A stretch of 64,000 nucleotides of DNA from Rhizobium sp. (GTDB lineage: Bacteria; Pseudomonadota; Gammaproteobacteria; Burkholderiales; Thiobacillaceae): positions 62,001 to 126,000 of the forward strand of contig JAIBEL010000073.1 of assembly GCA_019459285.1 (NCBI GenBank). Reading direction: 5' to 3'. Position numbers and translations under genes: made by a program. Below the pieces are notes generated by a model. That model ran no database searches, had not been told where the DNA came from, and saw only the letters and a list, made by a program, of their open reading frames with translations. Positions within the stretch are counted from its first letter, which is position 1; each line of letters starts with the position of its first letter. Of the stretch, positions 1 through 64,000 are shown one piece after another.

Positions 1-806
1 GCAAGCGTCCCTTCGTGGCGGTGAACTGCGCATCCATCCCGGAAACCCTGATCGAGAGCGAACTTTTCGGCTACAAGTCGGGGGCGTTTACCGGCGCCAA
101 CCGTGAGGGTCGTCGCGGGAAAATTCTCCAGGCGAACGGTGGCACCCTGTTCCTGGATGAAATCGGCGACATGCCCGTGATGCTGCAGGCCCGTTTGCTG
201 CGGGTACTGGAAGAACGCGAAGTGATCCCGCTGGGTGGCGAAACGCCTGTCAAGGTCGACATCAAGCTGATCAGTGCCACCCACCGCGACCTCAAGGAAC
301 TGGTGGCGGAAGGGCGCTTTCGGGAAGATCTGTACTACCGCCTGCAGGGCATCACGCTGAACCTCCCGCCTTTGCGCGAACGAGGGGACAAGCGCGAACT
401 CATCAACCATATCCTGGGCCTGGAATGCGGGGAAAAGGAACGGGTAGGGTTGAGCAAGGGTGCCTTACGGCAACTCGAATCATATGCCTGGCCCGGCAAC
501 ATCCGACAGTTGCGCAATGTCCTGAGGACGGCGCTGGCGCTTTGCGATGGCCCTGAAATCACAATTTACGATCTGCCTGAAGAAATCTGCGCGCAAGCGC
601 CCCGGTCGGAAGCCGATGACAGCGCTGGCAGCAGCAAGGAGACCCCGTTGTCCGCGCTGGAGATGGCGGAACGGGAAACTATTTTGCTGAACTTGGAGAA
701 GAGCCGCTGGAACGTCACGCTCGCGGCCCGGAATCTGAAAATCAGCCGCAACACGCTGTATCGCAAGATGAACAACCTGAACATCCGCATCAACAAGGAG
801 GAATGA
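1..806 (+). CDS. Sigma-54-dependent Fis-family activator, C-terminal part (5' end outside window)
   Basis: The reading frame is already open at the window edge (K-R-P-F-V before the first possible start), so only the C-terminal part of the gene is here. What remains is the second half of an AAA+ sigma-54 activation domain: the GAFTGA loop that contacts sigma-54 (nt 81-98), a Walker B block [11 protein letters not shown], and the REDLYYRL arginine region. A Fis-type helix-turn-helix at the C terminus ([10 protein letters not shown]) binds DNA. The Walker A loop and sensory domain lie upstream. The end resembles AcoR-type regulators. The stop lies 4 nt before the first pterin gene, on the same strand, so the regulator is probably co-transcribed with that operon. 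Whether it controls the operon is not shown. Confidence 0.9.
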
Positions 807-810
807 TTTG

Positions 811-1305
811 ATGCCGTCCCCGTTTGTCACCTGGGTTGAGCCTGCCGATCTGGGTTTCAATTCCGCTCACTTCATCACCTATGGCAATGTCTGTGAGAAT
901 TTGCATGGCCATAACTTTCATACGCGCGTGACGGCGCATGGCGAGGATACGGGCGAAGGCTACGTCCTGGATTTTGTCGCATTGACCCGCCTGGCGCGGG
1001 AAATCTGTCAGGAATTGTCCGATCGCGTGATCCTGCCCGCCACCAGTCCTGTCGTCCGCCTGGCGGAGGAAGACGGACTGGTCAAGGTGGAAAGCTTCGG
1101 CAAGCGTTTCTGGATCGAGAAGGAAAGCTGCGCCATTCTGCAGATACCCAATGCCACGGCGGAGTTGATCGCCCGGCATATCGGCAACCGCCTGACCGAG
1201 GCGCTTCATCGGGAAAACCTGGCAGGAGGCGTCCATTTGCTGGAAGTCGGGGTGGAGGAGGCCGATCGCCAATGGGGGTTCTCCCGACACGTCTTCCCGC
1301 AATGA
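811..1305 (+). CDS. 6-pyruvoyl-tetrahydropterin synthase/QueD-like protein of the H4MPT cluster
   Basis: A 164-residue T-fold pterin enzyme. The zinc histidines appear as SAH (H20) and HGH (H32, H34), with the catalytic cysteine just before them in CENLHGH (C28), as in PTPS and QueD. ATG 811 sits 9 nt after a strong AAGGAGG site; an in-frame TTG at 808 is the alternative start. It opens a cluster of genes tied to tetrahydromethanopterin synthesis, so it likely acts on a pterin intermediate rather than in queuosine or biopterin synthesis. That assignment rests on context; its substrate is unknown. Confidence 0.85.
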   Translation: MPSPFVTWVEPADLGFNSAHFITYGNVCENLHGHNFHTRVTAHGEDTGEGYVLDFVALTRLAREICQELSDRVILPATSPVVRLAEEDGLVKVESFGKRFWIEKESCAILQIPNATAELIARHIGNRLTEALHRENLAGGVHLLEVGVEEADRQWGFSRHVFPQ

Positions 1306-1321
1306 ACCCCGAGGCAAGGCC

Positions 1322-1879
1322 GTGCTAGTGCAAGAAACACCCCGCATCGCCTGGGGACTGACAGGTTCGGGACACTACCTTCGCGAAAGTCTGGAAATTA
1401 TCGAGACGCTTCCGGACGTCGACCTGTTCGTCACGCGAGCTGCAGCCGAGGTGCTCGGAATGTATGGCATTCCGCTCAAGAGCCTGCGCGAGAAAATGCG
1501 CGTCTTTCAGGACCACACGGCCAGCAGCGTGCCAGTAGGCTTTCTGTATAGCGGCCACTACCACACCCTGATCATCGGCCCGGCCACCTCCAACACCGTG
1601 GCCAAATGCGTGGCTGGAATCTCCGACACGCTGGTCACCAACCTTTACGCCCAGGCAGGCAAATGCCGCATTCCCAGCATCGTGTTTGCCTGCGACTGCG
1701 AGCCGACGGTGATCACCGAAGCGCCAGGCCAGACCGTCACGCTGTATCCCCGGCCCATCGATCTGGAAAACACAGAAAGGCTGAAGCGTTTCCCCTATAC
1801 CCAGGTGGTGGAAAACATCGAGGCACTGAAATCTGCCATTGACCAAAGAATGACATGTCTGAGCACATCCTCTTCCTGA
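1322..1879 (+). CDS. Flavoprotein family protein, DmrB-like (putative dihydromethanopterin reductase)
   Basis: About 185 residues with the fold signature of the FMN-binding flavoprotein family (PF02441 type): a glycine-rich N-terminal strand-loop (GLTGSGHYL) and a GPATSNTVAK segment. Cysteine pairs (AKC, ACDC) are present. In H4MPT gene clusters a flavoprotein of this kind (DmrB type) reduces dihydromethanopterin to tetrahydromethanopterin. The identification here combines family and context. The start is GTG 1322 or GTG 1328; no ATG is available. Its 3' end overlaps the next gene by 25 nt, which suggests translational coupling. Confidence 0.75.
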   Translation: MLVQETPRIAWGLTGSGHYLRESLEIIETLPDVDLFVTRAAAEVLGMYGIPLKSLREKMRVFQDHTASSVPVGFLYSGHYHTLIIGPATSNTVAKCVAGISDTLVTNLYAQAGKCRIPSIVFACDCEPTVITEAPGQTVTLYPRPIDLENTERLKRFPYTQVVENIEALKSAIDQRMTCLSTSSS

Positions 1880-3258
1880 CGGGCCGCCTGGCCGAGCTGC
1901 AGTTGAGACGTGTGCTCACGGATATGGGTGACGCGGGCTTTACCTGGGACGTGCAGGTGCCGGGTGTGCAGGTTGCGGCCTTGTTGACGGGCGATATGAT
2001 CCGTCGCCGCTTGACGGACCCCCGAGGGGCTGACCGCATCCTGTTGCCCGGCCGTTGCCGCGGCGACCTTGCAGCCTTGTCCGAGCATTTCGGCATTCCG
2101 GTCGAACGGGGGCCCGACGAACTCATGGATTTGCCGGCGTTTTTCGGCCGGCAGCGCCGTGCGCCCGATCTGTCGCGCCATGATGTCCTCCTGTTCGCCG
2201 AGCTGGTCGATGCGCCGCGAATGCGCATCGAGGCCATACTGGACCAGGCTGCCCGCTATGTTGCCGATGGCGCCGACGTGATCGATATCGGTGGCTTGCC
2301 GCAGACACCGTTTCCGCACCTGGAAGAAACGGTGCAGGCGCTGAAAGCGGCCGGTTACCGGGTCAGCGTCGACTCCCTCGACCCGGACGAATTGCTGCGC
2401 GGCGGCCGGGCGGGCGCGGATTACCTGTTGTCGCTCACCACGGACACCCTGTATCTGGCCGACGAAGTGGCGGCCACGCCCATCCTGATTCCCGCGCACC
2501 ATGGGGATCTGGACAACCTGATCGAAGCCATGCAACGGATGGAGGCGAATAACCGCCCGTATTTTGCCGACCCCATTCTGGATCCGCTGCCGTTCGGATT
2601 TGCGGCCTCTCTGGCGCGCTACCATGAACTGCGCCGGCGAATGCCCGAGGCCGACATCCTGATGGGCACCGGCAACCTCTCCGAGCTCACGGACGCCGAC
2701 ACCGCCGGCATCCATGCCCTGTTGCTGGGGATCATGGCGGAACTGAACATCCGGGCGTTGCTCACCACCGAGGTCAGTCCGCATTGCCGCAGCGCAGTGC
2801 GCGAGATCGACGCCGCACGCCGGATGATGTTCGCCGCGCGCGAGGGGCAGAGCCTGCCGCGCGATTTGTCCGATGCGCTGCTCGGTCTGCATCACCGCAG
2901 GCCGTTTCCGTACGACCGAGAAGAAATCGCCGCGATGGCGAGCGCCGTGAAGGATCCCAGCTTCCGCATCCAGATCAGCGAGGAAGGCCTGCATATCTAC
3001 AACCGCGACGGCATGCACAGCGCGACCGATCCGTTTGCGCTGTGGCCGCATCTCAAGCTGGAACAGGATGGCGGCCATGCGTTTTACCTGGGTGTAGAAC
3101 TGGCCCGGGCGCAGATCGCCTGGCAACTGGGCAAGCGCTACAGTCAGGACGAGGAACTGACCTGGGGCTGCATGGGATTGCGTCGCGAGGAAGAAAACCT
3201 CACGGTTCAATGCGGACCCGGCAGCACGCGCACAACCACTCAAACGGAGCCATCATGA
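1855..3258 (+). CDS. Dihydropteroate synthase-like protein (DUF6513 type), H4MPT cluster
   Basis: A 467-residue protein whose middle is a DHPS-like TIM barrel (GADVIDIGGLPQTPF, then VSVDSLDPDELLRGG), flanked by cluster-specific N- and C-terminal extensions. In H4MPT-containing bacteria this DHPS relative is assumed to join the pterin to the aminophenol/ribose part of methanopterin, but it is not true FolP: it is much longer and lacks the usual FolP ends. It starts inside the preceding gene and ends with an ATGA overlap into the DUF447 gene. The family is clear; the exact reaction is inferred. Confidence 0.8.
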   Translation: MSEHILFLTGRLAELQLRRVLTDMGDAGFTWDVQVPGVQVAALLTGDMIRRRLTDPRGADRILLPGRCRGDLAALSEHFGIPVERGPDELMDLPAFFGRQRRAPDLSRHDVLLFAELVDAPRMRIEAILDQAARYVADGADVIDIGGLPQTPFPHLEETVQALKAAGYRVSVDSLDPDELLRGGRAGADYLLSLTTDTLYLADEVAATPILIPAHHGDLDNLIEAMQRMEANNRPYFADPILDPLPFGFAASLARYHELRRRMPEADILMGTGNLSELTDADTAGIHALLLGIMAELNIRALLTTEVSPHCRSAVREIDAARRMMFAAREGQSLPRDLSDALLGLHHRRPFPYDREEIAAMASAVKDPSFRIQISEEGLHIYNRDGMHSATDPFALWPHLKLEQDGGHAFYLGVELARAQIAWQLGKRYSQDEELTWGCMGLRREEENLTVQCGPGSTRTTTQTEPS

Positions 3259-3827
3259 GCATGATTCTGGAGGCCATCCTGACCACCGCCACGCCGGATG
3301 GCGGGACGCATATCGCCCCATTGGGCTTCCGGCGCGAGAACGGATATATCGTCCTGTCGCCTTTTCATCCCTCACGCACACTCGACAACCTGCGCGCCAC
3401 CGGCGTGGCTGCGATCAGTCACCCCACCGACGTGCGCGTATTCGCCGGCTGCCTCACGGGGCGGCGCGATTGGCCGCTTGTTCCGTGTACCCAGGTCGCA
3501 TGCGGCCGGCTCGCGGACGCGCTCAGTCACAGCGAGTTGATCGTGGAACGGATCGAGGAAGACGCGGTCCGGCCCCGTTTCATCTGTCGGGAACTGATCC
3601 ATGCCAACCATGAAGCCTTCCCCGGTCACAACCGGGCCCAGGCTGCGGTCATCGAGGCCTGCATCCTGATCAGCCGGCTCGGCATGCTGCCTGCCGACAA
3701 GGTGAAACAGGAAATGGACTATCTCGCCATCGCGATCGGCAAGACGGCGGGACCACGCGAACTGGAGGCTTGGAATTGGCTGAAGGAAAAAATCGACGCG
3801 CATCGTCAGCAGGAGCAGGCGGCATGA
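3255..3827 (+). CDS. DUF447 family protein
   Basis: A 190-residue protein of the DUF447 family, a flavin-reductase-like split barrel found almost only beside H4MPT genes in methanogens and methylotrophic or related bacteria. ATG 3255 overlaps the upstream stop codon (ATGA); ATG 3261 is an in-frame alternative. An ORF extending much further upstream in this frame is only the shadow of the DHPS-like gene. A role in H4MPT synthesis is likely from phylogenetic and operon context, but the reaction is unknown. Confidence 0.8.
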   Translation: MSMILEAILTTATPDGGTHIAPLGFRRENGYIVLSPFHPSRTLDNLRATGVAAISHPTDVRVFAGCLTGRRDWPLVPCTQVACGRLADALSHSELIVERIEEDAVRPRFICRELIHANHEAFPGHNRAQAAVIEACILISRLGMLPADKVKQEMDYLAIAIGKTAGPRELEAWNWLKEKIDAHRQQEQAA

Positions 3828-4537
3828 CGGGCTGGCTCGCCAGCGTGACGGACGCCGGTGAGGCGCGGCAAGTGCTCGCCGCTGGTGCCGACATCGTCGA
3901 TGCCAAGAACCCGCATACCGGCGCACTGGGCGCCTTGCCCCCGGATACCGTACGTACCATCGTCAATGCCGTGGGTGGGCATGCGCCAGTCAGCGCGACA
4001 GTGGGCGATTTCCCCACCATGGAGCCGCACGCCGTCGCCCAGGCCGTTGACATGATGGCCGCTACCAGCGTCGATTTCGTGAAGATCGGGCTTTTCCAGG
4101 CCCCAGCATTGCATGATTGCCTCGATGCACTGGCGCCCCTGTGCACGCATCACCGTCTGGTTGCAGTCCTGTTCGCCGACCGCAACCCGGATATCGGATT
4201 GGCCGATCGGCTCGCCGAATGCGGGTTTGCGGGCATCATGCTGGACACGCTGGACAAGTCTGCTGGCGGCCTGCTTCGGCATCAGCCAGTCGCACGTCTC
4301 ATCCGCTTTGTTGACCATGCCAGACACCTGGGGCTGATCAGCGGTCTTGCCGGATCCTTGCGGGCAACGGATATTCCCACCCTCGCGCCACTTGGTGCGG
4401 ACTATCTGGGGTTTCGTGGTGCCTTGTGTCGCAGTCATGCCCGTACCCAGTCGCTGGATGCGGAGGCCATGCTTGCCGTCTCCGATGCCATTGTGAAGAT
4501 GCGAGGGGTATCCGAGCAGACATTGGCCTGCGCATGA
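3824..4537 (+). CDS. mfnB: (5-formylfuran-3-yl)methyl phosphate synthase (DUF556)
   Basis: A 237-residue TIM-barrel aldolase-like enzyme that condenses two triose phosphates to 4-(hydroxymethyl)-2-furancarboxaldehyde phosphate, the furan core of methanofuran. The active-site pattern is visible: D26-A-K28 in VDAKNP, K87 in FVKIG, and an aspartate in MLDTLDKS. ATG 3824 overlaps the DUF447 stop (ATGA). It is the last gene of the operon. Its presence suggests that the cell makes a methanofuran-like carrier as well as an H4MPT-like pterin. Confidence 0.88.
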   Translation: MTGWLASVTDAGEARQVLAAGADIVDAKNPHTGALGALPPDTVRTIVNAVGGHAPVSATVGDFPTMEPHAVAQAVDMMAATSVDFVKIGLFQAPALHDCLDALAPLCTHHRLVAVLFADRNPDIGLADRLAECGFAGIMLDTLDKSAGGLLRHQPVARLIRFVDHARHLGLISGLAGSLRATDIPTLAPLGADYLGFRGALCRSHARTQSLDAEAMLAVSDAIVKMRGVSEQTLACA

Positions 4538-4612
4538 GCTTGCGCAAGCCCTCGGACTTTCTGGCCATTTCTCTGAGCGGCCACGATTGGAGGAGCAGGT
4601 AAGGGGGAGGGC

Positions 4613-4632
4613 TGGCAGGCCGACACCTGCCA
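4613..4632 (+). terminator. Stem-loop after the H4MPT operon
   Basis: A 7-bp perfect stem (TGGCAGG / CCTGCCA) with a 6-nt loop, 75 nt after the mfnB stop. There is no T-run after it, so an intrinsic terminator is only a weak suggestion. Confidence 0.25.
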
Positions 4633-4688
4633 AGCCAAGGCCATCAAGCACGTTCAATACATCGTTGCCGTTTTGCTGGCAGCACGCC

Positions 4689-4871
4689 GAAAAGTACATC
4701 CAGGTTCACCACTTGGTGCTCCTTGCATCGATCGGACAGGAATATCGCATAGACCCGATCAAGGATTTGTTGCCGGTCTGTGCCAACTGCCTTGCCGTGA
4801 TCCACCTTGCGAACCTGCCATTTGCTCCCGATGTTGCTCCCGATGAAGTAAGGGTGATGCTCTCAGAGCAG
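4689..4871 (+). pseudogene. Decayed HNH endonuclease fragment
   Basis: About 60 codons match the C-terminal HNH core of stand-alone restriction-type HNH nucleases: a VHH motif, an IGQEYRIDPIKDL block, then CANC. The normal CxNCHxxxH pattern is broken: the His after CANC is Leu (CANCLAVIH), a usual Pro after VHH is Leu, and a short duplication follows (APDVAPDEV). The N-terminal part is absent. The open frame begins further upstream, but those codons look unrelated. This is best read as a dead remnant in an otherwise gene-free gap of about 480 bp. Confidence 0.6.
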
Positions 4872-4950
4872 AAGGCATCACCAGGGCACCGGCACGGATT
4901 GCCGCGCCCCATCCTTTACTTCGCATAATGTATATTATGTTAAATAATAA

Positions 4951-4974
4951 AAATAGTTACATTTGAAACTATTT
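4951..4974. promoter_or_regulatory. Candidate MarR operator upstream of the efflux operon
   Basis: A 24-bp inverted repeat with perfect 8-bp arms, AAATAGTT and AACTATTT, separated by 8 bp. It sits in a strongly AT-rich island (about 4925-4990) that is the obvious promoter region of the marR-nodT-emrAB operon, 46 bp before the GTG. The size and sequence fit a MarR-dimer operator, suggesting autorepression. Confidence 0.5.
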
Positions 4975-5020
4975 CTGACGCTATGATACTAACCAACCCA
5001 CTGGCTAGCATGACAAAGAC

Positions 5021-5530
5021 GTGAACCTGGATTTCACCTATTTCGAGAATGGTATCGGCCGCATATCCGGGCAACTGCCTGGCATGCCCCAGGACCGGGT
5101 TGTGTTGAATCGTCTGTTCTTTTATGTTTTCAAGGAATTGGACGATGTTTATAACCAACATCTTTCAGAGTTTGGGCTCAACAGTTCAACCTTCCTGGCG
5201 CTCGCCATGATTTTGAGCAGCGAGGACAACCGGCTGAATCCCAGCCATTTGAGCGACGCGCTGATTGCATCCCGTACCAATGTGACCCGTTTGGCGGATG
5301 ACCTGGTCGGTTCGGGCTGGGTCAGCCGTAAACCGTGCACGCAAGACCGCCGACGGGTGGAACTGTCGCTGACGCCGTCAGGGCGGAAACTGATCCTGAC
5401 CGTGTTGCCGGTCATCTGGCAACGGATCGAGCAGCAATGGATCGATTTCAGCCCGGCCGAGATCACCGAGTTCGACCGCCTGCTGAGGAAGATGCTGGAA
5501 GGTCTGCGGCGCTTCAGGATGGCCTCATGA
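5021..5530 (+). CDS. MarR-family transcriptional regulator of a drug-efflux operon
   Basis: A 169-residue winged-helix regulator. The recognition region reads HLSDALIASRTNVTRLADDLVGSGWVSR in pieces typical of MarR/EmrR, followed by the wing (DRRRVELSLT). The start is GTG 5021; the nearby ATG at 5010 runs straight into a stop. The stop overlaps the start of the nodT-like gene (ATGA), so repressor and pump are one transcription unit. By analogy with EmrR it should repress the operon and release on binding a toxic phenolic or similar ligand. A palindrome upstream (4951-4974) is the likely target. Confidence 0.88.
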   Translation: MNLDFTYFENGIGRISGQLPGMPQDRVVLNRLFFYVFKELDDVYNQHLSEFGLNSSTFLALAMILSSEDNRLNPSHLSDALIASRTNVTRLADDLVGSGWVSRKPCTQDRRRVELSLTPSGRKLILTVLPVIWQRIEQQWIDFSPAEITEFDRLLRKMLEGLRRFRMAS

Positions 5531-6951
5531 AGCGACTGCTGCCAGGCTTGTTCCTGATGTTCGTCGGCTGTGCCGAACTGCCGCACGACTTGCCGGCCCG
5601 GCCGGCGCTGAAGGCACCCCAAACGGCGACCACGCTGTCGGCTTTGTCCGGCACGTCCGCGGACACCGATATTCAACCTCTTCAAGAACACTGGTGGACG
5701 TCCTTCGGGTTGACCAACCTGGACCGGTTGATTGAAACAGCCTTGCGGGATGCTCCCGATCTGGCCGCCGCGCAGGCGCGCCGGCGCCCGGCCGATCAAG
5801 CCGAACGGCTGGCCCGTCTCGACGCCAAGGTGCACTATGAAACCGATGCCTCAGTTGTCCGCGAACATCTGAGCAAGAATGGTCTGTTTCCGCCGCCCAT
5901 CGGCGGTAGTACCTTTACTCAGACCGATATCACCGAAAACCTGTCGTACACGCTCGACTGGTGGGGCAAGAATCGGGCGTTGATCCAGGCTGCGGGCAAC
6001 GAGCGGCAGGCGGCCCGCGACGAAGCTGATGCCGTCCGCCAGACCCTGGCGGCAGCGGTCGCCGATACGTATTTTGCCTGGGCCGATGTCGAGGCGCGCC
6101 TGGCAGCCGCGCGCGCATTGACCCAGAGCCACCGCAAGGAACATGCGCTGCTCAAGACACGTTTCGATCTGGGTCTGGATTCCGCACAGCCCCTGATCGA
6201 TGCGCGCAAAAAACTGGATCTGGACGAGGACCGGACCCGCAGTCTGGACTATCTGGCGCGCGCGCTGCGCTATCGCATGAGCGCCCTGGTCGGCAGCGAC
6301 CCGGATCACGCTGCCAGTCTGCCGATGCCTGAACTCGATGCCCGGCTCCCAGCCCTGCCAGCCCGTCTGCCGTTGGACTGGCTGGCCCGCCGACCCGATG
6401 TGGCGGCGTTGCGCAGCCAGGTTGAAGCCGCTTCCGACCGGAGTGCGGCGGCCAAGGCGGATTTCTACCCCAATCTGGATCTGCGCATGATGATCGGCCT
6501 GGAAACACTCGATCTCAGCAAGCTGTTCCAGGCCAACAGCCTGTCCGCTTCGATCGGTCCGGCCCTGCATCTGCCGATCTTCAACCGCCAGACCCTGAGC
6601 GCGAAACTCGGCATGCGCGAAGCGGATTACGCCGCATCCGTGGCGGCCTATAACCGCACCATCCTGGAAGCTGCCCGCCAGGCCGCCGATGCGTATGCCC
6701 TGATTGCGAGCCTGGAACACCGCAGTCAGGCGCAGCGACTGGCGCTGCATGAAACCGAACAGACCCGTTCCCTGGCGGAACAGCGCCGACAGATCGGGTT
6801 GGCCAGCCCGCTCGACGCACTCGAAGCGAACAGTGCCGTCCTCACCCAGGGCATGCATGAAATCGAGATCCAGGCCGCCCGCCTGCGCGCCCGTGTGGCG
6901 TTGTTCAAGGCATTGGGCGGCGACGCCCTCCACAAGGACCCTGCCCCATGA
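5527..6951 (+). CDS. NodT/OprM-type outer-membrane efflux lipoprotein
   Basis: A 474-residue TolC-like outer-membrane factor. A lipoprotein signal is present (MFVGC, lipid Cys at residue 15). The body has the two repeated coiled-coil/beta-barrel halves of the NodT family, with the WWTSF block near the N terminus and the LARRPDVAALRSQVEAA segment opening the second half. It starts with an ATGA overlap on marR and ends with an ATGA overlap on the emrA-like gene. It forms the outer-membrane exit duct of the pump. Confidence 0.9.
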   Translation: MKRLLPGLFLMFVGCAELPHDLPARPALKAPQTATTLSALSGTSADTDIQPLQEHWWTSFGLTNLDRLIETALRDAPDLAAAQARRRPADQAERLARLDAKVHYETDASVVREHLSKNGLFPPPIGGSTFTQTDITENLSYTLDWWGKNRALIQAAGNERQAARDEADAVRQTLAAAVADTYFAWADVEARLAAARALTQSHRKEHALLKTRFDLGLDSAQPLIDARKKLDLDEDRTRSLDYLARALRYRMSALVGSDPDHAASLPMPELDARLPALPARLPLDWLARRPDVAALRSQVEAASDRSAAAKADFYPNLDLRMMIGLETLDLSKLFQANSLSASIGPALHLPIFNRQTLSAKLGMREADYAASVAAYNRTILEAARQAADAYALIASLEHRSQAQRLALHETEQTRSLAEQRRQIGLASPLDALEANSAVLTQGMHEIEIQAARLRARVALFKALGGDALHKDPAP

Positions 6952-8090
6952 CCATTGATCCTCCGGAAGCCAATCCGGCCAAACGCAAACGTCTGCTGAC
7001 GATGCTGGCTCTGATATTTCTCATTGCGGGGACGATTTGGGGCGTACGCTGGTTCCTGTACAGCCGCGGACACGAAAGTACCGACGACGCCTACGTGGCC
7101 GGCAACCTGGTGCGGGCCACGCCGCGTGTCGCCGGTTCGGTGGTGGCGGTACTGGCCGACGACACCGACTTTGTCAAGCAGGGCCAGGTCGTGGTGAAGC
7201 TGGACGATACTGACGCCAGGCTGGCCCTCGCCAAGGCCGAGGCTGATCTGGGGGAAATCGTGCGCCGGATCAGCCAGACCTTCGAGGCCCACGCCCAGCA
7301 GACCGCCAATCTGGCCGTGAAGCAACGCACCCTGGAACAGGCCGAGGCCGATCTGGTGCGGCGCGAACGGGCGGTCGCCGTCGATGCGATCTCGCGCGAG
7401 GAAGCCGAGCACGCCCGCGCCGCACGCGACAAGGCCCGATCCGAGCTCGATCTGGCGCGCGCCCAGCTGGCAGCCTCGAAGGCCGAAGTGGGCGGCACCT
7501 CGGTGGCGACCCATCCGGCCGTCAAACAGGCCGAAGCCCGGCTGCGCGAAGCCTGGCTGGCCCTGAATCGCTGCGAAATCCGGGCGCCTTCCGATGGCCA
7601 GGTGGCCAAGCGCTCGGTCCAGATCGGCCAGCAGGTTGCACCCGGCATGGCGCTCATGGCCATCGTGCCGATGACCCAGCTGTGGGTGGAGGCCAATTTC
7701 AAGGAAGACCAGCTCAAGGGCATGCATATCGGTCAGCCCGTGCAACTGGTTTCCGATCTCTATGGCAGCGGCACGATCTTCCACGGCACCGTCGCGGGCC
7801 TGTCGCCCGGTACGGGCAGCGTGTTCTCCCTGCTGCCGGCACAGAACGCCAGCGGCAACTGGATCAAGATCGTCCAGCGCCTGCCGGTGCGCATCACCCT
7901 CGACACCAAGGAATTGGCCGAACATCCTTTACGGGTCGGGCTGTCGATGAAGGTTGAAGTGGAAACCGCCGCTGCCGGCAAGGCGGATTCGCATCCCGCA
8001 ACCCGCTACGTCATGCCGGTGGAAGACGCGGCCGGTGCGGATGCACTGATCCGCTCCATTCTGCGGGCCAACCAGGTCCATACGGGCTGA
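6948..8090 (+). CDS. emrA: EmrA/HlyD-type membrane fusion protein
   Basis: A 380-residue periplasmic adaptor. It has a short cytoplasmic N terminus, one membrane segment (about residues 16-35), then the EmrA hallmark STDDAYVAGN, a split lipoyl domain (VAGSVVAVLADDTDFVKQGQ, and the second half near IRAPSDGQV), and a long coiled-coil hairpin between them. It links the inner-membrane EmrB-like pump to the NodT-like channel. The gene overlaps nodT by 4 nt, with emrB 9 nt downstream. Confidence 0.92.
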   Translation: MTIDPPEANPAKRKRLLTMLALIFLIAGTIWGVRWFLYSRGHESTDDAYVAGNLVRATPRVAGSVVAVLADDTDFVKQGQVVVKLDDTDARLALAKAEADLGEIVRRISQTFEAHAQQTANLAVKQRTLEQAEADLVRRERAVAVDAISREEAEHARAARDKARSELDLARAQLAASKAEVGGTSVATHPAVKQAEARLREAWLALNRCEIRAPSDGQVAKRSVQIGQQVAPGMALMAIVPMTQLWVEANFKEDQLKGMHIGQPVQLVSDLYGSGTIFHGTVAGLSPGTGSVFSLLPAQNASGNWIKIVQRLPVRITLDTKELAEHPLRVGLSMKVEVETAAAGKADSHPATRYVMPVEDAAGADALIRSILRANQVHTG

Positions 8091-8099
8091 CCGGGCGCC

Positions 8100-9623
8100 A
8101 TGGCCCATCCTCCGTTGCACGGTCCCACCCTGGTCCTGCTGACCCTGGGCCTGAGCCTGGGCACCTTCATGCAGGTACTGGACACGTCGATCGCCAACGT
8201 CTCGCTGCCGGCGATTTCGGGCGACCTGGCCGTGAGCCCGAACCAGGGCACCTGGGTCATCACCTCCTTCGCCGTCAGCAACGCCATTGCCCTGCCGCTG
8301 ACCGGTTGGCTGTCGCGCCGCTTCGGCGACGTCCGCCTGTTCGTGCTGTCCACCCTGCTGTTCACCCTGGCGTCCTGGCTCTGCGGCCTGGCGCCTACCC
8401 TACCCTCCCTGATCGCCGCGCGCGTCCTGCAGGGCGCGGTGGCGGGGCCGATGATTCCGCTCTCGCAGAGCCTGCTGCTGAACAATTACCCGCCGGAAAA
8501 GAAGGGGCTCGCGTTGGCACTCTGGTCGATGACCGTGATCGTCGCGCCCATTCTGGGACCGATCCTCGGCGGCTGGATCACCGACAACATCAACTGGCCG
8601 TGGATCTTCTACATCAACCTGCCGGTCGGCCTGCTGTCGGCCTTCCTGACCTGGACCATCCTGGGCAAGCGCTCCAGCGCGACCCAGGTCGTGCCCATCG
8701 ATAAGGTGGGCCTGGTGCTGCTGGTGCTGGGCGTGGGCGCGCTGCAAATCCTGCTGGACAAGGGCAACGAGCTCGACTGGTTCGAATCCGGCACCATCGC
8801 CGCCCTGGCGGTCGTCTCCGCGGTGGCACTGAGCGTACTGGTGGTCTGGGAACTGACCGACCGCCACCCGGTGGTGGACTTCCATCTGTTCGGCCAGCGC
8901 AACTTCCTGGTCGGCACGGTCATCCTGAGCGTCGGCTACCTGGTGTTCTTCGGCAACGTGGTGATCCTGCCGCTATGGCTGCAGACCAACATGGGCTACA
9001 CCGCGACCTGGGCGGGCATGGCCGCCGCGCCCATCGGCATCCTGCCGGTGTTCCTGTCCGCGTTCGTAGGCAAGTACATGCACAAGGTCGACCTGCGCAT
9101 CTGGGCCACCTTCAGCTTCATGGTGTTCGCCGCGGTGTCGTTCTGGAACAGCAATTTCAACTCCGACGTCACTTTCCAGCACATCGTGATTCCGCGCCTG
9201 CTGATGGGCTTCGGGGTGGCGAGCTTCTTCGTGCCGCTGACCGCCCTTACGCTGGCGGATATTCCGCCCCACATGATGCCCAGCGCCACCGGCCTGTCGA
9301 ACTTTTCACGCATCCTGGCCGGCAGTTTCGGCACCTCGCTCAGCATCACCCTGTGGGACCGTCGCGCCGAGTTCCACCACAGCATCCTGACCTCGCATGT
9401 CTCGGCTTTCGACCCGTCGGCGGCCGACGCCCTCGGCAGTCTGGGCAATCCGGCCACGGACCCGGCCATGCTGGAGCGGATCATCAATCAGCAGGCAGTG
9501 CTGCTGGCAACCAACGACATCTTCTGGCTGTCAGGCTGCTTCTTCGTCGCCCTGATGCTGATGGTCTGGCTGGCCCGGCCGCCCAAACGGGGGGTCGCAC
9601 CGGTCGCCAGCGGGGCCCATTGA
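8100..9623 (+). CDS. emrB: EmrB-type MFS drug:H+ antiporter (DHA2 family)
   Basis: A 507-residue, roughly 14-helix major facilitator. It shows the DHA2 motif LDTSIANVSLPAI in helix 1, WVITSFAVSNAIALP, motif A as GWLSRRFGDVR, and motif C as GPILGGWI. It exports hydrophobic toxic compounds in exchange for protons through the EmrA- and NodT-like partners. No good ribosome site precedes ATG 8100, so translational coupling to emrA is likely. It is the last gene of the operon. Confidence 0.92.
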   Translation: MAHPPLHGPTLVLLTLGLSLGTFMQVLDTSIANVSLPAISGDLAVSPNQGTWVITSFAVSNAIALPLTGWLSRRFGDVRLFVLSTLLFTLASWLCGLAPTLPSLIAARVLQGAVAGPMIPLSQSLLLNNYPPEKKGLALALWSMTVIVAPILGPILGGWITDNINWPWIFYINLPVGLLSAFLTWTILGKRSSATQVVPIDKVGLVLLVLGVGALQILLDKGNELDWFESGTIAALAVVSAVALSVLVVWELTDRHPVVDFHLFGQRNFLVGTVILSVGYLVFFGNVVILPLWLQTNMGYTATWAGMAAAPIGILPVFLSAFVGKYMHKVDLRIWATFSFMVFAAVSFWNSNFNSDVTFQHIVIPRLLMGFGVASFFVPLTALTLADIPPHMMPSATGLSNFSRILAGSFGTSLSITLWDRRAEFHHSILTSHVSAFDPSAADALGSLGNPATDPAMLERIINQQAVLLATNDIFWLSGCFFVALMLMVWLARPPKRGVAPVASGAH

Positions 9624-9707
9624 GCGGGAATCCGGTTCTGGCTGGGCGATTACGGAACCAAAATCCGATTTTCATTTCTACATGCTGCCCATTCACTAAG
9701 ATGAGCA

Positions 9708-9743
9708 CATCAGTCGCACCGCTCCGGCAGTGTCCGACTGATG
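9708..9743. other. Stem-loop between the efflux operon and the lipoprotein gene
   Basis: Perfect 9-bp arms CATCAGTCG and CGACTGATG, with a further CAC/GTG pairing inside. It lies 84 bp after the emrB stop and 64 bp before the lipoprotein start. No T-run follows. It could be a terminator-like or 5'-region structure; nothing decides between them. Confidence 0.35.
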
Positions 9744-9806
9744 GTCGCGCCGCGTTCTGGCTTGTGCGGCGCTTTCCAAGACCTTTAATAATTCTGGAGC
9801 AAAAAA

Positions 9807-10145
9807 ATGAACCAAGCACGCTCGTACAAAATGTTTTCCCTCCTCGGCACTTCTTTGGTTTGCGCAGCCTTGCTGGGCGGCTGCGCCACGACCGACGCAC
9901 TGAACAAGGCTCAGGCCTCGGCAGACCAGGCGTCGAAAAAAGCCGACGAGGCCAATGCCAACGCCAATGCCGCCAAGACCGCCGCCGCCCAGGCTTCGCA
10001 AAAGGCTGACCAGGCCAACGCGACCGCCGACCAGGCCAACTCCACTGCCACTGCGGCGAAAACCGAAGCCGACAAGGCCATGCAGGAAGTCGACAAGCTG
10101 GCCGAGAAAATTGATCGCATGTTCAAGAAAACGATGCAGAAATAA
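9807..10145 (+). CDS. Lpp/OprI-like murein lipoprotein with C-terminal lysine
   Basis: A 112-residue lipoprotein: signal peptide, lipobox LLGGC (lipid Cys 26), then a long alanine-rich heptad region (repeats of A-DQA-KADEAN type) forming a helical coiled coil, ending in KTMQK. The terminal lysine is the residue by which Braun lipoprotein is joined to peptidoglycan by L,D-transpeptidases, and two such enzymes are encoded next door. It is longer than E. coli Lpp (78) and Pseudomonas OprI (83). A GGAGC site precedes the ATG. It tethers the outer membrane to the wall if the analogy holds. Confidence 0.8.
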   Translation: MNQARSYKMFSLLGTSLVCAALLGGCATTDALNKAQASADQASKKADEANANANAAKTAAAQASQKADQANATADQANSTATAAKTEADKAMQEVDKLAEKIDRMFKKTMQK

Positions 10146-10160
10146 TTTGTGCAGGCCCGA

Positions 10161-10189
10161 CGGACAGACGGCCTGGCGCCGTCTATCCG
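10161..10189. terminator. Stem-loop between convergent lipoprotein and L,D-transpeptidase genes
   Basis: A long hairpin: outer CGGA/TCCG, one mismatch, then AGACGGC/GCCGTCT around a 5-nt loop. It lies 15 bp after the lipoprotein stop and between convergent genes, so it may serve both strands. The T-run expected of an intrinsic terminator is missing. Confidence 0.45.
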
Positions 10190-10255
10190 CCGGCATCAAT
10201 CAAGTCGGCTGGCTTGAGTGGCCGATACCGATACGTTGGAGCGGCAGCGGGAATT

Positions 10256-10813
10256 TCAGCGAATGATCACGCGTGTCCCCACATGCATCCATTGGGCAAG
10301 CCGCCGGATGTCGCGGTTGGTGAGCGCCACGCAGCCATTGGTCCAATTGACCGCCTGTTGGACGTCTGGGTTGCCGCCACCGAGTCCATGGATTCCAATC
10401 TGGCCGCCGAGCGGCGTATTTTGAGGGGGCGTGCGGTGATGTCGCAAGGCTTGCATGATGGCATCGAATTGCGCCTGGCTGAGGGTGCCGGCGTCATACG
10501 CATGGCGGGCGACAGGAGCAGACGGGTAATCGAGGCCGTAGAAGGTATTGAAGCGGCTGTGGCGATCGACCCAAGTGACGTGGAATACGCCGCGCGGCGT
10601 GGTTTCGTCGCCCCGGCGATGGGTTTCGGCGACGCCGCCGCTGCCGATTGCGATATTGTGGAAGCGGGCCAGGACATGGTTTTCAGCGGAAAACACCGTC
10701 AGGGTCAGCGCCTGGGTATCCACCAGCACCCAGTTCGCCCCTCCGGCTGCCCAAGAGATCGTGGATATTCCCAGAATGACAGCAGCCAACAACGCATTCA
10801 AACAGAATCGCAA
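10256..10813 (-). CDS. Secreted L,D-transpeptidase (YkuD domain)
   Basis: A 185-residue protein with a signal peptide (cleavage near SWA-AGG) and a single YkuD catalytic domain. The active site reads GIHG, then NGCVALTN with Cys 161 as nucleophile; the usual SHGC serine-histidine pair is replaced by T-N before GC. These enzymes use meso-DAP cross-bridges or attach lipoproteins to peptidoglycan in the periplasm. It is convergent with the Lpp-like gene and divergent from a second L,D-transpeptidase, with only 23 bp between the starts. Confidence 0.88.
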   Translation of the reverse strand: MRFCLNALLAAVILGISTISWAAGGANWVLVDTQALTLTVFSAENHVLARFHNIAIGSGGVAETHRRGDETTPRGVFHVTWVDRHSRFNTFYGLDYPSAPVARHAYDAGTLSQAQFDAIMQALRHHRTPPQNTPLGGQIGIHGLGGGNPDVQQAVNWTNGCVALTNRDIRRLAQWMHVGTRVIIR

Positions 10814-10836
10814 TTCAGGACCCCCATGATCAACCC

Positions 10837-11907
10837 ATGAAACGCATCATGCACTCCCCTTCTCCGACCACTATCGTGCGTTCAGTTCCCTGCCTGCAAG
10901 TGCTTGCCCTGCTGCTGGCGTGGTGGGTCGCCCCAGCCTGGAGCGCGACGTTTCCGCTGCCAACCGATGGCAGCAACCTCGTCGGCCAGCTGCAGGTGGT
11001 GACGGCTGATGCCCGCAACACCTTACTGGACATCGCCCGGCATTATGACCTCGGCTATGACGAAATCACCCGCGCCAATCCGGGGATGTCGGTCTGGCTG
11101 CCTGGCGAAGGAACCCCGGTCGTCGTTCCGACCGAATTCATCCTGCCGCCGCGGCCGTGGACCGGTATCGTCGTGAACATTCCCCAGCGCCGGCTTTATT
11201 ATTTCCCGCGCCACAAGGCCAATGAAGCGGCAACGGTGGTCACCTTTCCCATCGGAATCGCCCGCCCCGGCTGGCCAACGCCGTTGGGCAGCACCCGGAT
11301 CATCGCCAAATACAAGGATCCCGCCTGGATCGTTCCCAAGGACATCCAGGCCGAGCATCATAGTCAGGGCGAAGCCAATTTTCCCGATTACTTTCCCCCT
11401 GGACCCAACAATCCCATGGGCATGCTCGCCCTGGAAACCGGGTTTTCGCAAATCTTCATTCACGGCACCAACCGACCGTGGGGCGTGGGGATGGAAGTCA
11501 GCCATGGTTGCGTCCATCTGTATCCCGAGAACGCGGCCTATCTGTTTCCCAAGGTACCCAAAGGCACGCCGGTGAGAATCATCAACCAACCGGTGCTGGT
11601 CGGATACCGCAAGCATCAACTCTATCTCAGCGTATCCGCGCCGGTGGGGGAATATCCCGGCGACCAGGACAGCCTCCTCATGCGCGCGATCGATGCCGTC
11701 TCGCAGTCCAGAAGCCAGGATTGGCCGACCATCGATTGGGACCGTGTGCGGCAGGTCGTTGATGCCAGGCAGGTCGTACCTGTTCCCGTCAACATTGGCG
11801 CACCCAGTCTCGACCGCCTCATTGCGTCGATCAAGCCGGAACACTATGGCCACGAGCCCTATGGCATCGAGGCCAACGACGCGGCGCCGCCGGATGTTCC
11901 GCGCTGA
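10837..11907 (+). CDS. ErfK/YbiS-type L,D-transpeptidase
   Basis: A 356-residue periplasmic enzyme: signal peptide (about 1-37), a LysM-like segment (about 51-98, ending in a WLPGEGTPVVVPT block), then the YkuD domain with H209 in FIHGT and nucleophile C225 in SHGCVHLYPENA. This ErfK/YbiS/YcfS layout belongs to the E. coli enzymes that anchor Braun lipoprotein to the wall. The Lpp-like gene 0.7 kb away supports that role. An in-frame ATG at 10849 is a possible alternative start. Confidence 0.9.
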   Translation: MKRIMHSPSPTTIVRSVPCLQVLALLLAWWVAPAWSATFPLPTDGSNLVGQLQVVTADARNTLLDIARHYDLGYDEITRANPGMSVWLPGEGTPVVVPTEFILPPRPWTGIVVNIPQRRLYYFPRHKANEAATVVTFPIGIARPGWPTPLGSTRIIAKYKDPAWIVPKDIQAEHHSQGEANFPDYFPPGPNNPMGMLALETGFSQIFIHGTNRPWGVGMEVSHGCVHLYPENAAYLFPKVPKGTPVRIINQPVLVGYRKHQLYLSVSAPVGEYPGDQDSLLMRAIDAVSQSRSQDWPTIDWDRVRQVVDARQVVPVPVNIGAPSLDRLIASIKPEHYGHEPYGIEANDAAPPDVPR

Positions 11908-11989
11908 TCCCTGATTTCCGGAACTGGGAAGATGCGTTCGGGTCAATGCCATCACCAGCCAGGCTGTAGATGTTTCGTATCCAGACGAC

Positions 11990-12223
11990 GTGACCGAACG
12001 CTCTCTTTCTTCTTTCCGGCAATATCCGAAGGCATCCTGCGTTATCCAACTCGATTCCTATTTGTGCCCGCTATGCGGACAGCACGGATTGATCCGGATC
12101 CGCCGCCGCCTCATCGACCGCATCCTGAGCCTTTTCGTCAGGCAGCGGCGATTTCGCTGCACGCAACCCGGATGCCAGTGGCAAGGGAACCTGCGCGAGA
12201 AGGCCGCACGCCGGAAATCGTGA
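11990..12223 (+). CDS. Small zinc-ribbon-like protein
   Basis: A possible 77-residue protein with two cysteine pairs (CPLCG near residue 26, and CTQPGCQW near 57) separated by an arginine-rich, amphipathic segment. That spacing fits a zinc ribbon. Similar short proteins occur in betaproteobacteria without known function. The start is GTG 11990; no clear ribosome site is visible. Confidence 0.5.
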   Translation: MTERSLSSFRQYPKASCVIQLDSYLCPLCGQHGLIRIRRRLIDRILSLFVRQRRFRCTQPGCQWQGNLREKAARRKS

Positions 12224-12342
12224 GGGCGCAATCAAGAACGACCCGTAACAAACTGATCTGACGGATTTATTCAATATGTTATGTTGCACCTGCTGTCGAT
12301 CCCGATAGACGCTTCGATTCCAGGACAGGGCGCGAGACCACA

Positions 12343-12546
12343 ATGAGCATGTCGTCACTTTTATGGGGTTTGCTTTTCGGCTCGATCGGACTGGGCTTCT
12401 TCCTGTACGGCAAGAAGCAGCAAGCGATCGTTCCGTTATTCTGCGGGCTTGCGCTCATGGTCTTTCCGTATTTCGTTTCCGACACCTTCCTGCTAGTCGC
12501 CATCGGTATTGCATTGACCGCGCTCCCCTATTTCGTCCGGATCTGA
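12343..12546 (+). CDS. Small membrane protein of unknown function
   Basis: A 67-residue protein made almost wholly of two or three hydrophobic helices with a GKKQQ turn. The start codon is ATG 12343 (a second ATG lies two codons on). It is convergent with ppk2. No functional motif is recognisable. Confidence 0.55.
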   Translation: MSMSSLLWGLLFGSIGLGFFLYGKKQQAIVPLFCGLALMVFPYFVSDTFLLVAIGIALTALPYFVRI

Positions 12547-12569
12547 GATGCCATCAATCTGACGAGGCC

Positions 12570-13454
12570 TCAGTTATCGGGGGCTTCGTTCACCAGTTGC
12601 TGGCGAATCGACAGCAACTCCTGCCGGTGCTGGGCATCAGTTTGGGGGTACTGCATCCCGAGTGACTTGAAGATATCGACCACAATCCGGGCAATGATCA
12701 GCCGGGCATTTTCCTTGTCGTCGGCGGGCACCACATACCAGGGCGCACGCTGGGTGCTCGTTGCGCTCAGGCACGCTTCGTAGGCCTGCATATACTTGTC
12801 CCAGAATCCCCGCTCGACGAGGTCCGCCTGGCTGAACTTCCAGTTTTTCTCGGGTTCGTCGATGCGATCGATGAAACGTTTCCGCTGTTCTTCCTTCGAG
12901 AGGTGAAGAAAGAACTTGATGATCCGGGTGCCATTCCGGTGGAGATGGTTTTCCAGGTCGACGATGGAACGATAGCGTTCCTTCCAGATCGTTTTTTCAT
13001 TGAGTAGCCCGTCCGGAATCCCCTGGCTGCGGAGAATTTCCGGATGGACACGCACGACCAGTACTTCCTCGTAATAGGAGCGGTTGAAGATGCCGATGCG
13101 GCCGCGTTCCGGCAAGGACTGCGTGGTTCGCCATAGAAAATCATGCTCGAGCTCGGTCGCGCTCGGATGCTTGAAGCTGAATACCTGGCAGCCCTGGGGG
13201 TTGATTCCGGACATCACGTGCTTGATGGCGCCATCCTTGCCGGCGGCATCCATGGCCTGAAAAATCAGCAGGACCGCATAGCGGTTGGACGCATAGTGCA
13301 GCTGTTGCAGCGCGCTCAGCTCAGAGACCTGGTCCTCAAGGAGCTTCTGGTATTGCTCCTTGGATTTGTAGAGCGGTTTCACGCGTGTTGGCCACTTCTT
13401 GAGGTTGACCTTGTCCCCTTCCGGTACCTGGAAATCCCTGGGTTTGATTTTCAT
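12570..13454 (-). CDS. ppk2: Polyphosphate kinase 2 family protein
   Basis: A 294-residue PPK2 enzyme, which phosphorylates nucleoside mono- or diphosphates with polyphosphate. Walker A is AMDAAGKDG (about residue 67-75); the Walker B/lid region reads [17 protein letters not shown]; the WKERYRSI and [11 protein letters not shown] segments are typical. ATG 13454 follows an AAAGGA/GGAG site, better than upstream in-frame starts at 13475 or 13568. Single-domain length fits class I/III; which nucleotide it uses cannot be told. Confidence 0.9.
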
Positions 13455-13660
13455 CTCCGTCCTTTCGGTCGTCATTGAGGCGATTCGTTCTCGGGCCGCT
13501 CGCCTGCCCGCTTCGATCCTGGACAGCCGATGTCGAGCGCTGGGTTTTGGGTCGGCGTTTATCACCACTCCCTATTATCCCCGCCGAGGTAGCGAGCGGC
13601 TCGTATAAACGAGTAGCATTAAAACCAGCGGTTTCCAATACACAAAAAGGATAAATTGCG

Positions 13661-13888
13661 ATGAGAAAGACACCTTCCGAAGCCTATCTTGAAAAAGCCA
13701 GACACCTGTCCAAGGAAGAAACCGAACGGCTGCTGTCCAGAATGCGCGAGAAGCTGACGCGCAGGCTGGAAGACAAAAAACTGAACGCGCTGGAAGTCGT
13801 GGCGATACAGCTGGAGATAGAGGACGAGGCCTTGAACGAATGGCGGGAACGGATGCAGGAAATCAGGAAAAAAACCAAGTCCAAATGA
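13661..13888 (+). CDS. Small charged helical protein, unknown function
   Basis: A 75-residue, highly charged, mostly helical protein (SKEETERLLSRMREK and similar segments) with a GGA site ahead of ATG 13661. It has no signal peptide and no cysteines. It looks like the conserved hypothetical proteins found near polyphosphate kinase or stress genes in thiobacilli, but no function can be assigned. Confidence 0.55.
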   Translation: MRKTPSEAYLEKARHLSKEETERLLSRMREKLTRRLEDKKLNALEVVAIQLEIEDEALNEWRERMQEIRKKTKSK

Positions 13889-14261
13889 CCCGCTTACCGT
13901 CCGAAACCCGGGCCAGCACCAATATTGCCGCTGCCCGCGGCGTAGCCCTCTGACCCGTGAGTCTCATTATCGCCAGACATGCGGAGGCGAGGTAGCTTGC
14001 CGCCCATCCACGTTGTAAATCGTACGGCCCTCTCCGCTCAGCCGATCTCTACTGGAACCGAATCAACCCTGGTCTACTCTCCGTAGTAAGGAGGGAGATG
14101 CAATTTTCTGCTCGATTGCGCCCCCTGCTGGTGCGAGTGACAGAAATACGCCCCTTGCCTGTGCGGCCTCCGGACGATGCACTGGTTTTGATCGGCCTGC
14201 ATTTCTCCCGTCGCACTATTTGTGCTCAACCCGGTCGAACTTTTGGCCGCTAAAAAGGACA
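13889..14261. other. Intergenic region upstream of prkA
   Basis: A gap of about 370 bp with no convincing gene. It is the upstream control region of the sigma-54-type promoter at 14262 and is the place to expect enhancer sites for an activator. An imperfect dyad of TGCGCC and GGTGCG around 14117-14135 is only loosely like an NtrC site. Confidence 0.4.
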
Positions 14262-14277
14262 TGGCACGATCATTGCG
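14262..14277 (+). promoter_or_regulatory. Sigma-54 (-24/-12) promoter of the prkA operon
   Basis: TGGCACG, four bases, then TTGC: an almost exact match to the RpoN consensus, with the invariant GG (14263-14264) and GC (14275-14276) at the required 10-bp spacing. Transcription would begin about 12 bp further, leaving a leader of roughly 35 nt before ATG 14324. The E. coli homologue yeaGH is likewise reported as RpoN/NtrC dependent. Confidence 0.8.
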
Positions 14278-14323
14278 ACAACAGGGTCAGGCCTAACATC
14301 GATTCACCGGACAGGAGGACTCC

Positions 14324-16243
14324 ATGAGCTTGTTCAACCAGTACATCGAACGCTACCGCAGAGAAGAAGAGGAATTCACCCTCGAGGAATTCCTGGATAT
14401 CTGCAAGCAGGACCGGATGGCTTACGCGAGCTCTGCCGAACGCATGCTGGCGGCGATCGGCGAGCCGGAACTGGTGGATACCCGGAAGGATCCCCGATTG
14501 TCCCGCCTGTTCTCCAACAAGGTCATCAAGGTCTACCCGGCCTTCAAGGATTTTTACGGCATGGAAGAGACGATCGAGCAGATCGTGTCCTATTTCCGGC
14601 ATGCGGCACAAGGCCTGGAAGAGAAAAAACAGATTCTCTATCTGCTGGGCCCGGTGGGCGGCGGCAAATCCTCGTTGGCGGAGAAGCTCAAGCATCTGAT
14701 GGAGAAGGCGCCCTTCTACGCCATCAAGGGCTCGCCGGTGAACGACTCGCCGCTGTCACTGTTCTCGGCCGACGAGGACGGTGACATTCTGTTGCAGGAA
14801 TATGGCATTGCACTCCGCTATCTCGGCAAGGTCCTGTCGCCCTGGGCGGTGAAGCGGCTGCACGAGTACAACGGCGACATCACCAAGTTCCGCGTGGTCA
14901 AGCGCTGGCCTTCGGTGCTGGGCCAGGTCGGCATTTCCAAGACCGAGCCGGGCGACGAGAACAACCAGGACATCTCCTCGCTGGTCGGCAAGGTGGATAT
15001 CCGCAAGCTGGAAAAATATTCGCAGGACGACCCCGATGCCTACAGCTATTCGGGCGGACTGTCCCTGTCCAACCAGGGCCTGATGGAATTCGTCGAGATG
15101 TTCAAGGCGCCGATCAAGGTGCTGCATCCGCTCCTGACCGCCACACAGGAAGGCAACTACAAAGGCACCGAGGGCTTCGGCGCGATTCCCTTCGACGGCG
15201 TGGTGCTGGCGCACAGCAACGAGTCGGAGTGGACCACCTTCCGCAACAACAAGAACAACGAAGCTTTCCTCGACCGCATCTACATCGTCAAGGTGCCCTA
15301 CTGCCTGCGCGTGTCCGAGGAGGTGAAGATCTACGAGAAACTCCTGCAGCACAGTTCGCTGTCGGAGTCGCCCTGCGCGCCAGGCACGCTGGAAATGCTG
15401 GCGCAGTTCTCGGTCCTGACCCGTCTGAAAGAGCCGGAAAATTCCAGTATCTATTCCAAGATGCGCGTCTACGACGGCGAGAACCTCAAGGACACCGACC
15501 CCAAGGCCAAGAGCTACCAGGAATACCGCGACTTCGCCGGCGTCGACGAAGGCATGACGGGCATCTCGACCCGTTTCGCCTTCAAGATCCTGTCGCGCGT
15601 GTTCAACTTCGACCACAGCGAAATCGCCGCCAACCCGGTGCATCTGCTCTACGTGCTGGAACAGCAGATCGAGCAGGAACAGCTGCCGCCCGAGGTGGAG
15701 CAGCGCTACATCGCCTATCTGAAGGAGTACCTGTCGCCGCATTACGCCGAATACATCGAGAAGGAATTGCAGACCGCCTACCTCGAGTCCTATTCGGAAT
15801 ATGGACAGAACATCTTCGACCGCTACGTGACCTACGCCGACATGTGGATCCAGGACCAGGAATTCCGCGACCCCGACACCGGCGAGGTTCTCGACCGCGC
15901 CCAGCTCAATACCGAGCTGGAGAAGATCGAGAAGCCCGCCGGCATCGCCAACCCGAAGGACTTCCGCCATGAGGTAGTCAACTTCGTGCTGCGCGCCCGC
16001 GCCCAGAACCACGGCAAGAACCCGGCCTGGACCAGCTATGAGAAGCTGCGCGTGGTGATCGAGAAGCGCATGTTCTCCAGCACCGAGGACCTGCTGCCGG
16101 TGATCTCCTTCAACGCCAAGGCGTCCAGCGACGAACAGAAGAAGCACCAGGACTTCGTCCAGCGCATGGTCGACAAGGGCTACACCGACAAGCAGGTGCG
16201 CCTGCTGGCCGAGTGGTATCTGCGCGCGAGAAAGGCGTCCTGA
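14324..16243 (+). CDS. prkA: PrkA/YeaG family serine protein kinase (AAA+)
   Basis: A 639-residue cytoplasmic protein: an N-terminal AAA+ domain with Walker A GPVGGGKS (109-116), and the C-terminal PrkA kinase-like domain. It matches YeaG in length and throughout. In enterobacteria YeaG works with YeaH in nitrogen-starvation and stationary-phase responses; in Bacillus PrkA acts in sporulation control. A strong AGGAGG site precedes the ATG. It is first in the prkA-yeaH-spoVR operon, read from a sigma-54 promoter. Confidence 0.95.
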   Translation: MSLFNQYIERYRREEEEFTLEEFLDICKQDRMAYASSAERMLAAIGEPELVDTRKDPRLSRLFSNKVIKVYPAFKDFYGMEETIEQIVSYFRHAAQGLEEKKQILYLLGPVGGGKSSLAEKLKHLMEKAPFYAIKGSPVNDSPLSLFSADEDGDILLQEYGIALRYLGKVLSPWAVKRLHEYNGDITKFRVVKRWPSVLGQVGISKTEPGDENNQDISSLVGKVDIRKLEKYSQDDPDAYSYSGGLSLSNQGLMEFVEMFKAPIKVLHPLLTATQEGNYKGTEGFGAIPFDGVVLAHSNESEWTTFRNNKNNEAFLDRIYIVKVPYCLRVSEEVKIYEKLLQHSSLSESPCAPGTLEMLAQFSVLTRLKEPENSSIYSKMRVYDGENLKDTDPKAKSYQEYRDFAGVDEGMTGISTRFAFKILSRVFNFDHSEIAANPVHLLYVLEQQIEQEQLPPEVEQRYIAYLKEYLSPHYAEYIEKELQTAYLESYSEYGQNIFDRYVTYADMWIQDQEFRDPDTGEVLDRAQLNTELEKIEKPAGIANPKDFRHEVVNFVLRARAQNHGKNPAWTSYEKLRVVIEKRMFSSTEDLLPVISFNAKASSDEQKKHQDFVQRMVDKGYTDKQVRLLAEWYLRARKAS

Positions 16244-16253
16244 GAGGTCAGTC

Positions 16254-17513
16254 ATGAACCGGCTTGTAGACCGTCGTCTCTCCGGCAAGAACCGCAGCGC
16301 CGTCAACCGGCAGCGTTTCCTGCGCCGCTTCAAGGCGCAGATCCGCAAGGCGGCGTCGGAAGTCGTGTCCGGCCGCAAGGTGACGGATCTGGAGCGGGGC
16401 GAGAAGATCTCCATTCCCTCCAAGGATCTGTCCGAGCCCATCTTCCACCATGGCCCCGGCGGCCGCCGCAACATCGTGCTGCCGGGCAACCGCGACTTCG
16501 TCACCGGCGACCGGGTGGATCGTCCCGAGGGCGGAGGAGGAACCGGCAGCGGCGGTGGTCCGGCTGACGAGAGCATGGACGACTTTGTGTTCGAACTGTC
16601 CAAGGAAGAATTCATGGACTACTTCTTCCAGGATCTGGCGCTGCCGGACCTGGTGAAGAAACAGCTCGCTGCCGTCCCTGAAGTGAAGAAGGCCCGTGCC
16701 GGCTTCGTCAGCCAGGGCAACCCGTCCAACCTGCACGTGGTGCGCTCGATGAAGCAGGCCATCGGGCGCCGGCTCGCCATGGCAGCCGGTCCGCGCGACG
16801 CGCTGAGGGAGGCCGAGGAAAAACTTGCCGAGCTGGAGGCGAACGGGCTAGGCGCGAGCACGGAAGCCGACGAACTGCGCGAGGAGATTGCGTCCTTCAA
16901 GGCCCGGCTTGCCGCCGTCCCCTTCATCGACACCTGGGACCTGCGCTATGCCAACCGGGTCGACCAGCCGACGCCCAGCAGCCAGGCGGTGATGTTCTGC
17001 CTGATGGACGTGTCGGGCTCGATGGACGAGGACCGCAAGAACATCGCCAAGCGCTTCTTCATGCTGCTCTATCTCTTCCTGACCAAGAGCTACGAGCGCA
17101 TCGACGTGGTGTTCATTCGCCACCACACCGTGGCCAAGGAAGTTGACGAGGAGGATTTCTTCAGTTCGCGCGAAAGCGGCGGCACCGTGGTATCGAGTGC
17201 CCTCGAACTGATGCACGACATCGTCCGCGAACGCTACCCGAGTGCCAACTGGAACATCTATGCCGCCCAGGCTTCGGATGGCGACAACTGGGAGAATGAC
17301 TCGCCGCGCTGCCGCGAACTGCTGCTGCAAAGCATCCTGCCGCTGACGCAGTACTTCGCCTATGTGGAGATCGAGGCCGAGGAGCCGCAGAGCCTGTGGC
17401 ACGAATACGAGCGGGTGAAGGCGGCGAGCTCGCGCTTCGCCATGCAGCGCATTCTCACGCTGGAAGACATCTATCCGGTATTCCGCGAACTGTTCAGGAA
17501 GAAGGTGGCCTGA
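16254..17513 (+). CDS. yeaH: YeaH/YhbH family protein (DUF444)
   Basis: A 419-residue partner of PrkA. A glycine-rich linker (about residues 85-105) precedes a helical region, and a von Willebrand A-like fold carries a MIDAS-type motif DVSGSMDE near residue 253. It starts 10 nt after prkA and ends 1 nt before spoVR, so the three are co-translated. The vWA metal site suggests a binding or scaffold role; the molecular target is unknown. Confidence 0.93.
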   Translation: MNRLVDRRLSGKNRSAVNRQRFLRRFKAQIRKAASEVVSGRKVTDLERGEKISIPSKDLSEPIFHHGPGGRRNIVLPGNRDFVTGDRVDRPEGGGGTGSGGGPADESMDDFVFELSKEEFMDYFFQDLALPDLVKKQLAAVPEVKKARAGFVSQGNPSNLHVVRSMKQAIGRRLAMAAGPRDALREAEEKLAELEANGLGASTEADELREEIASFKARLAAVPFIDTWDLRYANRVDQPTPSSQAVMFCLMDVSGSMDEDRKNIAKRFFMLLYLFLTKSYERIDVVFIRHHTVAKEVDEEDFFSSRESGGTVVSSALELMHDIVRERYPSANWNIYAAQASDGDNWENDSPRCRELLLQSILPLTQYFAYVEIEAEEPQSLWHEYERVKAASSRFAMQRILTLEDIYPVFRELFRKKVA

Positions 17514-17514
17514 G

Positions 17515-19053
17515 ATGGAACCCGAAATGGAATCCGACATCGCCCCGTCCCCGCCCGCCACTTCACGGCAGCCCCTGTCCGAAGGCTCAGAATGGAGCTT
17601 CGAACTGCTCGACCGCTACGACCGCGAAATCGCGCGGGTGGCCGCGCACTATGGCCTTGACACCTATCCCAGCCAGATCGAGATCATCACCTCCGAGCAG
17701 ATGATCGATGCCTATTCCTCGGTCGGCATGCCGGTGGGCTATCACCACTGGTCCTACGGCAAGCAGTTCCTCGCCACCCAGAAAGGCTACAAGCGCGGGC
17801 AGATGGGGCTGGCCTACGAGATCGTCATCAATTCCAGCCCCTGCATTGCCTATCTCATGGAAGAGAACACCGTGACCATGCAGGCGCTGGTGATCGCCCA
17901 TGCCGCCTACGGCCACAACTCCTTCTTCAAGGGCAACTACCTGTTCCGCACCTGGACCGATGCCGAAGGCATCCTCGACTATCTGGTGTTCGCCCGCAAC
18001 TACATCGCCGACTGCGAACAGCGGCACGGCGAAGAAGCCGTCGAGGAACTGCTCGATTCCTGCCACGCCCTGATGAACCTCGGCGTCGACCGCTATAAGC
18101 GTCCGACCCGGCTCTCGATGGCCAAGGAGCAGTTGCGCCAGACCGAACGCGAGGCCTACCTGCAATCCCAGGTCAACGACCTGTGGCGCACCCTGCCGAC
18201 CCGGCAGGCGGCAGGGCAGGAAAAACTCGCGGCCCGCTTCCCCAGCGAGCCGCAGGAGAACCTGCTGTATTTCATCGAGAAGAATGCGCCACGGCTGGAG
18301 CCCTGGCAGCGCGAGATCGTCCGCATCGTCAGGAAGATCGCGCAGTATTTCTACCCCCAGCGCCAGACCCAGGTGATGAATGAGGGCTGGGCCACCTTCT
18401 GGCACTACACCCTGCTCAACCACCTGTACGAGGAAGGCAAGCTCACTGACGGCTTCATGATGGAGTTCCTGCAGTCGCACACCAACGTGGTCTACCAGCC
18501 GCCTTACAACAACCGCCATTACAACGGCATCAACCCGTACGCGCTGGGCTTCGCCATGTTCACCGATCTGCGCCGCATCTGCGAACACCCCACCGAGGAA
18601 GACCACCGCTGGTTTCCCGAGCTTGCCGGCAGCGACTGGGTGAAGTCGCTGGACTTCGCCATGCGCAACTTCAAGGACGAGAGCTTCATCGCGCAATATC
18701 TCTCGCCCAAGCTGATCCGCGACTTCAAGCTGTTTACCATGGTCGACGACGACACCGAGGAGAAGCTGGAAATCACCGCGATCCACGACGATGCCGGCTA
18801 CCGCGCCGTCCGCCAGCAGCTCGCTGAGCAATACAACCTGGGCAATCGCGAGCCCAACATCCAGGTCTACGAGGTCGACGTTTTCGGCGACCGCTCGCTC
18901 AGCCTGCGTCACTACATGCACGACCGCCGTCCATTGGGCGAGTCGACACCGGAGATGCTGCGCCACGTCGCCCGCCTGTGGGGCTACACCGTACGCATCG
19001 ACAGCGTGGACCAGGATGGGGTATCGCACATGACGGCCGTCAGCGAGGTCTGA
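17515..19053 (+). CDS. spoVR: SpoVR family protein (YcgB-like)
   Basis: A 512-residue SpoVR/YcgB homologue, third gene of the operon. Typical family blocks are PVGYHHWSYGKQF, HAAYGHNSFFKGNY, MNEGWATFWHYT and NPYALGF. The function is unknown outside its link with spore cortex formation in Bacillus and with the PrkA/YeaH pair elsewhere. The invariant histidine and glutamate clusters (HHW, GHNSFF, NEGWATFWH) look metal-binding, which is an inference. Confidence 0.93.
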   Translation: MEPEMESDIAPSPPATSRQPLSEGSEWSFELLDRYDREIARVAAHYGLDTYPSQIEIITSEQMIDAYSSVGMPVGYHHWSYGKQFLATQKGYKRGQMGLAYEIVINSSPCIAYLMEENTVTMQALVIAHAAYGHNSFFKGNYLFRTWTDAEGILDYLVFARNYIADCEQRHGEEAVEELLDSCHALMNLGVDRYKRPTRLSMAKEQLRQTEREAYLQSQVNDLWRTLPTRQAAGQEKLAARFPSEPQENLLYFIEKNAPRLEPWQREIVRIVRKIAQYFYPQRQTQVMNEGWATFWHYTLLNHLYEEGKLTDGFMMEFLQSHTNVVYQPPYNNRHYNGINPYALGFAMFTDLRRICEHPTEEDHRWFPELAGSDWVKSLDFAMRNFKDESFIAQYLSPKLIRDFKLFTMVDDDTEEKLEITAIHDDAGYRAVRQQLAEQYNLGNREPNIQVYEVDVFGDRSLSLRHYMHDRRPLGESTPEMLRHVARLWGYTVRIDSVDQDGVSHMTAVSEV

Positions 19054-19062
19054 CACACGCCA

Positions 19063-19081
19063 GTCTTGCCGGCAGGCAGAC
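19063..19081 (+). terminator. Weak stem-loop after spoVR
   Basis: GTCT(T)GCC pairs with GGCAGAC with one bulged T, beginning 10 nt after the spoVR stop. No T-run follows. The remaining 220 bp up to the tRNA show no gene. Confidence 0.3.
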
Positions 19082-19304
19082 TCAACGGTCGAGACCGGGC
19101 CAGCACGACGCAGGCATTTGAATCGGGATCGAGTTCTCGCGTGCGTAACCTACAGGTTTCCGCGTTTGGCAATATCGGGAATGTTGTTTTTACGTCGGCT
19201 GGCCGAATCCGGGCGAGCCCCCGGTGTAGCTGCCGCGTTGATACCGTCCATTTATTTACAAGACTTCCAGTAAATTCAAGTGTCTAAAGCGACTGGACGG
19301 TAAT

Positions 19305-19394
<90 letters not shown>

Positions 19395-19404
19395 GGCGGC
19401 GCGT

Positions 19405-19410
19405 ATTGTA
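19405..19410 (-). promoter_or_regulatory. Likely -10 element of the tRNA-Ser gene
   Basis: On the minus strand the hexamer reads TACAAT, 10 bp before the tRNA 5' end, followed by a GC-rich discriminator (ACGCGCCGCC), as is usual for stringently controlled stable RNA genes. No good -35 is visible. Confidence 0.4.
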
Positions 19411-19464
19411 ACCGAGTCGGGCGGTTTGCTGGACGAAAATTTCGCTCTCGTTCAGACTGTATTC

Positions 19465-20877
19465 ATGCCCATCATAAAAACAACGGGATGGATCGGGAGA
19501 TTGGCTGCACTGGCGCTGACCCTGGCACTGGCCGCCTGCGGTCGTCCCATTCCACCACCCGAAACCAGTGGCGAGTTGCAGGTGGGAGTACGCAACAGCC
19601 CTGCGACTTACTATATCGCCCGCAACGGCGAGGCTGCCGGCTTCGAACACGATTTGATCCAGGCATACGGCCAGTCGCAGAACTGGACGCTTGCATGGAC
19701 GACGAAGCCCCGGCCCGAAGCCCTGTTCGACTTGCTTGAGAACCGTCAGATCCATCTGGCGGCAGCGACCCTGCCGCAAGCGGTGGTCAAGGATCGTCAT
19801 CTGATTGCCGGCCCGGTTTTATTCGAGACGCCGGTCCATATCGTCTATCGCGCCAGCGAGCAGGCACCTCGCAGCATCGCTGCCCTGTCCGGCAAGAAGC
19901 TGGCATTGATCATCGGTTCCGGCCATACGCCCATGCTGATGCGTCTGAAGCGCAAGTATCCCAAGCTGTCCTGGTCCGCGCTGGACAATGTCTGGCCGGA
20001 CGAACTGCTGGCGCAACTACAGGCCGGCAAATACGACGCGGTGGTCATCAACGGCATGGATTTCGATCCCGTGCGCACCTTCTATCCTGAATTGGCGGTG
20101 GCCTTCGACCTGCCCGACACCCAGAAGATCGTGTGGGCGCTGCCGAAACAGAGTTCGCTCATCCTGCGCAATTCGCTGGCCCGCTTCATCGAACAGGCGC
20201 GCAGGGACGCCACCATCAAACGCATCTACGAGCGTTACTTCGGCCACGTCAAGCGGCTGGACAGCACGGACATCCTCGGCATCATGCAGCGCCGTCCGCA
20301 ACGCCTGCCGGATTTGCGCCGGTATTTCCAGGAAGCCCAGACGCTCACAGGCATCGACTGGCGTCTGCTGGCCGCGATCGGCTATCAGGAATCGCAGTGG
20401 GATCCGTCTGCCACTTCGCCGACCGGCGTGCGTGGTTTGATGATGTTGACCGCCGAAACGGCCGACCGCATGAAGATCGGCAATCGGCTCAATGCACGCC
20501 AGAGCATCCTCGGCGGCGCACGCTACCTGGCCATGCTGAAGGATGCACTGCCTGCCCGCATTCCCGAGCCTGATCGTACCTGGCTTGCGCTGGCTGCCTA
20601 CAACCAGGGACAGGGCCATCTGGAAGATGCGCGACGCGTTGCGCAGGCGCGCGGCGGTAGTCCGGACAGCTGGGCGGACGTGAAAGCGGCCCTGCCCTAT
20701 CTGGGCCGCGGCGATTTTGCCAAGGTGATGAAATACGGCTATGCCCGCGGCGCCGAGGCGTTGCTGTTCACCGAGAACATCCGCAATTACTACGACATCC
20801 TGATGCGGCTGGAGCCCGAATACAACCCGCTGATCAATCTGGGAAACAGCGAAGCCGGCCTGCCTTCGCCTGGCTGA
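19465..20877 (+). CDS. mltF: Membrane-bound lytic murein transglycosylase F
   Basis: A 470-residue lipoprotein with lipobox LAAC, a periplasmic solute-binding-like domain (about 30-250) and a C-terminal SLT lysozyme-like domain whose catalytic Glu lies in GYQESQWDP (near residue 309), with GLMMLTAETA and AAYNQGQGHLEDA further on. This two-domain order is diagnostic of MltF, which cleaves peptidoglycan glycan strands from the outer membrane. ATG 19465 gives a proper signal peptide; the longer TTG-initiated frame does not. Confidence 0.93.
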   Translation: MPIIKTTGWIGRLAALALTLALAACGRPIPPPETSGELQVGVRNSPATYYIARNGEAAGFEHDLIQAYGQSQNWTLAWTTKPRPEALFDLLENRQIHLAAATLPQAVVKDRHLIAGPVLFETPVHIVYRASEQAPRSIAALSGKKLALIIGSGHTPMLMRLKRKYPKLSWSALDNVWPDELLAQLQAGKYDAVVINGMDFDPVRTFYPELAVAFDLPDTQKIVWALPKQSSLILRNSLARFIEQARRDATIKRIYERYFGHVKRLDSTDILGIMQRRPQRLPDLRRYFQEAQTLTGIDWRLLAAIGYQESQWDPSATSPTGVRGLMMLTAETADRMKIGNRLNARQSILGGARYLAMLKDALPARIPEPDRTWLALAAYNQGQGHLEDARRVAQARGGSPDSWADVKAALPYLGRGDFAKVMKYGYARGAEALLFTENIRNYYDILMRLEPEYNPLINLGNSEAGLPSPG

Positions 20878-20899
20878 CCCGCCATGCCAAGCGTCCCCT

Positions 20900-22231
<1,332 letters not shown>

Positions 22232-22254
22232 CTATCGGCTAGAGGTGCGTGAAA

Positions 22255-25200
22255 TTAGGCCGCTTCGACCATCCCGACCGCTTCATCCACGTCGACCGCG
22301 ACGATGCGCGACACGCCCTGTTCCTGCATGGTGACGCCGGCCAGGTGCTGCGCCATTTCCATGGTGACGCGGTTGTGGGTAATGAAGAGGAACTGGGTGT
22401 GGTCGGACATCGCCTTGACGAGGTTGCAGTAGCGCTCGGTGTTGGCGTCGTCGAGCGGTGCGTCGACCTCGTCCAGCAGACAGAACGGCGCCGGGTTGAG
22501 CTTGAACATGGCGAACACCAGCGACAGCGCGGTGAGCGTTTTCTCGCCGCCCGAGAGCAAGTGGATCGAGGCGTTTTTCTTGCCGGGCGGCTGGGCGAAC
22601 ACCTGCACGCCGGCGTCGAGTAGTTCGTCGCCGGTCAAAATCAGACGCGCCTGGCCGCCGCCGAACAGCTGCGGGAACAGTTCGCCCATGTGCTGGTTCA
22701 CGGTGTCGAAGGTTTCCTTCAGCCGCGCGCGCGATTCCTGGTCGATGCGGCGGATCGCGTCTTCCAGCGTGGTGACGGCTTCCAGTAGGTCGGCACATTG
22801 CGCGGCGAGGTATTCGGAACGCTCCTGCGCCTGGGTCAGCTCGTCCAGTGCGGCGAGGTTGACCGCACCGAGCGCGGCGATCTCGTTCTGCAGACGGTTG
22901 ATATCGGCCTGCAATTGGCTGGGCTTGGGACTATCGGCCAAGCCCGATTCGAGGCTGGCTTCATCCGCCGCTGCTTCGCGCAGTTGCAGTTCGAACTGCG
23001 ACTGCATCAGCATGGCTTCCTGGTCCTTGAGTTTCAACTGCTCGATGCTGCGGCGCAGCGGGTCGAGCCCCTGCTCGCAGGCCATCCGGGCCTCGTCGTG
23101 GCCGCGCAACTGGGCGGTCAGTCCTTCCAGTGCGTCGCGCGCGGCGGCCAGCGCGGCCTCGGTTTCAGTGCGCGTCGCCAGGGCAGCCTGCAGTTCGGCG
23201 TCGAGCGCGTCGGCCGGCAGGCGCGCCAGTTCCTCGCGCGCCTGGGTCAGGCGGGTGTCGTCATCGGCGATTTCCTGCTCGATGCGTGCCAGCGCCTCGG
23301 CAAGTTCCCGGATCTTGTTGGTGCAGGTGGTCAGCGCAAAGCCGGCTTCCTGATGCCGCCGCTCCGCTGCACGCTGCAGTTCACGCGCGTCGAACACCGC
23401 ACGGTCGGCCTGGTCGCGCTGCTGACGCGCAGCATAGAGGGCTTCGCGAGCGGCCTCGTCCTGTGCGCGGTAGTCCTTGAGGCGGACTTCCAGTGTTTCC
23501 AGTGTGGCGCGCTCGCCGGTTTGCTGGCGGGTTACTTCCTCGAGTTCCTGGGTGATCTGGGCCGCCCGGCTCTGTACGCGTTCCACCGCCTGTTGCAGGC
23601 GCAGCAGTTCCATCTGCGCGGTGTGGTGGCGGTTTTGCGTCTGGCCGGTTTGCGCGCGCAGCGCCTGGATGTCGCGCTGACGCTCCATGTAGCCCTGCTG
23701 CGCCTCGGCGTAGGCGGCTTCGAGTTGGGCGACTTCATCACGCAACCGCATCGCATCCGTCGTCAGCCGTTCGAGTTCGCGCCCGCGCGCAAGAATGCCT
23801 TCCACCGCGGTATGCGGACCGTGGAACGTGACGCTGTGGCGAGTGAAGAGATGGCCTTGCGGGGTCACGACCGTTTCCCCGGCTGCGAGACTCGTTGCAC
23901 GGGCGCGCGCAGCGTCCGCATCGTCGGCCCAGTACACGCCTGCCAGCCAGTCTGCAAGCGCCGCATGCGCGGCGGCATCGTCGCTGGCAATCTTGCTGCT
24001 GAGCATATCCGACGCGCTGGCAGTCGCCGCGCCTTGTCCGGCCCATACGGTGAGACGCGCGGGCGGTGCGTCGGTAAACCACTCGGGAGTGACATCGGCT
24101 GACACCGACTGCAGGCGTTCACGCAACACCGCCTCGACGGCCGCTTCCCAGCCAGGGGTGACACGCAGTTTTTCCCACAGGCGCGGCGCGCTATCCAGGC
24201 CGCGCTGGCGCAGCCAGGTGCCAAGCTTCTCGTCGGCCTTGAGACTTTCCTGTAGTTTTTTCAGTGCCGCGAGCTCGGCCTCGGTCTGGTGCAGCGCCTT
24301 GCGTGCGGCTTCGAGATCGCGCATGTGCTGCGCGCGTGCCGCGTCGAGTTCGGGCAATGCCGTCTCGGCATCCTTGAGCCCGGTCTGCGCCGTGGCCAAT
24401 GTCTGCGCCAGTTCCTCGAGCTCGACTTGTTTTTGCGCCAGGCCGGCGGCATCAGGGCGCGGCAACTGCGCCTGTTCCTGGGCGAGCCGGCGCTGGCGCG
24501 CATCCAGTTGCTCGAGTTGGCGCTTGGTATGGCCGAGGCTGTTTTCGTCAACCTGGCGCGACTGGTCCAGTTGCGACACCACGCGCTGCGCCTCGCCCAC
24601 GCCTTGTTGCGTAACGCGCAGCGCAGCTTCCTTCTCCGGCAGGGTGCTGTCGGTGGCCTGGCGTGCGGCGGCCTCGGCTTCCATCAACGCGGCTTCGAGA
24701 CCGGGCTGCTGCGCGTTGACCTCGTGCAGTGCATCCTGCGTGGCGGTCCGACGCGCCTGCTGCGCCTCGACGCGCGCGCCCATATCCTGCACCTGGCGGT
24801 ACAGCCGTTCGCGGGTGGCGTTCTGGTGCGCCATGGTCTGCTCGATGCGCGCCACTTCGGACTGCGCCTGGTAATACGCCGCCTGCGCGGTGTTGAGCGT
24901 GTCCTGCCCGGCGAACTGGGTCTGGCGCGCGGTTTCAAGCAGGGATTCGATGTGGCGCAGGCGCGCGGTTTCGGCTTCCAGTTTGTTCTGCGCTTCGGTG
25001 AGATCCTTGTCGATGCGCGCGCGCTGCTGCGCGGCGTCGTGCTTGCGGGCGAACCACAGGCGGTGCTGCGAGAACGTCAAATCCGCTTGAAGACTGCGGT
25101 AGTGCTGGGCGACTTCGGCCTGAGCGGCGAGTTTCTCGACCTGGGTCTTGAGTTCGCGCTGGATGTCCTCGACGCGGTTCATGTTGTCGCGCGCGTCCTT

Positions 25201-25752
25201 CAGCCGCGATTCGGTTTCCTTGCGGCGCTCCCTGTACTTGGACACGCCCGCGGCTTCTTCCAGATAGCCGCGCAGTTCCTCGGGCTTGGCCTCGATCAGG
25301 CGCGTAATCATGCCCTGCTCGATGATGGCGTAGGCGCGCGCACCGACGCCGGTGCCGAGGAACAGGTCGGCGACGTCGCGCCGCCGCACCCGCATGTTGT
25401 TGATGTAATACGTGGAGTCGCCGCTGCGGTCGAGCACACGCTTGACCGAGATCTCGGCATATTGCGACCACTGCCCGGCGGCACGGCCGAGTTCATTGTT
25501 GAACGCCAGCTCGACCGAGGCGCGCGACGCCGGCTTGCGGGTGCCGGAGCCGTTGAAGATCACATCCTGCATCGATTCGCCACGCAGGTGCTTGGCCGAC
25601 GATTCGCCGAGCACCCAGCGCACCGCGTCGATGACGTTCGACTTGCCGCAGCCGTTCGGCCCCACCACGCCGGTCAACTGGGCGGGGACGGGAATCACGG
25701 TGGGGTCGACGAAACTCTTGAAACCGGCAAGTTTGATGTGGGTTAAACGCAA
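22255..25752 (-). CDS. smc: Chromosome segregation ATPase SMC
   Basis: A 1165-residue SMC protein: N-terminal Walker [10 protein letters not shown] (residues 32-40), a long coiled coil broken by a hinge near the middle (around 500-630), and a C-terminal ABC signature LSGGEKT with Walker [16 protein letters not shown]. It loads on the chromosome with ScpAB. Long open frames on the opposite strand across it are composition artefacts. It is divergent from queF with 94 bp between the starts. Confidence 0.97.
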
Positions 25753-25846
25753 GACAGCGGACCTAAGCTTTTATAATGGGTGTCGTCTCAATGCGCCGTT
25801 TGAGTTGCGGCGTTCTGTTTTGTCACATTCTACACCGAGCCTCCCC

Positions 25847-26266
25847 ATGCCCTCCACGCCCGCCAAAACCCTGGAAACCTTCCCCAATCCCAAACCGGGA
25901 CGCGACTTTCACATCCACATGGAAGTGCCTGAATTCACGTGTCTTTGTCCCAAGACCGGGCAGCCCGATTTTGCCACACTGATCCTCGACTACATTCCCG
26001 ACAAGACCTGCGTCGAGCTGAAGAGCCTGAAGCTCTACATGTGGAGCTTCCGCGAGGAAGGGCATTTCCACGAGGATGTTACCAACCGGATACTTGATGA
26101 TTTGGTCAAAGCGACGAAACCGCGCTTCATGCGGCTCACCGCCAAGTTCTACGTACGCGGCGGCATCTTCACCAACGTGGTAGCCGAGCACCGCAAGAAA
26201 GGCTGGCAGACGGCCCCGCGCGTCGATCTCACGCAGTTCGAGCACCAGTCGAACACACGCGGTTAA
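25847..26266 (+). CDS. queF: NADPH-dependent 7-cyano-7-deazaguanine reductase
   Basis: A 139-residue unimodular (Bacillus-type) QueF, which reduces preQ0 to preQ1 in queuosine synthesis. The catalytic Cys 34 lies in [10 protein letters not shown] with its partner Asp 41, and the QueF motif reads ELKSLKLY (57-64). The ATG 25847 start matches family length; the open frame runs far upstream into smc and is not coding there. A TATAAT at 25772-25777 is a possible -10. No preQ1 riboswitch-like structure is apparent in the leader. Confidence 0.96.
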
Positions 26267-26270
26267 TCCC

Positions 26271-27542
26271 TTGTATTTCCTCGGCATCGACTTCGGAACT
26301 TCGGGGGCGCGCAGCTGCGTGATCGACGCCGAAGGCGCGATCGTCGTCGAGGACAAACGCGACTTCGGTGCCCTGGAAGACTACGAGCGCGCCGGCATCT
26401 GGCGCGAGGCGTTGTGGGACCTGGTCGCCTCGCTGCCGCCGCCGATCCGCACCCAGTTGTCGGACATCGCGCTCGACGGCACCTCCGGCACCATACTCGC
26501 CTGCGACGAGGAACTGAGCCCGCGCCATCCGCCGCTTCTATACAACGACGACCGCGCGGTCGAGGAAGCTGCCCTGATTGCGAAAACCGCCACGCCGGGC
26601 CACCCTGCCGCCGCGCTGACCTCGGGGCTGGCCAAGATCCTGTGGCTGAAAAAACGGCTCGGCCTCACCGGTGCGCGGCTCTACCTCAATCAGGCTGACT
26701 GGCTCTCCGGCCTGCTGACCGGCCGGGTCGGGATGACTGACTACCACAATGCCCTAAAAATGGGGCTTGATCTCGACGCGCTGAAATGGCCGGATTGGGT
26801 CGAATACCTGGCCGACGTCGACTACCTTCCGGTGCCCATCGCGCCCGGCGCCCGGCTCGCCACCGTGTCGCGTCCGCGTGCGCGCTACCTCGGCATCAAC
26901 CCAGGCTGCATGGTGCACGCCGGCACCACCGATTCCATCGCCGCGTTTCTCGCGGCCGGCGTGACCCGAAGCGGTGACGCTGTCACCTCGCTCGGCAGCA
27001 CGCTGGTACTGAAACTATTGTCGGACACTCCGGTGGAGTCGACCGGGCACGGCGTCTATTCGCACTGGTTCGGCAGCCGCTGGCTGGCGGGCGGCGCCAG
27101 TAACGCCGGCGGCGCGGTACTGCGGCAGTTTTTCGACGACCGCCAGCTGGCTGCGCTCAGCGAATCAATCGATCCGGCCGTTGCCAGTCCGCTCGACTAC
27201 GTTCCGCTCCCAAAACCCGGCGAACGTTTCCCGGTCAACGATCCCTCGCTGGCCCCGCGTTTGTCTCCGCGCCCAGTCGACGACACCGAATTCCTGCACG
27301 GCCTGCTGGAAAGCCTCGGCCGCATCGAGGCGCGCGGCTATGGCCTGCTGGCCGAACTCGGCGCCACCCCGGTTGGCCAGGTCAACACGGCCGGCGGCGG
27401 CGCCCGCAATCCTGTCTGGACACGCATCCGCGAGCGCCTGCTCGGCGTCCCGGTCGCCCGCGCCGCCCATACCGAAGCCGCTTACGGCGCCGCCCTGCTG
27501 GCGCGGGATGGCGTGCGGCTATTCGACCCGATCTACCCGTAA
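26271..27542 (+). CDS. FGGY-family sugar kinase, probably D-ribulose/xylulose kinase
   Basis: A 423-residue ASKHA-fold kinase: the phosphate-1 loop DFGTSGAR (7-14), GTSGTIL and the GGGARNPVW adenosine loop are all present. It is shorter than XylB (about 490) and most like the compact cyanobacterial and plant XK-1 proteins that phosphorylate D-ribulose; the exact sugar is inferred. The only start that fits is TTG 26271, 4 nt after the queF stop, so translation may rely on coupling to queF. Confidence 0.8.
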   Translation: MYFLGIDFGTSGARSCVIDAEGAIVVEDKRDFGALEDYERAGIWREALWDLVASLPPPIRTQLSDIALDGTSGTILACDEELSPRHPPLLYNDDRAVEEAALIAKTATPGHPAAALTSGLAKILWLKKRLGLTGARLYLNQADWLSGLLTGRVGMTDYHNALKMGLDLDALKWPDWVEYLADVDYLPVPIAPGARLATVSRPRARYLGINPGCMVHAGTTDSIAAFLAAGVTRSGDAVTSLGSTLVLKLLSDTPVESTGHGVYSHWFGSRWLAGGASNAGGAVLRQFFDDRQLAALSESIDPAVASPLDYVPLPKPGERFPVNDPSLAPRLSPRPVDDTEFLHGLLESLGRIEARGYGLLAELGATPVGQVNTAGGGARNPVWTRIRERLLGVPVARAAHTEAAYGAALLARDGVRLFDPIYP

Positions 27543-27551
27543 AGGGCAGGC

Positions 27552-27587
27552 CGTGGTTGTAAAGCCAACAAGTTGGCAACAACCACG
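27552..27587. terminator. Long perfect stem-loop between convergent genes
   Basis: Outer arms CGTGGTTGT and ACAACCACG (9 bp) enclose a second perfect stem CCAAC/GTTGG with a 2-nt turn. It begins 9 bp after the kinase stop and lies between convergent genes, so it can act on both strands. There is no T-run; its strength alone makes it the best terminator candidate here. Confidence 0.5.
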
Positions 27588-27590
27588 CTC

Positions 27591-27629
27591 AGCTGACTTC
27601 AACAAACTCGAGGGTGTTCATGTCCGGAT
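27591..27629. repeat. 39-bp direct repeat: second copy of the 3' end of the VOC gene
   Basis: This 39-bp stretch matches 27691-27729 at 35 positions, exactly 100 bp apart. The second copy is the last codons of the VOC gene. Read on the minus strand, the first copy also encodes P-DMNTLEFVEVS followed by a stop, so it is a relic of a duplicated or replaced gene end. Confidence 0.7.
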
Positions 27630-27688
27630 GCGAGCAGCGACTCGGCGGGTGCGAAGCACCGGGGGCGGGAGCGCGAAGCCTGATTCGA

Positions 27689-28084
27689 TCAGCTGGCTTC
27701 GACAAACTCAAGGGTGTTCATATCCGGATCACGGCAGAACAGCGCCGCCCGTCCCGACTTGCTGGCTGTGTACCTCACGCCTGCCGCATCAAGCCGACGC
27801 TTCAATGCAGCCATGTCGCCTACCGCCAGCGCGATGTGGCGGTCGCGGCCGCCATGCTCGGGACGTAACGAACCGGCATCGGGGTTGGGCAGTTGCATCA
27901 GGTGTAGCTGCTGGCCGCCGCCCAGGTCGTACCATTCGCCGAGATAAGGCAGATCGGGCCGGTTCGGATGTCGCGTCAGCCCCAGCACCGATTCGTAGAA
28001 GGTTTTTGCGCGCGCGAGATCCGACACCAGCAGGCCGGCATGCAGCAGGGCCGTGACGCGCGCGGAAGGCAATCCGTCAGACAT
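27689..28084 (-). CDS. VOC (glyoxalase/dioxygenase) family protein
   Basis: A 131-residue two-module vicinal-oxygen-chelate protein: LLHAGLLVSDLARAKTFYESVLGL opens module one, HIALAVGD module two, and DPDMNTLEFVE closes it. Candidate metal ligands are H15, H84 and the terminal Glu. Members include fosfomycin-type thiol transferases, glyoxalases and dioxygenases; the substrate cannot be told. ATG 28084 overlaps the end of the EamA gene by 8 nt, so the two are translationally coupled. Confidence 0.85.
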   Translation of the reverse strand: MSDGLPSARVTALLHAGLLVSDLARAKTFYESVLGLTRHPNRPDLPYLGEWYDLGGGQQLHLMQLPNPDAGSLRPEHGGRDRHIALAVGDMAALKRRLDAAGVRYTASKSGRAALFCRDPDMNTLEFVEAS

Positions 28085-28979
28085 GGCTTTTCTCCTTCGA
28101 TTGGTCGTTTTCCATGTGGCCGGAAAACAGGCTGGCGGTGACGATCATGACGGCGCCGATCCATTCCTGCACACCCATGCGCTCGTCGGAAAGGAAATAG
28201 GCCGCCACCGCGGCGACCACCAGTTCGAACAAAAAGATGACGATGGCCTGGTTGGCCGGTACGCGCGCCAGGCCATATTGCACGGCATAGGTCATGCTGC
28301 CGATGGCAATCCCCACCCCCATCAGCAACAGCCAGGTGGCGGGCGCGGCATCCGCCATGAAACCGAGCTCGGCAGGCCTCAACGCCAGACCGATCGAGGT
28401 CAGCACCACCACCCCCGCCCATACCGACACCGCCTTGGCGCCTTCCGCCACGCCCTCCAGATGGCGGCTGATGACGTTGCTCGCCGCGAACATCACGCCC
28501 GCCGACAGCCCCAGCCATTCGGCGCGGCTGGCCGGCAGCGGCCATTCGCCGGGTTGCCACAGCATCACCAGCGCGCCGCCCGCGGCCAGCGCCATCACCG
28601 CCCAGCCGGCGCGATTGAGCTTCTCATGCAGCAGAAAACGGGCAAACAGCACGGTCCACAGAGGCGACAGATAAAACAGCAGCAGTACCCGGACCACTTC
28701 GCCTTCGAGCACCGCCAGTACATAGGCCAGGTTGGTCCAGCCAGCCGTCAGACCGATCGCGGCAAGCCACAGCCAGCGGCCGCGCGCCTCACGTAGCACA
28801 TGGCCATGCAGCCAGCCGATCAGCAGCAGGGGCGTCGCATAGGTGAACAGGCTGGACGCGATGCCGCCTACGCCCGCCTCATTCAACAGGCGATAGGGAT
28901 ACCATACCAGTCCCCACAGTGAGGCAGCGTAGACAAGACTGCTGATGGCGAGGGTGCGCTGCAAGGGAATCGACGGCAT
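28077..28979 (-). CDS. EamA/DMT-family membrane transporter
   Basis: A 300-residue protein with about ten membrane helices in two EamA repeats (the first ending near residue 140, the second with NQAIVIFLFELVVAAVAAYFLSDE in pieces). It belongs to the drug/metabolite transporter superfamily; the substrate is unknown. It is divergent from dapC with 41 bp between the starts. Confidence 0.88.
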   Translation of the reverse strand: MPSIPLQRTLAISSLVYAASLWGLVWYPYRLLNEAGVGGIASSLFTYATPLLLIGWLHGHVLREARGRWLWLAAIGLTAGWTNLAYVLAVLEGEVVRVLLLFYLSPLWTVLFARFLLHEKLNRAGWAVMALAAGGALVMLWQPGEWPLPASRAEWLGLSAGVMFAASNVISRHLEGVAEGAKAVSVWAGVVVLTSIGLALRPAELGFMADAAPATWLLLMGVGIAIGSMTYAVQYGLARVPANQAIVIFLFELVVAAVAAYFLSDERMGVQEWIGAVMIVTASLFSGHMENDQSKEKSHV

Positions 28980-29020
28980 GGGGCTTTATAATGTGTGGCT
29001 TGGTTAAATTCCGTACAGTA

Positions 29021-30217
29021 ATGAATCCGCGTCTCGATCAACTCCATCCGTATCCGTTCCAGAAACTGCGCGAGCTGTTCGCCGGCGTCACGCCGAATGC
29101 CGGGCTGTCGCCGATCAACCTGTCGATCGGCGAACCCAAGCACCCGACGCCGCAGTTCATCAAGGACGCGCTGATCGCCGGACTTGGCGGGCTGGCGAAT
29201 TATCCCATCACTCAGGGCTCGGATGCGCTGCGCGCTGCCATCTCTGCGTGGGCCGAGCGACGTTATGGCGTGAAACTCGACCCGGCGACCGAGGTGCTGC
29301 CGGTCAACGGTTCCAGAGAGGCGCTGTTCGCCTTCGCCCAGGCCGCCGTCGATTCGAGCCGCCACGGCCGCCGCACGGTCATCTCGCCCAATCCGTTCTA
29401 CCAGATATACGAGGGCGCGGCGCTGCTGGCCGGCGCCCGCCCCTTCTTCCTCAACACGCTGCCGGAAAACGGCTTCCGCATGGACTGGTCGCGCGTGCCG
29501 GAAGACCTGTGGGAAAGCATCAGCTTGGTCTATGTCTGCTCGCCCGGCAACCCCACCGGCAAGGTGATGTCGCTGGCCGACTGGACGGAATTGTTCGAGC
29601 TGTCCGATGCGCATGGCTTCGTCATCGCGGCCGACGAATGCTATTCGGAAATCTATTTCGAGGAAGGCAAGCCGCCCTTGGGTGCGCTCACCGCGGCGCA
29701 GCAGCTCGGCCGGAGCCTTAAAAATCTCATCGTGTTCAACTCGCTGTCCAAGCGCTCCAACGTGCCCGGCCTGCGCTCCGGCATGGTGGCGGGCGACGCC
29801 GAGGTGATGAAGAAATTCCTGCTCTACCGCACCTATCACGGCAGTGCGATGAGCCCGGCGGTGCAGGCCGCCAGCGTCGCGGCATGGAACGACGAAGCGC
29901 ACGTGATCGAGAACCGCCGCCAGTACGCCGAGAAGTTCGCCGCCGTGATGCCCATGCTGCAGGACGTGTTGCAATTCGACGCGCCGGATGCCGCCTTCTA
30001 TCTGTGGGCGCGCGTGCCGGGCGGCGACGATGCCGCCTTTGCGCGTGGCCTGTACGAGAAACAGCACGTCACCGTGCTGCCGGGCAGCTACCTCGCGCGC
30101 GACGCCGCCAACGTCAATCCCGGCAAGGGCTTCGTCCGCATCGCGCTGGTCGACAGCCTGGACGCCTGCGTCGAGGCTGCCCGGCGCATTGGCCGCTTCG
30201 TCGGCGAGGCTGCGTGA
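29021..30217 (+). CDS. dapC: N-succinyldiaminopimelate aminotransferase
   Basis: A 398-residue fold-type I PLP aminotransferase. The PLP lysine is K244 in NSLSKRSNVPGLRSG, and the NPTGKVMS and AADECYSEI motifs are present. Adjacency to dapD marks it as DapC of the succinylase DAP pathway. ATG 29021 gives MNPRLDQL, the usual N terminus; a further ATG at 28991 is less likely. A TATAAT at 28987-28992 may be its -10 element, though no -35 is evident. Confidence 0.92.
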   Translation: MNPRLDQLHPYPFQKLRELFAGVTPNAGLSPINLSIGEPKHPTPQFIKDALIAGLGGLANYPITQGSDALRAAISAWAERRYGVKLDPATEVLPVNGSREALFAFAQAAVDSSRHGRRTVISPNPFYQIYEGAALLAGARPFFLNTLPENGFRMDWSRVPEDLWESISLVYVCSPGNPTGKVMSLADWTELFELSDAHGFVIAADECYSEIYFEEGKPPLGALTAAQQLGRSLKNLIVFNSLSKRSNVPGLRSGMVAGDAEVMKKFLLYRTYHGSAMSPAVQAASVAAWNDEAHVIENRRQYAEKFAAVMPMLQDVLQFDAPDAAFYLWARVPGGDDAAFARGLYEKQHVTVLPGSYLARDAANVNPGKGFVRIALVDSLDACVEAARRIGRFVGEAA

Positions 30218-30243
30218 AGACGCTGGCCATTATTCATTCCGGA

Positions 30244-30271
30244 CAGGCTTCGACAAGCTCAGCCCGAACGG
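30244..30271 (+). repeat. Dispersed repeat, copy A
   Basis: A copy of a short intergenic sequence with core CTTCGACAAGCTCAG and a following CGAACGG. It lies between dapC and dapD. Related copies occur at 32638, 32726 and 51667. Confidence 0.6.
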
Positions 30272-30351
30272 TTGTTGAGATCTGTCATGATTTACGCAAG
30301 TCTCAATAATTCTTCATCCCTTCATTTCAACTTCAACCACAGGAAGCCATC

Positions 30352-31176
<825 letters not shown>

Positions 31177-31210
31177 TCCCGATTCATTCTGCCCACGAAA
31201 AGGAGCTGCG

Positions 31211-31987
31211 ATGAAAATCCCACTGCTGTTGACTGCCCTGCTCGCCGTCGGCCTGGCGGGCTGCCAGACCAACCCCGTCTCGGGCCGCTCGCAACTGGTG
31301 CTGGTCTCGGAAGAGCAGGCGCAGGCCTCGTCCGCGCAGGCCTATGCGCAAACGGTCAACGAGGCGCAGCAGAAGGGCAAGCTCAGCACCGACGCGGCGC
31401 TGAACGCCCGGGTCAAGCGCATCACCGACCGGCTGATCGTGCAGGCGGGCACCATGTACCCACCCAGCCGCAACTGGAAATGGTCGGTCGCGGTGATCGA
31501 CGAGCCCACGCTCAATGCCTGGTGCATGCCCGGCGGCAAGATGGCGATCTACACCGGGATCATCCGCAAGCTGAACCTCTCCGACGACGAGATCGCCCAG
31601 GTCATGGGCCACGAAATCTCCCACGCGCTGCTGGGACACGGCCGCGAGCGCATGTCGCGCGCGATGGCCACGCAGGGCGGTCTGCAAATCGGCTCCATCC
31701 TTGCCGGGCGCGACCTCACCGTGCTGGCGCCGGTGGCCGACATTGCGCTGACCCTGCCCAACAGCCGCGAGAGCGAGAGCGAGGCGGACCGCTACGGCAT
31801 CGAGCTTGCCGCTCGCGCAGGCTACGATCCGCACGCCGCCATCAAGCTGTGGGAAAAGATGAGCCAGGCCAGCGGCAACGGCCCGCCGCAATTCCTCAGC
31901 ACCCACCCGGCGCCAACCAACCGCATCCAGGCGCTCAATGCGCTGGTGCCGAAGATGATGCCGATTTACGAGAAAGCCCGTAACTGA
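31211..31987 (+). CDS. M48 family metalloprotease lipoprotein
   Basis: A 258-residue lipoprotein (lipobox LAGC, Cys 18) with the zinc motif HEISH (134-138) and the downstream glutamate in ESEADRYGIELA. It is of the LoiP/YcaL type: a periplasmic peptidase at the outer membrane that likely removes stalled or misfolded membrane proteins. An AAAGGAG site precedes ATG 31211. Its stop overlaps the start of the next gene (TGATG). Confidence 0.92.
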   Translation: MKIPLLLTALLAVGLAGCQTNPVSGRSQLVLVSEEQAQASSAQAYAQTVNEAQQKGKLSTDAALNARVKRITDRLIVQAGTMYPPSRNWKWSVAVIDEPTLNAWCMPGGKMAIYTGIIRKLNLSDDEIAQVMGHEISHALLGHGRERMSRAMATQGGLQIGSILAGRDLTVLAPVADIALTLPNSRESESEADRYGIELAARAGYDPHAAIKLWEKMSQASGNGPPQFLSTHPAPTNRIQALNALVPKMMPIYEKARN

Positions 31988-32325
31988 TGGACACCCCGAC
32001 CGACGACAAACTTGCCAGCCTCAAAACCCTGAGTACCGTCATTTATGCGCTGTACGCGCTGTCGCTGTTTTCCGGCGTCACTGCCATCGTCGCCATCGTG
32101 CTGAACTACATCAAGCTCGACGACGCCAGGGGCACCTGGCTGGAAAGCCATTTCCGCTGGCAGATTCGTACCTTCTGGTGGGGCCTGGTGTGGTTCGTCC
32201 TCGGCGGGCTCACCTGGATCATCCTGATCGGCTGGGTCGTCCTTGGCGTCGCCTGCATCTGGTTCATCTACCGCATCGCCAAGGGCTGGCTCAACCTCAA
32301 CGACGGCAAGCCGATGCCGTTGTAG
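31987..32325 (+). CDS. DUF4870-type membrane protein
   Basis: A 112-residue protein with three to four membrane helices and the family pattern ESHFRWQIRTFWW between helices one and two. ATG 31987 shares a base with the upstream stop, giving coupling with the M48 protease gene. The function is unknown. Confidence 0.85.
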   Translation: MDTPTDDKLASLKTLSTVIYALYALSLFSGVTAIVAIVLNYIKLDDARGTWLESHFRWQIRTFWWGLVWFVLGGLTWIILIGWVVLGVACIWFIYRIAKGWLNLNDGKPMPL

Positions 32326-32327
32326 GC

Positions 32328-32621
32328 ATGGCATTCTGGGCCTATCTGCTGCGCTGCGCGGATGGCTCGTACTATGCGGGCCATACCGACGATCTCGAGA
32401 AACGCATGGGCGAACATGTGGCCGATGTCTGTGGTGGGTATACCGCGACCCGGTTGCCGGTTGAATTGGTTTGGAGTCAGGAATGTTCAACGCGAATCGA
32501 AGCCTTGAGTTTCGAGCGACAGATCAAGGGCTGGAGCCGTGCGAAGAAAGAGGCGTTGATATGCGGCGACTGGGGGGAGATTTCAAGGTTGGCAAAGAGC
32601 ACTTCCCGGAAACAGGATTAA
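32328..32621 (+). CDS. GIY-YIG nuclease family protein (UPF0213/YhbQ type)
   Basis: A 97-residue single-domain GIY-YIG protein: AYLLRCADGSYYAGHTDDLEKRM gives the two strands, the second as YYAG, and the catalytic Arg region; RIEALSFERQIKGWSRAKKEALI is the typical C-terminal part. It starts 2 nt after the DUF4870 gene. Such small proteins may act in DNA repair, but activity is rarely shown. Confidence 0.88.
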   Translation: MAFWAYLLRCADGSYYAGHTDDLEKRMGEHVADVCGGYTATRLPVELVWSQECSTRIEALSFERQIKGWSRAKKEALICGDWGEISRLAKSTSRKQD

Positions 32622-32637
32622 GTACTGCGCTGAGAGG

Positions 32638-32662
32638 TGGTTCGACAGGTTCACCACGAACG
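32638..32662 (+). repeat. Dispersed repeat, diverged copy C
   Basis: GGTTCGACAGGTTCACCACGAACG, a diverged member of the CTTCGACAAGCTCAG...CGAACG family, between the GIY-YIG gene and copy B, which is inverted relative to it. Confidence 0.45.
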
Positions 32663-32725
32663 AAACAAAGGCCAGTAGCCTAATCCAGGCTTACCAATGG
32701 ATTCAGCCAAGCACCCAACTTTCAG

Positions 32726-32755
32726 CCCGTTCGCCCTGAGCTTGTCGAAGGGCTG
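32726..32755 (-). repeat. Dispersed repeat, copy B
   Basis: Read on the minus strand it gives CCTTCGACAAGCTCAGGGCG followed by AACGGG, the fullest form of the repeat in this window. It lies between the end of the GIY-YIG gene and the 3' end of an L,D-transpeptidase gene. Confidence 0.65.
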
Positions 32756-32768
32756 CCCGCCCCCAACC

Positions 32769-33775
<1,007 letters not shown>

Positions 33776-33791
33776 TCACAGTCCTGAATGC

Positions 33792-33821
33792 TTGAAAATC
33801 ACTGACCATGAGCAGTGTAAC
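33792..33821 (+). promoter_or_regulatory. Candidate promoter facing the cassette array
   Basis: TTGAAA (33792-33797) and TGTAAC (33816-33821) are spaced 18 bp apart and point into the array. This is where the Pc-like promoter of an integron would be useful, but the match is ordinary and could be chance. Confidence 0.3.
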
Positions 33822-33976
33822 CAATCAGGCCTGATGCTAACCAGCAGGCAAGGGGTCGTGTTACGCTTCGCGTCACATAACAAAAATTGCGGAGGACGTT
33901 TTTCCATCGAAACACCCCAAAAAAGGGAGGAGAAAAACGTGACCCGAACCAGTCCAGCGGATGCATGGCCATCTGC

Positions 33977-34007
33977 GCCTAACGCCTCGTCTGAGCACAC
34001 GTTAGGA
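33977..34007 (+). other. Degenerate or centre-deleted attC-like site at the left edge
   Basis: R''-like GCCTAAC (33977-33983) and R'-like GTTAGGA (34001-34007) are only 17 bp apart, so the central region of a normal attC is missing. The palindrome CCTAACG/CGTTAGG is perfect. GTTAGGA is the exact complement of the R'' box of cassette 1 (TCCTAAC), as expected for the start of that cassette. Confidence 0.55.
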
Positions 34008-34016
34008 GATACAACT

Positions 34017-34496
34017 ATGTATTTCACTGCTTCAAGATCTTTAAAAATCGCCTATGCCATAGTGGTTTTAACTGCGGTTGTCCCAATAGGGCTTGCCAGC
34101 TCGGGATGGGTCGCTCTCGCTGCAGGCCGTGGCGGAGCTGCAATCCCATACATTGGACCAATTTTGTTTCTTGTACTGGGCATATACCGAGTAGTAACAG
34201 TGTATCGAAACCCACAGGCATTGCACTCTTACCCCGTAAAAGGTTTCGTGAATGTGTTGCGGAAAATCGGAGTGTTCGCGCTCTATTTTGGCGCATTGGT
34301 TGGGGTATTGAATCTTGTTTCAAGGCCGCTCATGGCTGCGCTCATTACCCATAGAAGCGAGAATGGAATTGAGTTTTTCGTCGTTGGAATGTACCTGGCG
34401 ATGCTCGGCGGAATCGGTTTTCTTGGCCTTATCACCTTCGAGTTGAGTCGTTTGCTGGGCTTCGAAGAGCATTCTCGTGCCCAAACAATCTCCTAA
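34017..34496 (+). CDS. Cassette 1: membrane protein of unknown function
   Basis: A 159-residue protein with about four membrane helices. ATG 34017 lies 10 bp after the core site GTTAGGA, and the stop codon falls within the R'' box of the next attC, as is typical of cassette genes. The same frame also extends upstream to GTG 33939, which has a strong GGGAGGAG site 6-7 nt before it, so a longer product or a leader-driven translation is possible. No family is recognised. Confidence 0.75.
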   Translation: MYFTASRSLKIAYAIVVLTAVVPIGLASSGWVALAAGRGGAAIPYIGPILFLVLGIYRVVTVYRNPQALHSYPVKGFVNVLRKIGVFALYFGALVGVLNLVSRPLMAALITHRSENGIEFFVVGMYLAMLGGIGFLGLITFELSRLLGFEEHSRAQTIS

Positions 34497-34568
34497 CACG
34501 GCGCTCAACCTCGCTCCCTCCGGTCGCTGGACGGCGCTAAAGCGCCGCCGGTTAGCCCTACGCCAGGT
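34491..34568 (+). other. attC site 1 (78 bp)
   Basis: R'' TCCTAAC, spacer ACGGC, L'' GCTCAACC (34503-34510), a central segment with an inner GGCGCT-AA-AGCGCC palindrome, L' GGTTAGC (34550-34556), spacer CCTAC, then GCCAGGT in the R' position. L'' is one base longer than L', which leaves the single extrahelical base needed for strand choice by IntI. The R' box has CC where GTTRRRY needs TT, so this junction may no longer recombine. Confidence 0.85.
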
Positions 34569-34570
34569 AT

Positions 34571-34999
34571 ATGAACACAACGACATTTCAGATTCCGCCG
34601 CGAGAGATAAAAGTCGCGCTAATGCTTCTTTGGATAGCGCTTTTTGCTGGCGCAGCCAGCTTAATTCCAATGTTCGTGAACAACTGGGCCGTAATTTCAG
34701 ACCAACCGGCCGATTGGTGGATACAAATCCTTTGGGCTTACCCTTTAAATATCATGCTCCTCCTCGCGCTTGCGCAGGGCTATGGCTGGATCAGATGGTT
34801 GTTAGCGATCGCTTTGACGCTTATGTTTTTTTCCTTGTTAGTCAAATTCAAAGAATGGTCTCAACTTCACGGACAGCTTGGAATCTTCCTATACGTTGAG
34901 CCAATCGTCTTTATTTCCCGATGTATTGCTATCGTGTTGCTTTTCAGACCTGCGTCAAACATTTGGTATGCTCGTCGTCGCTCAGCTACCCCGGTCTAA
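34571..34999 (+). CDS. Cassette 2: membrane protein of unknown function
   Basis: A 142-residue protein with four membrane helices. ATG 34571 is 3 nt after attC 1; its TAA lies inside R'' (GTCTAAC) of attC 2. No ribosome site of note and no promoter are visible, so expression probably depends on upstream transcription. No known family is recognised. Confidence 0.75.
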   Translation: MNTTTFQIPPREIKVALMLLWIALFAGAASLIPMFVNNWAVISDQPADWWIQILWAYPLNIMLLLALAQGYGWIRWLLAIALTLMFFSLLVKFKEWSQLHGQLGIFLYVEPIVFISRCIAIVLLFRPASNIWYARRRSATPV

Positions 35000-35071
35000 C
35001 ATGGCGCTCAACCTCGCTCCCTTCGGTCGCTGGACGGCGCTAAAGCGCCGCCGGTTAGCTCTACGTTGGGC
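34994..35071 (+). other. attC site 2 (78 bp)
   Basis: R'' GTCTAAC, spacer ATGGC, L'' GCTCAACC (35006-35013), central segment, L' GGTTAGC (35053-35059), spacer TCTAC, R' GTTGGGC (35065-35071). All boxes fit the consensus. It is nearly identical to attC 1 over its body, differing at a few positions, which is how cassettes gathered by one integrase lineage look. Confidence 0.9.
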
Positions 35072-35083
35072 GGATAGCTAACC

Positions 35084-35530
35084 GTGGATAAGAACGCATA
35101 TCTCATCGAACTATCGGAAGGTGGCCAAACATCTTTTGGGCGGATCGATCTCCGAGAACAAAGCGAAGAACAACAGGTGTTCTCTGCAATCTGGGAACTT
35201 GAAAGCCAAGTCAACAATGGTGGCTTTGCTCAGTACTTCAGCAGTGCTGACGGACACACCGCACACTTCGCTGTGGCAGCCCTCAAACGTATCGGCGCTA
35301 GCAGGTGTGCCGACATTGTGGCTCGTGCGCTCCGTACCGCCACATCAGGTGCTCTTCCGGATGAACAAACGACTCGGGTACAAATCATCAATGATCTCAA
35401 TCAACAAGCACAGGAGGCCCTAGAGTCCTTAGATCAGGAGTTCTTCTCCTACCCTGACAATCTCACAGAGTTGCTGTTCGAGTTTGTGCGTTCCAAACCC
35501 CAGTTCTTCGGTGCAATTGGTGACGAGTAA
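35084..35530 (+). CDS. Cassette 3: DUF4375 domain protein
   Basis: A 148-residue protein with the DUF4375 pattern: WELESQVNNGGFAQYF, then a helical region. The start is GTG 35084, 12 bp after R' GTTGGGC. The stop lies 3 nt before R'' GCCCAAC of its own attC, and those two boxes are exact complements, which proves the cassette limits. DUF4375 proteins have no known activity; a role in immunity or toxin systems has been suggested for relatives. Confidence 0.85.
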   Translation: MDKNAYLIELSEGGQTSFGRIDLREQSEEQQVFSAIWELESQVNNGGFAQYFSSADGHTAHFAVAALKRIGASRCADIVARALRTATSGALPDEQTTRVQIINDLNQQAQEALESLDQEFFSYPDNLTELLFEFVRSKPQFFGAIGDE

Positions 35531-35533
35531 ACC

Positions 35534-35656
35534 GCCCAACAATACGGTCAAGCGGAACTGGCCGTCAGCCGCTTCGTTCTGCTCTTTTGGAGTGTTCATA
35601 GTTACGCTCCATCGCGGGCAACCTTTACTGCCAGCCCCTTACCTTCAACGTTAAGC
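35534..35656 (+). other. attC site 3 (123 bp)
   Basis: R'' GCCCAAC, spacer AATAC, L'' GGTCAAGC (35546-35553), a long central region containing AAGCGG/CCGCTT, L' CCTTACC (35637-35643; one mismatch plus the extra base), spacer TTCAAC, R' GTTAAGC (35650-35656). It is within the known attC length range and clearly of different origin from sites 1 and 2. Confidence 0.75.
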
Positions 35657-35704
35657 CGCACACTCGCCCCACGACCGACATCAATCTCCAAAGGAAACAG
35701 CACC

Positions 35705-36046
35705 ATGACCAAGTACCTAATCTCCTTTCCCAGCGCTGCGATGGTCGTGCCCGAAGGCGAGTGGGAGGCGGTGGGTCGCGACGCGCACGCCGTGATCGAT
35801 AAAGCGAAAGCCGCCGGCGTCTACGTCTTCGGCGGCGGCATCGACGAAGGCGTGCCACCAGTTCTCGTCGCAGCAGATGGAGCAGTGGCCGAGGGTGGTT
35901 ACCCATGGGCGCCCCCGCTTGACGGCGGCTTCACTGTACTCGAACTACCTTCACGCGAGGAGGCTGTCGCGTGGGCCGCGCGCATCGCGAAGGCCTGTCG
36001 TTGTGACCAAGAGCTACGCGTCTTCGGGTTCGATCCTCAGTCCTGA
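35705..36046 (+). CDS. Cassette 4: YciI-like protein
   Basis: A 113-residue ferredoxin-like YciI/DGPF domain protein (KYLISFPSAAM at the start, FTVLELPSREEAVAWAARIA at the end). AAAGGA lies before ATG 35705. YciI-like proteins are common integron cargo; some act on chlorinated or metabolic side products, but no activity can be inferred here. Core site R' is GTTAAGC at 35650; its R'' partner is GCCTAAC at 36077. Confidence 0.8.
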   Translation: MTKYLISFPSAAMVVPEGEWEAVGRDAHAVIDKAKAAGVYVFGGGIDEGVPPVLVAADGAVAEGGYPWAPPLDGGFTVLELPSREEAVAWAARIAKACRCDQELRVFGFDPQS

Positions 36047-36076
36047 GGGCGGCATAGAAATGGCGCAGAAAGTGCG

Positions 36077-36088
36077 GCCTAACAATTC
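36077..36088 (+). other. Half attC site (R'' box) broken by IS debris
   Basis: GCCTAAC followed by AATTC, a classic R''-spacer start, 30 bp after the YciI stop. The rest of the site is replaced by insertion-sequence remnants until an R'-like GTTAGAC at 36707. Confidence 0.6.
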
Positions 36089-36345
36089 ATATGTGGACGC
36101 CCCCAATAGCAAGAAACTAGTTCGATAGTTGTGGCTGTTCGGAATTGCGTGCAGTCGTATATCCGGCATCTTGAGTGGGTTTTGTGTGACCCGTGCCGAC
36201 ATGGAATCTGCTCACGGCGCGCCAATCGGTACAAGCGGCAGCTTGGGTGCCGGAAGAGTTACCGGCGCCAGTCCGTGATGAGGCAATCGTTTGAGCCATG
36301 ATGGGCGATCAGTCTCTTGGCAAACGCAGGTGGAGATTTCCTTGC

Positions 36346-36596
36346 TCAAACCGCCACGGCGTTCGCCATGCGATTAGTCTTGCGGTTCGACTCCCGGACA
36401 CTCAGTTTGCCGTAAGGCTCATGCTCCCTCAGCACCGCAAAGCAGATGCGCGCCAGCTTGTTGGCCAGCGCGCAAGGTCACTGACAATGCTTTCATGGAA
36501 ACCTTCTTTCACTCGATGAAGGCGGAGACGATTCACGGCCACATCTTTACTCAGGATGGACTTGGCCAGATCAATTCCAATGACGATAATGCTCAT
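36346..36596 (-). pseudogene. IS110-family transposase remnant interrupted by an IS3-family fragment
   Basis: On the minus strand, 36596-36554 encodes an IS110 N terminus (MSIIVIGIDLAKS) and about 36478-36346 encodes an IS110 C terminus (ALANKLARICFAVL, ending at TGA 36346). Between them, read on the plus strand at about 36480-36553, is an IS3-type OrfB piece (TDNAFMETFFHSMKAETIHG). Most of both genes is gone. The surrounding 36047-36715 has no intact gene. Confidence 0.7.
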
Positions 36597-36715
36597 GACT
36601 TCCCCTCCAGAGGTGTTGATGAGATCGAGAAATTCGATCATGGCACTTTCGATGTCGAATGCGGAAACTTCGCCACAGCCACGCGACGCGGAAGTCCCTT
36701 TCATTCGTTAGACCC

Positions 36716-37096
36716 ATGAAAGACTCCGACCTTTCCATTGACGAAGTCACTCGAATTCTCGCTGCACGGGAACCGATCTTTCACCGTCCGGAGTTCGGCA
36801 CGTCTCGTATGGATTTTGAAGCAATGACCGCGCCGGAGTTTTGGGAAGTCGGCGCTTCCGGTCGCAAATACTCCAAGGAATCTGTCCTTGAAACACTGGA
36901 GGCCAGACATTCCCAACCGGTTACTGAGTCTTACTTGGTAACGGATTTTTTGTGCCAGGAGCTTTCTCCCAACCTCTACTTGGCGACATATCAACTTGAC
37001 CAAGAAGGCCGGCTAAGCCGGCGTTCGACAATCTGGCGTCGTAATGGGGATAACTGGCGAGTTGTCTATCATCAAGGGACGCCAATTGCCGCATGA
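36716..37096 (+). CDS. Cassette 5: DUF4440/NTF2-like protein
   Basis: A 126-residue cone-fold (SnoaL/DUF4440) protein: the N-terminal helix reads SIDEVTRILAAREPIFHRPE and the C-terminal strands read RRSTIWRRNGDNWRVVYHQGTP. It begins 3 bp after core site GTTAGAC (36707-36713). The function is unknown; members of this fold are small-molecule binding or isomerase-like proteins. Confidence 0.8.
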   Translation: MKDSDLSIDEVTRILAAREPIFHRPEFGTSRMDFEAMTAPEFWEVGASGRKYSKESVLETLEARHSQPVTESYLVTDFLCQELSPNLYLATYQLDQEGRLSRRSTIWRRNGDNWRVVYHQGTPIAA

Positions 37097-37161
37097 CAAT
37101 CCGATATGGCCGGCTGCAAACCGCCACATGACTCAGCAGCGGCTGAGTTCGGACGTTAGGC
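37091..37161 (+). other. Degenerate attC site
   Basis: It ends in a perfect R' box GTTAGGC (37155-37161) and holds a strong ACTCAGC/GCTGAGT stem. The R'' side (GCATGAC then AATCC, overlapping the stop codon) is only loosely similar to consensus. Confidence 0.45.
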
Positions 37162-37185
37162 AGCATACAAACTCAATGAAACCCA

Positions 37186-37752
37186 ATGAACACAAAGAAT
37201 CTTCTCGTCCTGCCGGATAATTTGCCAGTCCCTGAAGATGATGGTGCATGCGTCCATTTGGAAGGGACGAATATGCCTGCCATCGCTCTAGCAAGCACTT
37301 CAGGATCAAAAGTAAATCCTGGGCTCGAAGATGGAATGCTGGCTGTCTACTTCTACCCCATGACAGGAAGGCCAGACGCGCCGCCCATGGTTGGCTGGAA
37401 CGAGATTCCTGGAGCACGGGGATGCACACCTCAATCCTGTTCTTTTCGTGACCATCACTCTGATTTGCTAGGTTTAGGAGCCAAGGTATACGGTGTGAGT
37501 TTGCAATCTTCGGAAGACCAGAAAGAAGCTGTTCAACGCCTCCATTTGCCCTTTGAGTTATTGAGCGACAGCAAGTTTGAATTGGCAAGCGCATTGAGGC
37601 TTCCCACGTTCGAATATAACGCCTTGCGTCTCATCAAGAGACTCACGCTCATTATCGAAAATGGCGTAATACGCAAAGTTTTCTATCCGGTTTTTCCACC
37701 AAACGAAAACGCGGCCAATGTCGTCGCTTGGCTACAGCAAAACAAGGCCTAG
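37186..37752 (+). CDS. Cassette 6: peroxiredoxin-like (AhpC/TSA) protein
   Basis: A 188-residue thioredoxin-fold peroxidase. It keeps a YFYPMTGRPD segment, GCTPQSCSFRD (the CTxxSCxFRD pattern of the Prx family) and KVYGVSLQSSEDQ. The peroxidatic Cys is likely one of the pair in that motif. ATG 37186 is 24 bp after core GTTAGGC; its stop lies within GCCTAGC, a one-base variant of the complementary R'' box. It probably reduces peroxides. Confidence 0.82.
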   Translation: MNTKNLLVLPDNLPVPEDDGACVHLEGTNMPAIALASTSGSKVNPGLEDGMLAVYFYPMTGRPDAPPMVGWNEIPGARGCTPQSCSFRDHHSDLLGLGAKVYGVSLQSSEDQKEAVQRLHLPFELLSDSKFELASALRLPTFEYNALRLIKRLTLIIENGVIRKVFYPVFPPNENAANVVAWLQQNKA

Positions 37753-37839
37753 CATTGGCCAGCCAGGATGCCAAAACAGTCGAGCCTCGCCGAGTGTTCC
37801 GTCGTCCGTTACCTTTGATGTTACGAATGGAGAATGGAT

Positions 37840-38319
37840 ATGGTTTCCAAGAACACGATCTGTCTTTGGTATGACGGCACCGCCCTGGACGCCGCGAAGT
37901 TCTATGCCGAGACCTTCCCGGACAGCGCAGTGGGAACGGTCTGTCGTGCGCCCGGCGACTATCCCGCGGGCGAACTGGGCGACATTTTGACGGTGGAGTT
38001 CACCGTGATGGGCATCTCTTGTCTCGGCCTGAATGGCGGTCCGGCGTTCAAACACAACGAGGCTTTTTCGTTCCAGGTTGCGACTGACGACCAGGCCGAA
38101 ACCGACCGCTTGTGGCGTGCGATCGTGGACAACGGCGGCCAGGAGAGCGCCTGCGGCTGGTGCAAGGACAAGTGGGGGCTGTCTTGGCAGATCACGCCGC
38201 GCGCGCTCACTGCCGCAATCGCCGATCCCGATCGCGCCGCAGCCAAGCGCGCGTTCGAGGCGATGATGCAGATGAGCAAGATCGATATCGCGGCAATCGA
38301 AGCGGCCCGGCGCGGCTGA
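37840..38319 (+). CDS. VOC family protein (PhnB/3-demethylubiquinone-methyltransferase-like domain)
   Basis: About 159 residues: WYDGTALDAAKFYAETFPDS at the start, SCLGLNGGPAFKHNEAFSF in the middle and CGWCKDKWGLSWQITPRAL at the end are all hallmarks of the PhnB-like VOC subfamily. GGAGA precedes ATG 37840 by 6 nt, so this start is better than ATG 37834. GC is higher than in cassettes 1-3 and no clear attC flanks it; it may be an eroded cassette or a separate acquisition. Confidence 0.85.
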   Translation: MVSKNTICLWYDGTALDAAKFYAETFPDSAVGTVCRAPGDYPAGELGDILTVEFTVMGISCLGLNGGPAFKHNEAFSFQVATDDQAETDRLWRAIVDNGGQESACGWCKDKWGLSWQITPRALTAAIADPDRAAAKRAFEAMMQMSKIDIAAIEAARRG

Positions 38320-38489
38320 CGCTCAAGCACGCGCGTTTACGAGGGCTGCGAACTGCCGTGATCGAAAGCCGACCAAATGTCAGCGCCTAAGCTACGTAAA
38401 CAGGGGCGAACCGGGCGGCACAATTGAAGCGAGACCATGGCATGCGCTAAATTGACGGTGTTTGCATCACAGCTCATCTGGAGAAGCTG

Positions 38490-38888
38490 ATGTCCGATTT
38501 ATCTCCCCTCCCCGATTTCTTGGTTCTTTCACGCGGAAAGTGGGACGCTGACAAGTCCCCGGAAGAGATCCAGCACGCCATCGACGCCTTCTACGTCTGG
38601 CACGATCGTCTTGTACAAGAAGGCAGGCTCAAGCCGGGCCAGAGGCTTGCCACGCAAGCCAAGCTGGTTTCGCGCTCGGGTGTGACGGATGGCCCCTATG
38701 CAGAGGCAAAGGAGGTCATTGGGGGCTACTGGTTTTTCCGTGCTGCCGACCTGCAGGAAGCCGTCGCTCTGGCATCCCAGAATCCTTGCCTGGCCTGCGG
38801 ACTTACATTCGAGATTCGACCTGTCGAAAGCGAGCGGGCAAGCGCCTTCAAGTTGACGAACGAGACCCCCGGCCCTGTAACCAGGTAG
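38490..38888 (+). CDS. YciI-like (YCII/DGPF) domain protein
   Basis: A 132-residue protein with the DGPYAEAKEVIGGYWFFRAADLQEAVALA core of the DGPF subfamily (motif DGPYAE). ATG 38490 follows GGAGAA. It often occurs beside PhnB-like proteins, as here. No activity is assigned. The 170 bp before it hold no gene. Confidence 0.82.
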   Translation: MSDLSPLPDFLVLSRGKWDADKSPEEIQHAIDAFYVWHDRLVQEGRLKPGQRLATQAKLVSRSGVTDGPYAEAKEVIGGYWFFRAADLQEAVALASQNPCLACGLTFEIRPVESERASAFKLTNETPGPVTR

Positions 38889-38935
38889 CGTGTGGGCATC
38901 ATCTAGGCGCATGAAATCATATTCAGGACACAAGA

Positions 38936-39509
38936 ATGAAAACGCAATATTACGCAGCTACAAGTCTCGATGGCTTTATTGCTACAGAGAATGACTCACT
39001 TGACTGGCTGTTTCCACTTGGCGACCTGAATAACTCCAGCTATCCAGCGTTCATTGCTGATGTAGGTGTATTGGCAATGGGATCAGCAACTTACGAATGG
39101 ATGGTGCGCAACGCTGAAAAGCTTGCCTCTGAGACCGGCTCAGTATGAGCCGTACACGCAGCCAGCCTGGATATTCTCCAGTCGCAGGCTTCCAATCATC
39201 GAAGGGGCAAACATCAGATTCGTCAATGGAGATGTACGTGACGTCCACGCTGAAATGCAAGCTGCTGCAGGCACCAAAAACATCTGGATAGTTGGAGGCG
39301 GGGATCTCGCGGGCCAGTTCTACGACGCTGGCTTACTGGACGAACTGATCATCCAGGTTGGTTCGGTCACCCTAGGCAAGGGCAAGCCACTTTTCCCTCG
39401 CAGACTGCTCAGCCCAGTTCTGCACCTGATGTCAGTTCATCAGATGAGTGCTGGCATGGCTGAGTTGCGCTATGAGATACACAAAGGCGATCCGGGTGGA
39501 GCTGTTTAA
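38936..39509 (+). pseudogene. DHFR/RibD-like reductase gene with a frameshift
   Basis: The first frame (38936-39148) gives [35 protein letters not shown], the N-terminal half of the DHFR/RibD-C family. The second half continues in another frame from about 39140 ([39 protein letters not shown]) to the stop at 39509. One base gained or lost near 39120-39145 restores a normal protein of about 190 residues. It is either a true frameshift or a sequence error. Its end overlaps an attC half site. Confidence 0.8.
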
Positions 39510-39523
39510 CGATACATTCAAGC
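39504..39523 (+). other. attC half site (R'' and L'' boxes)
   Basis: GTTTAAC (RYYYAAC, overlapping the DHFR-like stop), spacer GATAC, then ATTCAAGC. These three parts match the left half of a normal attC. The right half is not clear: CTTAGGT at about 39545 could be a mutated R' box. Confidence 0.5.
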
Positions 39524-39566
39524 GCGACAGGCTAAAGCACACCCCTTAGGTCACCCATACCCTGAC

Positions 39567-39933
39567 ATGGACCACTCCATTTTCAGCCGTATCCGCAACT
39601 ACAGCGCTGTTGATGATCGGCTGGCATCTCCGGGCAACCTTCTGTGGACCCGTCGCGCGAGATCGTAGAGGCTGGGTTTACCCTTGCTGCCAATCTGGCC
39701 TGCATGACGATCCGCGTTACTCGCCGCCTGATGGGGCTGGCGTTGTTGGATCGCTTGGTATGCGCTATGTGCATATTCCTGTCCAGCTCTCGGCGCCTAC
39801 CCACACCGATCTCCTCGAATTCTTCGAGGTCATGGCCAGACACGAAGGCGAGAAGACCTGGGTTCACTACGCGGCAAACATGCGGGTCTCTGCTTTCCTG
39901 GGGCTGTACTTAATTCAAACCTTGGGGCGCTAG
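39567..39933 (+). pseudogene. Tyrosine-phosphatase-like protein, frameshifted and active-site mutated
   Basis: Three frames together give a DSP/beta-lactamase-hydrolase-like phosphatase: NYSAVDDRLASPGN (39600s), REIVEAGFTLAANLA (39655-39700), and GMRYVHIPVQLSAPTHTDLLEF onward (39755-39933). The signature CxxNxRxSA appears as YAANMRVSAF, with the catalytic cysteine changed to tyrosine. At least two frameshifts and this substitution mean it is inactive. Confidence 0.7.
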
Positions 39934-39985
39934 GGCTAGGCCGCCTAGAATACCCTCGATACCAACCGCAACAGGAGTGGACGGC

Positions 39986-41488
39986 ATGTCCGATACCACG
40001 CGTTATCCCATCATCTACGTCCGCGGCTACGCGATGACGAAGTCGGAAATCACCGAAACCACCTCGACGCCTTACATGGGCCTCGAGCTTGGCTCGACCA
40101 AGGCGCGCCAGGCCTGGGATGGCGCGGTGCGCAAGGTCTTCTTCGAGTCGCCTATCGTGCGATTGCTGAAAGAAGGCTACAGCGACATCTACCGGGACGG
40201 CCTGCAGATCGAATCCGGACCGATCCCGCTGCAGAGCATCATCATCCATCGCTACTACGATGTGGCCGATCCGGATTTCGGGTCAGGCAAGATACCCACG
40301 ATCATCGATGCCGCGAAAGGACTGAGCGACCTGATCCTGCGCGTGCGCGACCAGGTCTGCCTCGACGGCCGCATGAAGCCCGAGGACTTCAGGGTGTATC
40401 TGGTGGCGCACTCGATGGGCGGCCTGGTCTGCCGCTGCTTCCTCCAGAACGGCGCGGCCGGCAGCGACACGGCACGCAAGCTCGTCGACAAGGTGTTCAC
40501 GTTCGCCACGCCACACAACGGCATCGAGATGGCCGGGATGAACGTTCCGGATTTCTTCGGCCTGTGGGACATGAACAACTTCAACCGCGACGAGATGAGA
40601 AAGTATCTCGACATCCAGGACAAGAACATCGGGGTCAATTCGCTCGACGGAAAATTCGACCCGAGCCGATTCTTCTGCCTGGTCGGCACGAACAGCAAGG
40701 ACTACGACGTGGCACGCGGCACCTCCCGGCTGCTTGCCGGCGAACTGAGCGATGGGTTGGTGCGCATCGAGAACGCTTATGTTTCGGGTGCGCCGCGTGC
40801 CCACGTCCACCGCAGTCACAGCGGTCCGTACGGCATCGTGAATTCTGAGGAAGGCTTCCAGAATCTCACCCGCTTCCTGTTCGGCGACGTCAGCGTCAAT
40901 GGCCTGCTGGAAATCGAAAACCTGCCGCTTCCACCGGCGAACCGGCTGCAGAAGCTGTTTGGAAAAAAGGTCGGCTACTACTTCGAGGTGGCGGTCGCCA
41001 CCCGAGGGGCGCTCGATTTCGATCTCACCCGCCGCACGGTGGCCAACAACAGCGCCATATTGCGTTCGCGCGGCGAGCTCTTCGAGGACGACGGCACGCT
41101 GAAGGCGGATGCGCGCCATCCGCATCTCTTCTCCACTTTCCTCGACCTGTCGAAGCGGCCGTCTGACAGCCCGGAAATGATGTTCACGATCCAGCTCGCC
41201 GTATCGATGATCACCTATACCGGCGAGGATACTTCGCGTGACGACCACTATGTGCCCGGCGAATACCTGTTCCGCGACACCATCGTGATCAGCGCCATTC
41301 CGCCGGCAGACCCGGCCGCATCCTGGCAGGTCGGCTTCGTCCTCGCCGACAGCGGATGGTCGGGCGCGAAGACGACACCGGCGAACGGAAAGACCGACGA
41401 GCAGGGCCAGCCCTATGTCGCGATCCCGCTGGAGAACGAGAAAGACTTCAAGGCAAGCCTGCGGCTATACGGCTCGCATTGGTTCTAA
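39986..41488 (+). CDS. Alpha/beta-hydrolase, lipase/esterase-like
   Basis: A 500-residue protein. The N-terminal half is a lipase-like hydrolase: the first strand reads YPIIYVRGY and the nucleophile elbow is AHSMGG, with FATPHNGIEM after it. The C-terminal part is a beta-rich domain of unknown role (VGYYFEVAVATRG onward). There is no signal peptide. ATG 39986 follows ACAGGAG; the GTG 9 nt earlier is too close to that site. The substrate is unknown. Confidence 0.85.
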   Translation: MSDTTRYPIIYVRGYAMTKSEITETTSTPYMGLELGSTKARQAWDGAVRKVFFESPIVRLLKEGYSDIYRDGLQIESGPIPLQSIIIHRYYDVADPDFGSGKIPTIIDAAKGLSDLILRVRDQVCLDGRMKPEDFRVYLVAHSMGGLVCRCFLQNGAAGSDTARKLVDKVFTFATPHNGIEMAGMNVPDFFGLWDMNNFNRDEMRKYLDIQDKNIGVNSLDGKFDPSRFFCLVGTNSKDYDVARGTSRLLAGELSDGLVRIENAYVSGAPRAHVHRSHSGPYGIVNSEEGFQNLTRFLFGDVSVNGLLEIENLPLPPANRLQKLFGKKVGYYFEVAVATRGALDFDLTRRTVANNSAILRSRGELFEDDGTLKADARHPHLFSTFLDLSKRPSDSPEMMFTIQLAVSMITYTGEDTSRDDHYVPGEYLFRDTIVISAIPPADPAASWQVGFVLADSGWSGAKTTPANGKTDEQGQPYVAIPLENEKDFKASLRLYGSHWF

Positions 41489-41571
41489 CTTCTTCCCTCG
41501 CCTCCCCAATGCGACGAATCGCCCGAGCCCGATCTGTCCTATGACGCGCCGGAAGGCGGAGGTCACGGGCA

Positions 41572-43695
41572 TTAGCCGGTACGCGCGGCTGCACTGGGCG
41601 TATCTGCATGGAAATGCAACCGGTTGCGCCCGGCCGATTTGGCCTGGTACATGGCTTCGTCGGCCCGCCTGAGCAACTGGTCTGCGCTTGTTGCATGACC
41701 GCAGAACGTGGCGACGCCGATGCTCGGCGTGCTAATGCAGAGATGTTCGCCCAGCCGGTAGGGCCGCGCGAGCTTGCTCAGGATCTTGTGGCCCAGCTCG
41801 CCCGCCTCCCCGGCGGCCGGGGCTGCCGTGTCGCCCAGATTATCGAGGATGATGACGAATTCGTCGCCACCCAAGCGCGACACGGTGTCGCTTTCCCTGA
41901 CGCTGGCGAGCAGGCGCCGCGCAACCTCTCTCAGTACCTGATCGCCGGCCTCGTGGCCGAGCGTGTCGTTGATGGTTTTGAAATTGTCCATGTCGATGAA
42001 CAGGAGTGCTCCGTATCTGCCGCTGCGGCTACTGGCTGCGAGTTGATGCTCGAGACGGTCTAGCAAAAGACGGCGGTTGGGCAGTCCGGTCAGCGGATCG
42101 TTGTAGGCAAGGTCGCGAATCATGATTTCGGCGGCCTTGCGTTCGGTGATGTCGAGTATCAGGCCGTCCAGCCATCGCGCCCGGCCGGCATGGTCTGACG
42201 TGACGCGCCCCCGTTCGCTGACCCAGCGCAGGAGTCCGTCGACGGTTCTGATGCGGTATTCGATGTTGTAAATGCTCCGTTTGGCGATCGCTTCAGAAAT
42301 CGTCTGGCCCACCATGAGCCTGTCGTCCGGATGGATGAAATCGACATAGGAAACCGCCCCGGAAACATAACGTTCCGGCGGCACGCCCGTGAGCGCCAGG
42401 ATGCCGTGGCTGAGTTGCTGAACCGGCGAGGAGGCCCCGACTTCAGACCGGAACACGGCTCCGGGGACATTTTCGACGAGGGCCCTGAAGCTGTCGAGGC
42501 TGGTTTCGAGTTTTTCCACCACATTGCGCATCGCCCGGCGATGGCGCGCATTCATATAGAGGACTGAGAAAAACAGCAGGTCGAGCGCAAGACCGCCGAA
42601 AAGAATCATCCGGGGCTGGGCGCTTTCCGTTCTCGATTCGAATACAGGATTGCTTTTGAAGCGCGCAGTCCAGCGATGACCGCCCATCTGCAAAACCTTG
42701 TCGGCCACATAGCGTGAAACATGCGCAGAACCGGTGGAGGCGAAGAGCAAATTTTCCGGCATCGGCTGATCGTCGAACAGATCGATTTCAACTTCCCGCG
42801 CTGGGTCGTTGAATACCTTGGTCAACAGATCGGCCACCCGGAACGGGCTATACACGAAGCCGAGCAGTGCACGCCGTCGCGCTGCCACGGTGTTGTGCGG
42901 CATACCGTTGCGATAGACCGGGAGATACATCAGGAAACCGGTTTGTTCATGCCGCCCCGTTTCCTGGACGAGCGTGACCTTTTCCGACAGTGCCGCTTTG
43001 TCGCTATCGCGTGCACGTTCCATGGCCTCGCGGCGAACGGGATCGGAATACATGTCATAGCCGAACGCGCGCAAATTCCGCCCGCTGAAGGGTTCGAGAT
43101 AAAGAATGCTGCTGTCAATCGTGCGATCGCCCGCCGGATGGATCGTGTAGGCGGGGAACCCTTCCGCACGCACGCTGCGTTCGTGTCGTTGCTTCGCTCC
43201 CTTGGGGATCATGAGTGAAAAGCCGGTGCCCTGGATGCCGGGGAGGGCGTTGTCGAGGTGGAGCATCTCGACATAGGCGTGCCATTCCGCGCGGCTAACC
43301 CGGTCTTTCGCGGCAAAAAGGGCGGCACCGCCGCGCAGCGCCTGCTCGTAATCCTGCATGCGGCCGAGCAGGAGGGCTTCCTGTTTTCTGGCGTCGTTTT
43401 CAAAACTTTCGTTTGCACGCCTGGCAAATTCCGTCTCGGAATAGCGCCACAAGCCAATCGTCAGGATCACCGTAATCCCGAGCACGATCCAGGCGATCGC
43501 CTCTCGATCCAGGATGGTGCTGAACCGCTGCAGGGGCAAGGCCTTGGCTGGCGACTCCGCAGCTGAACGGCTATCGGATTCTTTCGTGCTTTTTTTAATG
43601 TTCCATTCCCTTTGGTCATGCGTGTCTTGTGCGCGACGGAAAGCTCTGCTTCTGTTGCGCAATGCGGATGTGCTCATGTACTCGGGTGCATCCAC
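41572..43695 (-). CDS. CHASE-PAS-GGDEF diguanylate cyclase
   Basis: About 700 residues: membrane helix (about 67-87), periplasmic CHASE domain (about 90-330), second helix (about 365-385), PAS domain with PAC (about 400-525) and GGDEF domain. The active site reads LGGDEF, and an RESD I-site five residues before it predicts product inhibition. It should make c-di-GMP in response to an extracytoplasmic ligand plus a cytoplasmic cue. GTG 43695 and ATG 43677 are both possible starts; neither has a clear ribosome site. Confidence 0.92.
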   Translation of the reverse strand: MDAPEYMSTSALRNRSRAFRRAQDTHDQREWNIKKSTKESDSRSAAESPAKALPLQRFSTILDREAIAWIVLGITVILTIGLWRYSETEFARRANESFENDARKQEALLLGRMQDYEQALRGGAALFAAKDRVSRAEWHAYVEMLHLDNALPGIQGTGFSLMIPKGAKQRHERSVRAEGFPAYTIHPAGDRTIDSSILYLEPFSGRNLRAFGYDMYSDPVRREAMERARDSDKAALSEKVTLVQETGRHEQTGFLMYLPVYRNGMPHNTVAARRRALLGFVYSPFRVADLLTKVFNDPAREVEIDLFDDQPMPENLLFASTGSAHVSRYVADKVLQMGGHRWTARFKSNPVFESRTESAQPRMILFGGLALDLLFFSVLYMNARHRRAMRNVVEKLETSLDSFRALVENVPGAVFRSEVGASSPVQQLSHGILALTGVPPERYVSGAVSYVDFIHPDDRLMVGQTISEAIAKRSIYNIEYRIRTVDGLLRWVSERGRVTSDHAGRARWLDGLILDITERKAAEIMIRDLAYNDPLTGLPNRRLLLDRLEHQLAASSRSGRYGALLFIDMDNFKTINDTLGHEAGDQVLREVARRLLASVRESDTVSRLGGDEFVIILDNLGDTAAPAAGEAGELGHKILSKLARPYRLGEHLCISTPSIGVATFCGHATSADQLLRRADEAMYQAKSAGRNRLHFHADTPSAAARTG

Positions 43696-43895
43696 ACGAA
43701 ACCGCTTTTTCTCTTGGATATCATCGTCCAGCCACGATTTTCAGCGGTGTAAGAATGGTCTGATTCCCCCGTAAGCGCCTTGAGGAATGCGCCGAGGGAC
43801 GGTGCAGGGCCGGGGAATTCGGAACGCGGACTCGGCGATCCTATTAGTCGGTTGATGGTAGGCTGTGCCCCGTAATGTCAAAGCCATAGACGACG

Positions 43896-44558
43896 ATGCT
43901 TCCCTCGCCTGCAGCAATCTGGTTGGTAATCACCCATCTCGGTGCAGCCGGCATCATGCTGCCGCTGTTCCTGCTCATCACGGCCGAGTTGTGGTTCGCT
44001 GGCCAGAAACCCGACCTTCTGGCCTGGATGCTGGCGATGTCGGCAGGTGGGGTGATCGTGCTCGCCAGCAAGATCGCTTTCATCGGCTGGGGGTGGGGAA
44101 GCGCATCCCTGAACTTTACTGGGATCAGCGGCCACACCATGTTGGCCACGTCCATTCTTTCCGTCTGGATCGGTCGGCTGCTGGCGGAGCCGGACCGTCG
44201 CTTCAGTCTTTCCGGCGTATCCCTGGGCCTGGCGATCGGTGCCGCGGTGGGGGTGTCAAGGCTGGCATTGGGGGCGCACAGCCCGAGCGAAGTGATGGCG
44301 GGCTGGCTCCTCGGGCTGGCAATCAGCCTGGCCGCCTACAAGGTGATGCGGCACCGGCGTGCTGTCCAGGGCGTGGCCGGCGTCGCGGGCGCCTTCCTGC
44401 TGCTGGCTTTCAGCCCTTCCTGGTCCGGCTATTTCCCCACTCACAAGTGGGAAGTCGGCATTGCACTGGCATTATCGGGCCATGCGCAACCCCATGTCCG
44501 GCAGGATCTGCATCGTCCGTTGCGAGAAAGCGCGAGTGAATTCTCCCGACGCGAATAG
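43896..44558 (+). CDS. PAP2-family membrane phosphatase
   Basis: A 220-residue protein with about six membrane helices and the PAP2 motifs SGHTMLATS and SRLALGAHSPSEVMAGWLLG. The first motif (KxxxxxxRP) is not obvious, so activity is likely but not certain. Such enzymes dephosphorylate lipid phosphates such as undecaprenyl pyrophosphate or phosphatidic acid. The last 25 residues are unusually charged. Confidence 0.85.
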   Translation: MLPSPAAIWLVITHLGAAGIMLPLFLLITAELWFAGQKPDLLAWMLAMSAGGVIVLASKIAFIGWGWGSASLNFTGISGHTMLATSILSVWIGRLLAEPDRRFSLSGVSLGLAIGAAVGVSRLALGAHSPSEVMAGWLLGLAISLAAYKVMRHRRAVQGVAGVAGAFLLLAFSPSWSGYFPTHKWEVGIALALSGHAQPHVRQDLHRPLRESASEFSRRE

Positions 44559-44576
44559 GCACGAAACCCGCAGCGC

Positions 44577-45476
44577 TCAAACTGACGCTAACGCCTGCTT
44601 CCGGTATTTGTTCAGGTCGCGCACGTTCTCGAATGTCTGGCCCAGCAGGCTCGACAGGTTGCGGAGAATGCCGCCGACGACCTTGCTTTCCCAAGCATCG
44701 TCGAAACGAATCTGCTCGTCGAGCCAGTGCTCCAGCCATTCCGGATTGGGCAAGCGCGACTGGATGGTGTCCTTGGGGAACAAGGTTTCGTTGACATGCA
44801 GATTGGTGGGGTGCAGCGCCTTGTCGGAACGCTTGCTGGACGCCATCAGGAAACCGATCTTGGCGAAGGCTGCGGCAACGCTCTGGCCGCCCTCCTTCAG
44901 CGCGCGCTTCATGTATTGGAGATAGGCGCCGCCGTGGCGGCCTTCATCGCGCGAGATGGTTTCGTAGATATATTTGATGACCGGCTCGGTATGCCATTCC
45001 GAGGCGCGCTTGTACCACTGCGTGAGACGGACTTCGCCGCAGAAGTGCAGCATCAGGGTTTCCATCGGCGGTGCCGGATCGAACGGGAAGCGGATGGCGT
45101 GCAGTTCGTCCTCGGTGGGCGCAAAGTCGGGTTTGAAGCGACGCAGGTACTCCATCAGCACCAGCGCGTGTTTCTGCTCCTCATAGAACCAGATCGACAT
45201 GAAGGCGGAAAAATCGCTGTCGTGTACGAAGTCGCGCAGGAACATCTCGGTGGCCGGCAGCGCCGCCCACTCGGTAATGGCATTCATCTTGATGGTCAAT
45301 GCCTGTTCGTCTGTCAGCTTGGCGGCATCGAAACTGTCCCACGGAATGTCGGTTTCCATGTTCCAGCGGGCACGTTCGAGAGATTTGAAGAGGTCGATGT
45401 AAAGCATGTTGTAGGGTGAGGCACTGGATTGTTCGGGTGTTCCCAGCGTGCCCATTGTTGTCCGAATGGATGACAT
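44577..45476 (-). CDS. Ferritin-like di-iron domain protein
   Basis: A 299-residue, mostly helical protein with two ExxH di-iron half sites, EEQKH and DEGRH, in a ferritin-like four-helix bundle resembling acyl-ACP desaturases. Whether it is a desaturase, an oxygenase or another di-iron protein is not known. The start at 45476 (MSSIRTTMG) follows GGAAAG; the longer frame from 45506 is less likely. Confidence 0.8.
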   Translation of the reverse strand: MSSIRTTMGTLGTPEQSSASPYNMLYIDLFKSLERARWNMETDIPWDSFDAAKLTDEQALTIKMNAITEWAALPATEMFLRDFVHDSDFSAFMSIWFYEEQKHALVLMEYLRRFKPDFAPTEDELHAIRFPFDPAPPMETLMLHFCGEVRLTQWYKRASEWHTEPVIKYIYETISRDEGRHGGAYLQYMKRALKEGGQSVAAAFAKIGFLMASSKRSDKALHPTNLHVNETLFPKDTIQSRLPNPEWLEHWLDEQIRFDDAWESKVVGGILRNLSSLLGQTFENVRDLNKYRKQALASV

Positions 45477-45604
45477 TTTAGTGTCTTTCCACGATTTTGC
45501 CCTCATTCACGTCCTTAGGGCGCGCGGCTCGCCAAACCGCGTGGTGGCCATGCCGCCCCATCCGTCATCCGGTCAACGCGAAAGTGGCATAATAATCAGG
45601 TCTC

Positions 45605-46495
45605 ATGCATCTTCCAGCCACGATGGATCCCGAGCGTATTGCCCCCTCCCTACCCGATACGTTTGCCCTGCACGAAGGCGAACTGATCGCGCTGCAAGTG
45701 AAGGCCGCGCATGCGCTCGGCCTGTCCGACACCCATTTCCGGGATGGCCTGGCCGACGGCACCGCGGCCCCCGCGCTGGCCGTCATCCCTGCAGGTGCGT
45801 TCGAATACGGCGCCGCGCCGCAGGAAGCGGCACCGGCGCAGGATCGCCCGCGCCGTGCCGCCCTGATCGAACGGGACTTTGCCATCGGCGTGCTGCCCGT
45901 CACGACAGAGGAATTCGAGGCCTACGGCCGCGCCACCGGCTGGCGGCGGCGTGCGGAACTGGTCTGGCTGTCCGGTCGCAAGCCGGTCATCAACGTGCGG
46001 CAGACCGAGGCACGCGATTACTGCGCCTGGCTGAGCCAGCAGACCAGTCAGCGCTACCGTCTGCCCACCGAACAGGAATGGGAGTACGCCTATCGCGCCG
46101 GCGCGTCGAGTGCCTATCCGCAAGGCGACCGCATCACGCCGGCGGATGCGCTCTATAACGCGAGTCAGGGCTATGACGCCGCGCGCCCCAAGCGGCCGCG
46201 CTTGTTGTCGCGCTGCTTTGTCCGTTGCGGCGCGATGGAGGCCGGCAAGCTGCGCGCCAACCGCTGGGGCCTGCACGACATGGCGGGCAATGTATGGGAA
46301 TTCACAGCCAGTCCCTGGACACGCGATCACGCCAGCCTCCCCGAGCGTCCCCTGCCCGGCAAGCCGCAAGCCGTGGTCACCAAGGGCGGCTCCTGGTTCG
46401 ATGGTCCCGAGGACTGCCGGGCTGCCGCACGCCGCCGCCGGTTGGAGAACGAGCTGGACCTCAATCTGGGTTTCCGCGTCGTGCGCGAGATTTAG
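45605..46495 (+). CDS. Formylglycine-generating-enzyme-like (SUMF1) protein
   Basis: A 296-residue protein with the FGE-sulfatase fold in its second part: PVTTEEFEAYGRATG, RLPTEQEWEYAYRAG, GLHDMAGNVWEFTASPW, GGSWFDGPEDCRAAARR and NLGFRVVRE. The first 60 residues are extra. No sulfatase is near, so it is likely one of the many SUMF-domain proteins with other roles. ATG 45605 or 45623 may be the start. It is divergent from the ferritin-like gene. Confidence 0.85.
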   Translation: MHLPATMDPERIAPSLPDTFALHEGELIALQVKAAHALGLSDTHFRDGLADGTAAPALAVIPAGAFEYGAAPQEAAPAQDRPRRAALIERDFAIGVLPVTTEEFEAYGRATGWRRRAELVWLSGRKPVINVRQTEARDYCAWLSQQTSQRYRLPTEQEWEYAYRAGASSAYPQGDRITPADALYNASQGYDAARPKRPRLLSRCFVRCGAMEAGKLRANRWGLHDMAGNVWEFTASPWTRDHASLPERPLPGKPQAVVTKGGSWFDGPEDCRAAARRRRLENELDLNLGFRVVREI

Positions 46496-46578
46496 GGCGG
46501 CTACGCTGTACGCACGCCATAACGGAGTACCCGGATTGAGAAACACTGCCCGTGCAACGCCAGGGAGGGAATGCCGCC

Positions 46579-47463
46579 ATGCCTGAGCTGCCCGCAGATA
46601 CCGATCGCTTCATCGCCGAGCTCGATGCGGCCGTCGAAGCGCACATGAACTGGACACGCCGCATTTTACGTTGCGCTGTCCTGCGCTCGACGCCCGGCGA
46701 GGATGTGCTCGACCTCCAGGCGCACACCTTGTGCCATTTCGGCGGCTGGTTCATGGCGAACCGAAGCCATTTCGAGATACTGGATGCCCAATCCGCCGGT
46801 CGCGTGGAGGCGGTGCACCAGACCATGCACGACGCCATTCGCTCGATCTGCCGCGAGATCCTGACCGGCCAGCCAGGGCGCGAGGCCGATCTGGAAGCCT
46901 TCGAACAGTCGCAATCCGAGCTGCTCGGTCTGCTGGCCCGCTTCAAGACGCTGATCCTTTCGACGGCGGTGCGCCGCGACCCGCTCACCCAATTGCCGCT
47001 GCGTTACGGTATCGAGCACGATTTCGCCCTGTACCAGAAGGAAGCCCGGCGCAATCGCACCCTGCTGTACGTGGTCATCATCGACGTGGATCATTTCAAG
47101 CCGATCAACGACACCTACGGTCATCCCGTAGGCGACCGCGTCTTGCGCCATCTGGCCGACACGCTGAAACGCAGCCTGCGCGACGACGAGCCGCTTTATC
47201 GCTACGGCGGAGAAGAGTTTCTCTGGCTTCTGAAATGCAAGTCGGCCACCGAGGCCAGACAGTCGGCGCGGCGTGTCCTCGCAATCGTGGGCACCACTCC
47301 GGTGCCCATCGAGAACGATGAAATCCTGCGGCTGACCGTGACCCTTGGGCTCGCGCTGGCCGGCGAGCGCGAGGATCTGGCGAACGTCATCGAGCGGGCC
47401 GATCAGGCGCTCTACGAAGGAAAAAGCAACGGCCGCAACCGGTACGTCATCGCCGAATCCTGA
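46579..47463 (+). CDS. DgcZ-like diguanylate cyclase with N-terminal zinc-binding (CZB) domain
   Basis: A 294-residue protein matching E. coli DgcZ (296) in length and layout. The CZB zinc ligands are H22, C52 (in LCHFGGW), H80 and H84. The GGDEF domain follows, with YGGEEF as active site. Zinc binding to CZB should inhibit c-di-GMP synthesis, as reported for DgcZ. The usual I-site is RDDE instead of RxxD, so product inhibition is doubtful. A GGGAGGG site lies 9 nt before ATG 46579, better than GTG 46552. Confidence 0.9.
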   Translation: MPELPADTDRFIAELDAAVEAHMNWTRRILRCAVLRSTPGEDVLDLQAHTLCHFGGWFMANRSHFEILDAQSAGRVEAVHQTMHDAIRSICREILTGQPGREADLEAFEQSQSELLGLLARFKTLILSTAVRRDPLTQLPLRYGIEHDFALYQKEARRNRTLLYVVIIDVDHFKPINDTYGHPVGDRVLRHLADTLKRSLRDDEPLYRYGGEEFLWLLKCKSATEARQSARRVLAIVGTTPVPIENDEILRLTVTLGLALAGEREDLANVIERADQALYEGKSNGRNRYVIAES

Positions 47464-47558
47464 CGGCCCCGCCGCTCCGCGATCAGGCGATGCGCCTCCG
47501 ATTCCCGCGAGCCATCATCTATAAATAAACCAGCCTGTCGGAACCACGGGGAAACCGG

Positions 47559-48512
47559 ATGGAATTCAAGGATTACTACCAGACGCTGGGCGTGAAGCGC
47601 GATGCCACGGCGGACGAAATCAAGAAAGCCTTCCGCAAGCTCGCGCGCAAATATCATCCCGACGTGTCCAAGGAGGCGGATGCCGAGTTGCGCATGCAGG
47701 AGGTGAACGAAGCCCATGCCGTGCTCTCGGATCCGGAAAAGCGCGCCGCCTACGATCAGCTGGGGCGCGGCCACCGGCCGGGCGAGACCTTTCGCCCGCC
47801 GCCGGACTGGGACGCCGGTTTCGAATTTACCGGCCAAGGCTACGCGCCCGGCGAAACCGCCGATTTCAGCGATTTCTTTGCCGAACTGTTCGGCCACATG
47901 GGCGGCGCGCACGCAGGGGCCAGCCATACCCGCGCCGGCTTCCGGGCACAGGGCGAGGATCACCACGCCAAGGTGCTGCTCGACCTGGAAGACAGCTTCA
48001 GCGGCGCCACCCGCCAGATTTCGCTGCGGGCGCCCAAAGTGGATGCCCAGGGCCGGGTTCAACTGGAAACCCGTACGCTCAACGTGAAGATTCCCAAAGG
48101 CGTGCACGCCGGCCAGGTCATCCGCCTTGCTGGCCAGGGCGCCCCGGGGATGGGCGGGGCCCCGGCCGGCGACCTGCTGCTGGAAGTGCAGTTCAAGCCG
48201 CATCCGCGCTTTCGGGCGGAAGGTCGCGATCTGCACCGGACCTTGCCGGTGACGCCGTGGGAAGCCGCCCTCGGTGCCATCGTCGCAGTGGATCTGCCGC
48301 AAGGCAGCGTCAAGGTACGGATCCCCGAGGGCGCCCAGAGCGGGCGGCAGTTGCGCGTGCGCGGCCATGGCATACCCGGACAGCCACCCGGCGACCTGCT
48401 GCTCGATCTCCTGGTGGTGCTGCCGCCGGCCACCACGCCGAGGGCGCGGGAACTGTATGAAACGATGGCGCGCGAACTCGCGTTCGATCCGCGCGCGCAG
48501 GAAAAGGATTGA
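47559..48512 (+). CDS. cbpA: Curved-DNA-binding J-domain co-chaperone CbpA
   Basis: A 317-residue DnaJ-family protein: J domain with HPD at 33-35, a Gly/Phe-type linker, then two C-terminal substrate-binding domains. It lacks the DnaJ zinc finger, as CbpA does. The cbpM gene is 3 nt downstream. It works with DnaK and binds DNA. Confidence 0.93.
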   Translation: MEFKDYYQTLGVKRDATADEIKKAFRKLARKYHPDVSKEADAELRMQEVNEAHAVLSDPEKRAAYDQLGRGHRPGETFRPPPDWDAGFEFTGQGYAPGETADFSDFFAELFGHMGGAHAGASHTRAGFRAQGEDHHAKVLLDLEDSFSGATRQISLRAPKVDAQGRVQLETRTLNVKIPKGVHAGQVIRLAGQGAPGMGGAPAGDLLLEVQFKPHPRFRAEGRDLHRTLPVTPWEAALGAIVAVDLPQGSVKVRIPEGAQSGRQLRVRGHGIPGQPPGDLLLDLLVVLPPATTPRARELYETMARELAFDPRAQEKD

Positions 48513-48515
48513 GCC

Positions 48516-48833
48516 ATGCAAGACGACGATATTCTGATCGGCTGCCTGATGGAGGATTCCTGGCTGACGCTGGAACAGGTGGCCGCTGCCTGTAGCGTGG
48601 AGCCGGTCTGGCTCATCCGCCATATTGAGGAAGGCCTTTTCCCGCATGCCGAAAGCGTGGCAGGCACCTGGCGGTTTTCCGGCGCGAGCCTGCTGCGCGC
48701 GCGGCGCATGCGGCAACTGGAGCGCGACTTCGAAGCCGTGCCGGAACTTGCCGCCCTGATGGCCGATCTGCTGGAGGAAATGGATACGCTGCGGGCGCTG
48801 ACCCGGCAGGCCGCCCCTGCAAGGGGCCGCTAG
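48516..48833 (+). CDS. cbpM: Chaperone modulator CbpM
   Basis: A 105-residue MerR-like helical protein that inhibits CbpA by binding its J domain. The TLEQVAAACSVEPVWLIRHIEEGLF region and the coiled C terminus are typical. It directly follows cbpA. Its end overlaps the convergent FAD-oxidoreductase gene by 4 nt. Confidence 0.9.
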   Translation: MQDDDILIGCLMEDSWLTLEQVAAACSVEPVWLIRHIEEGLFPHAESVAGTWRFSGASLLRARRMRQLERDFEAVPELAALMADLLEEMDTLRALTRQAAPARGR

Positions 48834-49795
48834 ATCAGGAGTTCTTCCCGGGCCTGAACCAGTGCCTGCGCCAGCCGCACGCCGCTTTCCCACGCACGTT
48901 CGACGCCGACGCCGGCAATGCCGTCGCCGATCAGGGCGACCCGGCTCTCGCGGTCGCTGACCCAGAAGCCGCCGACCGAGGTTTGCGGACGCGCATGACG
49001 CCACAGGTGCGAGGCTTCGATCTCGACCGGCCACGGCAGTCCCAACAGGCCCATCAGCGCCGAGGCTGCGCGGTTGCTTGCCTCCATTTCGGAGGCCTCC
49101 AGGTAGGTTTCGGCGAATTCATGGCTGCTGTGCACCGCCCACAGGCCGGGGCCGTCGGCAGTCTGGCGTACCGCCAGATTCAACAGATGGTCGTCAAACT
49201 TGATGACGTCCGCCCCAGGGCCGCCCTCCCAGCGCATCAGGAACGACCAGATCGGACGATAGCGCACCTCGCCCAGGCGTTCGCGCAACAGCGGCAGCGC
49301 ATCGAGCATGGGAATGGCCTGCGGCGTGGGCACACTGCATATCACGCAGTCATAGTCGCCGCGCACCTCGCCATTCTCGAGGATGATCGTTCGCGGCTGC
49401 AGGGTCGCCACGCGTGACTGGGTGTGCAGACGGGCACCGCCGAGCAGTTTGCGAACCAGTTGCGACGGTTCGATGGTGGGACGGAAATGGTTTTGCAACT
49501 GCGCTTCGCCCCACGAGATGGTGGCGCGCCCCTGCCAGACGTTGCCCCGTACCGGTGCGACCCAGCCCTGACGTACCCAGTCACGCAGCTGGCTGCGGAA
49601 GGGCTCGCGCTTGGCCGAAATGAACGGAGTGCCCAGCGTGGCCCAGCCCTGTTCCGTACGCCGGGTCGACAGGCGTCCGCCCGCGCCGCGCGCCTTGTCG
49701 AACACGTCGACCTCCCAGCCTGCCGCGGCGAGTGTGCCCGCACAGCTTGCACCCGCAATCCCTGCCCCAACAATGCCTGCCCTCAGTTTTGTCAT
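48830..49795 (-). CDS. FAD-dependent oxidoreductase, renalase-like
   Basis: A 321-residue flavin amine-oxidase-fold protein with the FAD loop GIVGAGIAGASCAGTL, FDKARGAGGRLSTRR, and the C-terminal VALIGDGIAGVGVERAWESG. It resembles bacterial renalase-like proteins, which oxidise mis-reduced NAD(P)H isomers, though the substrate here is not proven. It is cytoplasmic. The gap of 158 bp to the next gene holds nothing clear. Confidence 0.85.
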   Translation of the reverse strand: MTKLRAGIVGAGIAGASCAGTLAAAGWEVDVFDKARGAGGRLSTRRTEQGWATLGTPFISAKREPFRSQLRDWVRQGWVAPVRGNVWQGRATISWGEAQLQNHFRPTIEPSQLVRKLLGGARLHTQSRVATLQPRTIILENGEVRGDYDCVICSVPTPQAIPMLDALPLLRERLGEVRYRPIWSFLMRWEGGPGADVIKFDDHLLNLAVRQTADGPGLWAVHSSHEFAETYLEASEMEASNRAASALMGLLGLPWPVEIEASHLWRHARPQTSVGGFWVSDRESRVALIGDGIAGVGVERAWESGVRLAQALVQAREELLI

Positions 49796-49953
49796 GCCTC
49801 TCCATCCTTGTATATGACCATGCGGCGATCTCCCGTATCGCCGTGAAAATGGCGCGGCGCATGGCCGCGCGCTATTCCCGTTCCATATCGAACTGTATCA
49901 GCAAATTCTTAAATGCCGATTCAAAAACCCTGTTCAAACTGAGGCTAGCGCGT

Positions 49954-50382
49954 TCAGGCCAACACCCTCTGCATGGCCACATGCGGAATGCCGGCTTCCT
50001 CGTATTTGGCACCGACGGCGACAAACCCTGCGCGGGCGTAGAACCCCGCGGCATGGGTTTGCGCGCTGAGCCTGAGCGCGGTCTGTCCGCGCGCCCGTGC
50101 AGCGGACAGAATCCGATCCAGCAAGGCCCGGCCCACCCCGCGCCCGCGCCAGGCCGGCAGCACGGCCATGCGGCCAATGTGTCCGTCGGGCAGCAGGCGG
50201 GCGCAGCCGATGGGCGACCCATCCTCGGCCAGGGCGAGCCAATGCGTCGAGACGGCATCGTATTCGTCCCACTCCAGCGCTTCCGGGACCCCCTGCTCGT
50301 CGATGAACACGGCACGGCGCACGGCGCCGAGGCGGGCAGCATCACGAGCCCAGTCGGTTTCTCCAATCGTAAAGCTCGCCAT
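49954..50382 (-). CDS. GNAT-family N-acetyltransferase (ElaA-like)
   Basis: A 142-residue acetyltransferase. The ElaA-type N terminus reads RRAVFIDEQGVPEALEWD, and the acetyl-CoA loop is RMAVLPAWRGRGVGRALL. The start is ATG 50382, 2 nt after the MFS gene. The acceptor is unknown. A much longer open frame on this strand upstream of the ATG is a shadow of the MFS gene. Confidence 0.9.
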   Translation of the reverse strand: MASFTIGETDWARDAARLGAVRRAVFIDEQGVPEALEWDEYDAVSTHWLALAEDGSPIGCARLLPDGHIGRMAVLPAWRGRGVGRALLDRILSAARARGQTALRLSAQTHAAGFYARAGFVAVGAKYEEAGIPHVAMQRVLA

Positions 50383-50384
50383 CG

Positions 50385-51698
50385 TCAAACGCCGATGCGG
50401 GCGAACCGCCGGGCGGCACGATGGCCGCGCGCCGCTTTCACGCCGACCAGCATCCACAACCCGGCGACGAAATAACAGCCGGTGATGAGCAGCGACTGGC
50501 GGTGATCGCCCTGTGTGATCCAGCTCGCAATACCATAGGTCAGCGGGCCAATGATCGACGCCAGCTTGACCGCCAGCCCCCACAAGCCGAAGAATTCGGC
50601 CTCCTGCGCCGGTGGTGCCAGCAATCCCACCATGGCCCGCCCGGCCGATTGCGAGGCCCCCATGCACAGCCCGGCCAGATTGGCCGCTACCCAGAACATG
50701 CGCTCGTCGGGTGCGGCCCAGGCCAGCAGCACCATCACGATCCAGCCGACCAGGGTGAACGCAATCAGGCGCACATGGCCGACCCGGTCCTGCACGTGGC
50801 CGAAGACGAAGGCGCCGACCGCCGCCGTGATGTTGACCACCAGCACCAGCAGGATGGTTTGCTGGGTGCTGAAGTGAAATGCCTGGTTGGCATAGATCGC
50901 CGCCAGCGTGATGACAGCCTGGATGCCGGCCTGATACAACACGGTGCAGACGAGAAAGCGCTTGAGGTCGGGCAGGCGTTCGAGATGCCCCAGCGTGTGC
51001 CGTACCTGGGCCCAGGCGTTGCGCGCCGTGCGCCCGGTTTGCGGCTGGGCGCGCTCGCGCAACATCAACAGCGTCGGCAAACTCGCCAGCAGGAACAGCG
51101 CGGCGGTGATCAGCATGGAGACCGGGACGAAAGCCGCTGCGCCCTGACCGTGCGCCTGCGCCCAGCTGATGTAGGCCAGGCTTGCCCCCAGCGACACCAG
51201 CCCGCCCACGTAGCCGAGCGACCAGCCCCAGCCGGACACCCGGCCCAGCGCACGCGGACGCGCGAGCTCGTTGAGGAATGCCGCGATCAGGTTTTCGCCG
51301 GTGCCGAAGAAATAATTGGACAGCACCAGCCCCACGATGGCCAGCGTCAGTGCGCCAGGTGCGGCGAAATACAGCAGCGCGGTAAAGCCGACGCAACCCA
51401 GCGTGGTCAGCCACAGCAGCCTTTTCTTGTTGGCATGGGCATCGGCATACGCGCCGATCAGCGGTGCGGTGAACATCACCAATGCATAGGAGACCGACAG
51501 CGCGAGCGTCCAGACGAACGTCGCCCACGGCGCGTTGCCGGCCACGGCCGCGACGAAATAGGCGCTGAACACAGCCGTGATGACGACCGTCGTATAGCCC
51601 GAATTGGCGAAGTCGTACATCGCCCATGCCCAGACTTCGCGTCGGCGTACGCCGGGCTGCAGCATGCCTGTCCTGAGCCCGGTCGAAGGGCCGGCCAT
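50385..51698 (-). CDS. UMF1-type (Atg22-like) MFS transporter
   Basis: A 437-residue, 12-helix MFS protein of the UMF1 family (WAWAMYDFANSGYTTVVITAVF at the start, then LIGAYADAHANKKRLLW). The substrate is unknown. ATG 51698 shares its A with the upstream ABC gene stop (TGATG). Its first residues, AGPSTGLRTGM, are encoded by a copy of the dispersed repeat; Met at 51665 is an alternative start that would leave the repeat outside. Confidence 0.88.
   Translation of the reverse strand: MAGPSTGLRTGMLQPGVRRREVWAWAMYDFANSGYTTVVITAVFSAYFVAAVAGNAPWATFVWTLALSVSYALVMFTAPLIGAYADAHANKKRLLWLTTLGCVGFTALLYFAAPGALTLAIVGLVLSNYFFGTGENLIAAFLNELARPRALGRVSGWGWSLGYVGGLVSLGASLAYISWAQAHGQGAAAFVPVSMLITAALFLLASLPTLLMLRERAQPQTGRTARNAWAQVRHTLGHLERLPDLKRFLVCTVLYQAGIQAVITLAAIYANQAFHFSTQQTILLVLVVNITAAVGAFVFGHVQDRVGHVRLIAFTLVGWIVMVLLAWAAPDERMFWVAANLAGLCMGASQSAGRAMVGLLAPPAQEAEFFGLWGLAVKLASIIGPLTYGIASWITQGDHRQSLLITGCYFVAGLWMLVGVKAARGHRAARRFARIGV
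51667..51691 (-). repeat. Dispersed repeat, copy D, at the start of the MFS gene
   Basis: Read on the minus strand: GGCCCTTCGACCGGGCTCAG then GACAG, a member of the CTTCGACAAGCTCAG family. It lies inside the first codons of the MFS gene, the only copy of the four that is not intergenic. Confidence 0.55.
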
Positions 51699-53494
51699 CA
51701 GGCGACCTCCTCTTCGGCCTGCTGCTGCAATGCCCACATGTGGGCATAGACGCCCGCTTTCGCCAGCAGATCGGTGTGCCGTCCGCGCTCGACGATGCGG
51801 CCGCCTTCCATCACCAGGATCTCGTCGGCTTCGACCACGGTGGAAAGGCGATGCGCGATGATGAGGCTGGTGTGGCTGCGCGCGATTTCCAGCAACTCGG
51901 CCTGGATGGCCTTTTCGGTCTTGGTGTCGAGCGCCGAGGTGGCCTCGTCGAGAATCAGGATGGCGGGATTTTTCAGCAAGGTGCGCGCGATCGCCACGCG
52001 CTGCTTCTCGCCGCCCGAGAGCTTCAGTCCGCGCTCGCCCACCTCCGTGTCCCAGCCCTGCGGCAGGGCTTCGATGAAATGCAGGATGTGCGCGGCGCGC
52101 GCGGCTTCGAGCACCTCGTCGCGGCTGGCCTCGGGCCGGCCGTAGGCGATGTTGTAGTAGATGCTGTCGTTGAACAGCACGGTATCCTGCGGCACCACGC
52201 CGATGGCGGAACGCAGGCTGTCCTGCGTGACGTGGCGGATGTCCTGGCCGTCGATGCGGATGCTGCCCGCGCCGACATCGTAGAAGCGGAACAGCAACCG
52301 GGCGAGCGTCGACTTGCCGGCGCCGCTGGACCCTACCGCCGCCACAGTCCTGCCGGCGGGGATGGTGAAGCTGACATCATGCAGGATCGGACGGTCGGCG
52401 TTGTAGGCGAAGTTCACATGCTCGAACCTCACCTCGCCCGCCACCACGTCGAGGTCACGCGCATCGGGCGCATCCTCCACCTCGCGTGGCCTCTGCAGCA
52501 AGGCGAACATGCGCTCGACGTCCGTGATCGACTCCTTGATCTGGCGATACATCACCCCGAGAAAGCTCAGCGGCTGGAACATCTGCAACAGGAAGGCGTT
52601 GACCATCACCAGATCGCCCAGCGTCAGCGTGCCGTGCACCACGCCGTTGGCGGCGCGCAATACCATCAGCGTCACCCCGATCGCGATGGTCCCGGCCTGG
52701 GCGGCATTCAGCATGCCCAGCGAGCGCTGCGACTTCAGCGCCATGTCTTCCCATTCGATCAGGCTTTTGTCGTAGCGCGCCGCCTCGTATTTCTCGTTGC
52801 CGAAGTATTTGACCGTTTCGTAGTTCAGCAGGCTGTCGATGGCACGTCCGTAGGCCTCGGAATCGAGGGTGTTGGCACGCCGCACGAACTGGGTGCGCCA
52901 TTCGGTGATGGTCACGGTAAAGCCGATATAGGCCGCCAGCGTGATGAGCGTGATCACGCCGAATACCCAGTCGAGCTTGACGAACAGAATGCCCGCCACC
53001 ATGAGGATTTCCAGCACGGTCGGGGTGATACGGAACAGCAGGTAGCCGACCAGGCTGGAGAGCGCCTTGGAGCCGCGCTCGATGTCGCGGGTGATGCCGC
53101 CGGTCTGTCTTTCGAGATGAAAGCGCAGCGACAAGGCATGCAGGTGCTGGAACACCGCCATGCTGATGCGTCGCATGGCGCGTTGCGTGACCTTGGCGAA
53201 CACCACGTCGCGCAGGTCGGAAAAAGTGGTACTGGCAAAGCGCAGCAGGCCGTAGCTGAGGATGAAGGCCAGCGGCAGCACCAGCTCGTGTCGCGAGCTG
53301 TCGAGCGAATCGATGATCTCCTTCAGGACCAGCGGCACCGCCACCGAGGCCAGCTTAGCGCCGACCAGCAGCGCCAGCGCCAGCAATACGCGGCCGCGGA
53401 ATTCCCATAAATAGGGAAACAGGCGGCCGATCGAGCGCAGGCTGGGGTCGCCGGGCGGCGGCGGAGCGGCATGGGAATGAACGGCGGGATGCAT
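51698..53494 (-). CDS. Atm1/HMT1-type ABC exporter (fused permease-ATPase)
   Basis: A 598-residue half-transporter: six helices (about 30-310), then the nucleotide-binding domain with Walker A GSSGAGKST, Q-loop VVPQDTVLFNDSIYYNIAYG (Atm1-type), signature LSGGEKQR and Walker B LILDEATSALD. Atm1 relatives in bacteria export glutathione-metal or persulfide compounds; that role is inferred from the family. It is followed by the MFS gene with stop-start overlap. Confidence 0.92.
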   Translation of the reverse strand: MHPAVHSHAAPPPPGDPSLRSIGRLFPYLWEFRGRVLLALALLVGAKLASVAVPLVLKEIIDSLDSSRHELVLPLAFILSYGLLRFASTTFSDLRDVVFAKVTQRAMRRISMAVFQHLHALSLRFHLERQTGGITRDIERGSKALSSLVGYLLFRITPTVLEILMVAGILFVKLDWVFGVITLITLAAYIGFTVTITEWRTQFVRRANTLDSEAYGRAIDSLLNYETVKYFGNEKYEAARYDKSLIEWEDMALKSQRSLGMLNAAQAGTIAIGVTLMVLRAANGVVHGTLTLGDLVMVNAFLLQMFQPLSFLGVMYRQIKESITDVERMFALLQRPREVEDAPDARDLDVVAGEVRFEHVNFAYNADRPILHDVSFTIPAGRTVAAVGSSGAGKSTLARLLFRFYDVGAGSIRIDGQDIRHVTQDSLRSAIGVVPQDTVLFNDSIYYNIAYGRPEASRDEVLEAARAAHILHFIEALPQGWDTEVGERGLKLSGGEKQRVAIARTLLKNPAILILDEATSALDTKTEKAIQAELLEIARSHTSLIIAHRLSTVVEADEILVMEGGRIVERGRHTDLLAKAGVYAHMWALQQQAEEEVA

Positions 53495-53592
53495 CAGGTC
53501 AGGTAGAATCGTGTTTGTATTTCAGGATTTTACGTCCATGCGTGGCAATTCCGGCACGCGACGACAGAACAGCATGAAGCGCCACGATTGAC

Positions 53593-53940
53593 ATGAAGCT
53601 CTACGGCATTCCCAACTGCACCACGGTGAAAAAAGCGCGCGCCTGGCTCGACGGTCACGCATGCGACGTCGCCTTCCACGATTTCAAGAAACAGGGCGTC
53701 GACGCGGCCTGGCTGCGCAAGGTCGTCGCGCAGACCGGCTGGCAGGCACTGGTGAATACGCGCGGCACGACCTGGCGCAAACTCACCGATGCGGAAAAGG
53801 CGGCGGTCATCGACGACGCCAGCGCGATCGCGCTGATGCAGGCCCATCCCAGCGTGATCAAGCGGCCGGTGCTGGAGCGCAACGGAAAATACCATCTCGG
53901 CTTTGCCGAAGAACAATATCAAGCCTTGTTCGGAGAATGA
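53593..53940 (+). CDS. yffB: ArsC/Spx-family reductase-like protein YffB
   Basis: A 115-residue thioredoxin-like protein of the YffB branch: IPNCTTVKKARAWL at the N terminus has the single redox Cys 9, NTRGTTWRKLTD and IKRPVLERNGKYHLGF follow. YffB is routinely found between dapD and dapE in proteobacteria; here it is next to dapE, 6 nt upstream. Its activity is unclear. Confidence 0.9.
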   Translation: MKLYGIPNCTTVKKARAWLDGHACDVAFHDFKKQGVDAAWLRKVVAQTGWQALVNTRGTTWRKLTDAEKAAVIDDASAIALMQAHPSVIKRPVLERNGKYHLGFAEEQYQALFGE

Positions 53941-55107
<1,167 letters not shown>

Positions 55108-55173
55108 TTTTTTCGGATGGTCGAATCCGGTCGTCCGCCCACCCCTCACCCCTTACTGCTCACCGCTTACCCC

Positions 55174-56076
55174 ATGAAACATTTCGAAGACACCGAATCC
55201 CTGATCACCGTGCGCGACTGGCTGCGCTTCGCGGTGTCGCGCTTCAACGAAGCCAGGCTGTTTTTCGGCCACGGCTCGGACAACGCCTTCGACGAAGCGG
55301 CCTACCTGATCCTGCATACCCTGCACCTGCCGCTCGACCGTCTGGAGCCCTTCCTCGATGCCAGCCTGACGCACAGCGAATCCGAACAGGTACAGGCGGT
55401 GATCGAGCGCCGGGTGCGCGAGCGACTGCCCGCCGCCTACCTCACGCACGAGGCCTGGCTCGGCGCGCACCGTTTCTATGTGGACGAGCGCGTGATCGTG
55501 CCACGCTCCTTCATCGCCGAGTTGCTGCACGAACAGCTGGCGCCGTGGGTGGAAAATCCGGACGGGGTGACGCGCGCACTCGACCTCTGTACCGGCTCCG
55601 GCTGCCTCGCGATTCTGGCTGCACTGGCCTTTCCCGATGCGCAGGTCGATGCCGTCGATCTTTCAAGGGATGCGCTCGACGTCGCCGCAAGGAACGTCGC
55701 CGATTACGATCTCACGGACCGTATCGAACTGGTCGAATCGGATCTGTTTGCGGCGCTGGCGGGGCGGACCTACGACGTCATCGTCAGCAACCCGCCCTAT
55801 GTGAACGCCGAATCGGTCGCCGCGCTGCCGCCGGAATACCAGGCGGAGCCCGCACTGGCGCTGGGTTCGGGCGAGGACGGCCTGGACGCCACGCGAAAGA
55901 TTCTGGCTGGCGCCAAGGCCCATCTCAATCCCGGCGGCCTGCTGGTGGTCGAAATCGGCCACAACCGCGATGCGCTCGAAGCCGCCTATCCCGCCCTGCC
56001 CTTCACCTGGCTCGACACCGAGAGCGGCGACCAGTACGTGTTCATGCTGCGGCGCGAAGACATGCCCGGTCGCTAA
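55174..56076 (+). CDS. prmB: 50S ribosomal protein L3 N5-glutamine methyltransferase
   Basis: A 300-residue SAM methyltransferase of the PrmB/HemK group. SAM motif I reads LDLCTGSGCLAI and the catalytic motif is NPPY. It methylates Gln in L3. ATG 55174 gives MKHFEDTESL, the family-like start; the longer frame from 55117 adds a proline-rich stretch without homology. It follows dapE. Confidence 0.92.
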   Translation: MKHFEDTESLITVRDWLRFAVSRFNEARLFFGHGSDNAFDEAAYLILHTLHLPLDRLEPFLDASLTHSESEQVQAVIERRVRERLPAAYLTHEAWLGAHRFYVDERVIVPRSFIAELLHEQLAPWVENPDGVTRALDLCTGSGCLAILAALAFPDAQVDAVDLSRDALDVAARNVADYDLTDRIELVESDLFAALAGRTYDVIVSNPPYVNAESVAALPPEYQAEPALALGSGEDGLDATRKILAGAKAHLNPGGLLVVEIGHNRDALEAAYPALPFTWLDTESGDQYVFMLRREDMPGR

Positions 56077-56313
56077 GTCCCTGTCGCCAAAGCGACAAGT
56101 TCGACATGGCCCGCGCCAGACCTGCCGCATCCGCTGCCGGCGCAAGCGGCCGGAATGAGCTCGGAAGAACATCGGCTTCGCATGCTTGAAACCGCCGCTT
56201 CTGGCCCCAGTTAAAAGCAGTTGGAGGTCTGCCCGGTCGTTGGGGCCGGCACGATGTCATTGCTCGCGGATGTAACGCTGTGTAATTTGATCGTTGTTCT
56301 GATTGGAGGCGTC

Positions 56314-57057
56314 ATGGTGCAATGGGTGCAAGGCCGCGTCGTCGGAAAAACCGTGTGGACAGAGCGACTCGTTTCGCTGCAGGTGGATGCCGAGATCGCG
56401 CCGTTCGAAGCCGGCCAATTCCTCAAGCTCGGGTTGGAGATCGGCGCCGAAACTGTCGGCCGACCTTACTCGCTCATCAATGCACAGGACGAGCGCCCGC
56501 TCGAATTCTGCTTTTCCGTGGTCCCGGATGGCCCGCTAAGCGGGCGACTGGCGGCGCTGAATGCGGGAGACGCTGTATTTGTCGCGCCCCATGCCAGCGG
56601 TTTTTTGACCCTTGGCGAGATCCCGGACGGCCGCCATCTCTGGCTGATCGCCAGTGGCACCGGAATCGGCCCATTTCTGTCCATTCTAAAAACCACCGAG
56701 CCGTGGCAACGTTTCGAGCGAATCGTCCTGGTGCAGGCGGCGCGCCTGACGAGCGAACTCATGTATCGGCACACGATCAGCCAATTCGCGGAAGCGCATG
56801 CGGGCCAATTTGCATTTGTCCCGCTCGTCAGCCGGGAAGCCACTGATTTCGCCATACCCGGGCGCATTCCCCAAGCCATCGAAAATGGGCAACTGGAAGC
56901 CCGCGCGGGCATCGAGTTCGACGCCGCCGATAGTCAGGTCATGCTGTGCGGCAATCCGCAGATGCTGAAAGAGACACAGCAATTGCTGATCGAGCGCGGC
57001 CTCAAGAAAAATCGCCGACGCGATCCCGGGAACGTCAGTGTCGAAAGCTACTGGTAG
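56314..57057 (+). CDS. fpr: Ferredoxin--NADP+ reductase
   Basis: A 247-residue FAD enzyme. The FAD motif is RPYSLINA, NADP binding is IASGTGIGPFLSIL, and the C-terminal segment ends in VSVESYW. It transfers electrons between NADPH and ferredoxin. GGAGG lies 4 nt before ATG 56314, which fixes the start. The convergent fdxA gene encodes its likely partner. The 240 bp before it show no gene. Confidence 0.93.
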   Translation: MVQWVQGRVVGKTVWTERLVSLQVDAEIAPFEAGQFLKLGLEIGAETVGRPYSLINAQDERPLEFCFSVVPDGPLSGRLAALNAGDAVFVAPHASGFLTLGEIPDGRHLWLIASGTGIGPFLSILKTTEPWQRFERIVLVQAARLTSELMYRHTISQFAEAHAGQFAFVPLVSREATDFAIPGRIPQAIENGQLEARAGIEFDAADSQVMLCGNPQMLKETQQLLIERGLKKNRRRDPGNVSVESYW

Positions 57058-57234
57058 TGCCGAAATTGTCAGCGTTTATCCGGCCCCCTCCCGGATTCTC
57101 TATCGCTTCGTTCTCCATCTGTTGCATGCCGCAGCGAAACCGACTTGCTGCATGAGCATGGAAATGTTTGGAATCCAAGTGAGAGCGGGCTCCTACGCGG
57201 CGGGGATGAGCAGCAAGACCCTGCGTCCGCGCTG

Positions 57235-57558
57235 CTAGCGCTCCAGCAGATCGAACTTGTCTTTCACCTTGCCCCATTCGTCCGCGTCGGGTAGAGGGTC
57301 TTTCTTCTCGACGATCGGCTTCCAGGTTTTAGCCAGCTCCACATTGAGCGCGATAAAGCGTGCCTGGTCTTTCGGGACATCCGCGTCAGCAAAAATTGCA
57401 TCCACCGGACATTCCGCGACACACAATGTGCAGTCGATGCAATCATCCGGATCGATGGCCAGAAAATTGGGGCCTTCGCGAAACGCGTCAGTCGGGCACA
57501 CGGCGACACAGTCGGTGTATTTGCACTTGATACAACTCTCGGTTACCACGTAGGTCAT
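57235..57558 (-). CDS. fdxA: 7Fe ferredoxin FdxA ([3Fe-4S][4Fe-4S])
   Basis: A 107-residue ferredoxin of the Azotobacter FdI type. Cysteines are at 9, 12, 17, 21 and 40, 43, 46, 50, in the spacing that gives one [3Fe-4S] and one [4Fe-4S] cluster, with the long C-terminal extension of the FdxA family. It is convergent with fpr. The 177 bp between them show no convincing terminator. Confidence 0.95.
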
Positions 57559-57621
57559 ATTGTTCTCCTGCTCTTGCCAGAGATCACCTCCGATTCCTGG
57601 CGGTCCATCAAAGCGAACGTT

Positions 57622-58164
57622 TTACGCCAACGCGTAGGTCAACCGGCCCTCGACAATGCGCGCCGGCGAGGTGTAGGGATGCACCGTGCTATGCGTGGCA
57701 TCAAGAATGTGGATCACTTCGATGCCGCGCAGGCGCAACACGTCGGCGATCAGCGAGCGATGACAGCGCCACCACACCGCTTCGGCACACATCATCGCGG
57801 TGCGTCGCTGCCCGGCCAGTGTCAGCAGTGCGTCCAGGCCGTCGGCAAACTCCGCACAGGCGAGATAGTCGGCGTAGCCGCGGAACGATGCATTGCGCCA
57901 GGCATCGTTCGGTGAATCGGGCTGTACCGGGCGCCGGCCGCCGAGCTTCGGCAACCACTGATACGCGATGCCGTGCGACGGCAGCGTTTCGCCCAGTGCA
58001 TCCCGCGCGAAGTGTGGATAGCGCCGCGAGCCGGGAAAGCGCCGAACATCGGCGACCGCCTCGATGCGGTAGTCGGCCAGCAAGCCGAGAAACGCCTCTA
58101 GCGTGCGAGTCGAGTGGCCGATCGTCCAGATCGTTGCTACCGTGGCGCTGTGCTTAGATGGCAT
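57622..58164 (-). CDS. DUF488 family protein
   Basis: A 180-residue protein with the DUF488 blocks TIGHSTRTLEAFLGLL, VADVRRFPGSRRYPHF and AVWWRCHRSLIAD. The family is widespread, with unknown activity. It follows the small DUF2945 gene on the same strand. Confidence 0.88.
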   Translation of the reverse strand: MPSKHSATVATIWTIGHSTRTLEAFLGLLADYRIEAVADVRRFPGSRRYPHFARDALGETLPSHGIAYQWLPKLGGRRPVQPDSPNDAWRNASFRGYADYLACAEFADGLDALLTLAGQRRTAMMCAEAVWWRCHRSLIADVLRLRGIEVIHILDATHSTVHPYTSPARIVEGRLTYALA

Positions 58165-58167
58165 CGC

Positions 58168-58380
58168 TCAGGTGATCCTGTGCAGCGCAGCGCCTTTGTG
58201 CATGGCGATGTGATCGGTCTTGTCGCTCTGGATCTCGTACTGCGGATCCTCCGGGCTGCAGCGGCGCATGTGACCTTTGTAGGCGGTGTCGCGCGTATGA
58301 ACCTTGATGATCCTGCCGCTCACCATGCCGGCTTCCGAGTTCCAGCGCACGTGGTCGCCGACTTTGAATGGATGGCTCAT
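58168..58380 (-). CDS. DUF2945/HVA1-type small protein
   Basis: A 70-residue protein (FKVGDHVRWNSEAGMVSGRI, then DTAYKGHMRRCSPEDPQYEI) of the DUF2945 family. The ATG at 58380 follows GGAGAT. The function is unknown. It lies 3 nt before the DUF488 gene. Confidence 0.85.
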   Translation of the reverse strand: MSHPFKVGDHVRWNSEAGMVSGRIIKVHTRDTAYKGHMRRCSPEDPQYEIQSDKTDHIAMHKGAALHRIT

Positions 58381-58439
58381 GGTCTTGATCTCCGTTGATG
58401 GCCTGACCCGCGCCGCGCTGCCTCGACCATCGACCGTCA

Positions 58440-60488
58440 TCATCGCGCCAACAGCGCCCTGGCGCGCGCAACCACGTTGTCGACGGTGAAGCCGTATTCG
58501 CGCAGCAAAACATCGGCCGGGGCCGAGGCGCCGAAATGTTCGACGCCGAGCATGTCGCCGTGGGCGCCGACGTAGCGGCACCAACCCTGGGACACGCCCA
58601 GTTCGACCGCCAATCGCGCCGGTACGTTCGGTGGCAGCACCTGATCGCGATAAGCCTGAGGCTGGGCGTCGAACAATTCCCAGCTCGGCATCGACACGCA
58701 GCGCACAGCGATGCCTTCGTCTTGCAGGCGCTCGGCAGCGGCGAGGATCAGGCCGACTTCGGAGCCGCTGGCGATCAGGATCAGCGCAGGGGTGTGATCT
58801 TTCGCATCGCTCAGCACATACGAGCCACGGCGCAGGCCGTCGGCGCTGGCATAGCGGCTGCGGTCAAGCGTGGGGACGTCCTGCCGGGTCAGCGCCAGCA
58901 GCACCGGGCGGTCGCGGGTTTCCACGGCCACCTTCCACGCCACCGCAGTTTCGTTGGCGTCGGCAGGCCGAATGACGGTGAGCTTGGGAATCGCGCGCAG
59001 GCTGGCCAGCTGTTCCACGGGCTGGTGGGTGGGGCCGTCTTCGCCAAGCGCGATGCTGTCGTGGGTGAACACGTGCACCACATGCAGGCCCATCAACGCG
59101 GCAAGGCGGATCGCCGGGCGCATGTAGTCGGAGAAGATCAGGAAGGTGGCGCCGTACGGGACGAATCCGCCATGCGCGGCCAATCCGTTGACGATGGCAC
59201 CCATCGCATGCTCGCGCACGCCGAAGTGCAGGTTGCGGCCGGCGTAACTCCAGCCGCCGCCGTCGGACCCTTCGGTGTCCTCGCCGGATGCCAGGGGCGG
59301 GTTGAAGTCGCCCAGCCCCTTCAGCGCGGTGTGGGTCGACGGGTCCAGATCGGCCGACCCGCCGCCAAGCGCTGGCAGTTTCGGCGCGAACGCATTCATG
59401 ATTTTGCCGCTGGCGACGCGGGTGGCCATGCCCTTGGCGTCGGCGGGAAAGACCGGGATATCGGCGTCCCAACCCGATGGCAACTCGCCGCGCAGGCGGC
59501 CTTGCAGCTCTTCTGCCAGCTCGGGAAACGCCTTGGCATAGGCGTCCAGCCGTCCATTCCATTCGGCTTCCGCCCTGGCGCCACGCTCCAGGGCCTCGCG
59601 AAAATGCGCCAGCGCAGGTTCGGGCACCAGAAACGGCGGATCGACCGGCCAGCCCAGCTTCTCCTTGGTCTTTTTCACATCCTCCACGCCGAGCGGCGAG
59701 CCGTGCGCCTTGTAGCTGTCCTGCTCGGGCGAGCCGAAGCCGATGTGCGAGCGCACCAGGATCAGCGATGGCCGGGACGTGTCGGCGCGGGCAAGCTCCA
59801 GCGCGGCGCTGATCGCGGCCACGTCATTGCCGTCGGCCACGCTGAGGGTCTGCCAGCCATAGGCTTCGAAGCGTTTGGCGCGATCTTCGGAAAAGGTGAT
59901 GTCGGTGCCGGCCGATAGCGTGACGTAATTGTCGTCGTACAGACAGATCAGTTTGCCCAGCTTGAGGTGTCCGGCCAGCGAGGCAGCCTCGGAGGCGACC
60001 CCCTCCATCAGGTCGCCGTCGCTGACGATGGCCCAGGTATGGTGGTCGATCGGCGTGTGGCCGTCGCGGTTGTAGCGCGCGGCCAGATTCGCTTCGCCGA
60101 TCGCCATGCCGACCGCGTTCGCCAGGCCTTGCCCGAGCGGGCCGGTGGTCACTTCGACGCCGGGCGTGTGGCCGCGCTCGGGATGTCCCAGCGCCTTGCT
60201 GCCCCATTGACGGAATTGCTTGATGTCATCCAGCGACAGGCCGTAGCCGGTCACGTACAGCAGGCTGTACAGGAGTGCCGAGCCGTGTCCGGCCGACAGC
60301 ACGAACCGATCACGATCAACCCAGTCCGGATTGGCCGGGTGATGCTTGAGCTGGCGCGTCCACAGTGCATAGGCCATCGGCGCGGCGCCGAGCGGCAGGC
60401 CCGGATGGCCGCTGTTGGCGTGCTGCACCATGTCGACGGACAGGAAGCGCAGCGTGTCGATGCATAGTTGATCGCGTTGATCGGGCAT
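58440..60488 (-). CDS. tkt: Transketolase
   Basis: A 682-residue TPP enzyme: the TPP/Mg motif is [18 protein letters not shown], with [33 protein letters not shown] and SGSEVGL further on. It moves two-carbon units between sugar phosphates in the pentose phosphate pathway and, in autotrophs, the Calvin cycle. No Calvin gene is in the window. The 178 bp upstream separate it from the hydrogenase genes. Confidence 0.96.
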
Positions 60489-60638
60489 GAGGGGTCCCTT
60501 CGATCAATCAAGAATAGACGAATGCCGCGTCGACGGTGCTCTACGTTCCTTCGTCATGCTCTGTAGCGCTCGGCATCGGTTTTCCCCTTGCGGCCTATTG
60601 ACCGCCGAGCCTCCCATCTGTTCGGAAGGCCGGGTGGA

Positions 60639-60667
60639 AGGGATTCAGGATGCCGGGACGAATCCCT
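60639..60667 (-). terminator. Stem-loop after the hydrogenase gene cluster
   Basis: Perfect 8-bp arms AGGGATTC and GAATCCCT around a 13-nt loop. On the minus strand it overlaps the stop codon of the maturation protease and precedes tkt. No T-run follows. Confidence 0.4.
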
Positions 60668-61131
60668 CAAAACGATAGGGAAACATTCAGTTCAGCAGCC
60701 ACGGCACAGGCCAATCGTCGCGCGGCAGATCGAACCTCGATCCCCGGTTGGTCGCCGTGCGCCGTCGAGCCGGTTTCGATTCCATACAGATCCAGCCTGG
60801 CCGGCAGGCTCGCCATGGCCTGCGCGAGCGACAGTGCAGCCAGCACACCAAAACCGTGGCTGGACAGGCCCTGATTGTAGTCGGGCCAGTCCTTCTGACT
60901 AAAACGCTGTATCCGGCCAGCCTGGCCATCGCTTTGCATGGCGTCGATCAGGATGACCCAGGACGCGTTTTCGAGTAAGGGAATCAGGCTGGCGCCTGGA
61001 CGATCCAGCTTTTTAACGATAATTTCACGATGGGCCTGCATGCCGCAGGCCAGCAAGGTATCGACGGCCAGCCAACCGGCCTGGTCGTCGCCCGACGGCG
61101 AGCCGATGCCGAGGATACGTACCCTGCTCAT
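60667..61131 (-). CDS. Hydrogenase maturation protease
   Basis: A 154-residue endopeptidase of the HycI/HoxW family. The nickel-sensing motif is GIGSPSGDDQAG with Asp 15/16, and SHGFG lies later. It cuts the C-terminal tail from the large subunit after nickel insertion. ATG overlaps the large-subunit stop (ATGA), so it should be specific to that hydrogenase. Confidence 0.88.
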   Translation of the reverse strand: MSRVRILGIGSPSGDDQAGWLAVDTLLACGMQAHREIIVKKLDRPGASLIPLLENASWVILIDAMQSDGQAGRIQRFSQKDWPDYNQGLSSHGFGVLAALSLAQAMASLPARLDLYGIETGSTAHGDQPGIEVRSAARRLACAVAAELNVSLSF

Positions 61132-62423
61132 CGCTCGACGTTCAGGCGCAGAAAATGCGTGGCGCAGGAAATGCAGGGATCATAGTTGCGGATGACCTTT
61201 TCGCAATGCAGCCGCAGTGCGTCGTCCGGATGGTCGAGACCGAAATTCAGCAATGACAGCCGCAGGTCTTCCTCGATGCGCGCCTGGTTCTGGCTGGTCG
61301 GCGGCACGATGCGCGCGTTGACCACGCAACCCGCGTCGTCCATTTCATAGCGATGCCACAACAGGCCGCGCGGCGCTTCGGTGCAGCCAATCGCCACGCC
61401 GGCACGCGGCGTGGCCGGCACCCAGGGCGAGTCCGGCACGCGATAGCCGTCGAGCAGCCGTAGCGCTTCATATAGTGCGAGCCAGATTTCCACCGCACGT
61501 GCCAGCAGGCTGTGAAACAGGTTGCGGCTAGGCAGCACGAAGCCGATATCGGCAAGCAGAGCCCGGATCGCGCCGGGCAGGTACTCGTGGTTGAGGTTGA
61601 GGCGCGCCAGCGGCCCGACCAGGTAAGGCTGCTGGTGATAGGTGCTGAACAGCGCGGTGGAATGCGGTTCGTGCCGCTCGATGAAATGCGCGTCAAAGGC
61701 ATCCGCCCCGATGCGCAAGCCGTCGCTGGCCCCGATGTCGCCGCGCTCGATGGCGTAGTCAGTCGGGTGTCGTGTCGCCACCGACACGAAAACCTGGTCG
61801 TCCTGCGGCACCGGTATGGCGGCAGCCCAGCGAATCAGCGCTTCGGCCTCAGGCAGTGCGGCGCGCAGCTTGTCCCGCATGTCGCGGATGCGCGCCAGCG
61901 AGGGCGCGCCATGGAAGCCGCCGATGCGTACTCCGACCGGATGCACCGAGCGCGCACCGAACAGGTCCATCAGCTCGTTGCCCAGACCCTGGATGCGTAA
62001 CCCGCGACGCACCTCGTCCGGCGCGATGCGCGCCAGTTCGATGGCGTTGCCGCAACCGAAGAAATCCGGCGCGGCCAGCAGGTGGATGTGCAGACTGTGG
62101 CTCTGTATCCATTCGCCGCAGTAGAACACCCGGCGCATGGCGCGTGCCCAGGGATCGAGTTCGACGCCGAAGAGGTCTTCCAGCGCCTGCGCCGCGGTGA
62201 CCTGATACGCTACCGGGCAGATGCCGCAGATGCGCGCCACCATGTCGGGAATTTCGGTGTAGTGGCGGCCCTCCAGGAATTTTTCGAAGAAGCGCGGCGG
62301 CTCGAAAATACGCAGGCGCAGTTCGGCGATGTCGCCATCCTCGATGCGCAAATCGAGCGCGCCCTCGCCTTCCACCCGGGCAAGCACCGGAACATGGATC
62401 GCCACGCTGCGTCGTTCAGTCAT
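61128..62423 (-). CDS. [NiFe]-hydrogenase large (alpha) subunit, group 3b-like
   Basis: A 431-residue catalytic subunit. Nickel ligands are the CGIC of RICGICP and the C-terminal DPCISCATH. A short tail (FLRLNVER) follows the His and is the likely cleavage product of the adjacent protease. The short length and partner genes fit the soluble NAD(P)-linked group 3b (sulfhydrogenase type). The start overlaps the small-subunit gene by 8 nt. Confidence 0.92.
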   Translation of the reverse strand: MTERRSVAIHVPVLARVEGEGALDLRIEDGDIAELRLRIFEPPRFFEKFLEGRHYTEIPDMVARICGICPVAYQVTAAQALEDLFGVELDPWARAMRRVFYCGEWIQSHSLHIHLLAAPDFFGCGNAIELARIAPDEVRRGLRIQGLGNELMDLFGARSVHPVGVRIGGFHGAPSLARIRDMRDKLRAALPEAEALIRWAAAIPVPQDDQVFVSVATRHPTDYAIERGDIGASDGLRIGADAFDAHFIERHEPHSTALFSTYHQQPYLVGPLARLNLNHEYLPGAIRALLADIGFVLPSRNLFHSLLARAVEIWLALYEALRLLDGYRVPDSPWVPATPRAGVAIGCTEAPRGLLWHRYEMDDAGCVVNARIVPPTSQNQARIEEDLRLSLLNFGLDHPDDALRLHCEKVIRNYDPCISCATHFLRLNVER

Positions 62424-63219
62424 GCGAACCCGTCCTCAGTTTGTTGGCGGCCGCGAGAAACACCGGCGCCTGGCTGTTGATCGACTGGAAACGCCGCACG
62501 ATGGCCTCAGGCGTCAGTCCCAGATGGCCGAACTGCATGGCCAGCGCATCGGTGTTGGCATTTTCTGCCGGACCATAACAGCCATAGCAGTCGCGGCCGA
62601 GGCTGGGGCACAGCGCGCCGCACCCTGCCCGTGTCACCTGTCCCATGCAGGCGATGCCGTGGGTCACCATCACGCAGGGATAGCCCTGGCGCTTGCATTC
62701 GGTACATACCTTGTCGACGTTGTCGCGCGGTGCCACGCCGAGCAGGCGGGCATTGACCACCGCCAGCATCTGCGGCCCGCTGACCGGGCAGCCCCATAGC
62801 TCGAAATCCACTTTCACGTGGCTGGAAATCGGCGTCGAGCGCTCCAGGCTGGCGATCGCCTCGGGATGGCTGTAGATCTGCGCCACCCATTCCGCGCCCT
62901 TGGCCTGGTTACGCAAACCCTGGATGCCCCCCGAGGTGGCACAGGCGCCAATGGCGATCAGCAGGCCACTATGGGCACGGATGTGCTGGATGCGTTCGAG
63001 ATCTTCCGGCGTCGACACGCTGCCCTCGACGAACGCCACGTCCACACCGGTATCCGGATCGAGCGGACCCGCTTCGGCAAAGTGCACCAGATCGATCCGC
63101 TCGGCGAGCGTCAGCAGCGCCTCGCCGAGATTGAGGAAAGACAACTGGCAGCCGTCGCAGGAACTGAACTTGTGCACGGCCACGCGCGGTTTGCCGGGGT
63201 GGGCTGTCTGCAGGCTCAT
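62416..63219 (-). CDS. [NiFe]-hydrogenase small (delta) subunit
   Basis: A 267-residue subunit. The proximal [4Fe-4S] cluster ligands are CDGC, GACATSGG and GCPVSG; the second half carries more cysteines (CTEC, CGALCPSLGRDCYGCYG) for further clusters, as in group 3 hydrogenases. ATG 63219 overlaps the stop of the flavin subunit (TGATG). It relays electrons from the nickel site to the flavin subunit. Confidence 0.93.
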   Translation of the reverse strand: MSLQTAHPGKPRVAVHKFSSCDGCQLSFLNLGEALLTLAERIDLVHFAEAGPLDPDTGVDVAFVEGSVSTPEDLERIQHIRAHSGLLIAIGACATSGGIQGLRNQAKGAEWVAQIYSHPEAIASLERSTPISSHVKVDFELWGCPVSGPQMLAVVNARLLGVAPRDNVDKVCTECKRQGYPCVMVTHGIACMGQVTRAGCGALCPSLGRDCYGCYGPAENANTDALAMQFGHLGLTPEAIVRRFQSINSQAPVFLAAANKLRTGSHD

Positions 63220-64000
63220 CAGAACCCCTTGTGCGCGAGCAGGGGCTTGACCTCGCCCCAGTTGAACACCGGGCCATCGCGGCAAACGAACGCCCCCCCA
63301 AACTGGCAGTGGCCGCAGCGGCCGACCGCGCATTGCATGTTGCGCTCCATGCTGAGATACAGGCGCGACTCGGGCAGGCCGCGTGCCAGCAGGGCATCCG
63401 CCGCGCTGCGCATCATGCCTTCCGGCCCGCACATCATGGCCACGGCACAGCCCGGATCGAAGTTGGCCAGGCTGAACAATTCCGTCACCCGCCCGACATG
63501 CCAGGGCCACAACGGAGCCCCTTCGCTGGCCGCCACCAACACCTGGGTATCCGGCAGTTTCGCCCAGCGGTCGTATTGCTCGCGCCAGATCAGGTCTTCG
63601 GCATGCTTCACGCCCTGGATGATGACGAGCTTGCCGAAGCGTTCGCGCCGCCGCAGCACATAATGAATCACCGACACGACAGGCGCGCAGCCGAGGCCCC
63701 CTGTCACGAGCACGACATCGCATCCGCCGACTTCCTGCAGCGGCCAGCCGCGTCCGAACGGCCCGCGCAATCCCACCCGATCGCCCGGTTTGAGCGCGGC
63801 CAGCCCCCGGGTGACGCGTCCCAGTGCACGGATGGTATGGCCGATGAGGTCGCGCTCTTCCGGATCCGACATGACGGAAATCGGGACTTCGCCGACGCCG
63901 TAGAGATACAGCATGTTGAACTGGCCGGGTGCAAAACGGTAAGCCGCCTGCGCGGCTGCGTCGTCGAGCCGCAACTGCAGTGTGAAGATGGTCGGCGACT
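63219..64000 (-). CDS. Hydrogenase flavin (gamma) subunit, 5' end outside window
   Basis: The gene runs off the right edge; the frame is open through nt 64000 (SPTIFTLQLRLDD before the first Met). It is a FAD/NAD(P)-binding oxidoreductase of the PyrK/HydG type: VLVTGGLGCAPVVSVI for nucleotide, MMCGPEGMM, and a C-terminal [2Fe-2S] motif (CAVGRCGHCQFGGAFVC). It would pass electrons to NAD(P)+. The beta subunit with ferredoxin-like clusters is expected beyond the edge. Confidence 0.9.
   Translation of the reverse strand, partial: SPTIFTLQLRLDDAAAQAAYRFAPGQFNMLYLYGVGEVPISVMSDPEERDLIGHTIRALGRVTRGLAALKPGDRVGLRGPFGRGWPLQEVGGCDVVLVTGGLGCAPVVSVIHYVLRRRERFGKLVIIQGVKHAEDLIWREQYDRWAKLPDTQVLVAASEGAPLWPWHVGRVTELFSLANFDPGCAVAMMCGPEGMMRSAADALLARGLPESRLYLSMERNMQCAVGRCGHCQFGGAFVCRDGPVFNWGEVKPLLAHKGF

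What the first reader, a model, noticed from the sequence alone, without database searches (positions are those of the whole stretch)
33977..39523. Integron cassette array without a visible integrase
Between tadA and a lipase-like gene lies a run of short plus-strand ORFs, most of whose stops fall in or next to RYYYAAC boxes and most of whose starts follow GTTRRRY-type core sites. Two sites show complete attC geometry. The array sits in the middle of ordinary housekeeping genes, and its cargo has mostly unknown function. Family knowledge: this describes a CALIN or a distal part of a chromosomal integron. No intI is in the window.
Basis: partly seen in the sequence, partly recalled or inferred. 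Interest (0 to 1): 0.85.

Follow-up and report, generated by a model that had tools for sequence, protein, structure and literature searches.

The report
Integron cassette array missing its integrase
A sulfur bacterium keeps a short row of captured gene cassettes at the chromosomal spot where its relatives carry the cassette-capturing enzyme, but the enzyme gene is gone; such leftover arrays are already known from other bacteria.

Summary
The array is real, but shorter than claimed. A covariance model trained on 19 attC sites from relatives finds three plus-strand sites at 34491-35656 (E 4e-14, 4.5e-11, 1.8e-5); the best hit outside the array in the 64 kb has E 0.037. Degenerate, split or truncated sites extend the array to about 33862-37824. 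The genes at 37840-39509 have no attC hit and are probably flank.

The genus is, by inference, Thiobacillus. In 21 of 42 tadA-bearing genus genomes intI lies beside tadA with the array on its other side; in 17 of the 21 its stop overlaps the tadA start. The window keeps tadA and the array but no intI. None passes the cut-off in the assembly, although 14 attC-like sites do occur there.

A close relative with the same tadA-lipase locus differs by a cassette block whose ends fall within two bases of attC crossover points.

Best reading: a chromosomal integron that lost its integrase, i.e. a CALIN. Precedents exist (Xanthomonas, Treponema). Less ordinary: in relatives the intI genes at this address fall into about five divergent lineages.

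The parts
33260..33775 (-). tadA (tRNA adenosine deaminase), the anchor gene; in 21 of 42 tadA-bearing genus genomes intI lies next to it
33776..33861 (-). tadA leader with a TACACT-like element (about 33814-33822); by eye similar to leaders of G060, G068, G008, G021, G022, G063, G014, but only G060 is supported by BLAST of the upstream DNA
33862..34000 (+). tail of a cassette; 81% identical to DNA about 330 bp upstream of the intI start in G012. intI and attI are missing between tadA and this point
33977..34007 (+). attC0 remnant: R'' GCCTAAC and R' GTTAGGA kept, middle deleted relative to G060
   Evidence: not an R1 hit
34017..34496 (+). cassette 1 ORF, 159 aa, no Pfam match; 96% aa identity to G060, dN/dS 0.18
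34491..34568 (+). attC1, 26.2 bits, degenerate R' (GCCAGGT, 34562-34568); the G060 match ends at 34561, next to the crossover point
34571..34999 (+). cassette 2 ORF, 142 aa, no Pfam match
34994..35071 (+). attC2, 55.8 bits, full R''/L''/L'/R' geometry
35084..35530 (+). cassette 3 ORF (GTG start), 148 aa, DMP19 family
35534..35656 (+). attC3, 45.4 bits, 123 bp
35705..36046 (+). cassette 4 ORF, 113 aa, weak YCII similarity (17.9 bits, below the Pfam cut-off)
36077..36713 (+). attC4 apparently split in two: R'' GCCTAAC 36077-36083 and R' GTTAGAC 36707-36713, with transposon-like remnants between
   Evidence: sequence, translations read by eye; Pfam does not confirm the remnants
36716..37096 (+). 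cassette 5 ORF, 126 aa, DUF4440
37091..37161 (+). attC5, weak (10.2 bits, E 0.83), canonical R' GTTAGGC (37155-37161); the G060 match resumes at 37154, next to the crossover point
37186..37752 (+). cassette 6 ORF, 188 aa, AhpC/TSA-Redoxin; 95% aa identity to G060, dN/dS 0.19
37747..37824 (+). possible attC6, very degenerate; no R1 hit here, the corresponding G060 site scores 13.2 bits (E 0.24)
   Evidence: position mapped from the alignment
37840..39509 (+). PhnB-like (3-dmu-9_3-mt), YCII and RibD_C genes, the last in two overlapping ORFs in different frames; probably flank, not cassettes
39977..41488 (+). lipase-like alpha/beta hydrolase gene marking the far side of the locus

Best explanation
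This is the head of a sedentary chromosomal integron at the tadA address used by its genus (Thiobacillus, inferred), whose integrase gene and attI have been lost. Six cassettes between decaying attC sites remain. When intI was present it would have recombined the folded bottom strand of attC sites with attI (known mechanism, inferred here), inserting cassettes beside tadA. Whole-cassette differences from G060 show that cassette-wise change took place in this lineage's history. Without an integrase the array is presumably frozen (inferred): attC sites decay (truncated attC0, R' change in attC1, split attC4), while the two cassette genes that could be compared remain under purifying selection.
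For: attC model hits in the window with a low background. attC1's best matches are 94-97% identical to sites in intI-bearing arrays of G010, G023, G024, G042 and G048; attC2 is up to 100% identical (G010). intI lies beside tadA in 21 of 42 tadA-bearing genus genomes. Window 33862-34000 matches DNA upstream of intI in G012. No IntI over cut-off in the assembly, reported as 100% complete. G060 keeps the same tadA-lipase locus, also without intI there; it shares cassettes 1 and 6 but has other DNA between them, the matches breaking at 34561 and 37154, within two bases of the R' crossovers of attC1 and attC5. In G016 a 12-residue match to the IntI C-terminus (11 of 12 identical, E 0.056) lies just upstream of tadA next to an attC, which reads as a trace of the same process in another lineage. 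dN/dS 0.18-0.19 for two cassette genes.
Against: No intI remnant was found in the 3 kb searched beside tadA, so loss is inferred from relatives. The tadA leader looks like the intI-free type, so intI was probably not fused to tadA in this lineage; the order may have been tadA, reductase gene, intI, array as in G068, or the tadA end may have been replaced by recombination. G060 and G079 each carry one intI of a different type elsewhere, which could have acted on such arrays in trans. The assembly is a draft of 74 contigs. ssDNA folding of four of five window sites is hardly better or no better than shuffles (47, 32, 88 and 101 of 200 shuffles fold at least as well; 2 of 200 for 37091-37161); an intact relative's site gave 2 of 200. 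attC1 scores just below the best control hit.
Confidence: 0.87

Rival explanations
1. The array was never beside an intI. Cassettes were inserted next to tadA in trans by an IntI coded elsewhere, at secondary sites.
For: The tadA leader here looks intI-free (by eye). The two nearest relatives, G060 and G079, each carry an intI of another type elsewhere, and single attC-like sites are scattered over several contigs here.
Against: The address is the one where half the tadA-bearing genus genomes carry intI, and DNA matching the region upstream of intI in G012 is retained. Off-site insertion would have to hit this spot by chance.
Confidence: 0.08
2. An integrase exists in this strain but is missing from the draft assembly, so the array is still served by an active integrase.
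For: 74 contigs. In G079, G015 and G012 the tadA side and the lipase side lie on different contigs, so such loci assemble badly.
Against: The window contig is 222,542 bp and runs unbroken from tadA through the array to the lipase gene, so the usual slot is present and empty. Only an intI elsewhere could be missing. Completeness is reported as 100%.
Confidence: 0.1
3. A chance run of short ORFs with motif-like boxes.
For: R''/R' boxes are short and occur by chance; several of the sites score weakly or not at all.
Against: E-values of 4e-14 and 4.5e-11 with a model not trained on this genome; near-identity to relatives' attC; one hit in 1.34 Mb of control DNA.
Confidence: 0.01

Closest known systems
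[quoted passage not shown] wording seen in the listing of PMC7923331)
   Same: Three model-detected attC sites within 1.2 kb, cassette ORFs, no intI beside them and none over cut-off in the assembly.
   Different: Its origin can be read: relatives show intI at the same address. The official attC_4 model was not run here.
Xanthomonas chromosomal integron at ilvD with repeated intI loss (PMC12444791; abstract and section 11 read)
   Same: Fixed chromosomal address, lineage-specific loss or truncation of intI, surviving cassette arrays.
   Different: Anchor is tadA, host is Thiobacillus (inferred). There intI is reported as vertically inherited with rare exceptions; here the intI tree disagrees with a species marker.
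Treponema chromosomal integron gain and loss (PMC3607928; abstract read)
   Same: Gain by a clade followed by loss of a chromosomal integron.
   Different: The abstract speaks of loss of the integron system in one branch; here cassettes survive without intI.

Membership tests
CALIN / integron cassette array | At least two attC sites in one orientation within a few kb | tested here: met
   34491-34568, 34994-35071, 35534-35656, all +
CALIN / integron cassette array | R''-L''...L'-R' geometry with an extrahelical base in L'' | tested here: met
   Script hits at 34994-35071 and 35534-35656, both best paired with a bulged base in L''. 34491-34568 fails because its R' is degenerate
CALIN / integron cassette array | No integron integrase nearby | tested here: met
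   None over the TIGR02249 cut-off in G000; no intI-like match in 3 kb beside tadA
CALIN / integron cassette array | Cassette-wise gain or loss between close relatives | tested here: met
   G060 against window, matches break within two bases of the R' crossovers; one pair of genomes compared
Complete chromosomal integron | intI gene with adjacent attI | tested here: not met
   attI itself was not modelled
Functional attC sites | Bottom strand folds into a stable hairpin | tested here: inconclusive
   Of five window sites one folds clearly better than shuffles; an intact relative's site does too
Functional attC sites | Recombined by an IntI | not testable with these tools
   needs an excision or insertion assay
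CALIN by IntegronFinder | Hits with the published attC_4 covariance model | not tested

The most novel reading that the evidence does not exclude
In Thiobacillus the 5' end of tadA is a fixed integron home where the integrase itself is exchangeable. About five deeply divergent IntI lineages occupy the same slot, mostly with intI's stop overlapping tadA's start, in a pattern that disagrees with a species marker. The address would outlive its integrases, and an intI-less array such as this one would be a vacancy between tenants that a new intI could re-occupy.
Probability: 0.4. Interest if true: 0.6.

Novelty: new member of a known kind. Interest (0 to 1): 0.36.

Why it matters
Whether CALINs arise by integrase loss or by off-site insertion is, as I recall it, not settled. 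Because tadA marks the address, the genus offers several states at one place (intI with array; a 12-residue intI stub with array; array alone; no array found), so the order of loss, the decay of attC sites and the fate of stranded cassette genes can be measured. The apparent integrase turnover at one address is the less expected part.

Tried and rejected
Rejected: the array reaching 39523 (no attC hit beyond about 37824; genes shared with the lipase-side flank of G015 and, in part, G079). Rejected: that the window's intI was fused directly to tadA, because its leader looks intI-free (by eye). Rejected: G000:C34 as the place of a lost second intI; at 98026 it carries G060's flank without the 1.4 kb intI unit, and no attC hit lies in the fetched stretch around it, so it looks like an empty site. 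Led nowhere: searching plasmids with the proteins of cassettes 1 and 3 (no match); Pfam on the transposon-like remnant (0 families for one reading, 13.9 bits below cut-off for the other), so calling it IS110/IS3-like is recall by eye only. Fold energies do not separate most window sites from shuffles. IS1111-attC elements target attC sites (recalled; the term was seen only in a search listing); I could not show that this remnant is one. The 1165-aa ORF at 22255-25752, used as species marker, turned out to be smc.
Full report
WHAT IS THERE. Between tadA (33260-33775, -) and a lipase-like gene (39977-41488, +) lies a run of plus-strand ORFs. To test the attC claim without circularity I found sites by geometry in arrays of relatives, aligned 19 of them (10 from G023, 6 from G042, 2 from G010, 1 from G012) and built covariance model R1 with the R and L arms as pairs. 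No site from this genome was used. R1 finds 34994-35071 (55.8 bits, E 4.2e-14), 35534-35656 (45.4 bits, E 4.5e-11) and 34491-34568 (26.2 bits, E 1.8e-5), all on +, and weakly 37091-37161 (10.2 bits, E 0.83). Eight hits are listed at E up to 10; the best outside the array is 14.8 bits (E 0.037). As a control, 74 tadA-flanking loci from other genera (1.34 Mb) gave one hit at E up to 1, 26.9 bits, about 9.5 kb from that locus's tadA. Rfam at its gathering thresholds reports only a tRNA in the window.

ANATOMY. In order: a cassette tail (33862-34000) ending in an attC remnant (33977-34007) whose middle is missing relative to G060; cassette 1 (159 aa, no Pfam match), attC1 with degenerate R'; cassette 2 (142 aa, no Pfam match), attC2; cassette 3 (DMP19), attC3; cassette 4 (YCII-like below cut-off), an attC apparently split by about 620 bp that read by eye like transposon remnants (Pfam finds nothing over cut-off); cassette 5 (DUF4440), weak attC5; cassette 6 (redoxin), very weak attC6 (no hit here; G060 counterpart 13.2 bits). 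The following PhnB-like, YCII and RibD_C genes (37840-39509) have no attC hit. They lie together with the lipase side in G015, and from 38421 on in G079; in G060 they are present, but about 3.1 kb of other DNA separates them from the lipase gene.

THE ADDRESS. tadA was found in 42 of 56 genus genomes. intI lies next to tadA on the same strand in 21 of these 42 and 4 kb away in one (G068). It is not beside tadA in 19, as far as the fetched stretches reach (G071, G008 and G050 offer only 0.6-2.0 kb there). The tadA locus of G013 was not fetched. In 17 of the 21, intI's stop codon overlaps tadA's start. Of the other four, G041 has one base between them, G012 and G061 have 0.7-0.9 kb inserted, and G007 could not be measured because its tadA match is in two pieces. 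Where attC sites are found in these genomes they lie on the other side of intI, oriented like the window's array. Seven of the 19 genomes without an adjacent intI (G000, G060, G079, G014, G051, G008, G016), and G068, have attC hits on the expected strand in the fetched stretch (E up to 0.05, the G068 hit nearest tadA only 19.7 bits). In 12 of the 19 none was found. In five genomes of other families of the order, no tadA match was found in the fetched DNA around intI (up to 1.5 kb each side).

THE MISSING INTEGRASE. In this genome no frame reaches the integron-integrase cut-off (best 83.6 bits against 265); 38 of 56 genus genomes have one over it. The window contig is unbroken from tadA to the lipase gene, so the slot is present and empty. 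Window 33862-34000 is 81% identical to DNA about 330 bp upstream of the intI start in G012. In G016 a stretch matching 11 of 12 IntI C-terminal residues (E 0.056) lies about 85 bp upstream of tadA beside an attC. G063 (E 9e-6) and G022 (E 0.03) show short IntI-like fragments about 2.5 kb from tadA. No such remnant was found here. The tadA leader in the window resembles by eye the leaders of several genomes without intI beside tadA, but in BLAST of the upstream DNA only G060 was found; the G068 match is mostly coding. In G068 the order is tadA, other genes, an aldo/keto-reductase-like gene, intI, array, so the lost piece may have been larger than intI and attI.

CASSETTE DYNAMICS. G060 has the same tadA-lipase locus, also without intI there. 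It shares 33997-34561 (96%) and 37154-39908 (92%) but has about 2.5 kb of other DNA, including further attC sites (34.3 and 17.5 bits), in place of 34562-37154. Both breaks lie within two bases of an R' crossover. dN/dS between the two genomes is 0.18 for cassette 1 and 0.19 for cassette 6; tadA, PhnB, YCII and the lipase gene give 0.07-0.17. dS is lower in the two cassettes (0.10-0.13) than in those four genes (0.19-0.27), which may mean that cassettes were exchanged after divergence.

WHOLE GENOME. R1 gives 14 sites at E below 1e-3, on contigs C38 (3), C34 (4), C72 (2), C27 (2), C59, C55 and C7 (the tool scored 150 of 4919 candidates, so this is a lower bound). The genome thus carries attC-like sites in several places and no recognised IntI. 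G060 and G079 each have one intI, of a type about 52% identical to that of G023, elsewhere in the genome.

PHYLOGENY. A tree of the smc gene (1165-aa ORF, Pfam SMC_N; 30 of the 46 genomes with a match) joins G000, G060 and G079 with full support. None of the three has intI beside tadA. In the next larger group of 12 rows, G015, G012, G073, G066, G041, G010 and G023 have it, G014 does not, and G004 was not scored. The tadA tree (40 genomes, 462 columns) puts G015 with G000, G060 and G079, against the smc tree, so the locus has probably recombined between species. The IntI tree (36 rows) places the tadA-adjacent integrases in about five lineages; rows from other families of the order fall among them, and G012 and G015, sisters in the smc tree, carry different ones.

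FOLDING. ssDNA folding does not help: for four of five window sites 32-101 of 200 shuffles fold at least as well (2 of 200 for 37091-37161), against 2 of 200 for an intact relative's site. This fits decay, but also means that function of the window's sites is not shown.

LITERATURE. Integrase loss with surviving cassettes is documented in Xanthomonas (PMC12444791, abstract and section 11 read), loss of the system in a branch of Treponema (PMC3607928, abstract read), and frequent intI inactivation in general (PMC2426708 and PMC3108266, passages). In the passages of those last two papers, T. denitrificans appears as an outgroup (XerC/XerD) and in lists of taxon abbreviations. Searches for integron with Thiobacillus and attC, with tadA and attC, with Hydrogenophilales, and for T. 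denitrificans with integron integrase listed no paper whose title or abstract start describes this address; only open-licence papers are covered, and the full texts were not read for it.

VERDICT. A real CALIN: most likely the head of a chromosomal integron that lost its integrase, in a genus where the address is recognisable. A new member of a known kind. The apparent turnover of integrase lineages at one address deserves its own study. On checking, confidence in the best explanation was lowered from 0.88 to 0.87, because leader similarity rests on the eye and the G016 stub has only E 0.056.

Noticed in passing
G010, G023, G012, G015 and others: L145, L146, L159, L158 and further tadA loci: IntI proteins at the single tadA address fall into about five divergent lineages, with rows from other families of the order among them. 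G012 and G015, sisters in the smc tree, carry different ones, while the intI-tadA stop/start overlap is kept across lineages.
   Followed up: partly
L191 (G060), L192 (G079), L193 (G015): A different intI (about 52% identical to the tadA-type of G023) sits in a roughly 1.4 kb unit shared at 88-95% DNA identity, with no shared flank in the stretches compared; G000:C34:98026 carries G060's flank without it.
   Followed up: partly
L172 (G016), 8087-8122: A 12-residue match to the IntI C-terminus (E 0.056) lies upstream of tadA beside an attC.
   Followed up: yes
window 36090-36700: Fragments that read by eye like transposases (IS3-like on +, IS110-like on -) lie between what look like the two halves of an attC; Pfam does not confirm.
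   Followed up: partly
L159 (G012) 14195-14873 and L168 (G061) 1008-1878: Other genes, by eye toxin-antitoxin-like, sit between intI and tadA, separating an otherwise overlapping pair.
   Followed up: no
window 38936-39509: A RibD_C / dihydrofolate-reductase-like gene is split over two overlapping ORFs in different frames; plasmids of Aulosira laxa NIES-50 and Nostoc carry 83% identical DNA.
   Followed up: no
window 32723-32761: A stretch of about 27-36 bases recurs at 91-100% identity in L152, L154 and L163, perhaps a small dispersed repeat.
   Followed up: no
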